64,000 bases of DNA from Quercus robur (taxonomy: Eukaryota > Streptophyta > Magnoliopsida > Fagales > Fagaceae): positions 44,166,277 to 44,230,276 of the forward strand of contig NC_065543.1 in the NCBI RefSeq assembly GCF_932294415.1. Direction: 5' to 3'. Both the position numbers and the translations under genes were made by a program. The notes under the pieces are model-generated. The model searched no databases. It was not told where the DNA came from and worked only from the letters and a program-made list of their open reading frames with translations. Numbering within the stretch: position 1 is the first letter of the stretch; each line of letters begins with the position of its first letter. This document shows, piece by piece, positions 1 to 64,000 of the stretch.

Positions 1-396
1 CTAAGGGTATTTGATTTAAAGTATTGAAAGGGATAAATGAAATTGGGGTGGAAGAGTGCACTGATGTCGAAGGGTGGCACCGAATGGTGCGAGGAGTTGG
101 CATAATCATGCACAACAAACCATGCTGTATCTGCATGTATCAGCATAGAATTTCTAAGGAAACACGCAATCATGTAGTTACTGCTCATTGAAAAGAGGCT
201 CAAGGTTGAAGGAGTCAATGAATTGAAACTGCAAAAGAACCAGGGCCCCATTCACGTTAAGTTATTGAATTGTTTACAGCCATCCACTTCAAGATTAGAT
301 CAGAAGACTCTATTTTAAATTATTTTTTTATTCATCTGACTCTGTCAAAAATAGACAAATGTTCTAGACCATGAAAAAGCTTTAGAAAATACCTGA
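1..396. other. Intergenic, nothing recognised
   Basis: No open frame, splice-flanked exon or repeat end could be supported here. It may be the flank of a gene lying to the left of the window. Confidence 0.4.
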
Positions 397-1380
397 GGCT
401 GCGTTTGCTTCAGTGTAAAATATTTTTCCAAATGTAAAATGCTTTCAGGTGAAAATATTTTTCGGAAAAAAAAATATTTTCAAGTGTTTAGCTGCATTAT
501 AAAAATTGTTTTAGAAAATGTTTTCAGGTGTTTGGTTGCATTCTAAAAATGCTATTTTCTATTAATTTCTCACATTTTCTCAGTCATTTTCTCAACTTCC
601 AAACAAATTTTATAATAGAAGATTTCAGTATATACAATTAACAACATAAAAATCCATTAGCTCCATTCATTCACAAGCTGAACTCGGTCAAACTGAGAGA
701 GAGGGAGGAAGAAAGAGTGAGAGATTAAGGGAAAGAGAGATAGATCAGGAAAGAGATGGAGATCAGGTCAACGAGATTGGTCTTCAACGGCGACAACGAG
801 ATCGGTCTTGGGTCGAGAACGAGATCGGTCTTGGGTGAATTGGGTATTGTAGAGGGTGGGTTTGAGAGAAGTGTTTCGCCAGCGACATGGAAGCGACGGA
901 TTGGAGATGTTGGAGGAGAGATGGGCTTCGCCAGCGTGAAGGGGGACTTCGGACCAGCATCTGCGTGTGGGGTGGAGCTGTGTTTCTCTCTCGTTGGTGC
1001 GTGGGGTGGAGCTATGAGCTCTCACTGTGGGTGGATCAGCGGCGCTCGTCGGACTATGGGTGGAGCTTAGACTGGCGTGAGGGAAAGGGTGGAGTTGAGT
1101 TTGGCGTGAGAGAGAGGGTGGAGCTCAGTCACAATTGAGCTTGGAGAGTACCAGTGATGTCTATGAGGAGTGTGTGTGAGAAGCTTCAAGAGAGTGTGTG
1201 AGAAGTGTAAATCATTTGAAGGTAAAATAAGAACGGAAATGGTTTTACGGGCGAGAAGGGTTATTTTACAATCAACGGGGAAAATAATTTCTATTTGACT
1301 CAATTTTCTATAGGTGCCAAACACACAACCTGGTGTAAAATAATTTCTTGAAATCCTTTTTAGACGAAACAAACGCAGCC
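397..1380. mobile_element. Non-autonomous DNA transposon with GGCTGCGTTTG ends
   Basis: The left end reads GGCTGCGTTTGCTTCAGT and the reverse complement of the right end reads GGCTGCGTTTGTTTCGTC, so the termini are inverted repeats. The GG...GTTTG start suits PIF/Harbinger elements; the flanking triplets are TGA on the left and TAA on the right, close to the TWA target duplication of that superfamily. A hAT assignment is also possible. The interior is GA-rich and GC-rich (about 690-1200), like a transposase leader, but the short open frames there match nothing I know. Confidence 0.55.
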
Positions 1381-1585
1381 TAAGACTTTCCATTTTTCTA
1401 TCTCTATCAAAGCTAATTGATCCTTTGACAGTTTCCAAGAGGGACACGATTTGCTAATACAAAATTTAAAAGATAATTTGACCACAGCCCGTCTTCAGTG
1501 GACTTTGTTGCTGCTTGTGTCACTACCTATGTCTCAGCATCAGCAAAACTAAGAAGTCATTGGGGTTTTCACATAGAAAGAGAGT

Positions 1586-1593
1586 TATATATA
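1586..1593 (+). promoter_or_regulatory. TATA box of the germin-like gene
   Basis: A TATATATA stretch lies about 100 bases before the ATG at 1688. A start site about 30 bases downstream would give a leader of roughly 70 bases. Confidence 0.55.
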
Positions 1594-1687
1594 GAACCAC
1601 GATCTTCATTCTTCAACCACAAAACCAACCAAAAACTCATCTTTTTACCATCTTGTACTCTCTAAAAAACAGGAGTCTCTAACAGCC

Positions 1688-2356
1688 ATGATGAAATCAT
1701 CAAACTCACCCCTCTACCTGCTATCTTGCCTTCTAATGTTACTGCTTCTCCCGGTGCCTTCCCTATCAGCTGACCCTGATTCGTTACAGGACTTTTGTGT
1801 TGCAGATTTGAATGCATCCATATCAATCAATGGATTTCCTTGCATACCTGCCTCAAAAGTTAGTGCAAGTGATTTTTTCTTTGATCTGAGCAAAGAGGGT
1901 ATCACTAACACTTCGAACTTAAACTTCAGTGTCACTCCTGCAAATGTCCTTTCATTTCCTGCTGTCAACACTCTTGGGATTGCAATGAACCGTGTAGACT
2001 TTGGCCCTGGAGGACTTAATCCACCACACTCTCACCCTCGTGCAACTGAGATGGGTTTGGTTCTTGAAGGGAGCATACTTGTGGGGTTTGTGACAACTTC
2101 CAATGTGTATTACTCTAAGGTTTTGACTCCTGGAGAGGTCTTTGTCATTCCTAGGGGACTTGTACACTTCCAAAAGAATGTTGGAAACGGGAAAGGTATT
2201 GTCTTCACTTCTTTCAATAGTCAAATGCCAGGGGTTGTGATTACCTCAACAACTCTCTTTGGTTCACAACCCCCAATGCCTAATGAAGTGTTAACTCAAG
2301 CGTTCCAAGTAGACGATGCTGTTGTCAATAGCATAAAATCCAAATTTGGTTCTTAA
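1688..2356 (+). CDS. Germin-like protein (cupin), secreted
   Basis: An uninterrupted 222-codon frame encodes a germin-like protein, the usual length for the family. Residues 1 to about 27 form a signal peptide: a short polar start, a leucine-rich core ([13 protein letters not shown]), then a mature start near [10 protein letters not shown]. The two cysteines that form the N-terminal disulphide are visible (QDFCVADL and GFPCIPA). The cupin metal site is present: [11 protein letters not shown] supplies two His and the Glu, and [11 protein letters not shown] supplies the third His. The family forms extracellular Mn-binding hexamers; some members are oxalate oxidases or superoxide dismutases, others have no known enzyme activity. 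The N-terminal wording resembles the ABP19/ABP20-type GLPs, but no activity can be assigned from sequence. A TATA box and short leader precede it. No intron is seen. Confidence 0.95.
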
Positions 2357-3332
2357 GCCATGGCCTTCCTGATAAGGTCCCTTTGATTTGAATATTGTTT
2401 AATAATACTTTTGAGATTACCTACCTCCCTTTATTGGGCTGTGTTATTCAGGTTATCAGTGTATGTTGTTTTGATTATTGATTGATTTATAAAACTTTTT
2501 TATTTTATTGATTGATTTTATGATACCTATGTTGTTATCTTTATAGATGAATTTTATTATAAATGTTTTCACTTGTGAGTTGAAGTATTGAGTTCTAAAT
2601 AACACAACTGAATCTCCCTCACTGTAACAAAAACAAAAACCAAAAAAAAAAAAACTTGAAGAATATACCTCTGAATCCGGATACAATAATCTAAAAGTGT
2701 CCTGTATCAAACCCCACATACAATGATGGCAAATTGTCAAGGAGTATTTATAGCTCAAACTAATTTCCATTTAGTTTCATTGTAAGTGGAGAGTAATGAT
2801 TCAAATTGGCTTTAATGGCTTCTCTCAAAAAAATAAAAAATAAATCGTCTCCTATGGCATTTGTTAATTGCTCTTTTCTGTACTTCAACATTAGTTCTAT
2901 TTTAATGACTCCAAAATTTTGCATTATTTGAATTTATTTCACTGCCATTATTGAAGCATGAATTTGTACCAATTAGTAATATATTTAAGAAGGAAAAAGA
3001 AATTTTGCAAAGCAAAATTCTCTCATTACAAAGTTTGGCCTGAAATTGTATCAATTAGTAACATACTGTAACAATGAATCAGGAATTTCTAAGTAAGTTC
3101 TAGAAAGTAGAGTATTAAGAACTAATTTAACCTAGGAGATTCTGTTTGCATATTAATACAATTAACTAAAGTGTATCCATTAAGATGATACATAAAAAGA
3201 TTAATGTATTTTCTACATATGATTTCATATTAAAATTTTAGGACATTAAAAGAGACTAGGAAACACACTTCAGCATCAACCATGGAGAAACCTACAACGC
3301 AACTGCCCTTTGATTATAAATGATTAAGTACT
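2357..3332. other. AT-rich intergenic, no gene seen
   Basis: This is the 3' flank of the germin-like gene followed by AT-rich sequence with homopolymer tracts. No exon-like segment or terminal repeat was recognised. Confidence 0.4.
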
Positions 3333-3601
3333 AATTAGTTGAGTTCTCGCACGAAGTGCGGTACAACTTATTATTAGTTTTATCCAATATTTCGATAAAT
3401 TTTGCCAAAAATCTTGTAACTTAACTAATTAACACCTCAATTTCCAATAGAAATATTCAAGATTTAGATCCTCACCCCCAACTATCAATGTATAAAAAAG
3501 ATATTTCAATAAATTTTATTGTAAAAAATTGTAATTTTTAGTTATTTTATATATAGACAAAATAGAAATACACTAAAAGTAGTATAGTGATTTGATTATA
3601 C

Positions 3602-3748
3602 TATATATATGTGTGTGTGTGTTTACAAATTGAAAATTGCATGATATAGTAGCTAATATAGATAGGCATGTTTCATGCCTACTAAAAAATGCATATATCT
3701 TTTTCTTTCTTTCTTTCTTTCTTTCTTTTTTTTTTTTTTTTTTTTTTT
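3602..3748. repeat. Simple repeats: (TA/GT)n, (TTTC)n and a T tract
   Basis: A TA then GT repeat near 3602-3623 and TTTC units running into a long T tract at about 3703-3748. Low complexity only. Confidence 0.8.
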
Positions 3749-4045
3749 AACATTCTTGATTGTGTTTTACTAAAAATATTTTCCCTTTTTTGTTGGACAT
3801 GGTTTCAATTGTTGCAAAAACAACTAAATTTGAGTAAAAATGTCTTATTTCAAATCAATTGTTTCTCACATAAAATAAATAAACCAATTGTTTCTCATAT
3901 AAATCTTAGAAAGATGATATTAAAATTTCATTATGCTTAAAACAATTAATATAACAAAATTAATATAACAAAATAAACATATTTATTATATTAGTAATTT
4001 TCTAATTACACAGAATACATACTATAGTGTTAGTTCCACCCAAAT

Positions 4046-4071
4046 ACATACACACACGCGCGCGCGCGCAC
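4046..4071. repeat. Alternating CA/CG tract
   Basis: An alternating purine-pyrimidine run (CACACACGCGCG type) of about 26 bases. Such runs can adopt Z-DNA; here it lies just before a solo LTR. Confidence 0.7.
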
Positions 4072-4094
4072 AAAGGAGTTAGGAAATTTAAAGG

Positions 4095-4875
4095 TGTGGG
4101 GACACAAGCTCAAATATATATTGGGCCTTGGGCCTTGTTCGAGGACGCACAATGGTCCAAGAATAGATCAATAGCAAGAAAGACGTAATACTTCAAACAT
4201 CACAAGCAAACTATGACTATAGAGGCTAGGAAAGGTTGTTCAAGGAAGAATATCCCCTCGACTAAACGCAACGAAGATCAAGATGTGCCTCTCGTCATCC
4301 AAGGTGACGTTCCAAGAGGTTCTATGGATATGCACTATGAATGTACGGGAAGGATAAGAATTAGGAAATATCTAAGGAAAGACTGCTGCCACCGCATTAA
4401 ATGCTCTGCAGCTAACTTTCTGACTGCATTAATATGGAGAAGACCCCTAAATAGTATTGTCTTGGCTACCCCAACTCACAGAGGACCTGAGAGGGTATCT
4501 AATGGGACAAGCAATTAAGTAGTGGCTTCGATGATCAACAAGTGGAAGGCTAAAATCGTCCAAAGGGAACTATATAATGTAAGAGACCCTCCATAGAAAG
4601 GAATCGAGAAATTAAGAGAAAAACACTGTAGCAATTTGGAACAAAATTTGTAATCAAACATGTAAGAACTAATCTCCTCGAACTGTGCCAAGGACGATTT
4701 TCTTTAGTTTAAATCAATCTATTTCCCTGTTCTTATCATTTGAGCCCACTTTACTTGTTGTTCAACTCATTTTTGTCCAGTTTTCCAACTCACTCTCTAC
4801 AAATTCATTGTTTTGGACTTTTTGGGCCTAGATTTATCCATCTTTTGGGATAGAGACTCAAATCTGGTCCTTACA
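4095..4875 (+). mobile_element. Solo LTR (LTR retrotransposon fossil)
   Basis: A 781-base stretch opens with TGTGGGGACA and closes with GGTCCTTACA (TG...CA), flanked on both sides by the 5-base duplication AAAGG (4090-4094 and 4876-4880). No internal coding part is present, so this is a solo LTR left by recombination. It is the same family as 15877-16656 and related to 18034-18730: all share TGGGCCTTGGGCC-type and cctcgg/ccgagg stretches. The superfamily is not determined. The intact target duplication argues against great age. Confidence 0.85.
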
Positions 4876-5870
4876 AAAGGATTAAGATTAATTTTAGTGA
4901 ATTCACAATTTTTTTTTTATGGCTTTTGTGATAATTGTTGTCAAAACAACTAAACATGATTCTAAATTTATTATTATTATTCCAACTAAAAATTATTTTC
5001 TTTATAGAGTTTATAAAAATTATTTTCTATATAAATTCATTTAATATAAATAATTAATGCACATCAATTGATAATTAATATATGCATTTACTCTATTGGC
5101 TAATTTAATGAACTAATACTTTAATATAATCCCCCTAAAAAAAAAACTTTAATATAAATGCAAACTTTGTCAAAGTAGAAAACTAAATAAAGATAACTTC
5201 AAGGAATGCGTCACATGGCACAACCTCATACTCTCTAGCATGAGGTCTCTGCTTTTAATACTTTACAATTTAATTTGAAATCATTTTTATGTATATTAAG
5301 ACCTATATATAATAGTTGATTTGTTGTATAATATTTATGTTTGCCCACAATATTGTTGAATACTTTGAAACTTGATTTTCTTTATTCATATTTTATTAAA
5401 AAAATATTGTATAACACTATAAGACTATAACATATTATAGTATTTATCGTTAAAAATAGATTTAATTTTTTAAACCAATTAAATGATTTTGAAATATATA
5501 AATAAGAATTTAAAGCATAAAATACTAGTACATCCTAAAATTACATAATTTTAAGCAATCTTCCAAACATTTCTTCAACCACTCTATTCTTACAACCAAA
5601 TATGGGGACCTTAATTGCAAACACCCAATTCATTATCTCAATGAAATTAGGGAAATTATTTGTAGGTATTGACATAAAAGGAACGTGATAAAATAAAGAG
5701 AAATTGGCTAAAAACACATCCATTTATCATTGATTTTTATTTTTATTACTATGGCTTATACTGCACAAAATAGCAGTAAAAAAAACTTACGAAGAAACCT
5801 ATGAATTATGAGTTCTAACACAAAATAAATATAAAAAAAGCTAACTTCATAAATAATCAATTAGAATGTT

Positions 5871-6541
5871 TCTGTTTCTTTTTCTTTTTCTTTAGTTCTA
5901 AAACCAAATACATTTATGACATTCCCAAACCAAAATCCTAAACACCTAAAGACTCAAAGCAAATGAGAACCTTCACAAAATCCACAACGTTCGACTTCAA
6001 CATCAAAACCGTAAACTACCGTCATTGAATAAAAAATGCAAGTCCTCTTCCTTGGCCATAGTCTACTCATACGGTTAGGATCAAATGATACCACAATGTT
6101 GAGTTATGTAGGTGTCACTGAAAGGTTGAAGGTAATTGACGTCGCCCTTTTTTTTTTTTTTTTTTCCTAATGATTGTATTTGAGATGGAATGTCATGAAG
6201 GGTCGTAGGCATGTGTATATAAAAGAGAAAAAGTGAAAATGGTGGATGGAAATGCAAAGAGTTTTTTGTATGTGGGAGAGAGAAGAAGTCTTGAAACATT
6301 GAACCAAATTAAATAAATAGTAGTCTTAAAACATTGAATAAAAAATTTAACAAAAAGTAGTCTTGAAACATTGAATCAAAGGAAATAAAGATGCTATATT
6401 TTTAAATTTGCTCTAATCTTTAATGTAGCTTAAGAGTATCTTAATTCTTTTCATAAAATATGCCACATGGCAGAACCTCATACTCTCCTACACAAGAACT
6501 TTACCTTTATATATATATATATATATATATATATTAATGAT
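5871..6541 (-). mobile_element. Helitron-like repeat, diverged twin of the 6566-7463 element
   Basis: This stretch aligns along most of its length with 6811-7460. Shared blocks include the CACAACGT...AACATAAAA region, TGCAAG...CCTTCCTTGG, CTCATACGG, GGTTGAAGGTAA...GACGTCG-like sequence, and the terminal module with GGCA.AACCTCATA. On the minus strand it begins in a TA-repeat near 6541, which resembles a Helitron 5' end. I could not fix its 3' end. The small open frames inside match nothing. Confidence 0.4.
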
Positions 6542-6565
6542 GGATTGATTGATTGATTGATTAAA

Positions 6566-7463
6566 CTAGTAAGCTTCTTGTGCGATGCATGGATATTGTT
6601 GTAGTATCTTACATAAGATAGTTTGGAATATGTTGTATATATATTATAACATAATTGTTATAGAATTTTATTAATAATGAGTTCATCATAAAAGACAACA
6701 ATTATAAATTATATATACATATCCATTATAATTATTCAATTGAATGAATGAGAAATAAATAAATAAATAAACTTTGGAGAAATATTATAGAATAAAAGTT
6801 TATATAGAATGTGTTTTTCTAATTCTCCTTAATTCTAAAACAAAATACACATCCCAAACCCCCACAATCAATTACATCGTTTACAAAATCTACGAATCCA
6901 CAACGTGCAACGTTAACATAAAAATCGTAATTTTGTTGCCACTCAATATAAAATGCAAGCTCCCCTTCCTTGGTTCTAGCCAACTCATACGGGTTAAGAT
7001 TAAATGAAACAATAATGTTAGTGCTAGGTAAGTGTAGACAAAAGATTGAAGGTAAATGACATCGTTTTTGGTCTGTGTGTATTTGATATTAAATGACATG
7101 AAGGGCTACGTATAGGTGTGTATATATATATATATAAAGGAGTAAAAGTGCAAGAGATGAAAATAGTGAATTAAAATGCAAAGAGTTTTGTATGTATGTG
7201 TGAGGATAAAAAATCTTGAAAGATTGAATCAAAGAATACAAAGAATATTTATTTATTTATTTTAATTAAAAAAAAGCCTTGAAACATTGAACCAAATGAA
7301 ATAAAAAAATCAATATTTAATTTATTCTTCTCTCTAATGTGGCACTTGAGAATATTTTAATTATCTTTGTATAGGATATGTTACTTGGCAAAACCTCATA
7401 TACTTTTGCATGAGGTTTTTACTTTTATATAATGACGTCTTTACTTTTATATATATATATATT
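6566..7463 (-). mobile_element. Non-autonomous Helitron, minus orientation
   Basis: On the minus strand the left terminus reads CCATGCATCGCACAAG, a decayed form of the GC-rich Helitron 3' hairpin, followed by a short spacer and CTAG at 6569-6566, with T as the next flanking base. The right side, on the minus strand, begins A|TCAATATATAT then TA repeat, AAAAGTAAAG and the ACCTCATGC...ATGAGG inverted pair, which suits a Helitron 5' end (A^TC...CTAG^T). The exact 5' base is uncertain because of the TA repeat. It encodes no protein. Confidence 0.55.
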
Positions 7464-9211
7464 GATTGATACTCAAAATATATATACAAAAACTATAGAC
7501 ACTTGCAACAATCAAGCTGACATTTCCTTTAATACATCTAGTCACAAGAAATTATAAAACCCAACCACACCAATGCAATGACACGAAAACATTGTCATAT
7601 TTCCTTACAGGTGACAACAAATTAGTAACAAAATTGGCACTTGACATTTACTTTAATCAACCATATCAAACAATAGTATGGTCTTTGGTAAAACTTACAT
7701 TCGGATTTTGGGTCATTTGGATCACATTCCTCAATTTTTATAGATAGTGATCCCACACACAAAACAGTGCAATAGTGAATGACCATAAATTGTGGGAGCC
7801 AACATCTATCTCAATTACATATATACAAAATTTAACACAATTACTGACCAAATTTTAAATGAAAACAGATATTATTAAGTTTCTACAGCATATTCATTCT
7901 ACTCCTTCGTTCCTAGTTCCTTTCTTTTCTGTTTTGAAGGCAGGAGCCTTAAACTCATTTCTCTATTAGGATTTTATTTTTGTAAATATGAATGTAAATT
8001 TTGTCTTACAATAGTCTGTTGGGATGCTTTTTTAAATTGGGATGAGCCAACTTCATCTCATCTCTTCTATCTTAAGTTCTTGTCCCTAAAGATAGGATGA
8101 GTGAGCCGGAGCCCTATCTTATTTCTTAATAGATTTATATTTAATCATTGAAAAATGAAACAAATGTTAAATGCATACTAATGACATAAATGCATGAAAA
8201 ATTCAAACAAAACCTATCTCCATTTTCAGCATATGTAAACTATAAAGCATCAAATACAAAGTGAAGTTTAAACCACTTAAAAAGATCAAAGTCATGGTGC
8301 ACCCAAACCAAAACAAAACAAAACAAAAATGCAAGTACCCAATTAACTAAATCAAGTTAACCTTGTAACTCTTAAATATAAAGTTTCACAAAGGTATCAA
8401 ATGTTAATCACTAATAAAGTTTCATATTATAACAAACATTTCTACCAAAAAAAAAAAAATTATAACAAACATGCCTCAAATTTCGATGAAGGTACGTTTG
8501 TTCCTTAATAGCAATAACATATTGTTTAGTCATTAAACCAAATCACATAACACACACCAAATCACATAACACACACCAAACCACTTATCTACAAGGTTCA
8601 AACATCATGTTAAAATTGAAAGTCATCCATTTAGAGTTAGAGTGTCATTCCCCCAGATTTGTGCAATTTACCCAAAAATTTAAACACGCACAAAATTGGG
8701 TAATAGCAACTTTAAAAGACAAAAAACTAAAGCACACTTTTAATCCTTAAAGTTTAGAGTTTGTTTTATTTTGGCCATTTACGCTTCAAAATTTTTATAA
8801 GCTGGCAAAAGAATCAATAAATAATTAGTTAAATAAATTAATAAAACAAGAAATAGAACATGTACTTAAAAGAGCTGAGTATCTTGTCAATTCCTTCTGG
8901 TTCTCAGATGAGAATTTCAGATTATAGCAGGCCAAATAATCAATAAATAAATAATTAACATAATTAATTAAAAAAGAAATAGAACATGTAGTAAAAAGAA
9001 TTGATTAACTTGTCAAGTCCTGTTTCTTTGTTTCTAATTGATCCCTTGTACCTATATCAGTACGGGCGTTACAATAGTTGTCATGATTCTACAAGCAAAT
9101 ACAATATAGTCAAACAACTAGTAACAATTGAACAGGTAGACATATTATAAGGTTCCACTGCTACTGCTATAAGGGCCTTTTAAAATCAGAGAATGAAGCC
9201 ATTGTGGTTCA
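7464..9211. other. AT-rich intergenic, no gene seen
   Basis: No exon or complete transposon was recognised. A short imperfect tandem (AATCACATAACACACACC, twice) lies at about 8539-8580. The right part is the 3' flank of the UBC gene. Confidence 0.4.
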
Positions 9212-9798
9212 TTATGGGTCAGCATGTCCAGCAATTTCATCATCACTAGAACCACTTTCCTCATCACTGATGTCCTCATCACTATCCACTTCGGCTGTGG
9301 AATTGGTGAGATGCTCCTTCTTTGCGTATCGATCACAGTATTCTGAGTCCACAAATAATAGTAGAAAAACTTATATTTTGCAGTTCCAGATATGACATCT
9401 CATCCCACTAGCAGCAAGAATCAGTAAAAAGTTTCCGCCTCCCTTTTTTTCTCTTTATCAATTTTACTACTAGTAATTGTTAAGAAACTATCTCAAGGAA
9501 AAATACATTCTAATAACACTTAAATAGCTAAGGTTTTCCATGTCTACTATTCTTTGAAGTATGTGGTAACAACTTAGTACAACAACCACTAAGCATTAGT
9601 CCCAATATTTCCTCAACTGTAACGACCCAAACTAACTAAGCATTAGTCACAATATTTCCTCAACTGTAACAACCCAAACTAACCAAAGTCGATCACACAT
9701 ATTCTTTTCTCTGTCCACTATTCTTCAAAGCTTAATGTGGGAAACAATTCAATATTGAAGTATTTGGAATTGAAAATAAAGTGGAAGAAAACCTAAGA

Positions 9799-9833
<35 letters not shown>

Positions 9834-11824
9834 AAAATCTAAGAAGAAATTTGAATCTGGGCCTCAGGAAGAAATTATTGACACCCCTCTTAATGGGCAT
9901 TCCTTAGAATATTTGCAGTCAAATCATCTTAATGGGGTTTCCTCTTATACTATCTAAACAAACAAGATATACTAGATAGTCCTAAATCATCTTATTGACC
10001 TAAATTCATTTCACATACAGGGAACCTTCTAGCAACCCACCCTCTGTGTCACTGCTGAGCAAGTTCCCAATTTGTGAAATTTCAGTAAGTGGTTGAGATT
10101 TTTCCTTGAAGCTGGTTTGCTTCAAAACTCATCAATATAAAAAAGGAAGGAAGATTAGGTAGGAATCGAATTTCACCTTTTACTTTCTGATCATACTGCT
10201 TTCGATCCTTCATCATCAATGATGCAGCATCACCATTGAGTGGGTCAGAAGGATTCGGATAAAGCAACAGCTGTGGAAGGAAAACTTCAAACACGTTTAA
10301 CAGATCTGTTCAAGAAAAAATGGGTATATTATGTGAGGAATCCAAGTGAATCCAAAAGGTTGAGAGAGAGAGTTTGATGATTTGTGCAAGAAAGTAAAGA
10401 ATACAAAAACATTATACATGATCATTGTAACAAATTCTGATAGTGGAGGGAGAAAATATGAACTCTGACACATTAAAAGCATGAATAAAGACACCTATAA
10501 AAGAACCTACACAACTGTTGAAGTCTTTTTTTACTAAAAAAAGAATTAGAATTGATAATTGATAATTACCAAACATTGGACTCCAAGATTGATTAATAAC
10601 ATCCAAGCACACAGAACCAGATCTGCAATTAATGAAATAAAAAACCAAAGTCAGCTTTCTTGACAACAAATTTAAGAGGATTGCCTGCAATGAATTTTTA
10701 CTGCTCATGAAAAAAGTCAGCAAAGTAATCATATTGTCCTTGCTTGATGCTTCTCAAAAAGCAGTAGCAAGCCAAAGTGTTTTTAGAATCTAATGAAAAA
10801 TTTTCATATGACCAAATCTGCCAGATAGCAGTTAAACAATCCCAGGGCAGAAGAGTTTTTGATAAAAGTTAGGTTTGTGTTAAGGTATAAGTTGCTCACA
10901 GCTCATCAACATTTGGGTGGTATATCTTGTTCACAAAACCAATAGAAGGAGACTTGTATGGATAAGCATCAGGAAGTTCGACTCGGATTTTCCAAACCCC
11001 GCCTTCATAAAGGCCTGAAACCATCACAATCATATAAAATAAAGGATATGATATCAACCAAAACAAAGAAAAATAAGGATCAAAACTATATTCAAAATTT
11101 GAATTAGATTATAATTTTTCCATTATCCTTTAAGCATCATGTAACTCTTGTTTGTTTACAGACATCAATTACAGGATTAAGTGTAATTGGACAAGGAAAG
11201 CATCTTAGGGATAACTGGTGATATAGATATTAAGGACCTTTAGCAATTTATGACATAATGGATCTATTTTATCTGTTGTAATATTTAAAATTAAACAGAC
11301 CATAATGTTTTCAGACAGCCAAATCAATATTTTTTTTTGGGATTGATCGGCATGTAATATTTCTGAATTTATTCATAGAATTCAATATTAAAATGCACCC
11401 AAAAAATAACTGGCCCTGTGCAGCGGGGTGGAGGAGGAGGGAGATCATAGCCATCAAAACAATTGCAAAAGTGCAATACATGAAGGTGAAACAGAAGCAT
11501 GAGAGTAAGAACAGTACTTTCTTTTGGACCATGGAATTCCACATTGAATTCATTGAGTCCATCATTTATTGTCTCCACAATGTAATCACTCATCATCCTG
11601 GACAAGGACAACATGAACACATGTGAGATGTGCCAGAAAGAAAGTCATCACTAATAACTTCAGCATGTGAAAATGCAATTGCAATCCTGAAACAGAACTC
11701 ATGATACAAGGCCAACTTGGTCAAACTAAAGTGCATATAAATAAAACATTCACACAGAGATGTCACAGTCAACAACTTACAACTTCATGACATCCATCTC
11801 TCTCCTCTTGCTTGGAGAAGACAT
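9212..11824 (-). CDS. Ubiquitin-conjugating enzyme E2, plant UBC4/5/6 (UBE2H-like) type
   Basis: Six coding exons on the minus strand, all with GT-AG borders and consistent phases: 11824-11781, 11597-11518, 11014-10900, 10622-10570, 10305-10177, 9342-9212 (552 bases, 183 residues). The protein starts [15 protein letters not shown], as in Arabidopsis UBC4/5/6, and ends in an acidic tail (about residues 150-180, rich in SDDE) closing AGHADP. The UBC fold is complete: PYKSPSIGF, then [18 protein letters not shown], where HPN and the catalytic Cys (in SVCLD, near residue 89) are intact, then SWSPMF and [13 protein letters not shown]. It takes ubiquitin from E1 and passes it, with an E3, to targets in cytosol or nucleus. 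Related E2s have Met where this has Leu in VDELSG. A non-coding first exon near 13851-13990 is likely, with a long leader intron. Confidence 0.95.
9586..9685. repeat. Imperfect two-copy tandem repeat of about 50 bases
   Basis: The block containing TAAGCATTAGTC.CAATATTTCC and AACTGTAAC.ACCCAAACTAA occurs twice in tandem in the first (3'-most) intron of the UBC gene as transcribed to the left. Confidence 0.7.
9803..9831. repeat. (TA)n microsatellite
   Basis: About 14 uninterrupted TA units, inside the last intron of the UBC gene. Confidence 0.85.
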
Positions 11825-13990
11825 TTTAATTTTTATAAACTAAAATTCCACAACCTGCAAGATCGATCAAAAGAACTTATTTCTTTCAAATTATTACTTA
11901 AATAATTAAATTCAATACAAACGAACAAACCTTTGTGTTCAGGAATATTCAGAAATACAAAATGATTGGAGATAAAATAGTTCAACATACAAGAATAAGC
12001 ACATACCGTCTTTGCAGAAACTCACAAGATGTACTATGAGATAGAAAAGCAGAATACCAAAGTATCAGAAACCTCAAATTTTACTTAACAACCAAAACGA
12101 GGAAAAAGGAAGTTGCATATCTGTTGATCCAAATAAAAAAAAAAAAGGTCAGTAAATGAAGACTTCTTGCAACAACGTTAGTCAAATCTGCCTAAAACAG
12201 AAAGTTGCATCAATAAAATGTGACATCACAAATCCCACCATTAACACCTCCATTTTGTTAACTTTGACAACCTTATGCTCAGAAGGATAACTAAAGCACA
12301 TCTTTAAGGACATCACCATTAAAGCACAAAGTAGAGGTAAGTAATGTCTAAATAGAAAACATGAAAATAACACAAATCTAACACTAAATAGAGAGAAAAT
12401 TTAAGACAATGGTAATTAAACCATTAATGAGTCAGCAATGGATGTGTATAACATATGCAAGCAATGGAAACCAATATCATAGACCTATTATATCGTGAAG
12501 GAATTAAAGAGTAAGAGAAATAGAGAAAAAATTCACACAATACGATTAAAATGCAACCTATTCCAATTCTAACTCCAGTCATTTCAAAGAAATGGACCTG
12601 TTGTATAAGCTAAAAAATACAGCTTCTGGATCATATTTCTTCAAAGGCTTCATTGCAGCCATTCAGCCAAGAAAACACTACTAGTCCTAGCCTTCTAGGA
12701 AAACCACATACTCCACCATAAAATCTTTTAAATCTTTAGTGCATTAAATCTTGGTGGAACCTGTAGCAGGCTCCATTTAAAGTGATCTTAGGTTGTCGAA
12801 GCCTCCTGTTAGCTCAATCATAAACTTGAAAGCCTTCACACATTTTAGAAGGACAAATATTTGTACCATCATACAATCTAAAGCCACTGTCCTTCAAATG
12901 TCTCCATCTCAAGCTCAAACTAATTACCTTTCTTTATAAGAGAAAGCGCCTATGCTATTATATTGTTCAAAAGCTCTGTATTAGCATATTTATGTTGTCT
13001 TTTTAGCACAACAATTTAGCCCCTAAGCTACAAGCTGATACATTAGCACAGATTATATGTCAAGGATAAACAAAGTTCATGAATCAACAAGTGTATTATT
13101 ATTTAGGTTTCTAATAAAGACCACCACAATGGGGCTATAAAACAACACCAAAAAATATTCCGAAGGGCAAAAACATTCAGGTAAGACAAGTACTGTCAGC
13201 AAATTACAAAATCTATGATAGTGCTCACAAGCACTTATGATCATTTTAAAAGAAAAGGTTAAATATGTAATTTTTTGGAGAAATTATTTCCCACTAAAAT
13301 TAGAAAGAACACTAATGATGCAATCTTTACTCTCCAAATTAACAATTAAAAAAACAATGGGTCATCAACATGCAATCTTTACTCTCCAAATTAACAATTA
13401 AAAAAACAATGGGTCATCAACAAATGATCAAAAAAAAGCAATGCACAGTGTTTGATCCACAATGCAACCACTCAATCCACAACCACTTGCACCATTTTCC
13501 AGTCACAGAAACTACACGGGACCAACAGCAAAACTGTGAAATCTTTATACAAAAACCAGTTCAAATTTCTCATATTCCATCACTTGCTTAGCAAACAAAT
13601 AGAGCATCATTGAAGAACATACAAAATTAAAAATTAAAAATTAAAAAAAAAAAAATTGTGGAATTATTTAAAGCCAAAAAAGGTTCATAACTTTTTACAC
13701 AAAATGAATTGATGATAAGATCTAAGAACTACCCAGGTAACCAAATTCAGAGAGAAACAATGTAAAAACATATATTTGTGGTCCATTTGATTGAATCCTT
13801 ATTAAAAGTGAGAGAAAAATACATAATGAAAACTGGGTGTGTCTTACAATTGCCAGTGAATTTCACGGGTTGACGCTTGAGTTCCTGATCGGAGCAGAGA
13901 AAAACCCAGAAACCAAAATGGAAAGAGAGATTGGGAAAACTCAAAAAAGTGAAATTTGACGAAGAAAAATGAAAATATACGTAACTGAGA
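11825..13990 (-). other. Probable 5' UTR of the UBC gene with a ~2-kb leader intron
   Basis: Just before the ATG at 11824 the minus strand shows a good acceptor, TTGCAG|GTTGTGG, with exon sequence starting at 11854. A donor-like ATT|GTAAGAC lies at about 13851. A TATA box at 14017-14026 would place transcription start near 13990, so a first exon of about 140 bases (13851-13990) and an intron of about 2 kb are inferred. Plant ubiquitin-pathway genes often carry such leader introns, which raise expression. Confidence 0.55.
13318..13421. repeat. Perfect 52-bp tandem duplication
   Basis: A 52-base unit starting ATGCAATCTTTACTCTCC is repeated twice head to tail with no difference (13318-13369 and 13370-13421). 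It lies in the leader intron of the UBC gene. The identity suggests a recent slip or assembly-level duplication. Confidence 0.9.
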
Positions 13991-14016
13991 GATAAAGAAA
14001 GAGAGAGAGAGAATGT

Positions 14017-14026
14017 TATTTATATA
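14017..14026 (-). promoter_or_regulatory. TATA box of the UBC gene
   Basis: Minus strand TATATAAATA, followed downstream by a CT-rich leader (GA repeats on the plus strand at 14001-14012), a common arrangement in plant promoters. Confidence 0.5.
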
Positions 14027-14097
14027 TACATTGAAGGAGACAAGAGAGAGAGAAAGCGTAGGAAATGGGTGTGTGAGAGTTTCGACGTGTTTAGAGG

Positions 14098-14126
14098 CAC
14101 GTGTTAGGAAGTCCGGTTTGCACGTG
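14098..14126. promoter_or_regulatory. Two G-box elements (CACGTG) upstream of UBC
   Basis: Perfect palindromic CACGTG cores at 14098-14103 and 14121-14126; the second is in the strong context GCACGTGGC. They sit about 70-110 bases upstream of the TATA box. bZIP and bHLH factors (ABA, light, stress) bind such sites in plants. Which factor acts here is not known. Confidence 0.55.
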
Positions 14127-14129
14127 GCA

Positions 14130-15713
14130 AGCTAATTTGTGGTTAGTCTGATTTGTGGCGGTGATTAATCAAGCAACCAAAAAAAAAAAAAAATCAAGTT
14201 TCACAGTATTTACATAACAAATTTTAAATAGCAAAATGTTATTAGTAAGTAAAAAAGTAATTTCAGTAGCGGATTTAGATTAGAATCAATAACAACTTAC
14301 CATTTAAAATTTTTTTGTGAAATTATTGTGAATGTTACGTTACTACGGAGTAGTAGAATAAAATAATTGACCCCATAAATTAGGACTAGATTTTTGGTCT
14401 TGCCGCTTTGCATATTGCACTATATGCTCATCTTATCTCCTTTCTAATCTCTGTCTCTAATCTACACATTAATCCTTTCTTGATGCATTTGGGGCTAAAA
14501 AAATAGCTTCAATTTTAAATAATAATAAAAATTGTGGTTTGTCAAGAATATTGCAGCTGAACTAACACTTCCTAATGTTTAAGGCGTAAACATTTAAGAT
14601 TCAAATTCATTCTCCCTAATAATTAAATTATTATAAAAATTTATGATTTAAAAAAATACAATTTCAAACTATTGAAACAAACGAAACCTAGTTTTCTTGT
14701 AAATTTGTACTATTATTTAGCTTATTTATAAGCATTATAAGTAAATTAATCATAGCATGTGTTTAATAAATCTTTTTTTAATAAAAAATAGTAATATTTT
14801 TAGATTGTAACTGTGAGTAGTTGTGGTTTAAGTATAATATAATTAAAATAGTATACAAACAATGGAAAATACATGATAATGCAACATGTAGTGCATGACA
14901 ATGCAAACATACTACTTAAATTACGTGTGTATTTGGATACCGCTTATTTTGTTAAAAACTGAAAACTAAAAAAAATAAAAAAATAATTTCCGATTACTGT
15001 TCACACAAAAAAATACTGTTCATTTGCCTTAATACATTGTTCGTGGGATGTGCAAGAGGTGCTAGTCCTTTTTCAAAAAAAAAAAACGCAAATGCCAATC
15101 CAAACGAAGCCACATGTTTTCTTTGACCAAATTAAGGACACGTTTTGTGCACCACAACGACGTTTACAAGGTAATAAAAATGAATATTATAAGGAATACA
15201 ATAAAATGGAATGGAATACTTATTCAATTATTTTGTTTAGTAACACTAAAGAAATAATTTGAAAAAAAATTATCATTAACATTATCGTCTTTTTTCAGGA
15301 TTTATATCTCCATAAATAATGGTATGCTATCCCTTTTGTCAATACGAATAATATTTAGGTATTTTCAGAATACGAAGAATGGTAGCTCCTCCTCTCACAT
15401 TCATGATGGGGTATTCTCATTAAATTCATAGTAGAATCTATCATGAATATAAGAGTAAGGAATACCATTTATCAATACTTCAAGAATATCTAAAAATTTT
15501 CCTATTAATACTAGCTTTATTTTATTTTTACGCAAGTAAAACAAAGGTAGAGTTACTATTCTTTAATAAATTGATTCTTAAAACTATTGTGCTAAATCAT
15601 TAAAATGCATTAATTTTTGTTATTATAGTTCTTGGTAGTTCCAATGGGGGAAAATTTTCTCTTTCCTTGGATGATTTGTTATAATTCTTCAATAGTATAG
15701 CTTTTAGTGTAAA
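14130..15713. other. AT-rich intergenic with small MITE-like remnants
   Basis: Around 14300-14345 is a half copy of the MITE family seen at 27133-27283. Around 14923-15117 a foldback-like unit has GTGTATTTGGATACCGC on the left and, reversed, TTCGTTTGGATTGGC on the right. No gene was recognised. Confidence 0.4.
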
Positions 15714-15715
15714 CT

Positions 15716-16940
15716 GGTGTGTAATACCATGCTTATACACGGATACAATTAGAATTGCATTATTTAAATTATACATTTTTTTTATAGAAAATGTTCAAAT
15801 TATACATGGTATTGACTTACACCTTTTTTATATCATACATTCTTAAAATATGTAATGGTTTCTAGCTTTATATATATGTAGGGTCACAATTTGGGGCCCA
15901 AGCCCAACAAGTATGGGGTCTTGGTCCAAGGAGCCCAGAAACAATGAATTTGTAGAGAGTGTGCTATAGAACTAGGCCTTAGTGAAGTGGACAATAGTTA
16001 AGGTTAGGCTATACAACAATTAGACATAAACAAATCCTGTTAATACTCATATATTCTCAGTCCGAGGAGATGAGATGAATGTTTGCTGGTTCCTGCTCTA
16101 AGTCTACAGTTATTTTTCTATTCCTCCGTTCTCCTCCTTCTTTTCGGTCCCCTTCCTCATGAGGACTCCCTTTCTTATATAGTCTTTTTAAAGCCATCAT
16201 GGCCTTATACTTGTTGATTATCTGGACCATCACTTGAGTGCTTGTCCCATCGGACACCCCCTCCATCTTTTTGTGAGTTGTGGTAGTCATGGCAGCATTG
16301 TTCACAAGTCCTCTCCACATTAATGTGGCCAGAAAAGTAGGTGCAACGCATTTAATGTGGCAACTGCAGCCTCTCCTTGGACATCTTATGTTTCCTTCTT
16401 TACCATGGGTCTGTGGGACTCGTCCCTGTTACTAATGTCCGTTGGGGTGGGTCCTTCTAGTAGGCAGAGTGTATGTTTTGGACTATTCGTCACGTCCGAT
16501 GAGACATTCCTCCTCTAACCGCCCTTTAAATGTCTTCATGCCCATGAGAACTGGGCTGGGAGTCCTTTTGGCACCCACGTCTTCTCCTCGGACGTGGTTG
16601 ATCTTCTCGTATGGGGCCCAAGGCCCATTGTATAATTTTGGGCCTTTGCCTCTACAATATATATAATTTAGAATTTAATTGGATTTAGATTTTTTGGATT
16701 TTTTACCTAATAATTCACTTGCCACAAAAATTTAAAAATTAAATAAACACATGACACAAAATTAGACTCCAATTTAGAATCTAATTGTATTTGGACTCTT
16801 CAATTTTTACACTCAATAATTTACTTGGCACATAAATTAAAAATTAGATATATACATGGTGTAAAATTGAGAATCCGATTAAAATCAAATTGGATTTTTT
16901 TTTTTTTTTTTTTTTTGAGTTTTGGCCTTCATATATATAT
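15716..16940. repeat. Dispersed repeat, copy A (interrupted by a solo LTR)
   Basis: The parts 15716-15876 and 16657-16940 together align with 59557-60005. Shared blocks include GGATACAATTA, TTCAAATTATACATGGTATT, ATGTAATGGTTTCT, ATATAATTTAGAATTTAATT and CTCTTCAATTTTTACA. The class is unknown and no coding sequence is present. Copy B lacks the LTR, which confirms the insertion point. Confidence 0.75.
15877..16656 (-). mobile_element. Solo LTR (LTR retrotransposon fossil), same family as 4095-4875
   Basis: 780 bases, read on the minus strand TGTAGAGGCAAAG to GTGACCCTACA (TG...CA), flanked by ATATA at 15872-15876 and 16657-16661. The flanks are TA-rich, so the duplication alone would be weak, but the uninterrupted sister repeat at 59.7 kb shows the site without the LTR. 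It shares the ACTCTCTACAAATTCATTG block and the GGGCCTTGGGCC block with 4095-4875. No internal part is present. Confidence 0.85.
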
Positions 16941-17256
16941 TTGGAAAGAAGTTAACTATGCTAGATGATAACGACAATCCTACTTGTTAATATTTGCATA
17001 CACTCAAATCAAGTTGCTATAGACAAATGATATCAAATCCGGATTTTAAAAAATAGAAAACAGAAAAGAAAAAAAAAAGTTATGGATTCATTGTTTGAAT
17101 ATCTTATTATATTAAAAAAAATGATAATAATGAAATCAACAACGTAAAGATGGTGAAAGAGACAAAAGCAACAAGAATTTTTAGGATGGTACCGTGAACT
17201 TGCTAGTGATAGCTAATATATACTAGAGGCCATTTGGGGAAATGTCAAAGAGTTGT

Positions 17257-17943
17257 TAGGGATGTCCACAGGTCGATCTGGGTCGGGTTTGTGCCCAACC
17301 CGTAACCGACTTGATGACATAGGGTTGCCGGAAATAAGACTCGCCGCCGATCGAGAAAACCCACGGATCAAGTCAGATCAGACTCAATTGATCAGCAATC
17401 GGGTCGGTTGAAGCCGAAAAAGATGCTGCCGGAGGTTCCAATCGACAACGATCTACATTTTTTCATCGAATCTTCGCCAAATTTGAGCAAAACCCACTGG
17501 ATCTAGGCAAAATAACCTTAGATCTTTGCCGGATTTGAGCAAAACTCACCGAACCTTAGCCTAAAACCACTTGATTTTTGTCGGAGTTGTTCAAAACCCA
17601 CCGGATCTAAGCCATATTGGAGCAAAACCTATTAGATCATAGTTGGATCTAAGCGAAAACGACGAAATCTGACCAAAAACCGCAAGATCTTCACCAGATT
17701 TGAGCAAAAACCACTATGTTTTTGCCGAATCGGGGTAGATCTAGCCTCTTTCAAGGGCTTAGTCGGCTAAATAGGGTGGCTTAGCTTTTGGAGAAGGAGA
17801 CCCTCCACCTGACTCGCCGGTGTCAGTTGTGGCACTCTGAGACCCACCGCCGACCACCTCTCTCCTCAAATCGAACGGTTTCAGTTTAGGTGGCTCCGAG
17901 TCAAGCAGATTAGTCTGTTCATAGTTGGGTTTGGACAGGCTTA
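17257..17943. mobile_element. hAT-type non-autonomous transposon
   Basis: 687 bases beginning TAGGGATGTCCA and ending, reversed, TAAGCCTGTCCA, with a perfect 8-base duplication AGAGTTGT at 17249-17256 and 17944-17951. The TAGGG.TGT.CA termini and 8-bp duplication are hAT features. Inside, the sequence is GC-rich with many GGGTCGGGT, CCACCGGATC and TTGCCGGA-like short repeats. It has no protein. Confidence 0.8.
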
Positions 17944-18033
17944 AGAGTTGTTACCTAGCTTAAAGAAAAATTCTTAGGAACAAATACTAAAAAGAACTAT
18001 AATACCAATATTACCAAAAAGAAAAATGTTTAC

Positions 18034-18730
18034 TGTGGAGTCCAATAATTTGTGGCCCTGGCCCATTTTTACATTGGGGCTCAAGGCCTGAGCCGAGGAA
18101 GGATATAGCCAATGATGGGTAATAAAAGTCCAAATAGTCTTGAGACACAGCCGAGGATGATTCTGTCCTCGGCATATCCGAGGTCCCCCTAAAAGAAAGG
18201 GCAAAAACGGTATAGGAACAGTTTGGGAAAAAATCTAAAATATCTATGTCAATAGAGAAGGAGACGCTGGATAGTATAACGATCAAGAACAAAGGGAAAG
18301 CTGTCATTACTGCCATTCAATACTCTGCACCTGACAGAGCCATACTCTTCAGCTTTTACAACCACCCCCAACCACTCTAGGTATGGGCTAACAGGACAAG
18401 TCTTAAGTCCTAGGAAATTGAGCTTATACATGGATGCTGGTGAGAGGACAAATGCCCGTATAAAAGGATAAGAGAGGCAGTGTGAGAAGGGGGGGGGGGG
18501 AGGGGAGAACCCGTCCTCCCATCCATGGTGTCCTAGAAACAAGGAGAATAAGAAGAGCATAGAGCTCCCCAGACTCCTCGGACGAGATTCACTGACCGGA
18601 GCCAACCCGAACTACCAATCGGTGACCAAGACCTAGCCTTTCAAACCCACGCTCTATAAATGATATTGTTCGGGTCTTTTTATGTGCGAACCTAACATTA
18701 TTATGGGTCGTTACAAATTGTGTCCTTACA
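18034..18730 (+). mobile_element. Solo LTR (LTR retrotransposon fossil)
   Basis: 697 bases from TGTGGAGTCC to GTGTCCTTACA, flanked by the 5-base duplication TTTAC (18029-18033 and 18731-18735). It is related to the LTRs at 4095 and 15877 through its GAGGCC/CCGAGGA-type stretches and the same ending, but is shorter. It has a G tract at 18489-18500. No internal coding region remains. Confidence 0.85.
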
Positions 18731-18735
18731 TTTAC

Positions 18736-19484
18736 TAACTAATGTATCATAAGAATATGATTAATGTCAATTCAATAACATAATATATATAAATATTTGA
18801 ATTTTTTTTTCTTTTGTAATTAATGATGCATCAATTTGTAAATTTTATATTATAAAATTATAGTCTCTCTAGCATCATTCTAAATGTGATAGACATTATG
18901 ATAAGCAATAGTTATTCTTCATTTAAAAAAAATAAAAACTAATCCTAAATCCTAACTATTGCTCATTAAATATATAAATAAATATATATATATATATATA
19001 TAACTAAACAAGAGAATAGTTATTCAATCCATTACAAGTTTACAAGGTATATTAATTATTGCATACCAAACAAGTCTTTGAGTGATCATTCATGAAGAAA
19101 CATACACTTCTCTCCAAAGAGAAGGAATTTCAAGTTGACAAAGGAACGATCACATTCGTGGGATAGTAGAAAAAGACGAAGACCTCCTAGTAAATATATA
19201 AATTGCTTCAAAATCAAATGTGTACAATAATTTTGATTAAGATTTCACAATCAAATAAAGATACTATTCCAGCAACAATGTCCCATGCACCCGCTAAGAA
19301 AAGAACTAAAGCACCAATAAAACAATAAAGAACTTCCATCTTGATCGATAGATTCGATATAATAGCTAGCAATATTGAGATTTGAGTATCAATAGAAGAA
19401 AAAAGAAAACATTATTATGCAAGATAATAATGCAAAGACAATAGAAAGATAGCTTCAAATACTCTGACAAAGAAGTCATTTTTG
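18736..19484. other. AT-rich intergenic, no gene seen
   Basis: Contains a TA microsatellite near 18981-19003. The right part is the 3' flank of the small HLH gene. Confidence 0.4.
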
Positions 19485-19703
19485 CTAGTGCAATCCGAGA
19501 ATAGATTTCAATACATAAACTTGCAGCCTCAAACGCAGAATGCAGCTAGCTGTATGAACAAAAAGTCTATCGAGCTGAAGACCATGCCCACCAGGCACAA
19601 TGCTCTTGAGCTTTTGGACTTTAATTCGAACTAACCTTTGCCTTCTTCTCCTCCTCAAACCCATTCTTTGGTTACATAAATACCTCCTTGGAGCTAAACC
19701 CAT
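19485..19703 (-). CDS. Small HLH protein (atypical bHLH, UPBEAT1/PAR-like group)
   Basis: A 72-codon frame from the ATG at 19703 to the stop at 19485. An Arg-rich start (GLRRRRRQRL) is followed by a helix-loop-helix: helix 1 VRIKVQKLKSIVPG, a loop GHGLQ, and helix 2 LDRLFVHTASCILRLRLQVYVLKSI. The pattern KLKSIVPGG...LFxxTAxxIxxLxxQVxxL is that of plant atypical bHLH proteins such as UPBEAT1, PAR1/2 and IBH1-like factors, which regulate growth by pairing with other bHLHs. The classic E-box-binding Glu-Arg pair is not visible, so DNA binding is doubtful. A TATA box lies at 19811-19819, and a short upstream ORF (19768-19736) precedes the start. An in-frame extension upstream lacks an ATG. The exact family member is not certain. 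Confidence 0.6.
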   Translation of the reverse strand: MGLAPRRYLCNQRMGLRRRRRQRLVRIKVQKLKSIVPGGHGLQLDRLFVHTASCILRLRLQVYVLKSILGLH

Positions 19704-19735
19704 TATAACTCTGATGATCAGCAAGCTCAACAATT

Positions 19736-19768
19736 TCAATAAAATCTCATGCACGTACACACCCACAT
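19736..19768 (-). promoter_or_regulatory. Upstream ORF before the HLH gene
   Basis: The first ATG after the TATA box opens a ten-codon frame (MWVCTCMRFY, then stop) that ends 32 bases before the main ATG. uORFs in bHLH-gene leaders are known to hold back translation; whether this one does is unknown. Confidence 0.4.
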
Positions 19769-19810
19769 CAAGAGAAATAGACTATAGGGAATGGAAGTGA
19801 GTTAAGGGTT

Positions 19811-19819
19811 TTTTATATA
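19811..19819 (-). promoter_or_regulatory. TATA box of the small HLH gene
   Basis: Minus strand TATATAAAA. A start site near 19785 would give a leader of about 80 bases. Confidence 0.5.
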
Positions 19820-19829
19820 CAAAGTAAGT

Positions 19830-22800
19830 AAGATTGATCAGGTAAAAATTGAAAGTAGCCATGTGAGGCCTAACTGGCTATGGGTTTGATTTTGTGGAGA
19901 GAAATGTAACATGAGTCTAGAAGCGGCCCAGTTATTTGTTCCTATCCGAAAGAAGTCAATTTTTGAATCGGTTTGGAAGGGACTACTCACGTGTATGGCA
20001 GCTTTTGAATTTATTAGCCACTAGTTTTTCTGAGATCATGACAATATATCTGTCCTCGGAATCCTCGAATTCTGGCACCTGTCTTTCCGTGATCACATGC
20101 ATGGAACTGAGCTTATTAATTTGGTCCCCCACAATACGAGAAGATCGAATCGATTAATTGGCTGACAAGATTTGAATGATCATGATACAATTCTATTGAT
20201 CATTGTGTGCATATAAGACAGTATTTCAGAAATTGCAACAAAGAAATGGATGAAGCTTGTGAGTTGTGTGACACTAATCTTTCTGTCGGTTTGGAAAAAA
20301 CAACTTCAGCACAACATCTTAGTTTTCAATAATTTTATCTTCTTCTTTTATGGTCTGTTAGTGAGGCCATTTCTCTACAAATCTTATTCTTAATCACCTT
20401 AAAGGATTGAGTTTAAAAATGGCAATGTAAGTTTATCTTGGCCCAAGAGAATGAGCTCAAACATGTTCATGTATTGAGGTAGGGAAATCTTTTTTCCTAG
20501 GGTGCTAATCTGCCCACCAAGTAATTCATTTCTAGTTAAAAAGGGGAAAAAAATGGATTCAGCTCAACAAAGCATGATCATTATGAGATAATATGTATTG
20601 AGTGTTGCAGTACACCATGATTTACTCGATGAGATAATAAGTAACAAGCTCTTTAAAACCAATTTAATTAGTTTATTTGTTGTTGTAACTTGTAATGTAG
20701 TACACACTGATTCTATCTAGTTCAGCTTTATCTCTGTTAATTAGAAAGTGGTAAACATTCATTTCTGTGGTTTATTCAGTCCTATAACGAATTTTCTTTG
20801 ATATAATTTCAAGATAAATTTAGTTATTCCTTCCTCCTCGAATATGCTCGAAGCAGGCTATGCATGAGTTGAACTAATTTTCGGGTTTACTCAACTCAAA
20901 CCCAACCTAACTATATTGGTTTTGCCGATAACACAAATTAACCACCAACTTAATTGTTTCTAAAAATAAGTGAATAAAACAAATAGAGAATTATGTGCAT
21001 GATAAAGACACACATGACGTACGTTTCAGGTTAATTTGGCTATGTAAGTTTAGTTTTAGATATGCCCTTCAAAAATAGAAAGTTTAGTTTTAGATATAAA
21101 ACTAAATTTTAGTTAAGCTCGTTTAGCTTATCAATCTTATGAAGAATAAGCTAAATAAGGAATTGACCCCTAATTAAAGAAATTTTGAAGTAGCCTACTC
21201 TTAAAATCTGCATTGATTTATTCATACCACAATGGATTAAGTAGCTACTTTATCCATTCTCCTTTCTCCTTAATTCTAATCTTGACATTATGCATAAACT
21301 CTTAAACATGGGCACTAGGTTTTACACAATAATTGGCAGAAAATCAAAGTCGCTGCAATAAATTCTAGATTTTGGTATATATAGGAAGATATATACTCTT
21401 GCATACATTGTCTACTCTTTGATGAACTATAGGAAGAATGAAAATGGTAAAAGCTGCGATCAAAGTGGTTTTCCTATTTAGGCATTATCATAGTAGCATA
21501 AATTACAAGAAATTATTCTTGCATGCATCATCTACCCTTTGATGAATTTATTTGTGTTTTCCTTGTTCTTTGTAGATGTTACATTAAAAGTTCCTTGGGT
21601 GGATTTTCATTTACCTAAGAAACACAATTCCTTCCATATTAACTAGCTTATGGCCAAGAGCTTAATTGTTCAACTTAATTATATCTCCTAGTGTTTCCAA
21701 CAAAGATGTTAGGAAATATCTAGGATTTAAATCCACCCCCCCCCCCCCCCCCCCCCCAAATTGCAATTATTGAATTTATCAAAAAAGAAGAAGTAAAAAA
21801 AAGTATATTTTCAGCCCTTTAAGTTTGAGATTATTTTCCTTTTAGCTCTTTACATTTCTAAATTTTCATTTTGGCTCTTCATTTTTATGATTTAGTTTTC
21901 ATTTAAACCCTTAATTGAAAACAACCCTAAACTTTAAGTGCTACGAGTGTACTCTAGTTATTAAAAAAAAAAAAAAACACACAGAAGTGTAATATATATA
22001 TATATATATAACTTTTTAGTATACATAGAAGTGTAATAAGTTCAAATTAAGGTTTTTTTTTTTATTAATAATGTTTTCTAAATTAGATGTATGAATTTGC
22101 ACAAAATTAGAGTATAATTGGAAGCATCTTAACATAAAATTGGAGTACATTGAATTCAAATTTATTTATATTTTCTAAATTTAAATACATAAATTTGCAT
22201 GTAAATATTATTAACAAAAATTAGAGTATAATTAGAAGCATCTTGACATAATTGGCTCACATTGAAAACTTAAAAGGTAATTGCTTTTGCGATTATAAGA
22301 CGGTAAAAAGTAGCCTTTTTGGATGCAGCAAATTTTCTTGGGAGAAGTCTCCGTCTTGGCACCCGACAATACCTTGAAGGATTAGTCTTAGAATAAAAAC
22401 CTAGGGACATATTGGAAAACCAAAAAAAAAAAAGTTAGTTTTTTGCGCTTTTTTTTTTTTCTTTTCCCCCTACCATTTATGGATTCTAATAAGGTCTTGT
22501 AATAATGAAGCTTCTTTTTTTGTTTTTTTTCTACAGCTGATTGTTCAACCAGTTTTGGATCTATTTGTGGGTCCCAGTTTTATGTTTATGTTTAAAAAGT
22601 TATGTCCAATTAACTATTTGTAGGTCTCACTTTACAATTTTGTTTGGAAGTTAGATTAATTAACTATTTGCGTGTCTCACTTTATTTATGTTTTTTATAT
22701 ATTTTTTTGTTTCAGTATTTTTAATAAAAAATCAATCAATTTTATTTAACCTTTAACTTTATAAATAGTATTTTCAACGATAACAAAATAAAACTTTCAA

Positions 22801-23100
22801 CAAAAAACTAAATAATTAGTTGTTCTCAGATGAAAATCAAATACTGTTCTAACAGCCAAATTTTTCCTAGTTTATAGTTCATGTATGTTTAAACCAAGTT
22901 GGACGCAATATCTTTATCTTGTTTTCTACCGATTCTTCCATGAAAATTATGCTAAATTGCTAATAGTTTGACACAAGGTGAGAAATTTTCCACTTCCATT
23001 TGGACTCAAAAAGTAAAGATGGAAAAATTAAGAGTAATTAATATCAACTTAATCATGAAAACTTACGTTTCAGTCTTCTGCTATCTAATACATGAAACTT
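19830..23100. other. Long AT-rich intergenic stretch
   Basis: About 3.3 kb without a supported exon. It holds a 22-base C tract at 21736-21757 and a TA repeat near 21993-22010, plus scattered low-complexity sequence. No terminal repeats could be paired with confidence. Confidence 0.4.
21736..21757. repeat. Poly-C tract (22 C)
   Basis: An uninterrupted run of 22 cytosines, rare in so AT-rich a setting. Its complement is a G run able to form a quadruplex. Confidence 0.9.
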
Positions 23101-23817
23101 CTAATCCCACACGTGTTCTTTCTCTTCATTCATTCCCTTCTGTCTATCTACTTCCTTCCAGCTCCAACCAGCTCCAGTGGTTTGTGAGGGGATAGAAAAC
23201 TCAAGTGGTGAATAATCATGCAAGTCATGAAGCAGAGGTGGGGATGGTGTTGGCACTACAGAAGGGAGTTTCGAGAGGAGCGCCTCGAGGCTGCTCATTG
23301 AAGGAGTAATCATCAGCTGCTGATTGAAGTTAATATTATAGAGATGTTCCATTGTTGATAAGGAAGAGTGAACTGTATGAGACGGTGAAGTGTAATGTGG
23401 ACTCCAATGGTTGAACTCGTGAAGCTTGAATGGTGTTGTTGGTGATGATGATGATGTTGGGTGAGGTAGGAGGAAACCAGGGACACCATGAAAATAATTG
23501 AATATATTTTGTACTTGAGCAACGTAGCTGGGGTCTTCTGCTACCTGAAATGCCATGAATGAGAGAGATGATGGATATTGATGTATGTTGAGTGAGTGTA
23601 CAGACATGCATATCTAGCTAGTTGGAGGGAGAGAGAACCTTGTTAACAGCTCCCAATTGAAGAACACCTTCTTTTACTGCAATTAGAGAGATTGTCTGCA
23701 ACATTTATGGAAAATATCAATTAATATTTCAAATATTTTCTTGTGCGTAAATATGGTTTCCATTTTTAAGATTTTATTTCATTTACGTGACACTGACTTG
23801 GTGCACATCTTTCTTCT

Positions 23818-23848
<31 letters not shown>

Positions 23849-24799
23849 ATAGAATTCTACTCTAATTTAATCTAAGCGTATATATATGTGAAACTTCTTC
23901 CTTAAAACTTAAACCCCGGCTTTTACCCCACACCTCACAAATACTTATACTTATTCTTAGTGCACATCTTAAAATGTGTATTACTAATCTAAACCATTAA
24001 ATAGTTCCATTTCTTGGTGAATGGAACTACTAAGACCATCACAAGCCCATGATTTTTTTTTTTTTTTTAAAGAAACAAACACACACGGGACATTAGTTGC
24101 ACTTAATTGTAGTAACAAGTATCTCTCTCTCTCTCTCTCTGTGAATCTGTAAGAGGCAAACTCGAAATTATAATATGTTGGAATGAACATTCTACCGTGT
24201 AATTCATTTCATGAACCTCCAAATTCTTCCTTACTAACTTTCTTATAGACTTGTTTTATTATTATTATTATTATCAACATACGCTATTAGGCCTATTCAA
24301 GACCCGACCGGCACTAACAAAACCAGCTGGTGCCAATCCAAACCAGTCATTTCAGGGCTCTACTATAGGTGTCTGGCGTGGTGGTCGGCGGTATTTTGGA
24401 GGTACCAAAGACAGCCAACATGATTAGCAGTTGCTGTTTTTACACTTTAAAAAGAACCTATAAAAAAATGTTGTTCGAGATTTCAGTTTAAAAAACTACC
24501 TATAATTTTTTAAAAATATATGTAACACCTCAAGGTTTTGTTATCTCTATAAAAGAAAAGCTAATGCTTAATTAAACTATGTCATTTTGGACTTGATATT
24601 AACATCAAGTCTAAAATGATGTTGTTTTAGTATCAGATTATTATAAAAATAAATAAATAAAATCATACAACTTCATTTTAACATATAAGCCACTAAGCTT
24701 TATACAAAGTCGTTTCAATTTGAACCATTAGGTTAGATTTAATTAGGTCATATCAGACATTCACCCTCTCTCTTGTTAGCCTCCCTAAAACAAGTCTCC

Positions 24800-24842
<43 letters not shown>

Positions 24843-26567
24843 TTCCATCGTTTGCTCCCACAATCCTCTATTGCTAGATGCCACTATTCTCAAAGTTTCC
24901 CGTTCTCCTCTGTCCTCTTTGTCACAACTATTTTTAATTAAAATTTTCTATAAATGGTTTTGATACTCAATCCCTACTATGCTCCTCCTTGCAATGCTTT
25001 CTAACAGGTTCATTTGTGTATTCTATTTTCAACTGTTTTGTTTTTATCTTTTATGGGTTGGGTTTTGTCTTTATTATTTGTTTTTACTTTTTTTGTGATT
25101 TGAAATGGGATGTTTTTGAGAGAAAGATTGTGAATTTGTGTCTTTTTTTGTGTGGAATATTTGGATTTTCAATGACTATGATATGGTTTAGGGTGTTGAC
25201 TACACTGTGTCTAGTTTCAGAGAAAATTGAAGAATAACCGAACTAACTACATCGAACCATTACGGTTCACCACACCTTTTATAGACCGATTTTCACCCCT
25301 CCACAAGTGAGGTACAATTAGGCACGAGGGAAAACTACCTGGTAGCCGGTAAGTGTAGTGTAAAATATACATATATGTATATATAATAAAAAACTGGTTG
25401 CACCACACCGTGTACAAACCTAGCCATTATTTATTTTGTGTGACGAATAGGTACAATAATTAGCTGTAAGTCCAAGGACTCCATGAACACCAACACCGCC
25501 ACAGCAAATATCAATAACGATGATTATGATAATAAATGTTGCGTCGATGCACAAAAAGAGTACCAAGAAGGTTAGTAGGTGACTACTAGATAACATAGAG
25601 GAAAAGTGATGGTTGTACTCAAACCTTTATACCAGATTGAAACTGAGCTTTCCATGTCCTTGGCTGATACAAAAAGAAATGCAGTTCAAGATAGTCTCAT
25701 GCATTTAGTAACGATGGATGGATCAAAGCTTTTAAGTATCCAAGAAGGCATGCATCAAGAAGAACTCACCCAGTCTCCTATGCTTTTCCATGCAGATGAG
25801 TTGTGTTCTTGATCACTGAATTCTTTGTGAAACCATCTATGAGTACTGTTATCTGCAGCAATTTGTCCAATCAAACTGCAAAGAGAAAATTGGCTTTTTA
25901 AAAAATTTAATTCGTTTGATTTTGAAAATCCTAACAAAGTGAGACATATACATGCACACGATGGTTGTTTAAATCTTACCCTTCTCCAAAGTTGTAAATT
26001 TCATGGGACATCTTGAAAAAGAGCTCAGGTTGCAGTCCAAGTTGAGGATCAAAGTTTTTGTGAACATATGAGGCGGTCCCAGAATCAAAGTCAGCTATTG
26101 GTTCAACAAAGTTGCAGAAGCCATCCTCCCATGCCAGCATCCTGAGCATATTGGCCGTGAAGCTTTACTTTAGTGCCTTATATATTGCATAAGAAAGTGC
26201 ACAAACTAAAAAGGAGAGAAGAGTGTAACTTTGACTGAGTACCAGTTCCTCTTATTTATTCTTGATCTGTTTTTTGCTACTCCTTGGAATCCCCAACTGT
26301 TAAAAATACACAAGGGTTTAAAAGCAGAGAATATGAAAAAGCCTTGCAATTAATTTGGAATCATGATCATATTATCGTTTTTGTCTTCCTGGTAGAGACA
26401 AAACTCACTTTTAAATGTGGTGATGCTTACTTGGGTGGAGGATAATTTCTAGGTAAGATTCTCCAAAAGACTGCATAAACCCATTGAGAGTTCTCTTGTA
26501 TACACAAGCTTCTCAATGTGTGTTGAAGGAGATGGGTGATAGGTATTGGAGCTAAGTATTCCTCCAT
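23101..26567 (-). CDS. MYC/MYB N-terminal-domain regulator (RSS3-like group, no bHLH)
   Basis: Seven exons with GT-AG borders and matching phases: 26567-26431, 26296-26243, 26141-25980, 25875-25770, 25663-25625, 23695-23639, 23544-23101 (999 bases, 332 residues). The N-terminal two thirds is a bHLH-MYC_N domain: HTLRSLC, QWVYAVFWRILPRNYPPPK, LAWEDGFCNF, PELFFKMSHEIYNFGEG, GQIAADNSTHRWFHKE, PRTWKAQFQSGIK, AVKEGVLQLGAVNKV. This matches Arabidopsis proteins such as At3g15240 and At1g60060 (often mislabelled WNK-related) and the wider group containing rice RSS3. The C-terminal part (about 185-332) is Ser/Pro/His-rich and low in complexity, with a conserved-looking SSLEALLSKLPSVVP patch. No basic or HLH region follows, so it probably acts as a nuclear adaptor rather than by binding DNA. 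Intron 5 (1.9 kb) may hold a transposon. Confidence 0.92.
24288..25422. mobile_element. Possible hAT-type element in an intron
   Basis: The left end (TAGGCCTATTCAAGACC) and the reverse of the right end (TAGGTTTGTACACGG) look like a diverged pair of the TAGG.TGT.CA hAT termini seen at 17257 and 28923. The flanking 8-mers match at only four of eight positions, so this is weak. It lies in the large intron of the RSS3-like gene. A CT microsatellite is at about 24808-24839. Confidence 0.3.
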
Positions 26568-26935
26568 CAAGCCTCAAATATTGATACCTCTCTGTCGTTT
26601 GTGTCTAAAGAGGAAATTCTATTATCAAAAGGAACTTCTACATTTATATCTCAACATTTTTGTCTCTTTGAGCTATCCCTGTTCATTTCCTCCCTAGTGA
26701 ACTTTCCCTTCATCATTTTCATTTCTTCATCATGTAGAGAAAGAATATCGTGTGGTGTTGAGGATAAGGGCATTTACTATCTGGTGTCAGTAATCTTATG
26801 TATTATTTTTATAATTATGCATATGTTATTATTGTTTGTATTGGAGGGAAGGTGTTCACACCAAAATAATGATGCACCCTCTCACACAAGATTTCATATT
26901 CATGTCTCCTAGAGAATTGGTTTTAACTTCCATGC

Positions 26936-27856
26936 CATAGTTAGTAAAATACGGCACGTGTACATTACGGTAAGTATACAGACGGATATAATTCGGCATC
27001 TTTAAGAAAAGTACATTTCAAAAATTTGGCAGAAAAATACGGAAACGGAGAAATAACGATACGCGTATAGTACGTGTATAATACGTTTATTATTAAAAAA
27101 ATCGCCATTTAAAATACGGAAACATTTGTCATAGAGCAATACTACATCCACAATATTTTCACAATAATTTTACAACAAATCCTAGATAGCTATTAGTGAT
27201 ATTAATGGTGACTCAAATTAGAACCATTAATAACTTATCACTTAAAATTTGTTATAAAATTACTGTGGACGAAGCATTACTCTGTCAAATACTTTCTTTT
27301 TTAAATTTATTTATGAAAATATACTTCTTTTTAAATAAATACAATAATTTTTATATTGCATAAGATTCTCACCAATTTAATTTTAAATAATCTATTTAAT
27401 ATAAAAACTGTTTTTTTAGAAATAAACACACACACAAGGGATTCAACAGACGTTAATAGCAACATTATTAAGTACTAATTGATATTCATTCAAAAGCATA
27501 ATTGAATTATTAGCTATCATTTATTGCAATTTTTTAGGAATTGTTTAATTGCTTATTGCTATATTTTAGGAATTGTAACAAAGGATAAGTGTTTCACTCT
27601 TTTAAGGCTATTTCTTAGGAATTGTTTAATCATTTATTGTTGTAGTTGACTTCAACTTTTTCTCTTTAGTATTTTATGGCCCGTATGTTTTTGCAGTTTA
27701 TAACTTTTGTGCGTTACAAACGGAAATGAAACTCTCATTCCAAAATAACGCGTAATTTATCGTACAGTTGGAAACAAATCGACAAACGGGAGTTTTATTA
27801 ATTGTTACGTACGTACGCGTATTTTACATGTAACATACGCATAATTACCAACTAGG
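26936..27856. mobile_element. hAT-type non-autonomous transposon with a MITE inside
   Basis: 921 bases flanked by a perfect 8-base duplication TTCCATGC (26928-26935 and 27857-27864). The ends pair as inverted repeats: CATAGTTAGTAAAATACG on the left and, reversed, CCTAGTTGGTAATTATGCG on the right. The interior is unusually rich in TACG/CGTA (ATACGG, GTACGTGTA, ACGTACGTACGCG). A MITE sits at 27133-27283. No protein. Confidence 0.8.
27133..27283. mobile_element. MITE with inverted ends, nested in the hAT element
   Basis: 151 bases, left end AGAGCAATACTACATCC and reversed right end AGAGTAATGCTTCGTCC. Relatives are at about 14300-14345 (partial) and 60150-60325, sharing AACTTATCACTTAAAATTTG-like and TTGTGAAAATATT-like blocks. 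Confidence 0.65.
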
Positions 27857-27864
27857 TTCCATGC

Positions 27865-28922
27865 AGCTAGTTTCTTTAGCGAAGGGATGTATTGGGTATT
27901 GATTCTCACACATTTTTTATTGTACACCATCTATACATATTATCTATTTCACATTTTAAATGTAAACATAAAAAATTTGATTATTGTGCATGAAATTATA
28001 TACGTTGTGTGTATACAAAGTATACATTAATGAGCGTAAGAGAGCAATTATGGATTTTTATTTTATGTCACAAGGATATATCCAGTGGCAAAGCCATATT
28101 TTATTTCCAGGGTTGCCAATTCATAAAATTACATATATTTTTTAATTTTTTATTCTGTAAAAATTACAAGGAGGAGAAATTTTTAAAAGTTAGGATGGCC
28201 CTTCCCTTCCTTCGTTTGCTAGTAAATATATCACACTTCTCACACATTGGATTTGATCTTCTCTTTGGACGCTTCTTACTTCTTAATTACGTTGATGGGA
28301 TTGGGATGCAAAGGATTAAGCTTGATCATATGCTCAGGGTGACATTTTAGTTATAGAACCAAGGTTTGGGAGTACTAATGCAAGACAATGAACTCTCCAA
28401 AGGGAACTTGATGTTTGAGGAAACAAAAAGAACAAAATGATAGGACTTAGGAATCACTATTTCACTACCAAAGTAATGAAAACAGAACTTAGGAATCATT
28501 ACCCAGGATAACTTGGAATCACTACCAAGCATGAGATAAAGAGAAGAACCCTAACTTCATTAGCCGATGATCTACAGTCCACAATAGTAAGTCCTGGGAT
28601 GACCTTTAATTTAATAGGCTCGTGAAATTACATCAAACATAGAAACATAAATAAACTCAAATGAGATTACATAAGTTATGGAAATAAAATCAAATCCCTC
28701 CAATAACATTAATCAACGTCAATCACCATAAATCAGGTCTAACGAAATTAATCAAACATTAACAGTTCCAATATGTTATTTGCACCAGAAACTCTATACA
28801 GCAACACCATCAAATTGACCCATCACAGAGTCTATTTTCTCCCCCCCCCCCCCCCACCCCCCTTTTTTTTCCCTTGGAAGCTGCTTACCTCAAAGCCTTG
28901 CAAAAGCAAATGTAGACACATA
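27865..28922. other. Intergenic, no gene seen
   Basis: AT-rich with short open frames that match nothing. A 15-base C tract is at 28841-28855. Confidence 0.4.
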
Positions 28923-29379
28923 TAGGGGTGTCCAACCCACCCGCCCAACCCAACCCGCCACCACCCGATCCGATTGCTCCGGTGGTCGGACGTGGGTCCC
29001 AACCCCAACGGGATGATTAAGGTTCTCCTCTTTCAAAACCCATAAAACTTGACCCACCCAAAATACATCGATTTCGCCAACTTTTCAAACATTCTAGACT
29101 AGATCTGTTGAGATCTCGTCGAAATCTAGTACAGATCCTTCAAGATTCGATAAATTCTCGTTGTTATCCAACGAAATCTAAGTCATATCTCGATGGATCC
29201 AGACAAATCTCGGCCCAAGTGACAAAATTCAAAACCAACTACTACAACCAAACACTTGACAAGACTCAAACCGGCCGATCTAACAAGTCTTCCAGGTCAA
29301 TTTCGGATTACGTTTTTATCCATCCGAAGTTTTCGGTTTAAGTCCAGATTGGCACAAACCCGTCCCATGAACAGCCCTA
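28923..29379. mobile_element. hAT-type non-autonomous transposon
   Basis: 457 bases from TAGGGGTGTCCA to, reversed, TAGGGCTGTTCA, related in ends and in CGGGT/ACCCG-rich interior to the element at 17257. The flanking 8-mers GACACATA and GATGCATA match at six of eight positions and differ by transitions only, as in an aged target duplication. Confidence 0.65.
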
Positions 29380-30925
29380 GATGCATATATTTGCAAGAAT
29401 AATATTAAAATCCAAATCAAGTTTATAGTAGAGAGAGAGAGAGAGAATAATAATGTATGTATAGAATCTTTCAGAGATTAGATAACTTGTAAGGTAGGCG
29501 GGGCCCTTTTGAAAGAAAATGAACTTTGCCTAGTGCCAAAAGAAAAGCGTGACAGACCATTATTTGATTTCACACTGACAAGCCAATAGGCATCAGCCAA
29601 GAAAGTATACTTACTGACAGTAAAATTTCTAAGGTAAAAGAGCCTATCATATCAAATTTGTCTTCCATCTCTTGATAATGACAGGCATTACTATTCAGCC
29701 CACGAGAGAAAGAAAGAATCAAAAAGACAACGCCTGTGTAAAAGTTTGTCACTTCTATTCTCAGAACAAAAAAAAAAAAAAAAAAGGTTGTCACTTCTTT
29801 TTAATCAATCTATCATAATGTGGAATATCAGTTCCTGTAGTTCTGCCTTCTGCGTATGACCCTTTTTTTATTTTTTAATGAGAGCATACGAGCAACTTGG
29901 GTGAACAGAAGTGTGATTTGAGCTGCAATTATATGAGGGCACTGAGCAATGTTTGTTTGCAGGAGTGGTGGCCAACCAAGAAAACTAATAGGTGAACTTT
30001 CTAGGGAAAAACAAACAAAACAAAAGTGATTGATGCATTTGATATGCACACAATTATACTAAACATCAACAAGAAGTTTATTCTTAAATAGTTTGCAAGG
30101 AACCGTGCAGGTGCGATGCTTCTCACCACATGCAAACAAGGGAATAATTATTTGTCGGATTTGTTATATTTGTGACTTAGTAGAGGGGGGGAAAAAGTAA
30201 AAAACTATTCATGGCAATAAAATTGCATTAGATGACAATATATTTGATCAGGATGGTAAGATTTAATTAGCAGGCCCATCCGAATGTCTCTGTAATGGAT
30301 TTGTTATCACTTATCATTATAAAATTGTACTTGTGTTACTAGGAATTGGATAAATTGTTTAGCTTTTGAATCAATCTTATTTATTTTTAGCGTATAAAGA
30401 TGTGTTTCTTTTAATTTGAATGTCATGTTTATCTTATAAAATCATTTATTTATATAGGTTGATGTTGAATAAGAAGGAAAACAAATTACTCTTTTTATGT
30501 TTTGATTTGTTCATTGTAAGGTGCTACACATAATGATTAGGGTCAAAGCTGCTCAATGCGTAAATTATCCAGAACTTGACTCTTATACCAATTAGGGTTG
30601 TCTAACCCTCCCGCCCCAACCAATTTTATCCAACTCGAAAACCAACCAACCCAATCCTATGGCAGACAGTGGCAAAGCCGATTTCAACCAACCCGACCAA
30701 TCTCTATCATCTAGATAGTGGAGATCCCATAGTTCCATTACTATCTCATGTAGTAGTTATTGATGTAACCACAAGTATCTCTGAATCTACAAACTCTTCT
30801 ATTTTTGTATCTGTTGCACGTGAATGTCCACTCAAGACTTCAAGAACACCTTTCTAAGGTTTAGACTCACAACTTAGTTGTAGACTAGTTGCAACAACTT
30901 CACTTTTGTTATCAAAGAATAATAC
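29380..30925. other. Intergenic; a partial hAT-like end near 30590
   Basis: A fragment starting TTAGGGTTGTCTAACCC at about 30592 resembles the hAT ends above, but no matching right end was found. No gene could be supported between here and 30925. Confidence 0.4.
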
Positions 30926-31067
30926 TAGGGACACAATCTTTATCACAACTTTTGCCACAACTTGCTCACGTGACAAGTCGTGAGTGGTGGAGTTGTGAAC
31001 TCACCACTTTTACTCCACCACTCATGACTTGCCATGTGAGCAAGTTGTAGCAAAAATTGTGTCCCTA
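30926..31067. mobile_element. Foldback MITE
   Basis: 142 bases forming one long hairpin: the left arm TAGGGACACAATC...CACAACTTGCTCACGTG and the right arm reversed, TAGGGACACAATT...CACAACTTGCTCACATG, continue into TGAGTGGTGGAGT on both sides. Both termini carry TA. Confidence 0.8.
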
Positions 31068-32793
31068 ACATTTTCCGTTACCAAAAGTTGAAATCACCAA
31101 GCTTCTAATTGCTCAACATGTGAATTATCCATAACTTGGCTCTAACACCACCATCAAGCTTAGCTTCTAGCCACTCAATGTTTGAACACCAAGCTTAGCA
31201 TCTGGTACTCGATGAGTGATATTGGTATTTGTGGCACACTTCACAACATAAAACAAAACTTGGTTTCATCAAAGGAAACCAATGTTGAAAGTGATATTTC
31301 ACTCAATAATAATAATATTTTCTAGCCTACTTTTCCAACATCAAACCATAAAATAAATGATATTATAAGATAAACATAACATAAAAAATTTATTTAAAAA
31401 AAAAAAAAAAAAAAAAAAAAGCTCATATTTGTTCATAGACTAATGTAACAATTTATCCATCCTTATTTAATTTATTTACCCAACTCCTAATAACAAAAAT
31501 AAAACTATAAAACAAGAAAAAGACACTTGAGTTCCAGTTTGCTAGAGTCTCAAGTGTATACAAAAAAAAAAAAAAAAAAAAAAAAGGTTTGTTTTGGAGA
31601 AAAACCCTTCAAACTCCTCATATATCATTTTATTGGATGTGAATTTTGAAAATCTAACCGTTGAATTGCATGTTCCTTATATTCTTAACATGCATATCAA
31701 ATTTTGTTCAAATCAGATGTTATTTACTATTTGATCAATAAACTTATTTCTTATACACAATTTTATATTACAAAAACTGGAAATTTAAACATTTAATTGA
31801 TGACATAGCAATTAATTTTTTATCTTTTTGAAATTTTGCAAACATGAAGGGTATAATAAGAACATGCAACATAACGATTACATTTTCAAAATTCACACTC
31901 AATATAAAAATATATGAAAACTTTGAAAGATTTCTCTCCAAACCTTTTTCCAAAGTCACATAACAATAACTATAGCTATAGCCTTGTTTATTACCACTAA
32001 GATAAAACTAAAGGGCCGCTTCAACCCTGAAGTCACTAACTGGCATGGTATCCAATATTAATCTGTGTTCAGATACATAAAAGTTGCAGTTCCTTTAGCT
32101 GACCCTTAATCACCTCAAAGGGCAAAAATATGTGACCAGTTCAAATTAGTTAGGCCATCCCACTGGACCACAAGTTTCAAGATATGGAGCCCAAAGTGGA
32201 CCTTCGATTAGTGTGCTTCCGTGAAATGAGCATCAAATATTTCACTCAGATTTCAAATAAGTCGTAGTCCTATACAACAGTGATGATGACCGATGATAAT
32301 GCGGGAACATGGCAATCATCCAAGGTCCTTTTGTAAAACATGAAAATCTATGATTTGCAGCTCTTGTGTGGTTGGACACACACAAGTGGTACAATCGTCA
32401 AGCAGGTACACTTCAAAAGAAATGCCAAACTGCAGTTGGGGTGATTCATATATATTGAACATTGGCAAACAAACAAGATATAGGCCCCTCCATGCCCGGG
32501 GGTAAAATATAGCCATAAAGGCCCCCATTTTTCATTCTCAAAAAAAAAAAACAAGATATAGGCCCCGGCCCATGACAGGCTTCTTTTTGAGTTTAGTGGT
32601 TGACATGGTAACACCAGAGCCCTTCAGCTGTGTACTAGTGTTTGAGGGGCAAGCTCTTCAACCTCAAAACTTGACCAGTGAAGATCTACAGCAACCATGA
32701 TACATGAAGGACCGACATGGGCTACTAAACCCAGCACCTAATCCATTCACTATTAACATGTGACGAAATTTGTCATATGAGAGCCTTGCTTCC
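31068..32793. other. Intergenic, no gene seen
   Basis: Two long A tracts (about 31394-31420 and 31562-31585) but no poly-A-tailed element could be delimited. Short frames match nothing. Confidence 0.35.
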
Positions 32794-32795
32794 TT

Positions 32796-32935
32796 TTTCC
32801 TTTTTCCTTTTTTCACATAATACTAAATCTCACTAATTAAATTTAAGATAAACTCACCATTTATGTTTCCTTTTTCCTTTTTTCACATAATACTAAATCT
32901 CACTAACTAAATTTAAGATAAACTCACCATTTATG
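32796..32935. repeat. 70-bp tandem duplication
   Basis: A 70-base unit (TTTCCTTTTTCC...TCACATAATACTAAATC...CACCATTTATG) occurs twice in tandem with about one difference. Confidence 0.85.
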
Positions 32936-33224
32936 TGTGAGAAGATAACATTGCTCCCAAAGTTTTAAATAATTTTCCATAAGAAAGACTGCAAGCCTTT
33001 TTTGATCATATAAAATCATATATACCTCGTCAAAATTGTTTAATACAGAACATCTCCAATGTTATGAATTTTTTAAAATGCTCTCATTTGAAGTTCCTTA
33101 TTCAAATCCTAACCTGTTGGAGTTCAACTAAAGATACTTGCACTACTTCATCTAGGACAATTGCTATATTCAAGAACTAGTCATTCATGCAATAATTATC
33201 TTTGTAGAAAAAATCAAACAAATT

Positions 33225-33668
33225 AGGGATAATTACACTCTTTCACCCTAAACTATACCCTATTTTACAATTTACCCTCCAAAGTATCAAAATGCACGCT
33301 TGACCCCCTAAATTCATAACCCTGTAACACTTAACCTCCTACCATCTACTTTGGTGTTAAGTATACCAGAATTTAGCAATAAAAAACCAATTTACCCTCT
33401 ATCGGCTGTTTTGGAAAGAGGGGTAAATTGGTATTTTAATGCTAAATTTCATTAGACCTAAACCCAAAACAGACAGCGGCTGTTTTGGAAAGAGGGGTAA
33501 ATTGGTATTTTAATGCTAAATTTCATTAGACCTAAACCCAAAACAGACAGCAAAAGATTAAGTGTTACAAGGTTATAACTTTAGAGGGATAATCGTGCAT
33601 TTCGATAGTTCATGGGACAAAATGTAAAATGAGGTATAGTTTAGAATGAAAAAGTGAAAATTTTCCAA
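33225..33668. mobile_element. MITE with long inverted ends and an internal 74-bp tandem
   Basis: The left half (AATTACACTCTTTCACCCTA, AAACTATACCC, ATCAAAATGCACG, CTTAACCTCC) is matched in reverse by the right half (TTAGAATGAAAAAGTG, GGTATAGTTT, CGTGCATTTCGATAG). The unit beginning CGGCTGTTTTGG at 33403 is repeated perfectly at 33477 (period 74). The target duplication is not clear. Confidence 0.6.
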
Positions 33669-34080
33669 AAATCTGAGCCAACTTCTTTTCCATCTCATCT
33701 AGATTCCAAAATATATGGTATATTGCAAACTTCCTAAAAACCATTCAAATTACCAAATATTGTCTTATTTTCTGAAGACCTCATCTCAGCCATGCTTTAT
33801 ATTATAGCAATCGAGTGACCAAAGATAGAATCTAGAATCAGTTGTACATGGATGGAATGCCGCGAGCTTATTTAGTTACTCATCAGACATAGACTAATAG
33901 CACTCATTCTGGATCTCTCTGTAAGGTTATTTTATTCACCATAGCTAATATATTGGCATAAAATTGCATTTCAAATTTGCGTCAAATGAAGTTGTAGAAT
34001 AACATTGACTGTTGCTGACAGACAAAATCACCATCAGCTGGAGAGCTGGGGAGGCAGGAATCAAGAGCAGTTTACAGGGT

Positions 34081-37000
34081 CTATTTAGATCCCCAAGGAC
34101 TCTCCCCATAGTAGTAGGCAGTACCAACCATAAGTGCTACTGTAGCACCTTGGGCAACCACACGAGCTCTCATTAGCACCTGACCCAACTGAGAATTGCC
34201 TCTTCTGAAACTGACTAAGCCAGCTGTGAGCACACCAGCTGTCATAAGTGCACCTGAAATATTTACATCCATCAAACAAACAGATACTGAGTATTCATTG
34301 GAGAGAAAAAATAAAACATTTTAGGTAGTGATGAAAGGAAAGTGTGACATAAATGTTGAACTTCAGAAAGTCAGCTTATAAAACCAACAACACACAGCTC
34401 AAGAATTACATTTTAAAAACCAAAGCCAGGTAAAATTTATTTATCTTACCCCCGAAAAAAATCTGTGATGGTAAGTAAACATTAAAAGACCAACACAAAA
34501 ACATTGGAGAAAGAGAATCAACCAACAATCTAAAACGTATAACATTTAAGTGAACGGTTCCAACAAGCAAAGATTATGAAACCAGCAATCCAAAGACATA
34601 ACTAAACCCTTGAAAATCCAGTTGCTAAAAAATTCATTAAGAGGTCAGGTTCATGCCAGGTAACAATGAAGTCCAGTTGAAAACCCAGCCATAATCAGTC
34701 CAACACAGTTATACTACTGAATTTAAATGATATATTTGGTAACTAGCCCCAAATGCATTCAGTTTGTGTTAGAATTGAAATTAGAGTAGCAAAAAGTTAA
34801 AGAAAGCATAACATTATTTCAGCCTGTTAATAATGTGGATTAACCTGACTCCATTTATTAGCAAATCATTAATAGTGAGAGGATTTAGGCCAAATCTTGC
34901 TACCTATAGAAAATGATACTTCCCATGAAAAGTAGGGGTAGAAAAAAAGGGGGGGGTAGAGGAGACAAAAAACTCATAATACTCCTAGCCTACACTCCAC
35001 GAAAAAGAGTCTTCAGGTTGGAAGTTGGTAAAAGCAACAGTTAGCATTACATTTTTATGTCCAATTTACCATCCAAGATATGCATTGTACTGAATATCAA
35101 AGCCATTTTGCAAACCTAAGTGATCTATGTTTAGAGTAACATTCATAGACCTGAACAAATTGGGAAAGTCTTCCATTAGGTTACCATTACCACCCTAAAT
35201 GTCTTTCTAAAATTCACCTTCGAGATCAACTTTGAAGTTTGAAATACCACCCATTATGAAATTGATTAAAACATTTTGACATAGCTTCCAAATGGCCAAC
35301 CCCACAGCTTCCTTGAAGCTCCTTGGAAATCATTCCTCATCATACAACCATATTTCAACGCTAGAATAAACCCCCACAATCTGTCATTAACCAATCTCCA
35401 AAGCATTTCATTGCAAAAACATGAATCTTAGAGAAGCAATCAGAGGGTTAAAAAAAGGATTAATGGTATCCATGAAGCCCAACAAAGCTTCCAATTCCCA
35501 ATCAAGGACAGCCCTGAAAAAACATACATCCCAATGAAGGACCACATTAATGAACTTCATAAACTCAGCCACACTTGCCTCCTTATCTCAGCAGATTCCA
35601 AATAATGATGTATTCTGTAACTAACCCCAAATGCATTCAGTGTGTGTTAGAATTGAAATTAGAGTAGCAAAAAATTAAAGAAAGCAGAACATTATTTCAA
35701 CATGTTAATAATGTGGATTAACCTGACTCCATTTATTAGCAAATCATTCTAGCGAGCGGATTTATGCCAAATCTTGCTACCTATAGAAAATGATACTTCC
35801 CATGAAAAGAATGGTAGGAAGAGGGGGAGCGGGGTGTTTAAAGAGGAGGAGACAAAAAAAAATCAAAATATTCCTAGCCTGCACTCCACAAAAAAAGAGT
35901 CTTTTGAGTTGGAAGTTGGTAAAAGAGACAGTTATCCTGTTACATTTTCATGTCCAACTTACCATCCAGGATATGCAGTGTACTGAATATCAAAGCCATT
36001 TTGCAAACCAAAGTGATCTATGATTAAAGTAACATTCATAGTCCTGAACAAATTGGGGAAGTATTCCATTAGGTTACCATTACCAACCAAAATATCTTTC
36101 TAAAATTCACCTTCGAGATCAACTTTGAAGTTTGAAATACTACCCTTTATGAAATTGATTAAAACATTTTGATATAGCTTCCAAATGGCCAACCCCAAAG
36201 CTTCTTTGAAACTCTTTGGAAATCATTCCTCATCATACAACCATATTTCAACGCTAGAATAAACCCCCACAAACTGTCATTAACCAATCTCCAGAGCATT
36301 TCATTGTAAAAGCAATCAGAGGGTAAAAAAACAGACTAACACTGTTCTTAGGCAAGGAAATGGAACCCTGATGGACAACATAATACTTATAGGGATAAGA
36401 TAAAAATTGAAAGAAAATATTAGAAGACAAGAGAGAGAGAGGAGCATTGTGGATCAAGATCATAACAAACTAGCTGACCAAGGAAGCACAGATATGGGTA
36501 TAGGTACAACACAGTGACACAAGCAATTTCTGAAAAATTATAACATAAAACGGCCGGTACGACACCAATATGACACAGATACAACACAGGTACGGAACCC
36601 TAGAATGTGACATATGATTCAAATAGATACAATTCTCCACGAAGTATGCAGTCCAAAGCTCAGAGCAGTAAGCTTTCACAATGGAGTAAGACTATAATAA
36701 TTAATAACAATGGCAAAGAAATAAGTCAATAGAGAACTCAACCAGTAAAAAGAAAACCATAGGCAGATTACATAGAATACCACCGATTATACCCGAAAAA
36801 TATCGACAAAATATTTTCCAAATGACCAAGAACATTTCTAACATTAGAATTTAGAACAATCTAACAAATACACCCAAAACAAGACAAACCATCCCACACC
36901 CAGATAAAATTGCCTCAATCTGCACCAATTCTATTAGACCCACAAACTGAGACTTTCCCCCAATATCTCATACAAAGCTATCTCTTTTTCCTCTTATTTA

Positions 37001-37295
37001 AGGAAACCCAGATGAACATAACCTAACCCAATCTCAAAAAGATCCCAAATTTACATAAACATGTCATCAATATTAATAAAAGTCAAGACTTTACAATCAC
37101 ATACACATGTTAAGGTTCAAACCAAAGTACAATGAAACAACAACAACAACAACAATAATAACAAAGACAAAAATATATGGAAAATTAAGGAATCAAAAAT
37201 GGGGTTTTACCAATAGGGACAAGAGGGTTCCTGATACGCTTCCTCTGCTCAAAAAACTCTTCCAAATTGGGCTCAGTCGCACCCACCTTCTCCAT
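34081..37295 (-). CDS. HIG1-domain mitochondrial protein (RCF1-type)
   Basis: Two exons, 37295-37211 and 34253-34081 (258 bases, 85 residues), joined in phase across a 2.96-kb intron with GT-AG borders. The N-terminal half (MEKVGATEPNLEEFFEQRKR...NPLVPIG) is a polar lead-in. Two membrane segments follow: ALMTAGVLTAGLVSF and VVAQGATVALMVGTAYYY. Between them QVLMRARVVAQ fits the HIG1 signature Q-x3-R-x-R-x3-Q exactly. HIG1 proteins (yeast Rcf1/Rcf2, human HIGD1A/2A) sit in the mitochondrial inner membrane and help assemble cytochrome c oxidase and respiratory supercomplexes; some respond to low oxygen. The short length and lack of a C-terminal extension fit the small HIGD type. The start is the only ATG upstream in frame within exon 1. 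No long transit peptide is seen, as expected for this family. Confidence 0.93.
34739..36335. repeat. Two-copy direct repeat in the HIG1 intron (offset about 880 bp)
   Basis: The stretch from about 34739 to 35450 is repeated from about 35620 to 36335. Matching blocks include CCCCAAATGCATTCAGT, TAATGTGGATTAACCTGACT, AAAATGATACTTCCCATG, GAATATCAAAGCCATTTTGC and AATCATTCCTCATCATACAA. Copies differ by scattered substitutions and small indels. It lies wholly within the intron. Confidence 0.85.
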
Positions 37296-37736
37296 GTTAG
37301 TATAGTTATAAAAAATAAAAATAAAAATTTTAAAAAAATATTAGGAATTTAGAGAAAATGGATCAGATTCAGACCACACATAGACAGGAACAAAGGAGAG
37401 GCTGCAAAATGCCTTTAAATTTCAACAGGTTGGTGTTGGAGTTGGTGTGGGAGATTGGAATTCGGAGCGGTGGGGATTGTGATATTTTCAATACGGGTCT
37501 GGATGGTCCATGTTGGGATTGGATTTTCGGGTTCTAACTTTGAACAGACACCTGTGACCTGTTGGGCTTGGATGGGCTAACTGGCTAAGTTCATGTTATT
37601 ATCGGGTAAAAGTTAATCAATGCCTCCCAAGAACATTAAAATAGAAAATATTTTTGTCTAAAAAAAAAAATAGAAAATACTTTTAGAAATTTTTTATGAA
37701 AAAATAAAAGTGGGTTTGAAGTAGTTTTAATAGGTT

Positions 37737-37897
37737 GTGGGTTCCAGTTAGCTCAACTGGTAAAGTTTCTGATGGTTGAATAAGAGATTTAGGGTTCAAT
37801 CCCTGCCTACACCAAAAACTGATTGGTGTATTGGTCTGATGACAAAGAGCTATCACCAGGAGCGGATGCCATAGGTTGAAACTCTCTTAAAAAAAAA
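37737..37897 (+). mobile_element. tRNA-derived SINE
   Basis: 161 bases with an A-box-like TTAGCTCAACTGG and B-box-like GGGTTCAATCCC (the RNA polymerase III promoter of tRNA-derived SINEs), a 3' A tract, and a 15-base target duplication TAGTTTTAATAGGTT at 37722-37736 and 37898-37912. The perfect long duplication implies a fairly young insertion. Confidence 0.88.
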
Positions 37898-38017
37898 TAG
37901 TTTTAATAGGTTATAGGTAATTTAAATTGGGGGACACTTGTAGAAAATTAGAACATTAGAAATCTAATTGGAATAGTGGCAGTTTCACAAAAGATCTATA
38001 TTTATATATTGAGTTGA

Positions 38018-38400
38018 GTTCAAGTTACACCTAGTGTAACTCTAAGTGATATTACACCACTTAATAACTTATTATTAAATGCAAATTTTGACAAATCTAC
38101 CGTTGGATTATATTATATTCATATACTCTCCATGCTTGCAAAATTTCACGATGATCAAAGATTAATAATCATGTTATCAAACATTTTTTTAAATTCAAGT
38201 TTTTATAGTTTAAAATAATTCATAAAAGATGAGTTTATGGATCACAAGGTAAATAATATCCGATTAGTATGAAAATTGACATACATGTTAAGCACATATA
38301 GAACATGTAATTTAACGGCAGAATTCTTAAAATATGAATTTTATAATAAATTATTAGGTGGTGTAACATTACTTAGAGTTACACCAGGTGTAACTTGAAC
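38018..38400. mobile_element. MITE with ~50-bp inverted ends
   Basis: 383 bases. The left arm starts GTTCAAGTTACACCTAGTG and the reversed right arm GTTCAAGTTACACCTGGTG; both continue TAACTCTAAGTxATxTTACACCAC. No target duplication was evident, so the superfamily is open. Confidence 0.75.
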
Positions 38401-39091
38401 ATCTCTCTTATACGTTAGTCTCATCACAAGCACAAGCTTTGCGTGTGCAATGAGAATTTTTTTTTTTTTTTTTTGGGTTTAGTGAAATAATGTTTAAAAA
38501 TGAGATAAAAATAGTGTCCTAATTTTTAGGATTTTTCTCTGCATAAGAGTTTATAAAAGTTTAAAAGCCTAAAACTTAAGAACTTTTTTAAAATAGTAAA
38601 TTACTCTTTTAACAAATTTGTGTTTTTGAATTTAAAATTATCTAACTAAAATATATGAGTATTTTAAAGAGTTTAAGGATTTGTGTGAGGATATTTTAGT
38701 ATGCAAAATAATAAAACTTAAATAGGAAATCCTTTTATTAGTAGTATAGATGATACATATTTAATTAATTAATAAAATTTAAATTATAAAAATGGTATAA
38801 AATAAGCCTAATTTAATTAAATTTGTTTATAGAAAATCAAATTCGATTTAATCAAAAAAATTTAATTTTTGATTGCTTTATCCAAAAATATAATGAGTTC
38901 TAATTTGTAACTTCTCTCTCCTAGCCTCCTTTCTCTTTCGCAAATCAATTATTGATTATCATTGACCTACGGTTGACCAATAGCTGACGGGCATTTACTG
39001 ACCATGAACTTTCTACTAAACGGCATTTTTTACTCACACCTGTCACTATTCCATTTAATTTTCGTGTAGATTCCAAATAGATCAAAATATA

Positions 39092-39124
<33 letters not shown>

Positions 39125-39166
39125 CTATTTGGATACGTTTGTTAATTAAAGTTTTGGTTCATATAA

Positions 39167-39175
39167 TTATTTATA
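39167..39175. repeat. Left target-site duplication of the giant MULE
   Basis: TTATTTATA, identical to 59026-59034 at the other end of the element. Nine bases is the usual Mutator length. Confidence 0.85.
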
Positions 39176-39179
39176 GAGT

Positions 39180-39230
39180 AATTCTACGGTACTCCCCGAA
39201 AAAAGGGGGAGTACGGTACCCATTAGTAGG
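39180..39230. repeat. Left terminal inverted repeat with internal hairpin
   Basis: GTACTCCCC, then GAAAAAAG, then GGGGAGTAC form a 9-bp perfect stem within the terminus. The right end (58987-59012) has the same design, GTACCCTCC...GGGGGGTAC, with one mismatch. Confidence 0.75.
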
Positions 39231-39247
39231 TAACCTATTATACCATG

Positions 39248-41085
39248 TTACTTTTTTCTCACATTTGACGGTTCCATTCTCACATTATGCAGTTCCAACA
39301 TCACATGTGACAGTTCTTTTTTCACATTTGATGGTTCCTTTACTTTTTTCTCACATTTGACGGTTCTATCCTCACATTATGCAGTTCCAACATCACATGT
39401 AACAGTTCTTTTCTCACATTTGGTGGTTCTCTTACCTTTTTTTTCTCACATTTGACAGTTCCATTCTCACATTGTGCGGTTCCAACATTACATATGACAG
39501 TTCTTTTGTCACATTGAGTGGTTCCCTTAATTTTTTCTCATACTTGATGGTTCTATCCTCACATTGTGCAGTTCCAACATCACATGTGACAGTTCTTTTC
39601 TCACATTTAGTGGTTCCCTTACTTTTTTTTTCTCACATTTGACGGTTCCATTATCACATTATGCAGTTTCAACATCACATGTGATAGTTCTTTTCTCACA
39701 TTCGATGGTTCCTTTACTTTTTTCTCACATTTGACAGTTTCATCCTCACATTGTGCAGTTCCAACATCACATGTGACAGCTCTTTTCTCACATTTGGTGG
39801 TTCCCTTACTTTTTTTTCTCACATTTGATGGTTTCATCCTCACATTGTGTTGTTCCAACATCATATATGACAGTTCTTTTGTCACATTAAGTGGTTCCCT
39901 TAATTTTTTCTCATACTTGATGGTTTCATCCTCACATTGTGCAATTCCAACATCACATGTGACAGTTCTTTTCTCACATTTGGTAGTTCCCTTACTTTTT
40001 TCTCACACTTGACGGTTTCATCCTCACATTGTGCGGTTCCAACATTACATATGACAGTTCTTTTGTCATATTGGGTGGTTCCCTTACTTTTTTCTCACAC
40101 TTGAAGGTTTCATTCTCACATTGTGCAGTTCCAACATCACATGTGACAGTTTTTTTCTCACATTTGGTGGTTCCCTTACTTTTTTTTTTCACATTTGACA
40201 GTTTCATCCTCACATTGTACGGTTCCAACATCACATATAACTGTTCTTTTGTCACACTGAGTGGTTCCCTTAATTTTTTCTCATACTTGATGGTTCCATC
40301 CTCACATTGTGCAGTTCCAACATCACATGTGACTGTTCTTTTCTCATATTTGGTGGTTCCCTTACTTTTTTCTCACACTTGACGGTTTCATCCTCACATT
40401 GTGCAGTTCCAACATCACATGTGACAGTTTTTTTGTCATATTGGGTGGTTCCCTTACTTTTTTCTCACACTTAAAGGTTTCATCCTCACATTGTACAGTT
40501 CTAATATCACATGTGACAGTTCTTTTCTCACATTTGGTGGTTCCCTTACTTTTTTTTCTCACATTTGACGGTTCTATCCTCACATTGTGCGGTTCTAACA
40601 TTACATATAACAGTTCTTTTGTCACATTGAGTGGTTCCCTTAATTTTTTCTCATACTTGGTGGTTCCATCCTCACATTGTGCAATTCTAACATCATATGT
40701 GACAGTTATTTTCTCATATTTGGTGGTTCCCTTACTTTTCTTCTCACATTTGACGATTTCATCCTCACATTGTGCAGTTCCAACATCATATGTGACAGTT
40801 CTTTTCTCACATTTGGTGATTCCCTTACTTTTTTCTCACATTTGATGGTTCCACTGTCACATTAAGTAGTACCAACATCGCATCTAACTCTATTTTTGTC
40901 ACATTCAGTGGTACCCTATTTTTTTTATTCTCAAATTTGATCGTTCCGTTATTACATAGGGTAGTACCCACATTACTTCTTACCGTACTTTGTCACATTC
41001 GGTAGTACCCTAATTTTTTTCCTTACAATTGACAGTTCAATCGTCATTGTAAGCACTACCAATATCACATCTAACCATAATTTTA
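39248..41085. repeat. Minisatellite, ~92-bp unit, about 20 copies
   Basis: Units of about 92 bases run from the left MULE terminus inward. A typical unit reads CTCACATTTGACGGTTCCAT, CTCACATTGTGCAGTTCCAA, CATCACATGTGACAGTTC, TTTTCTCACATTTGGTGGTT, CCCTTACTTTTTT. Many units contain the perfect palindrome TCACATGTGA. A longer period of about 370 bases (four units) is visible between 39.99 and 40.85 kb. From about 40880 to 41085 the units decay. The long frames on both strands here come from the repeat and are not genes. Confidence 0.9.
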
Positions 41086-41426
41086 CATTTAGGCATATCA
41101 CTAAGGTCACTTTTTTACTTACTAATAACCGCTCATCACAATAATAATTTTTTTAAAGTTATTAAAAATTTAGATCTAAAATCAAAAACCAAAAAAAAAA
41201 AAAAAAAAAAGCATCCCATGAATTTAGCCCAACCACAATAATTACTCTTGTTTACAAAAAAAATCAGCTGGAATTATCTTGGTTTCTTCCACAAATATTT
41301 GAATATACCAATTAACTTCCTACGTATCTCCCTTGGTAGCTTCCATCACATTCAAGGTCATACCTCCCTATAAAATAACATAGTTGAGGTCATGTTCTTG
41401 ATGTTTATATTTTTATTATTTATATA

Positions 41427-41981
41427 TGATGGTAAACCAAAAATTAGACTATCTCCAATTCATCCATAGTGTCGTTCAAGACCAGAAAGGTCATCCAAGT
41501 GCAAGAAGGTCATCCAGCATGGAGTCACCTGGACGACCGCCAAACACTTCAAAATTTTCAGAGTAAATCTATATCCAAAAGCTTATGATTCAGACCATGT
41601 TCTACTATTCAGAAGTAGGAGCAAAATTCTTGTTCATCACTCTAACTTCCCACTAAGTTCTTAACTTCTGATGACAGTTGCAGAAATTAAGTCTGAACCT
41701 TCTAACTTCCATCCACGTTGAGGAAGTTACTAAAGAAGTAACCACTCCAAAGCTCACTATAAAAGGACTTAGCCATATGAAATCAAAGTAAGTTTTTCAC
41801 CACTTATAGAGTTGGAATTCCTGATTTCAAGACAAAAAACTAACTTAAGCATTAGAGGGTTCTTGGCCAATTCACCCCAGTCATCTTTGATCTTGTGCTT
41901 CTTTCTTTTTAGGCCTTCCAAGCAATCTCAAGCCCATTGAAACCCGAAGCATTCAGCCTCCTGGTTTTCTATGCGTCATCA
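41427..41981 (+). mobile_element. Solo LTR (LTR retrotransposon fossil) inside the MULE
   Basis: 555 bases from TGATGGTAAACC to GCGTCATCA (TG...CA), flanked by ATATA at 41422-41426 and 41982-41986. A promoter-like TATAAAAGGAC lies near 41758. It differs in sequence from the other solo LTRs in the window. The flanks are TA-rich, so the duplication is modest support. No internal part remains. Confidence 0.6.
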
Positions 41982-42658
41982 ATATATACTATAAAATCGA
42001 AGATGTATAATCTTATGTGCTTTCTAATTGTTCTTATACAACATCTGCAACTTAATCACAGTTGTGTGTTTATTGTGGTGTCTAAGGTTGGAAATAGGGT
42101 GACTATACAATTAGCAAGTTATGCAAAAAATCAAATACAAAGATTGTTAACAATTTTAAAATTTTCAGTAAACACTTGAATTAAAACTACAGATCTAGTA
42201 TGAAATAGTCATCAATCAAGGCTATTATACTAAATTTTATATTTTTTAGGCATTTTCATTAGATCCACATGTGCGAAAATGTCAAATGACTGTGTCTGAC
42301 ATGGGTATAACCACCCCAACTAAAGTGTCTATGCAATTTTGTTTCATAAAATTATTATTACATTTAGACCCATCTAAAACAAAATAAACATCCCAAAAAA
42401 TTTCCACAATAACAAAAATTACCAATAAAAAAGCTACAAACAATTAAGGACAATTGGCCAATTTTACCAAAAACGAACAACCCAGTCACTTTAAAAAAAA
42501 TTATCAAAATAATTTTGTCATTGAGAGTTCAGCATATTGACCACAGTGATAAGTGTGAGCCTTATTTGAGTTAGCAAAGCCTACACTAGCTAAGTCTAAG
42601 AGAGTCGTAATAGCAATGAAATTTTTTCGTTGTTGAAGACTTATCGATGCCACAAAAC

Positions 42659-42660
<2 letters not shown>

Positions 42661-42695
<35 letters not shown>
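42661..42695. repeat. (CT)n microsatellite
   Basis: About 17 CT units. Confidence 0.9.
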
Positions 42696-42696
<1 letters not shown>

Positions 42697-42994
42697 GTTT
42701 CGCAAAATTTATACAAACTCGTCATTCTAAAGCCATTTGGTATTTGTTCCTATAAAATATTGGAACGTGTAATTTGAACATAATTGTCTGTTAAAAGGTC
42801 AATTTTCATTTTTATACTTTGTTCGAATCAGCATGGTGGCAAGTCGGTATATTTTTTGCCGAGCAACTCTGGTTCGAATCCTTCATGCCTGCAATTTTAT
42901 TTTTTTGAATTTTCAATTTTCGGTCCATAAGTTGAAAAGCCCACAAGATCCTACACCCAAGAAAAACCCTAGTTCATCCCAGATCTTCTTTCCA

Positions 42995-43111
42995 TCAATG
43001 TCGGTGATAACAGCCACTAATTTTCCTCTCTTTCTATGCCCTTTTGTTCGAAGTCTCCACCGTTTCTTGTCACTAAAATCTCAGTACATCTCATCCTTAT
43101 TCTTTAGGTTT
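42995..43111 (+). pseudogene. Captured first exon, organelle-targeting-like peptide
   Basis: A leader with AAACCCTAG (a telo-box-like motif common in genes for translation and organelle proteins) precedes the ATG at 42995, which opens MSVITATNFPLFLCPFVRSL, then HRFLSLKSQYISSLFFR, before a donor-like TTTAG|GTTTCC. The peptide has Arg, Ser and Leu but almost no acidic residues, like a mitochondrial or plastid presequence. Nothing that continues it was found; a hAT end starts at about 43200. I infer a host first exon picked up by the MULE. The parent gene is not known. Confidence 0.4.
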
Positions 43112-43199
43112 CCATTTGGGGTTTTTGCTGTTTGACATTTGTATTGCTGAATTGTTATTAATCTTGTTTTGTTTTTGTTTTCCTTTTGGTTTCACAAGG

Positions 43200-43900
43200 C
43201 TAGGGACAGACACAAGTGGGGGCCTGGGCCCCTCTGGGCCATTTTTTTTTTAAGTAGGTTAATTTTCAAAAAAAAAAAAAAAAAGACTTGGGCCCCCTTA
43301 CAAAAAGCTTGGCCCCTTCTGAAATTGTAACCCAGCCTGCTAGTCCACATGTAAATAAAAATAAAAATAATAATTAAGTAGGTTAATTTTCAAAAAAAAA
43401 AAGAAAAAGAAAAAGAAAAAAGACTTGAGCCCCCATACAAAAAGCTTGGACCCCTCCCAGCCGGCCAGCCCACATGTAAAAAAAAAAAGAAAAGGGTTTA
43501 GTCCAAAAATGTAAACCCAGCAGCCTGTCTCCGAAGTCCAAATGGAAAAACAAAAGAAAAAAAAGAAAAGAAGGCTGAGGCAAGACAGAGAGAGTGACAG
43601 GCTTTTCAAAAAAAAAAAAAAAAGACAGTGAGAGGGGAGAGACTTTGCCGCTGCCCACGCCGTGAGTGAAGTTGCCAAAACGCGAGGTGAGAGCTTGAAA
43701 TCTTGCTGCTGCCCACATCGTGACGCCGCCACCACGCGAGAGCGACGAGGCCCATCTCGCAGACCCACGCGACACCCACACGACCACACCCACCACGCGA
43801 CACCCATCTCGCCGTGACGCCGCTGCTAGCTTTGATCTGCTCCAGCCTTCACAGTCAAGTATTTAATCTATCCTTCAAAATCTCAAAATCTGTGCTTGTG
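43200..43900 (+). mobile_element. hAT-type terminal fragment with GC-rich leader
   Basis: TAGGGACAGACACAAGTGGG, then GGGCCTGGGCCCCTCTGGG, is the kind of end common in plant Ac-like hAT elements. An internal duplication of about 125 bases follows (AAGTAGGTTAATTTTCAAAA and AAAGCTTGG.CCCCT in both copies). The stretch 43630-43850 is GC-rich with CACGCGA/CCACGC repeats, like the leader of such a transposase gene. No right end was found, so it is truncated. Confidence 0.5.
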
Positions 43901-44346
43901 GTTTTTTTGTTTTTACTGATGAGGAATTTGTGCCTGTGTTATTTTTCTTTGGCTTTTTGGCTCTGTGACTCTGTGACTATGTGACTATCTTACTGATGAG
44001 TCTATGTTTGTCTTTGTGAATTGTGACTCTGTGTGACTATATTATATAGATAAGAGAGAGAGTAGAGTCTCTAAAGATTAGAGAAAATATCAGTGTTTGA
44101 CTGTTTGTTGTGTGGTAGTTGGACAACAAAATAAGGACAAGTTAAAGGCTCACAGCAAAAGGAAAACTGAATCAACTTTCAAAGAATAAAAATGGTAAAA
44201 GTGTTTGTCGATAGTGGATAATAAGTTCATAGTGTCGGTAGTGGGATTGGTGAATGGGTCAGTGACAGAAAAAAGAAAAGAAAAAGAAAGATAATGGCAA
44301 AGAGACAAAAGATAAAAGACAAAAGACAAACATAAATCATATAATA

Positions 44347-45414
44347 CTAGACTCTGAGCACGTGCGTGAGCGCGTGCTCAGAGGCTCTTCTATTTTCTAT
44401 TTATTTGGTAAATTTTAATTATTTTTTGATCTCTTTACACAGAATGTACTAAAAAAATTAAACATGTGAATCTGGGCTTACTAAACTCAGGAAGACACTT
44501 CCCAAATCCAACTCCCACAATACATTCTAACATATATTTACATCCAGACAACATGAAATAATTACCTCTAGAGATGATGTTGCTCTGTTAGGAATGTAGA
44601 CTTTATAATGAACTTTAGCAGCCAAGTTGTCAACATGAAGGGACTTCAAAATGGTGGCATATCATTTGTAGCACGGACTTCACGTCCCCTACCCTTTGAT
44701 TGCAAACTTTTATCCTGAAAACATAAAACAACATTTATTACAAAGGCTACATACAAAAATAGTTGTTGCTATGAAGGATAGGGATGGAGGGAGAACATTA
44801 TAACTACTTAATGATAATGGGCGGAAGTTTGAAGTTGTGTTTGTGAGAATTTGTAGACAAATTTTTTTTAAAGCGATAGTTCATCGTAGTTTATCTTATC
44901 CAATTGTTAACTTTTTTTTTTTTTTTTTGCTGGGAATATATATATATATATATATATTTTTTTTTTTTTTGATAAAATTTTTGTTGGGAATATTGGTGGT
45001 TATTTAAGGAATAAGAAAGAATTTTGAACAATTAATTAATTTTTCTTTAATAAAAATAAAAGACAATGATTAGAAGTTAAGAGTAAAGCTTCAGTTGAAA
45101 TTAGGAAAAAAAATATTGAATTCAAATAGGAGAACGTGTAACTGGGATTTGAAGAGGTATGCTAAATTTTAGGAAGATGGGTGAACGTGGGATTTTTTTT
45201 TTAATTTAGGATATGTATAGGATATGTAAAAAGTGTGTGGAATGTATCTAAATAGAGATAATGTAGGCGGATTTTTAGGAAAAAAATGTGTCAAACTTTT
45301 GAAATTTGTTAAACCGTTTAGTGATAAAAAGTTGTAGACAATTTCATTTTTGCAATTACTTAGAAAAAAATTGAGGAATCCAAACAGATGAAACCTCTTA
45401 AATAGTAGTATAGA
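44347..45414 (-). mobile_element. Non-autonomous Helitron with a captured exon
   Basis: On the minus strand the element starts A|TCTATACTACTATTTAAGAGG at 45414 and ends with a hairpin then CTAG at 44350-44347, followed by T. The hairpin arms CTCTGAGCACG (44352-44362) and CGTGCTCAGAG (44373-44383) are perfect over 11 bases. It therefore sits between A and T, as Helitrons do, with no target duplication. It is 1068 bases and has no Rep/helicase. It lies just upstream of the transposase gene of the host MULE and so separates that gene from its original promoter. Confidence 0.88.
44566..44714 (-). pseudogene. Captured exon inside the Helitron
   Basis: Between TTTTCAG and GTAATT on the minus strand lie 149 bases with exon-like composition. 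One frame starts DKSLQSKGRGREVRATNDMP; the other frame ends LHVDNLAAKVHYKVYIPNRA. The change of frame within it suggests a single indel. The parent gene was not recognised. Confidence 0.45.
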
Positions 45415-45583
45415 TAATAAATTGTCACAAAAATTTATTAAAATCATAGTGAAAACTCAGAACATTATAGAGATGTTTACAGGGGATCATGATACAAGAA
45501 TAATATATTGGTCCTCTTTATTTCTTTATTTTTTAATTGAAAATTGTACATCTTCTTTGTTTAGGAATAATATATTGGTTCAC

Positions 45584-47816
45584 ATGGATCATGAAACGGA
45601 GAACGAAGGGAAGACTGATTTTATTGATTTGGAAAAACATTGGAGTACTATTCTCAAAAAAGGAATAGATCAGTTGATTGATGACCAAATAACTGGTTTG
45701 AAATTCAGTTCCCTAGATGATGGTGGAGAGTTTTATAACACATATGCAAAGTTGGTTGGGTTTAGTATTCGTAAAGATGAGATAAAGCGTAATAAAGATA
45801 ACATTGTGACCTCTAGAAGATGGGTTTGTGCAAAGGAAGGGTTGCGAATTAGGAAAAATGAGTCCAATGTAAATTGCATGAGTGAGAGACCAATAACAAG
45901 AAGTGGTTGCAAGGCCGCTTTTCGTATTAGATTTGAACGAAAGTTAGGTGAATGGGTGGTAGGAGAGTTTAAAAGGGAGCATAATCATGACTTAGTTCCG
46001 CAATTTGAGACTCAATTTCTCCGTTCACATAGGACTATTAAGGATTCTGATAAGGCTCAGATTATAGCATTGCATAATGTTGGGGTCAAATCAAATCAAA
46101 TCATGGATCATATGATCCAACAAGCTGGAGGATACGAGAATATAGGGTTCACTTCAAAAGACCTCTACAATTACGTAGCGGCAATTCGCAACAACAATAC
46201 GCGAGATGGTGATGCTGAATGTGCTTTGGGATATTTACAAGCAAAAGTAGACATGGACTCCTCATTTTTTTTTAAATACACTGTTGATGAAGAAAGCCGT
46301 TTGGCTAATCTGTTTTTGACAGATTCTCAAAGTCACTTAGATTATGCATGTTTTGGAGATGTAGTCGCATTTGATACAGCATATAAGACAAATGTATACA
46401 AAAAACCCCTTGTTATATTGGTAGGAGTCAACCACCATTGGCAAACTATAGTATTTGGTTTTGGACTATTGGTTGATGAGACCGTTGAAACATATACTTG
46501 GGTGTTGCAAAATATGCTTGTAGCAATGAACAATAAGACTCCTATTTCAGTCGTGACAGATGGGGACAAAGCAATGAGTAAAGCTATTAAAACGGTTTTT
46601 CCAAAGTCTCGACATCGTTTATGTGTGTGGCATCATGAAAGGAATGCTTTTGCAAATCTACATGATAAAGTATATGAAAGTTTTATTAGGTGTATGGTAC
46701 GATATTTTACACCAGATGAATTTGAAGACATGTAGAAGAAAATGGTCGACAATCACAATTTACATAACCATGAATGGTTGCATGAAATGGGCTGAAGCTT
46801 ACATGAGAGGTCATTTTTTTTCTGGGTGCAGGAGTACACAATGTTGTGAAGCCATGAATGCATTCTTGAATAGATTTCTAGATAGGAAGACTAGGCTTTA
46901 TGAGTTGTTCCAGCAAGTTGATAGAGCACTTTCACGTATTAGACACAATGAGATGGGGGCAGATTTTTCTTCAAATTATACTGAACCTATTCTGATTACT
47001 GGGTTAGCTGAAATAGAGAAACATGCTGCTACTATATTCACAAGGGAGGTATTCAGCATGGTTCAAGAAGAATAATTGAATGAACAAAAATTCATTGTGC
47101 TTTACTACATAGATAAGGAAGGTTTTCGTACGTACACCTTATCTCAGTATGCATCCCCTGACTCAAGATGGGAGGTTGTGTATTGTCAAGCTGATCAATC
47201 TATGAAGTGCTCTTGTTTGCTATTTGAGTCATATGGATATCCTTATGGGCACCTATTTGCTATTATGAAGGTTGAACATTTGAAACAGATTCCACCGACA
47301 TGTATAATGAACAGATGGTTGAAAACAGCAAAGTCCGACCTGCCTTACAAACTTGAATCCCAAATGTCTCCTGATATCATACGTATGGCACGGTTTAGTG
47401 CATTGTCTGCTAGTTGTTGTCAGATGTGTTACTTTGGTTCAAGAACAACACAAGGCTTCAAAGAATTGAAGGTTGAAATAGCAAGGTTGACACGCCGCAT
47501 GGAAGAACTTTATAATTCAAGTAAAGAAGCTGCTGAAGATGGGATACGCACTGCATCCAATAAAGCAAACTTAAATGTTCGTGATCCAGCCATTGTTAAG
47601 ACTAAAGGTGACCATGGTAGCACGAGCAACAACCACAGCCATGCGAAAGTTAGGCGATGCAGCAGTTGTAAAGATGTTGGACACACAAGGCGCACATGTC
47701 CATCTACACATATTCAACAAGGTGAACATGTTGATGGTGACAACGTCCCTGAATCCATGGAACATCCAGCTGTTGGCTCACCTGATTTGGAAACAAATTA
47801 TTATAATTTTCTTTAA
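45584..47816 (+). pseudogene. FAR1/FRS-type MULE transposase, disrupted
   Basis: From the ATG at 45584 (MDHETENEGKTDF) runs a FAR1-family protein of about 740 residues. The FAR1 zinc domain is present (WVCAKEG, RSGCKAAFRIR, REHNHDL). The MULE DDE core follows: first Asp in VVAFDTAY (about 46372), second in VVTDGDKAM (about 46560), the CxxH motif RLCVWHHERN, and Glu in CCEAMNAFL (about 46848). A SWIM-type finger (CSCLLFESYGYPYGHL) has Tyr where its third Cys should be. A CCHC zinc knuckle (CSSCKDVGHTRRTC) ends the protein. In-frame stops at 46733 and 47073 and a frame change near 46740-46800 break it. FAR1-type transposases (maize Jittery) drive MULEs, and host FRS genes derive from them. Its place in the MULE makes it the element's own transposase. 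Confidence 0.88.
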
Positions 47817-48590
47817 TAGTGAAATGTCGATGGGATATTTACTAGACAACATTTGAATTTTTTTTTTCTGGCTGTTAGCTTTTTTGGTTAAACTTCATTT
47901 TTGGTTATTATTATCACATTGTTAGTTTTTGGAATAGAGTTACTGGATTGGAGTTGGTATTAAGTTCATCTTGTTACCACTGGTTCTTTTTAGTTGCTTG
48001 CTTTATGTTTTCTAATATGAAAAACTCTTTGAGTATTGATCTTAGAAGCAAACCTTGAGTTCTTAGTCATGTGGCTTAATGGTTAGAAATTTTCTGTTCT
48101 AGGTTCTGTTTTTATTTTGATATTCTAATTATGTATTCCAGGACTAGTACTGTTAGTTTTATATCTATATAGGGATCATTAATGAATTGCAATGATATTG
48201 AAATCCTTATGAGATAGATATGTGCTGTTCATGTTTGAGCTATTTAGATAGTTGAAGTACATGTAGGCCCTTTGACAAGAAGCAAAATCAAAACTGAAAC
48301 ATCTGTGGGGCAGAGCTACATCATCCAGAAAGGTGTGGTGGATCCACCTATTTTCTATTACCATCGATACTTGCTCCTTCAGTTTTTCTTATTTTGGTCA
48401 GAACTTATGTTAGTTTTTCTATACTTGATGCACTTGGTATATGGTAATGTAGCTTCAAAAACTTTTTTTCTCTCTTAATATTCATTCTGTGAGCTACTTA
48501 TCCAAAAAAAAAAATGTATCCTATGAGCTGGGAAGCCTCCGAAATAGTTTATTTAGTGTCTATATGCTAAGCCATTCATAAAAACAATGT
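47817..48590. other. MULE interior, no gene seen
   Basis: T-rich sequence between the transposase 3' end and the captured FKBP exons. It may be the intron sequence that came with the capture. Confidence 0.35.
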
Positions 48591-48593
48591 CAG

Positions 48594-49265
48594 GCAAAAG
48601 AAGAAAAACAAGAAGAAGTGAAAAGAACAGGCTAAAGAGGAAGAGGCTCTTGAATCTGGTAACAACACCGAAATCAATGTTCCTATTGAGGATGAAAAGC
48701 AGCCTGAGTTAAAGAGGAGTTCCAATCTGAACCAAGCTTCACCTGTTGAGAATGATCGTGATCATAAGCTATCTAACAAGAAGTGAGAACAGATTTCTCA
48801 TTTTTTTTAGTTGATGTATTTGACTATAAGGACAGTTGAGTATATATCCTGTATGCTCAAACTGTGCCCTTGAACTTTTCTTGTACATCTTGTTAAATAT
48901 ATGCATTTACTCTATACTTTATCACAAAAAAAGAAAAAAGAGAAAAAGAAAGAAAGGGAGATTTCTAATTGCTTATATTGTTGAAATTCATATAGTTTAC
49001 ATGTTATTAACATGAGTTTTGTCTGTACATGTGCACAGGGACCTTGGTGTTGATTTGGACAATGTTACTGGGAAAAATTCCTCGGAGGAGAAAAATAGAG
49101 AAGAAAAAGAAGAAGTCGACAACTGAGGAGGGTGAAGGAAAAGCTATTGTGGATCAAACTGTTTCAGCTGTGGGAAATAAGGAGGTAGAGGAAAAACAAA
49201 GTGAAGTCAAGTCATCTCGAGTGAGAACCTTTGCAAACGGGTTGGTTATTGAGGAGCTACAATTG
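48594..49265 (+). pseudogene. Captured FKBP43/53-type peptidyl-prolyl isomerase fragment
   Basis: Two exon-like pieces keep their splice signals. The first (about 48594-48785) gives KEQAKEEEALESGNNTEI, then NVPIEDEKQPELKRSSNLNQ, then ASPVENDRDHKLSNKK, followed by donor GTGAGAAC. The second, after ACAG at about 49038, begins DLGVDLDNVTGKNSSEEKN and later reads SSRVRTFANGLVIEELQLG. The last block matches the segment just before the FKBP domain of plant nuclear FKBP43/FKBP53 (V-R-T-x-x-N-G-L-x-x-E-E-L), histone-chaperone-type isomerases. The FKBP catalytic domain itself is absent. There is an in-frame stop near the start of the first piece and a frame change in the second. It lies between the two MULE genes and is best read as gene capture. 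Confidence 0.65.
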
Positions 49266-49313
49266 GGCTGTTTCTTTGCGTTTCCGAGGGTGAAGGAAAA
49301 GAGTAGATGGTGA

Positions 49314-51389
49314 TTCTTTTGTGTGAAGAGAGAAAAAAGATTTTAAAAAATCATGAAAATTGATATTTAATGAAATGGTTGTATAGATAAATAATCAAAT
49401 GTGGGTGTTTTGAAAAAATGGTTAGGTAAAATATAAAAAAAAATAGGTTCATACAAGTTTTTTTTAAAACGTTTTGCTTTCCATTTTTATTGTCTTGTTT
49501 CTTGTATGGTTCCACCTTTGGTGGGATGATAAGTGTTGATGCACTCTTTCTGGCTTCTGTTTATTTTTGGTTCTAACAAGCAAGGGCCTCCCCCTACAAA
49601 GCTTTGGATGTCCCAATCAGGCATATTTATATAAATTCTTTTTATGCAGCTATGGAGCTAAAAGTGCAGGGAAGAAACCACCAAATTCATGGCTCATGTT
49701 TGATGTAGAGTTGGTTGATGTTCGTTGATGATGTTGCTTTTGTGTTTTCCTTGTAAGTTTTTTGAGGTTCTTGCTTTCTGCAAAAATTAGAGGTTTGTTA
49801 TCATGAGGATGTAAGATTACGAAAAAAAAATGGAACCATTGTTTCAATCTGGGAACTGGTTGAGCAAAAATTTTATTTGAAAATTATTGTGTTTGAATTA
49901 TATATCAATTACTTTACTCATAAACTGAGTTATAAAAATTATTATTTTGCGCAATATTTTCCAATTATACAATGTGCAATCAAAGTGCTCGTTGATATGT
50001 GCTCACTTGGATTACGTGTAATTGTGTAGCATCTTCGTTGAAATTTTTACATATAAATGTTACTTGGTTTATACTTGTGAATCATTTTTTTTTTTTATGG
50101 AAAACTTGTGAATCAATTGAAGACTAAGAAAATACTCCTGTATGTTTGAAGTTATGGGAACATGAAACATTGTATTGGGAATGTGAATTTTGAAAGTACG
50201 TTATAGGTCCCACATGTTTTGGCTTTTGGATGATGAAAACTAATACAACTTAGTTTTCACTAATCTAAACACCATCTAAGATCCTTCAAAACCGAAGACA
50301 AAACACTAATGACTAACGTGACATTGAGATATTTCAAATATTGAAGTCCGAGTGTAACAAAAAGGCCCACATGGGGGACCATCTACAAGGGGAAGCAAAA
50401 GGAGTCAATGAAAAATTTTCCATTAACAATAGACATATTCCTTATTAGTTATTATACACTCACCGTCCACACAATACCACATGAACCAATTTATGTGCAA
50501 ATTGCAATATTAGTAATATATTAAAGTGTGCAATAGTAGTAATGTTGTGTAGTAGTAATACAAAGTGTGCAATGGCAATAATGCTGAGTGTATTAAGATT
50601 TTCCGTTATGTAGCTCTTACTCTAATAATGCTGAGTGTATTAAGATTTTCCATGCAGTAATGGCAGTAATGCTGCATGGCCGTCTTCTTACCATTGGGCC
50701 CCGTCTTACCAATGTGCGATGTAAATGTGACAGTTCTTTTGTCACATATGAGCCCTTCTTACCATCCTAACATTCATTTCTCTACTTCTCAATTACATCT
50801 ACTTCTACCAAATCCACGTAGTTAAATCTTTCTAGAACATCCCAGAGAGACATCATTATTCTTTTGTAGAATAACATAAATCCTAAGACAAACTTTTCGA
50901 GTCCTAGCACTTAAGGAAAAAGTTTTTAGTGAAAGGCCTTATATGCCCCTTATAATATTGCTTCAAAAACAGAAAATTCACTTAAAGACTCTTAGACTTT
51001 AGAGCCTATAAACATGCGACAAAGGAACCCTTTTATACATTTCATCTTCTAGATAACTACGACCAGGGCTTTCAAGTTGTCTGAAATCAAGGTACCAACA
51101 CTATACAAACTCTCTTAAACTGAGATGGTTGTTGACAAATATATATATGCATCTTAGCATCCTCACCAATCAAACAACATAAATTGATATCTAAAAACAT
51201 GCAGTGCAACTCACATAAACAAGGGTAGTGCAACTCACGAAATTCAATCTCCCTTTCAATCAAAAATAAAATTCAAATAAATTGCAGCATTTTCCAAAAA
51301 ATTCAGTTATCAAATTATACAAATCAAAGTCATTCCAATGACCGAAAAATATCTTGTAGTGTAGTTTTTCTAGCATTTTCTATTTTTTT
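49314..51389. other. MULE interior, no gene seen
   Basis: AT-rich. At about 50731-50752 a 20-base stretch matches the minisatellite unit exactly (TGACAGTTCTTTTGTCACAT), 10 kb from the array. Imperfect short repeats (AATAATGCTGAGTGTATTAA) occur at about 50577-50650. Confidence 0.4.
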
Positions 51390-52242
51390 TTAACGTTGTT
51401 CATTTTCCATTGAAAGCACTAGATTTGATGCCAACTTGTATCGAATACGTTTCGACCAACTCTCCTGAAAAAAGTAGACATTGTTGATGAATAAAAGGCT
51501 TAAGCAAATTATGCGAAAACTGTAAAATATACTTCCAATAAATATATTACCATCAAGGTTAGATTCTGTTTGATAATTTTTGTATGTATGTGCTTAATAA
51601 CATACATGCCGCAATCATACCTAAAATATGAAAACAGTTAAAATATAAAAAACCTAAAGATTCACGCAATAGTTATCCATATGTGCAAATCTACAATTTA
51701 GTACGTACCCATTATCTTGTATAGGATTCAACGGGGGTGATTTCAATGGAAATTTGGTAATACTATTAGTATAGTTGTCTTTCTTTAGATAACTCAATAA
51801 CTTATCGAGGCCTTTTACCTATCGCAAAGTGAGATTATAAGCAATTATTACGTACAAAACTTAAGTAAACCACATATCAAAATTATTATTGAAAAAAATA
51901 GAAAAAGAGACAGTACCACTGTTTGCACATTTTTTATTCGAATGTCTTGCCTAGTTGTGCTTGGCAAAGAGTCCAATATATGTATACATTTTTTTCTTGA
52001 ACTAAAGTCAATGACACATAAGTACCAGTGACTATTATTGTCATTCATAGGGATATAAATCTACAAGTACAAACAAGCAATATATTAGCATGTGTTAATT
52101 TAAAATACACAAGTGTGTTGAGTAAATTTACCTGTTCACAACACATCAATCTTGACATATACTTGTCATCGTCCCTATATGTCCTTTTAAACCATTCCAG
52201 TGTGGGATTTCCATCTTCTTCAATCATTTTTTGCTACAAACA

Positions 52243-52275
<33 letters not shown>

Positions 52276-55200
52276 CTAAGGAATGAAATACTATAAGCAC
52301 AACCCGAAACATATATAAAAAATGAAAAGTAATATGTTAATTAAATACTATATGCACAACCAAAAATAATTAAGCAAACTTACCGAGAAATGTGTTGGCA
52401 AATGCCACGCATATAGTGCTCCATACTTTTTCTCTTCCAAAGTCATCATGCAAATGGTCAAGTTAATAATCTAGCATAAAATATTATTGTTACAATTAGT
52501 GAATAAATAAACAAAATTAATATTATATTTTCCTATTTTAATTTCATAAACTAACCTGACTGCTTATCCATTGGTTAGGGAGCAATGAAAAAAAAGCCGC
52601 ACGATCACCATACTCATATTTCATGCTAGAAAGAACTTCACTGAACATTATTCATTAACATAATATTTAGTTAGATCTTATTCAAAAAATGCATTAATAT
52701 TAATTTCTATATATAAACAAAAATGACAAACCTCCCATCTAGATCCTTATTGAAAATATAATTGCATATGATCTTCTCCAATTCAGTAAATGGTGCGAAC
52801 TCATTGATACTCTCCTCATCAACCAGTCCAAATTCCTAAAACAATATAATATATAATAATTAACATAGGAAAATATGTTGTATTCACACCCTAATTTATT
52901 AACGTACACATTAAAGGATTCACCTGGGATGTATCTTTGATTTTTTTCATCTTTTTCAAATTTGGAACTACAGCTTGGGAGGTGACAATTGGGCTACGTT
53001 TTAGAGATTTGGTGACTTTACTCTTGGCAGAATGTGTAACACATGATGCAATAATTCTATTGTTATGTGAGAAAGTTAATTGTAGCATATCCACATCCTG
53101 CACAATATATAACAAATGAACAAAATTAAAAAATTGTGTAGCTAATAGAAATTCTAAACTATTTTAAAATAATTAACTAGCAATTATTGTATTGCTTACC
53201 ACATTACGAGATAGGACTGTTTTGCTACCAGGTTTTTGTATGGATTTGCTTAGCCCAACCATGTGAACATTGCGGTCATTCTCTATTGTGTCTTGTATTG
53301 GAGATGGTGACACCGTCTTAAATTCTCTTTTAATGGGTACTGTATCATCTTGGTGCATTTTGTCTTGAACTGGAGATGTAGACTTTTTCTTAGATTCTTT
53401 TTTAACATGAACTGTATCATCTTGGTCCATTTTGTCTTGGACTGGAGATGTAGACTCTTTCTTAGGCAGCACTTTTGTCTCATTTTTAAGCTCTTCTACA
53501 ATATCATTTAGGTCCAAATCAATGGTATGTCCAGTATGTTCCCTTTTTGCTACATTCTTTAACTCCAAACAAATAGGTTTGGATGTATCATCTTGGTGCC
53601 TTTTGTCTTGAACTGGAAATGTAGACTTTTTTTTAGATTCTTTTTTAACATGAACTGTATCATCGTGGTCCATTTTTTCTTGGACTAGAGATGTAGACTC
53701 TTTTTTAGGCAGCACCTTTGTCTCATTTTTAAGGTCTTCTACGATATCATTTAGGTCTAAATCAATGATATGTTCAGTACATTCCCTTTTTGCTACATTC
53801 TTTAACTCCAAACAAATATCATTCTTAAATGTTTCCGTATTGTTTGCAAACACATTCTTTAACTCCAAAACAATCTCATTCTTAAATGTTTCCATATTGT
53901 TTGCAATGACATTCTTCAACTCCAAAACAATATCTTTCTTAAATGTTTCCATATTTTTTGCAAGGACATTCATGGTGTTATGCAAAACTAGCATATCATC
54001 TCGAATACTTGTTAATGATTGCTCAAATCTACGAGTTGCTTCATCAGAATCCTGTGGATTAATTTATAGGAACAATCATAAAAACATGTCCATTATCAAA
54101 AAATCATCAAAGTCATAAAATTTATTGAGTGGAAACAATACCATATTTGGCTTGTGTTCATCCCTACATGGCATAGCATGAGATTGATTAATATATTGCT
54201 TTTCCAATGGAATATTGGCAGTCTCATATCCACCCTCCATTTGTGTTACTACTAACTATAATAAACATAAAATAAATAATGTCAACTACATACGGTAAAA
54301 ATTCAAATAAGCACTAGATTTAATAGAATAATAAGTATTCAAACATTATAAAAAATCAATTGTTACCTTAGGACTATCAAAACCTCCAATTGAATGTAAT
54401 TTCAGCATCCTTTGCTTAACTTCCTCTTTTCCCCCAAAAACAAATACGTGGTCGATGTCGTTTGGAAACATGTTCAACGTCAATTTCAACATTAACGTGT
54501 TCAAAATAAAACAACTGCAAATGTATAAAATGTTATAAATTTATAATCAAGATTCATAGAAATTTAAGAAATAAAATTGTATTCTTGAATGTAACTATTT
54601 ACTACATATTACCATTAATAACAACACGCAACCATCAACTGCTATAAGATTATTGTCTTTATGTTTGCGTACACCTTGAATGAGAAAATCTAGCACGAAC
54701 TTCGCCCAATTCAAGTTTCTAATCTCTTCAACATTACGGCAAATTAAAACAAAAGACCGTTTCATATAAGATTTTGTAGTGGGACATAATAAAATACCCA
54801 CTATAAACAACAAAAAATAACTCACAAATTCATTTCCAGATGTTTCCATCTTATTCAACTCATCCTCTAAGAGCTTAATTGGTATATCCCCTTCCACATT
54901 TAATCCATATTGTTGGCACATATGATTTATCTCTTCTGCGCTCCCAACAATAGATATATCAACCCCATTTGATTTTATTCCTAAAATATATTCTACATCT
55001 TCAATGGAAATCGGTAACCTCTTACCACAAATATCCAATGCACATGAATTTTGGTCAAAATGATCAATTAACCATTTGCATAAGTCTCTATCCAAATTTA
55101 TAAACTTTAAATCCAACAAACTACCAAACCCTAACTCTTGAATGACAGATTTTTGTCTTAGATTCAATTTGTGAATCATCGAACGAACGCGACCAAGGGT

Positions 55201-55772
55201 ACACCGAGTATCTAATGAAACCTGCATTATAAAATGAATAAAAAGGGTTTTATAACGAAATTTAATACATAGTGATGCATTCTAAAAGTTTCGTAGGTAA
55301 ATACTTACTTTACGTGGTTTGCAAGGAATATTATGTTTTAAATTTGCATAATTTTCACAATTCTCACGTGCTTCCCTCCTATACTCTAATTTAGAGTCGT
55401 CATCAAGATTATTCCACTTTTTTGTAATCTCATCCTTAACCTGTAATTTTAGATTTTCATACTCAAGTATGATGTCCATGAATATGTGAACTAAAAAATA
55501 ATAATAACCTAAAAAAATATAAGTATTATTCAACTTACAGCTTTGCTTATCTTGACAATGCCTTAAGCTTTCATCATTTCTACTTGCTTTTTACTAAAAA
55601 TCCAAATTGAACAAAACTCACTTTCTTGAATATAACATTAGGATAAATAAAACAAGTGAATATATACTAAATTGCGTGAATCTTACTAATAAATTATAAA
55701 TGCTCCAAGTGGTCTTTTCGGGGGCCTAACTTGGGGAGCATCTTGCTCTTCAATGTTCTTCGCTCTCCCCAT
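51390..55772 (-). pseudogene. HMG-box / plant-mobile-type / ULP1 protease gene of the MULE
   Basis: Sixteen exons on the minus strand, GT-AG throughout: 55772-55687, 55593-55539, 55440-55309, 55221-54613, 54514-54367, ~54255-54142, 54051-53200, 53097-52924, 52835-52732, 52640-52556, 52470-52384, 52233-52132, 52060-51917, 51818-51709, 51620-51551, 51464-51390. Exons 1-3 give an HMG-box (PPKRPLGAFIIY ... KISKAVKDEITKKW, SKLEYRREARENCENYANL). Exon 4 (203 codons, VSLDTRCTLGRVRSMIHKL onward) is the domain that precedes ULP1 in plant transposon-borne genes. Exon 7 is a Lys/Glu-rich linker with repeats. Exons 13-15 form a C48 (ULP1) SUMO-protease core: His in NNSHWYLCVIDF, Asp in HILDSLPS, Gln in PIQDNG, Cys in DCGMYVIKH. 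The frame is open from exon 7 to the stop. Exon 2 has one in-frame stop and exon 5 one frame change, so full-length product is doubtful. Confidence 0.8.
53400..53995 (-). repeat. Coding tandem repeats in the ULP1-gene linker
   Basis: Within exon 7, about four copies of a 20-residue unit (METFKNEIVLELKNVFANN type) are followed by two copies of an ~80-residue unit (KNVAKRE.T.H.IDLDLNDIV, then KNETKVLPKKESTS and DDTVHVKKESKKKST), offset by about 240 bases. Confidence 0.8.
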
Positions 55773-58072
55773 ACTCCTATCGCAATATAACATGAAAAAA
55801 AAAAAAAAACAAGGTAAGCAATAACATGCATTAAAAAGTAAATACATTTCACGGTTGAATTTTGAAACTAGACAGAAGGTGAATTTTGAAACTAAACATA
55901 AAATAAATTTGTGTGATGTGGACACAAGATATAAGGAGTCTACTATCAATTGGGCCTAAAGACCTAAGCCCAATCTCTTAATTAGTAATTTTCTTTTCCT
56001 ATATGGATCAGGAGTTAAAGTTCTTTTCTTGTAAGCAATGTTTTGGAACTCTATTAAGAAGCCCTGGGTTCAATTTTATAAGACAAAGTTTAATTGATAA
56101 TAAAGTTTTCACTAGTGTTATTTCAATTGCTTGGTGCCAACCCTAGCCAACCCTAGGTGTTGACTCCTAGCATTTTCTTTCACTTGGTTTTGAATCCAAG
56201 CAAGCCAAGGTGCTAAATCCTAGGTCCCATCCTTTATTTTCTTATTCTTTAATTTATTGTTGCAAATTTTTCGTTTGTCTTTCATCACTGTGTACTTTAT
56301 AAAAGAACATTAGGTACTCATGTTCATAGTGGAGGAAAAAAAGTCCAACTGGTTTCAAGATACAAAGAGGAAAAGTGATTAGGAGCTCAAAAAATAGAGT
56401 CCCAAAAGATTATCAGGATTTTTTTTTTCTTTAAGTAAGTTTTTATTCACATAAAAAAGAGCAAAGATGAAACACCATCAAATACATGGGTTGTGAACTG
56501 AAGGTGCATCTAAATCCAGCAAACTAGAGACAGAATGACCACTTGTGGGAGCCATCCAATCATACAAAGTATGTAGAAAAATCAACTTCACAGCCAACAT
56601 TAATCATTCAAGGACTTCAAATGTCCAGTTATTTTGTTCCTTCCAAATAATCCACATGACACAAGGATTGCATTCCAAATATCACCATTTTTCTGCTTAG
56701 AAAACTGCCCCTTCCAACATGCCAACAAATCTACACCCTCTTTGGCATAACCCACTGCACCCCAAAGAGGCATAAAATGAAAGACTACGGATCTCTATCC
56801 ATAGAACAATTTAACAATAAGTGATCATAGATTCCCTAGCTTGCTTACACATACAACAACAATCCACTATGATAACATAAGCATGCCTGGCACAAGAACT
56901 AGGTTATGGATGAATTCCTTTTATACCAAAAAAAAAATGGAGATAATAAGTGAAAAAATTAAAATAATACTTCTTTAATTAGAAGAGTAACTAAGGAAAT
57001 GCAGTGAAGTCAATCAAGAAGTGTTTCTGAATAAAACCATATTCTCAAAAATTTGACAACTCCTAATTTTACTCCCCACAAACTTTTTTCGAATCTAATT
57101 GTAGCTATAAACTAGTTGATGTTCACTACAATGCACTTGTTTTAGCCAAAGCATCAACCTATGCAAAACCTGCTAAATCATCACAATCTATTCAATATTC
57201 AACACCCCTAGGCCTTGGCTTAGTAGTAGCTTTTTCATCAAGTAGAGGAAAAAGCGTTGAAATGATTTTTCAACTTTAAAAAATTTTAAATTTTAAATTT
57301 GAAAAAAAAAAGGTAATAAAATGATATTTAACAGCTGATAGTGTAGTTTTAAAATAATATAAAAAAATTAAATTAAAAAAAAAAAAGCATCAACAAATAT
57401 CCAAATAAGCAGGGCCAAGGAATGAGAAAGTTGAGCAAGGAATCAAACAGAGGTGGCATCAATAACAAATTCATCCCATTTTTGTTTGATCTTCTTGAAT
57501 TGGCTTAGAGAATGACTCCCATGTACTCCCTCTTTCAATAATGTAAGTTTGAGTTGCCAAATGCTCTTATTTGAAAGAAAATAATTGATGCAGAACAGAG
57601 GGCTTTGATATTAAAATTTATAAAAGACAGAAGAATTCTCAAGGGGCTATGCAGAGCCACACTGCTAGAAAGTAGAAAGTAGAAACTAATGCTAAAAGAG
57701 GGACACAATTTTGATATAGGAGATGATCTAATTCGGAAGGCTGTTTTTATTACAACTTCAATTTATGGTGAACATCATCCAGATAAAATATCTGCTCCTG
57801 AAACTCTGAGCAAACTCACCAGGCTTCTTTCAAATTCTAAATTTTAGAGAAACCAACTCTAAAATAGGAAACCAACTCAAAAAAAAATAGCACAAACCAA
57901 CACTGAAATTGGTGTTCTTACTGCCAAGGTGGTCGGAAAAAAAAAAAAAAAAAAAAAATCTCCTAAGTCCGTAGGTTCATAGTATCGTGTCCTCCCCACA
58001 CTACCAACCAAATCTAATCTTATCCCAACTTATGGATAAGGGTTCCCACGTCTCACATTCCAAACTCAAAGT
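55773..58072. other. MULE interior upstream of the HMG-ULP1 gene
   Basis: No exon was supported. The minus strand of 58440-58860 would be the leader side of the HMG-ULP1 gene. Around 56460-56900, sequence such as CCACTATGATAACATAAGC and TCCAAATAATCCACATGAC suggests a decayed LINE zf-RVT region on the minus strand, but no clear frame remains. Confidence 0.35.
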
Positions 58073-58345
58073 ATAAATTTTTTTTTTTTCTTTTTTTTGA
58101 GAAACCAGTCTGTGAGACAGACCGATGCTTTTATTATTAAAACATAAGAAAACTAATCAAACAGAGCAAGGGGGATAATGTCCCTAGGTAAGTCTTCAAC
58201 CCAAACCTGAAATTCTAATTCTAGCCCAACCCGGGATTTCTTTGCCAAAGCATCGGTAACCTAATTACAATTTCGTTTCACATGGCATTAGTGATCCAGG
58301 CAATCAATGGTGGACTGACAAGCCGTGTAAAGATTAATTTGTCAA
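58073..58345 (-). mobile_element. 5'-truncated LINE tail (RNase H C-terminus)
   Basis: On the minus strand the frame reads HVKRNCN, VTDALAKKSRVGLELEFQVW and VEDLPRDIIPLALFD before a stop, then a short 3' tail and an A-rich end (T tract at 58078-58098 on plus). This is the end of the RNase H domain of plant L1-type LINEs (D-A-L-A-K-K motif). The 5' truncation is typical of LINE insertion. It lies within the MULE. A frame break is present in the short coding part. Confidence 0.65.
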
Positions 58346-58439
58346 ATATATAAGAACCGAAACTTAAACAAAACAATAATATCATAAACCCACAAAGTTT
58401 AGAGAAATAATATAAACCCATATCAGCGTTAATCATATG

Positions 58440-58860
58440 TAAAGAGAGAACCTGAATATTGTGGGTGGCACCGCCGATTTAGAATGGAAGAGAAGAAGCA
58501 CCGCTAAGTCGTCCGGGAAGAGATGAAGCGCCGCCAAGTTGGATTGGATATGAGTGCACCGCTGATTTGAATATGGAATGGAAGAGAATAAGCTAGAGAG
58601 CGGCGTCGACAAGTGGATTGGATGAGAAGAAGCGCCTTCGATTTGAGGTTGTGGGTGCGCCAGGCTCTGAGTGTTTCGCCGGGCTCTGAGGGTTTTGTGG
58701 GTTGCGCCGCAGATGTGGTATCAATGATTTGAGGGTTTTGTTTAGAGAGAAAAACAGAGCAAACGATTTGAGAAACAGAGCAAACGATTTAAGGGTTTTG
58801 AGGCAAACAGAGCAATGGGTAGAGACGCAAACGTGAGACAGGAGAAAGGCTGAAAAGGCT
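58440..58860 (-). promoter_or_regulatory. GC-rich block next to the right MULE end
   Basis: A GC-rich patch in an AT-rich element, with repeated GATTTGAGGGTTTTG, GCGCCGCC/GCACCGC and AGCGCC motifs. It lies where the promoter and leader of the minus-strand HMG-ULP1 gene would be, since MULE genes are driven from their terminal repeats. A donor-like CCTGAATATT/GGTTCTC (minus: AATATTCAG|GTTCTC) lies at about 58450. Its role is inferred from position only. Confidence 0.35.
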
Positions 58861-58974
58861 GATGAATGTTTTAATTTTTTTTGTTTATATTTAACCTGTT
58901 TAACCAGTAACCTAAAACCTTTAAAATTATATCAACGGACAAGATCAAAACCATAAGACATTAACGGCTCAGAT

Positions 58975-59025
58975 ATAGGTGGGTATCGTACCCTCCTTTT
59001 TTTGGGGGGTACGGTAGAATGACCC
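58975..59025. repeat. Right terminal inverted repeat of the giant MULE
   Basis: Reversed, it reads GGGTCATTCTACCGTACCCC, an A tract, then GTACGATACCCACC; it pairs with the left end at about 39176-39222. Confidence 0.82.
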
Positions 59026-59034
59026 TTATTTATA
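59026..59034. repeat. Right target-site duplication of the giant MULE
   Basis: TTATTTATA, identical to 39167-39175. Confidence 0.85.
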
Positions 59035-59235
59035 ATTACAAAAAATATTAATGATTTTTCGTACAAATCAAAAATAGAAAGTGATTTCTGACTCATTTTT
59101 AGGATTGCAACTAAATATTGGAAAACAAGTAAGTTTTCCACACAAAATTAAAACATTTTTTGAGAAAAAAAATGTGATATGTCGAAATAAATAAAGCATA
59201 TATGTGGAACCTAAAATTAAGATTTTTAAGACCTA

Positions 59236-59520
59236 ACAAATTTGGCTATCCAACTCTAGCTCATAAAGCTTGGCTGTTTAAATTTGCCTCTGCATCCACC
59301 CAATGGTCCTCTCCCCCAAAAGGCTGGGTTAAATTCAACTTTGACACTTATATTACCCAAATAGCTCATACCTCTCCACAATTGTCCATGACTCTAATGG
59401 CCAAATTCTCTCAATTTGCATTGCTAAGGAATTGCCTCACTCAATTGGGCTGAAGCCAAAGTTGCCATTGGGCGTTTTATAAAGAAGTTGATGAGTCGAT
59501 TCCTTGAGATGTTCCACCTT
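59236..59520 (+). mobile_element. LINE RNase H-domain fragment, outside the MULE
   Basis: The frame reads TQWSSPPKGWVKFNFDTYIT, the start of the RNase H domain in plant non-LTR elements (W-x-P-P-x-G-x-x-K-x-N-x-D), and later, in another frame, a NGQILSICIAKELPHSIG-type block. It is a decayed fragment of the same broad class as 58073-58345. Confidence 0.55.
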
Positions 59521-59556
59521 CTTTGGGGCTTAGGCCTCTCCCCTTTTAATAATACT

Positions 59557-60005
59557 GTTGTGTAGTTTCATGTATATGCATGGATACAATTAAAAACAAT
59601 TACAATTATATGATTCAAATTACGCATTTTCTTAGAAGATGTTCAAATTATACATGGTATTAGTTTACACTTTTTAAAAACCATATATTTTCTAAAAATA
59701 TGTAATGGTTTCTCATTATATGTATATATAATTTAGAATTTAATTGTTTTTAGATTTTTCGATTTTTGTACCCAATAATTCATTTGTTACAAAAATTAAA
59801 AATTTAAATAGACATGTAGCAGAAAATTGGACTCCAATTGAAATCTAATTTAGAATCTAATTTGATTTTGACTCTTCAATTTTTACAATCAATAATTCAC
59901 TTGGCACAAAATTAAAAATTAAATGGGATACGTGGCATAAAAATTGAAAATTAAATTAAAATATAATTAAATTTTCTCTAAGTTTTGGCTATATATATAT
60001 ATAAT
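59557..60005. repeat. Dispersed repeat, copy B (no LTR)
   Basis: About 450 bases matching 15716-15876 plus 16657-16940. Here TCATTATATGTATATATAATTTAG is uninterrupted (shown in two parts: TCATTATATG, TATATATAATTTAG), giving the empty-site version of the LTR insertion at 15877. Confidence 0.75.
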
Positions 60006-60149
60006 ATAGATTATCTAGAATTATCCCAAAAAAAAAAAACAGTAATTCTTCAATTAGGCACTAACTCCTCTTTTATCTATAACTTATAATATATATAAAA
60101 TCAAAGAATTTGGCTTTTTGTTAATCTTGTAATATAATGACATTTAATT

Positions 60150-60325
60150 TTAAAGAAATGCTATATCTAAAATATTTTAATAATAAATTATAAGTGGCAA
60201 GTTGTTACTCTCTATTACTAATAGACAAAAAAGTAATTTTAAAGATGGGTTCAAATTAAAATTAATAAAAATTTACTACTTTAGATTTTTTGTGAAAATA
60301 TTATGAATGTAATACTTCCCTAAAT
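60150..60325. mobile_element. MITE, relative of 27133-27283
   Basis: The right part (GTGAAAATATTATGAATGTA) reversed resembles the left part of the 27-kb copy, and the TAATAAATTATAAGTGGCAAG block matches its interior. The ends are decayed. Confidence 0.4.
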
Positions 60326-60968
60326 TTTAAGGTCTTACAATTTTAGACTTCACTATTTTAATATATATATTTTTAGTTGAATTTAAATTCTATAGAGATT
60401 CTCTATAGCATTTCACATAATTACACTCTTCATTGGAATATTGTCAAATTATTTTTCTAAAGCAGATAATTTCATAATATAAAAACACATTTATAATAAA
60501 TACTTATTAATGGCTATCTTAATCATCAAAGTTTATAATAAGAAGAAAAAAAGAAAAAGTGCTAGTTGAACCTTTTTTTTTTTTTTTTTTTTTTTGAGAA
60601 ACATGTGCAAGTTGAACTTAATGCACGAATTTCAATGTCATTTAATAAATGCTAAACATGCTCCCTCCTTTTCAAATGTCTAAAGAAACATTTTATTTTA
60701 TACAAACATTTATTTTATCCTAGTACCAACCAATTGTCGGTGTGTAAAATAAATTCCAATACGTAACTTTTTTTTTTTTTTTTTTGGTTTAATAATACGT
60801 AACTGATTAACATATATTGTTGTTATTGCGGGTGATTATTAAAAATAAATACAGTAAAATATTTGTCCTATGCTGGAACTTCTGCCATCCACAAATGGAA
60901 CTGGGGAATCCCAAAAAAACACCCAGCATTTGGACTTTGGAGATGGACTGACAGAAACAGAGTGAGAG

Positions 60969-63232
60969 ATGGGGATTAGATCCTCTTTGTTGGGTCTTCT
61001 CCCATTTGCAGCCATGGTGATGATTGAGTGCCTGGATGTGGGTTTGACCACACTCAGCAAAGCAGCCATGTCCAGAGGGATGAGCAACTATGTCTTTGTT
61101 GTCTACTCAAACGCTCTTGCCACTCTCATCCTCTTTCCCTCTTCTTTTATCATCAACAGGTCATCATCTCCTTGTTCATTACTCAGTAACAAAGCCTCTG
61201 ACTTTCTTTCTTTCTATCTTTCATTGACACTAAAGTTAAGTTTTTTCCTTTTGTTTTCAGGAACAGCAGGCCTCCGCTGACAATCTCTCTCCTCTGTAAA
61301 TTCTTCCTTCTTAGCTTTGCTGGGTATGTAATTTACTTTATAAGAGCTCCACTTGATGAATTAAGAACTGGGTTTGATTGGTTTTTTTCAGTTTAAGGAG
61401 AATCTGTTACCTCTTTTGGGTTTTGCAGGATAACAGTAATGCAGAATTGTGTATTCATTGGCGTAAGCTACAGCTCTCCTACACTTGCATCTGCTATTGG
61501 AAATTCAGTCCCAGCATTCACTTTCTTGTTTGCTGTCATCTGCAGGTTCTTTTCTTCTCCTTATTGTTTTATTCACTGTAGTAGAGAAAGAGGAAACTGG
61601 AAAGTGCTTGCCCTTCAAGAAATTAAGGGCTAAAGGCATAATATAAGAAGACTTTATGATAAACCATCTGATCACAATAGCGAAATTTATGACTTGGCTC
61701 TAACAACATCAGAAACTGAAAGATTTGAATGAATATACTGAATGAGTTACATAGTTGAGATAAGATTTCCAGTTTTACTAAATCTGAGGGACTCTTATGG
61801 TGAAGGGTCTTTCTTATGGGAATTAAAGGGCTTACAAGTTAAGTTACAACTTAAGAATTTTTGTGTGTAATTTATTGTGTGTTTGTTTGTTTTTGAATGA
61901 TAATTAAGGCTTGAAAAGGTCGATTTGAGAAGCTCAAGAAGCCAGATCAAGATCTTGGGCACCCTGGTATCAATCTCAGGAGCATTGATTATTATCTTTT
62001 ACAAGGGTCCGCGAATTGGCGCTACGCCAATTCAAGTCTCTAATAACTCTCATCGGTCGCAACAATTTCCATCCACTATGCTTGCAACAACAAATAATTG
62101 GATCATTGGAGGTTTTTTCCTTGCGACTGCTTCTTTGTCTCTTTCAGTGTGGACTACTGCTCAGGTAATATCTCCAATAAAAAGAACACTTTGGAGCTAT
62201 ACTTCTCTTTTTTCATTCATAATCTGTGTGTAACTGGAACTGATTTTAATTCCGAGTACTAAATTTGAAGGCAGCAATTCTAAAAGGTTACCCTTCAGAG
62301 ATGACCATAGTCTCCTTCTATAGCTTCTTTGGGACAATCCAATGTGCAATGGTTTCTTTAATTGCAGAAAGAGATCCAAATAAGTGGAAATTAAGCCCTG
62401 GTATTGAGCTGGTCTCCATCGTCTATTCAGTAAGCACTTAGGAAACTGTAATGATCTTTAGAGATTGTCTCTGCATGGCACCCTGTTTACTAGAACATCT
62501 TATTTAGCAGTTTTTCATTTTGTGTAGGCTGTTTTTGGAAGTGTGGTGACATTTAGTGTAGTAACGTGGTGCATACATAAGAAAGGGCCTTTGTTTGTCA
62601 CCATGTTCAAGCCCTTGAGTATCGCTATTGCTGCTTTTATGGGTGTCATCTTCCTTGGCGACACACTCCATATTGGAAGGTAATGTTTTCTCTTTCTGGT
62701 CATGATCCATTATGTTTTGTTGTGCTGCCAATATTACCAATTGAGTATGCTACTTATCTAGCCTAATTAAGCAAGTTTAAATGTAAATTGTGCTGTATCA
62801 ATTAGCGTGCATACTGCATCTTGTCCTGTTGTGTAGTTGGATACCACATGGAAAACCAAAAACAAGAAGGATATTATCACTGCCTTTTGTCTTTCATTTC
62901 TGCAAAACATGCTTCTAAGCTAAATGGGAAAGAAAATCATTTTATAGAAGTGCATTTCACAGCTTGTTGGGTAGAATAGCTGTATGAAATATTAATACAT
63001 GGATGTTGTGGTGCAAGAGCAAAATGCTAAGAACACCCTTAAAAGTACTCAATACTAATCAAGTTTGTTAGTCTGTTGCAGTGTAATCGGAGCAGCTGTC
63101 ATTGTTGCAGGATTTTATGCAGTGTTATGGGCACAATCCAAAGAAGAGGAAAAGGGTAAATTCCATGAAGTTGATAGGCTACAGTCACCCTCCCAGCAGA
63201 CCCCTCTCTTGGAGAGCCAGACACATGAATAA
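60969..63232 (+). CDS. WAT1-related protein (EamA/DMT transporter, UMAMIT family)
   Basis: Seven exons with GT-AG borders and consistent phases: 60969-61159, 61261-61323, 61429-61545, 61909-62164, 62271-62429, 62528-62679, 63082-63232 (1089 bases, 362 residues, usual for the family). Hydrophobic segments run along the whole protein, fitting ten membrane helices in two EamA halves. Family blocks are visible: [152 protein letters not shown] and [14 protein letters not shown]. Arabidopsis WAT1 exports auxin from the vacuole and UMAMITs move amino acids; the substrate here is not predictable. It most resembles the At3g28050-like WAT1-related group. The start is the first ATG of the exon 1 frame. 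Confidence 0.95.
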
Positions 63233-64000
63233 TAAATAGTTGAACTTATTATATGGTGAACATATTCAAGAATCAAAGGGAATGCAGATGTAATTATATA
63301 ATACTAGGCTTTCACCTCACATTTATATCAATATATATCTAAAAGTTAAAGCGTAGTATTTATTGTTGTTATGCTTTAGTTGAGCCACATCACTGGAGCC
63401 ACATTAGCGTCCATGTTATTATCTTTTTTTCATTCCAATTTTTCTATAATTGTTTTTAACATTTATTTTTTTAATATTTACATTTCTCCAACCTTTCTCT
63501 CTCCCTTACCTTTTCATTTCCTCACTACTTCTCCAACTTTTTTCTCTTCCTTAGCTTTTCATCTCCCCACTATCCTCTACATTAATATAATTTTTCCTCT
63601 TTTTCTTCATCTTCCTTTATTTTTGTCTTTTCTTATTCACATTCTATTACTATAAATTTGTCATTATCTCTTCCATTTTATACATAGTTTTTCCTCACAA
63701 AAAAAAAAAAAAATGGTTCTCTCTGTCTCTCTCAATATTTTTTGTGGATTTTTTAAAAATTTTTCTTGCAACTCTGCTTTAGGTTGATAATTTTTTATAT
63801 TCTTCAAAACTCTACTTTGGATTAATGCAATTTAGTTTTGTTTTTTAAATTGTTGTTGTTGGTTTTTTTTTTTTTTTTTTTTTTTTTGTTCTCTTTAATT
63901 GTTAAATATTATCTTATTGCGTTTTAAAGAATTAAATATAACATATAAAAATATAATATTATTTTATTATATAGCATGATTTGAATAACTTGGTATTTAT
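63233..64000. other. 3' flank of the WAT1 gene, no gene seen
   Basis: T-rich and CT-rich low-complexity sequence to the window edge. The short open frame there (63380-63655) is low complexity and not credible. Confidence 0.4.

What the first reader, a model, noticed from the sequence alone, without database searches (positions are those of the whole stretch)
39176..59025. A 19.85-kb Mutator-like element with matching ends and a perfect 9-bp target duplication
Seen: terminal inverted repeats (GAGTAATTCTACGGTAC and, reversed, GGGTCATTCTACCGTAC) and TTATTTATA directly outside both ends. Established: 9-bp duplications and convergent genes are MULE features. Inference: everything in this interval, including two genes, a minisatellite and captured exons, is one mobile unit rather than host genes and scattered repeats. 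Few MULEs this large are delimited from both ends.
Basis: partly seen in the sequence, partly recalled or inferred. Interest (0 to 1): 0.9.

Follow-up and report, generated by a model that had tools for sequence, protein, structure and literature searches.

The report
A giant jumping gene, fully delimited
A 19.85-kb stretch of a plant chromosome is one very large DNA transposon of the Mutator superfamily, with sister copies elsewhere in the genome, a DNA repeat array fixed beside one end and a captured piece of a host gene; each of these features has precedents, but the whole is unusually large and well delimited.

Summary
The ends form a 47-bp inverted repeat (39 of 47 columns) with TTATTTATA on both sides; among 50,576 exact 9-mer pairs this pair has the best facing ends. 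The interval is one mobile unit. A near-collinear 19,572-bp sister on C1 has its own perfect 9-bp duplication; a 24.6-kb copy lies on C40, and deleted or partial ones on C3, C38 and C37. Listed ends form 32 inward-facing pairs against 1 outward. Joined flanks match dispersed repeats that lack the element (35 of 42 matches cross the junction; 6 of 6 fetched are gap-free). Inside are a FAR1-type MULE transposase (broken here, open on C1) and, convergent, an HMG-like/PMD/Ulp1 gene. A 92-bp array sits about 72 bp inside the left-type end; 21 of 24 pairs under 10 kb show it although none holds a scored transposase match. A piece of an FKBP53-like gene came from C41 (95-98%) and was not found in the C1 or C40 copies; the C1 sister carries an aspartyl-protease piece near the same place. 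FAR1-type, Ulp1-carrying and 17.7-kb MULEs are in print. Best reading: a giant TIR-MULE whose second gene probably works like VANC/KIU anti-silencing factors (untested).

The parts
39167..39175 (.). target-site duplication, left copy (TTATTTATA)
   Evidence: in six related empty sites this place is single and reads like TTATTTGGA
39176..39222 (+). left terminal inverted repeat, 47 bp, with an internal hairpin
   Evidence: 39 of 47 columns match the right end; family of ends genome-wide; fold
39248..40947 (+). 92-bp minisatellite, about 18 copies, degenerating to about 41080
   Evidence: present next to the left end in the C1, C40, C3 and C38 copies and at 39 merged genomic array loci, 25 of them with a known end 69-79 bp outside
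45587..47816 (+). FAR1-type MULE transposase gene; frame interrupted near 46733 and near 47073
   Evidence: FAR1 7.3e-23, MULE 8e-27; frames; the C1 copy is open over 777 aa
48330..50207 (+). captured FKBP53-like gene piece with introns, in several donor segments; not found in the C1 or C40 copy
   Evidence: donor C41:3873253-3876554, 95-98%; FKBP53 match 8.4e-5, FKBP_C 0.0069, under cut-off; no match in the C1 or C40 slot
50310..50625 (+). further piece related to C41:3880647-3881005 (79%)
51509..55770 (-). second gene, convergent: split HMG-like box, plant mobile domain exon (55224-54598), coding tandem repeats (54063-53176), Ulp1/C48 exons (52060-51509); exon limits approximate
   Evidence: PMD 1.2e-6 and HMG_box 0.0047, both under cut-off; Peptidase_C48 3.4e-8, over cut-off; copies; constraint
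58980..59025 (-). right terminal inverted repeat, 46 bp
59026..59034 (.). target-site duplication, right copy (TTATTTATA)

Best explanation
The interval 39176-59025 is a single, complete, now defective TIR-type Mutator-like element of the FAR1/Jittery kind, inserted by cut-and-paste into an old dispersed repeat with duplication of 9 bp. Shown here: ends, duplication, related empty sites, sister copies, domains, array, captured piece. Inferred: a FAR1-MULE transposase, now to be supplied from another copy, recognises the ends. The convergent second gene (HMG-like/PMD/Ulp1) most likely helps the family escape silencing, as VANC/KIU proteins do in Arabidopsis VANDAL elements. The 92-bp array fixed about 72 bp from one end is the likely cis site, bound by the second protein (about 0.35) or by the transposase. 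Host gene pieces were copied in at DNA level between the two gene ends (FKBP53-like here, aspartyl protease in the C1 sister), probably by template switching during gap repair. The confidence below is for the element; the anti-silencing step alone is about 0.35-0.4.
For: Ends and duplication. The C1 sister (27961398-27980969, 19,572 bp) aligns in order, its main segments at 85-97%, with TSD ATTCATAAT 9/9. The C40 copy (24.6 kb) is collinear and the C3 copy is internally deleted. Perfect 9-bp duplications in 6 of 11 end pairs checked, window included (C3 8/9). Inward pairs 32 versus 1 outward. Related empty sites: 35 of 42 matches, 6 of 6 aligned. Array at a fixed place: 25 of 39 array loci have a known end 69-79 bp outside; 20 of 20 loci with ends G[AG]GTAATTCTACGG and 0 of 3 with GGGTCATT ends carry it; 21 of 24 pairs under 10 kb show it. 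Second gene: dN/dS 0.38 (C1) and 0.41 (C40), one-sided p 5e-4 and 9e-4. Transposase dN/dS 0.21 (C1), 0.49 (C40), 0.41 (C38), p 6e-7, 0.018, 4e-5. Captures. Precedent: VANC targets often form tandem repeats and VANC variable regions often carry tandem peptide motifs (PMC5735166); KIU proteins with Ulp1 act likewise according to a review (PMC13317346).
Against: The transposase and the HMG exon carry stops in this copy. The C40 copy has only 5/9 and the 18.0-kb C4 pair 3/9 duplication matches. Array and second gene have not been shown to interact. PMD and HMG scores are below Pfam's cut-offs, and DUF1985, the VANC domain, is only 0.089 in the window, 0.0031 and 0.013 in two relatives and absent from the C1 list. 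Against coevolution: the unit hardly varies between the loci read, whereas VANC targets diverge quickly. The C1 copy lacks the Ulp1 catalytic exons, so they were lost before or after it moved. Against constraint: for the second gene the C3 and C37 comparisons are not significant (p 0.20 and 0.37), and for the first transposase stretch C3 gives dN/dS 0.68. Only 3 of the 32 pairs hold both genes among scored matches. No expression or methylation data.
Confidence: 0.9

Rival explanations
1. Host genes and scattered repeats that happen to lie between two chance inverted repeats.
For: The duplication is AT-rich, and the transposase frame is broken.
Against: Near-collinear sisters with the same boundaries on other chromosomes, C1 with its own duplication; related empty sites; 32:1 inward pairs.
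Confidence: 0.01
2. A composite: the left end of one element and the right end of another, nested or recombined.
For: Several end subtypes exist, and some pairs, C40 among them, have unmatched flanks.
Against: The same left and right subtypes delimit the C1, C40 and C3 copies; the window and C1 copies have perfect duplications.
Confidence: 0.02
3. The element is real, but the array is not a target of the second gene: it is a transposase-binding or replication-slippage feature of the left end.
For: The array sits at a fixed distance from the end and is kept in 21 of 24 pairs under 10 kb, none with a scored transposase match; its unit hardly varies in the loci read, unlike VANC targets.
Against: It is on one side only (no TCACATNTGA in the right 3 kb of five copies), while transposase sites would be expected at both ends; units contain palindromic TCACATGTGA (9 in the window array); the second gene has tandem coding repeats as VANC proteins do.
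Confidence: 0.45
4. The second gene is only a passenger: a captured SUMO-protease-like gene of Kaonashi type without a role in mobility.
For: Ulp1 domains occur in distantly related MULEs and in CACTAs (PMC2528002); the C1 copy lacks the catalytic exons.
Against: Signs of constraint against C1 and C40 (dN/dS 0.38 and 0.41); it accompanies the transposase in the window, C1, C40 and C3 copies.
Confidence: 0.2

Closest known systems
Jittery-like / FAR1-type plant MULEs (group 36 of PMC6446971; CitMule, PMC4334395; Jitvine, PMC2528002)
   Same: FAR1 domain at the N terminus, MULE transposase domain, 9-bp duplication in CitMule, short degenerate inverted repeats (CitMule 17 bp 100%, 65 bp 78%; group 36 TIR 39-292 bp or none); some Jittery-like grapevine families carry Ulp1.
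   Different: About 20 kb instead of 6.9 kb (CitMule), 3.9 kb (Jittery, PMC9569675) or 11.9-14.4 kb (Jitvine); the group 36 row gives the TSD as not indicated or 8 bp; array of 92-bp units beside one end; captured host gene pieces.
KAONASHI (KIU) and VANDAL/VANC MULEs of Arabidopsis
   Same: A second gene beside the transposase; in KI-MULEs the Ulp1 domain lies in reverse orientation to the transposase; VANC variable regions and VANC target DNA form tandem repeats (PMC5735166; PMC2528002; PMC13317346).
   Different: Those are non-TIR MULEs; DUF1985 hardly scores here; here the array is next to the terminus and its unit is stable across the loci read.
Mutavine-1 of grapevine (17.7 kb, TIR 70 bp; Table 4 of PMC2528002)
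   Same: A giant TIR-MULE with many copies.
   Different: Listed with the MuDR-like families, no duplication length in that table; contents not compared here.
Pack-MULEs (Jiang et al. 2004, as described in PMC6431247)
   Same: Host gene pieces between MULE ends.
   Different: Pack-MULEs use a transposase supplied in trans and according to that review did not exceed 7 kb, most being 1-2 kb; here the piece sits in an element that also carries a transposase gene and a second gene.
Rehavkus (table of PMC6446971: 9-bp TSD, minisatellite)
   Same: 9-bp duplication and a minisatellite.
   Different: Arthropod and annelid hosts, PHD finger; the table gives the minisatellite as C-terminal; not compared by sequence.

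Membership tests
Mutator-like elements (MULE superfamily) | transposase with MULE domain | tested here: met
   PF10551 8e-27, PF00872 3.7e-6; C1 copy 1.7e-28
Mutator-like elements (MULE superfamily) | target duplication, usually 9 bp (9-11 in PMC4334395) | tested here: met
   9/9 in the window; perfect in 6 of 11 pairs checked
Mutator-like elements (MULE superfamily) | terminal inverted repeats | tested here: met
   47 bp, 39 of 47 columns; short by the standard of long-TIR MULEs
Mutator-like elements (MULE superfamily) | present transposition | not testable with these tools
   no population or expression data; window transposase broken, C1 frame open
Jittery / FAR1-type group | FAR1 domain at N terminus and SWIM or CCHC at C terminus | tested here: inconclusive
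   FAR1 met, 7.3e-23; SWIM 0.0014, 18.5 bits against a cut-off of 19.6, in the C1 copy
Jittery / FAR1-type group | placement in the clade by a transposase tree | not tested
   no reference transposases were at hand
VANDAL/VANC-KIU anti-silencing MULEs | absence of TIRs, or only short degenerate ones | tested here: inconclusive
   47-bp TIR at 83%: short and imperfect, but clear
VANDAL/VANC-KIU anti-silencing MULEs | second gene with DUF1985 | tested here: inconclusive
   DUF1985 0.089, 0.0031 and 0.013 in two relatives, not listed for C1; PMD scores better, also under cut-off
VANDAL/VANC-KIU anti-silencing MULEs | Ulp1/C48 domain (KIU only) | tested here: met
   PF02902 3.4e-8
VANDAL/VANC-KIU anti-silencing MULEs | second protein binds repeats in noncoding DNA and removes methylation | not testable with these tools
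   sequence data only
Pack-MULE | host gene piece between the TIRs with a donor elsewhere | tested here: met
   donor C41, 95-98%
Pack-MULE | no transposase of its own (non-autonomous) | tested here: not met
   transposase gene present, though broken

The most novel reading that the evidence does not exclude
A modular MULE family in which one end carries a fixed tandem-repeat array, kept even by members with no detected genes, and a master element encodes an HMG-PMD-Ulp1 protein that binds this array and lifts silencing of the whole family, while the gap between its two convergent genes repeatedly takes up host gene pieces: a TIR-type, FAR1-type counterpart of the VANDAL/VANC system.
Probability: 0.3. 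Interest if true: 0.75.

Novelty: new variant of a known kind. Interest (0 to 1): 0.55.

Why it matters
It gives a giant plant MULE bounded on both sides, with a near-collinear sister, related empty sites and donor sequences for captured gene pieces in one genome. That makes three questions testable: how cut-and-paste elements above 15 kb move, whether Ulp1-type second genes in TIR-MULEs serve anti-silencing, and whether a particular place in the element is prone to taking up host genes.

Tried and rejected
Chance and shuffling: rejected. The viral-contig scan for the end pattern gave nothing; the genome-contig scan with a shortened pattern gave one hit in a bacterium, taken as chance and not studied (L001). 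Rfam at gathering scores and the tRNA scan of the window: nothing. The NCBIfam scan of three window pieces gave only IS256, IS1249, Rex and XopD matches far under their cut-offs. A solved-structure search with the C1 aspartyl-protease piece gave nothing at E 0.1, so that piece rests on TAXi_C and on the C38 gene cluster. The idea that every full-length copy carries a host gene in the slot is not supported: of seven slot pieces scanned only the C1 one scored over its cut-off, and the parts of the C40 slot that were searched hold a solo-LTR-like repeat and other dispersed pieces; about 0.9 kb of it was not searched. The idea that array units diverge between subfamilies, as VANC targets do, found no support in the loci at hand; the subfamilies with 66-67% similar second genes could not be read. 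The first dN/dS run for the second gene used the wrong strand and was redone. Some stretches run a few codons into introns (stops left out of the counts), so those ratios are approximate. The pair list rests on listed places only (a part of 485, of 125), 150 of 580 candidates were scored, so 'no scored transposase match' is not proof of absence.
Full report
Observation. GAGTAATTCTACGGTAC begins at 39176, the reverse complement of GGGTCATTCTACCGTAC ends at 59025, and TTATTTATA lies directly outside both. The inverted repeat runs 47 columns with 39 identical, and each end folds into its own hairpin. In the window the pattern has two hits and none in 100 shuffles. A scan of all 50,576 pairs of identical 9-mers 80 bp to 30 kb apart ranks this pair first (20/25 facing bases; two A/T-run pairs at 18; best of 40 order-1 Markov resamplings 18).

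The ends elsewhere. The window lies in an assembly of 785.7 Mb and 42 contigs. The end pattern with up to 3 mismatches has 485 hits against 50 for the backward control, and the right-end pattern with up to 2 mismatches has 125 against 0. Only the first places are listed. Of the 156 distinct ends so listed, neighbours 1-30 kb apart face inward 32 times, outward once and lie on the same strand once; random placement gives 0.27 inward pairs. Of these 32 pairs, 24 are 5.2-9.7 kb and 8 are 17.9-24.7 kb. Three of the 32 (window, C1, C40) hold both a scored transposase and a scored second-gene match, one more (C5, 17.9 kb) a second-gene match only. I checked the duplications of 11 pairs including the window: 6 perfect (window; C1 19.6 kb; C3 6.4 kb; C1 6.35 kb; C4 7.0 kb; C5 9.1 kb), one 8/9 (C3 11.9 kb), two 7/9, one 5/9 (C40 24.6 kb), one 3/9 (C4 18.0 kb).

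Sister copies. The transposase core is 97% identical at C1:27967262 and 91-95% at C38, C40 and C3, then 77-82% at three further places, then a large family near 40% (150 of 580 candidates scored). The plant-mobile-domain exon is 96% identical at C1, 94% at C37, 91-96% at C40 and 90-92% at C3. The C1 element runs 27961398-27980969 (19,572 bp), has TSD ATTCATAAT on both sides, and aligns with the window element in order from left to right end. It lacks matches to window 42071-43073, 48325-52055 and 55962-57147, among shorter stretches. The C40 copy is 24.6 kb and in the same order; the C3 copy has lost window 46.8-54.0 kb; the C38 and C37 stretches gave left and right parts.

Related empty sites. 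The two flanks joined with one TTATTTATA (301 bases) gave 42 matches in the genome, 35 of which run across the junction, at 72-81% identity; the other 7 are the window's own flanks and partial, mostly A/T-run matches. Six fetched ones align without a gap over the nine bases and the junction. There the place is single; in 2 of 6 it reads TTATTTGGA and the other four differ from that at one base. The element therefore sits inside an old dispersed repeat. Both copies of the duplication share the same two differences from TTATTTGGA, as a true duplication should.

Contents. On the plus strand a FAR1-type MULE transposase (FAR1 7.3e-23, MULE 8e-27) has its frame interrupted twice; the C1 copy is open over 777 aa and also matches SWIM just under the cut-off. 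On the minus strand, convergent, lies a many-exon gene: a split HMG-like box, a plant mobile domain exon (both under Pfam's cut-offs), coding tandem repeats, and Ulp1/C48 exons with DCGMYV where the catalytic Cys is expected (the role of that Cys is recalled). The window HMG exon has a stop that the four other copies read lack. For this gene pooled dN/dS against C1 and C40 is 0.38 and 0.41 (p 5e-4 and 9e-4); against C3 and C37 it is 0.65 and 0.64 and not significant. For the transposase it is 0.21 (C1), 0.49 (C40) and 0.41 (C38), p 6e-7, 0.018 and 4e-5; C3, readable in the first stretch only, gives 0.68.

The array. About 18 copies of a 92-bp unit begin 72 bp inside the left end. It is present at the same place in the C1, C40 (about 40 copies), C3 and C38 copies; its motif TCACATNTGA is absent from the right 3 kb of five copies. 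Genome-wide, 39 merged array loci were found (39 of 505 candidates scored), and 25 of 39 have an end of the same orientation 69-79 bp outside (24 of these ends from the lists, one). The C38 copy's array is not among the 39, so the list is incomplete. Of 28 loci with exact end patterns (28 of the 37 listed outside the window), 23 carry the array: 20 of 20 with G[AG]GTAATTCTACGG, 3 of 5 with TAATTCTACCG, 0 of 3 with GGGTCATT. Of the 24 pairs under 10 kb, 21 show the array and none holds a scored match to the transposase or second gene; in the other 3 the array was not found in the lists and the ends were not read. Keeping the array without the genes points to a role in cis.

Captured pieces. Window 48330-50207 matches C41:3873253-3876554 at 95-98% in several segments, in order except for the last 75 bases, with donor stretches left out between them and introns kept. 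Its last exon matches Arabidopsis FKBP53 (8.4e-5) and FKBP_C under cut-off (0.0069). The C1 and C40 slots do not match it; they share about 150 and 195 bases with each other that the window lacks. The C1 slot holds an aspartyl-protease piece (TAXi_C 1.4e-7; nothing in the solved-structure search), closest to genes of a C38 cluster (92-97%). The searched parts of the C40 slot hold a solo-LTR-like repeat and other dispersed pieces. So two of three full-length copies took up different host gene pieces near the same place.

How it works. Shown: insertion as a unit with 9-bp duplication, and past mobility of the family. Following from established MULE biology: cut-and-paste by the FAR1-MULE transposase acting on the ends. 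Inferred: the second gene as an anti-silencing factor, from its Ulp1 and tandem-repeat features, its signs of constraint, and the array; the precedent is VANC/KIU, read in passages of PMC5735166 (and its section 9), PMC10398659 and PMC13317346. The KIU study of 2022 cited there was not held. Against it: the array unit is stable across the loci read, and DUF1985 scores poorly.

Known and new. FAR1-type MULEs, Ulp1 in MULEs in either orientation, large MULEs and gene capture are all in print (PMC2528002, section 8 and passages; PMC4334395, PMC6446971, PMC6431247, PMC9569675, PMC13317346, passages only). My ten paper searches listed no paper that I recognised, from titles and abstract starts, as describing a MULE with a fixed tandem array beside one end together with such a second gene; the library holds open-licence papers only.

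Noticed in passing
window 16700-16897 and 59729-59946: Two tandem arrays of about 105 and 117 bp have similar units (AATAATTCACTTG..CACAAAAATT), so the same repeat may lie in two places of the window.
   Followed up: no
window 39000-39175 and 59035-59159: The element sits in a dispersed repeat with 35 other places found at 72-81% identity; its kind was not determined.
   Followed up: partly
window 49269-49443: A 175-base intron piece of the captured gene matches dozens of places at 74-83%, so the donor intron itself held a dispersed repeat.
   Followed up: no
C40 copy, L072:1-2184: A 1.1-kb stretch is 98-99% identical to 39 other listed places, some pairs of them about 7.1 kb apart, which looks like a solo LTR of a young retrotransposon.
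   Followed up: partly
C5:46182682-46200595, C38:26647085 and C37:37188763: A subfamily with a 66-67% similar second gene exists, on C5 between related ends; it could show whether array and gene change together.
   Followed up: no
window 1595-2356 and 60966-62233: Open frames look by eye like a germin-like protein and a WAT1/EamA-type transporter, ordinary host genes (names recalled, not searched).
   Followed up: no
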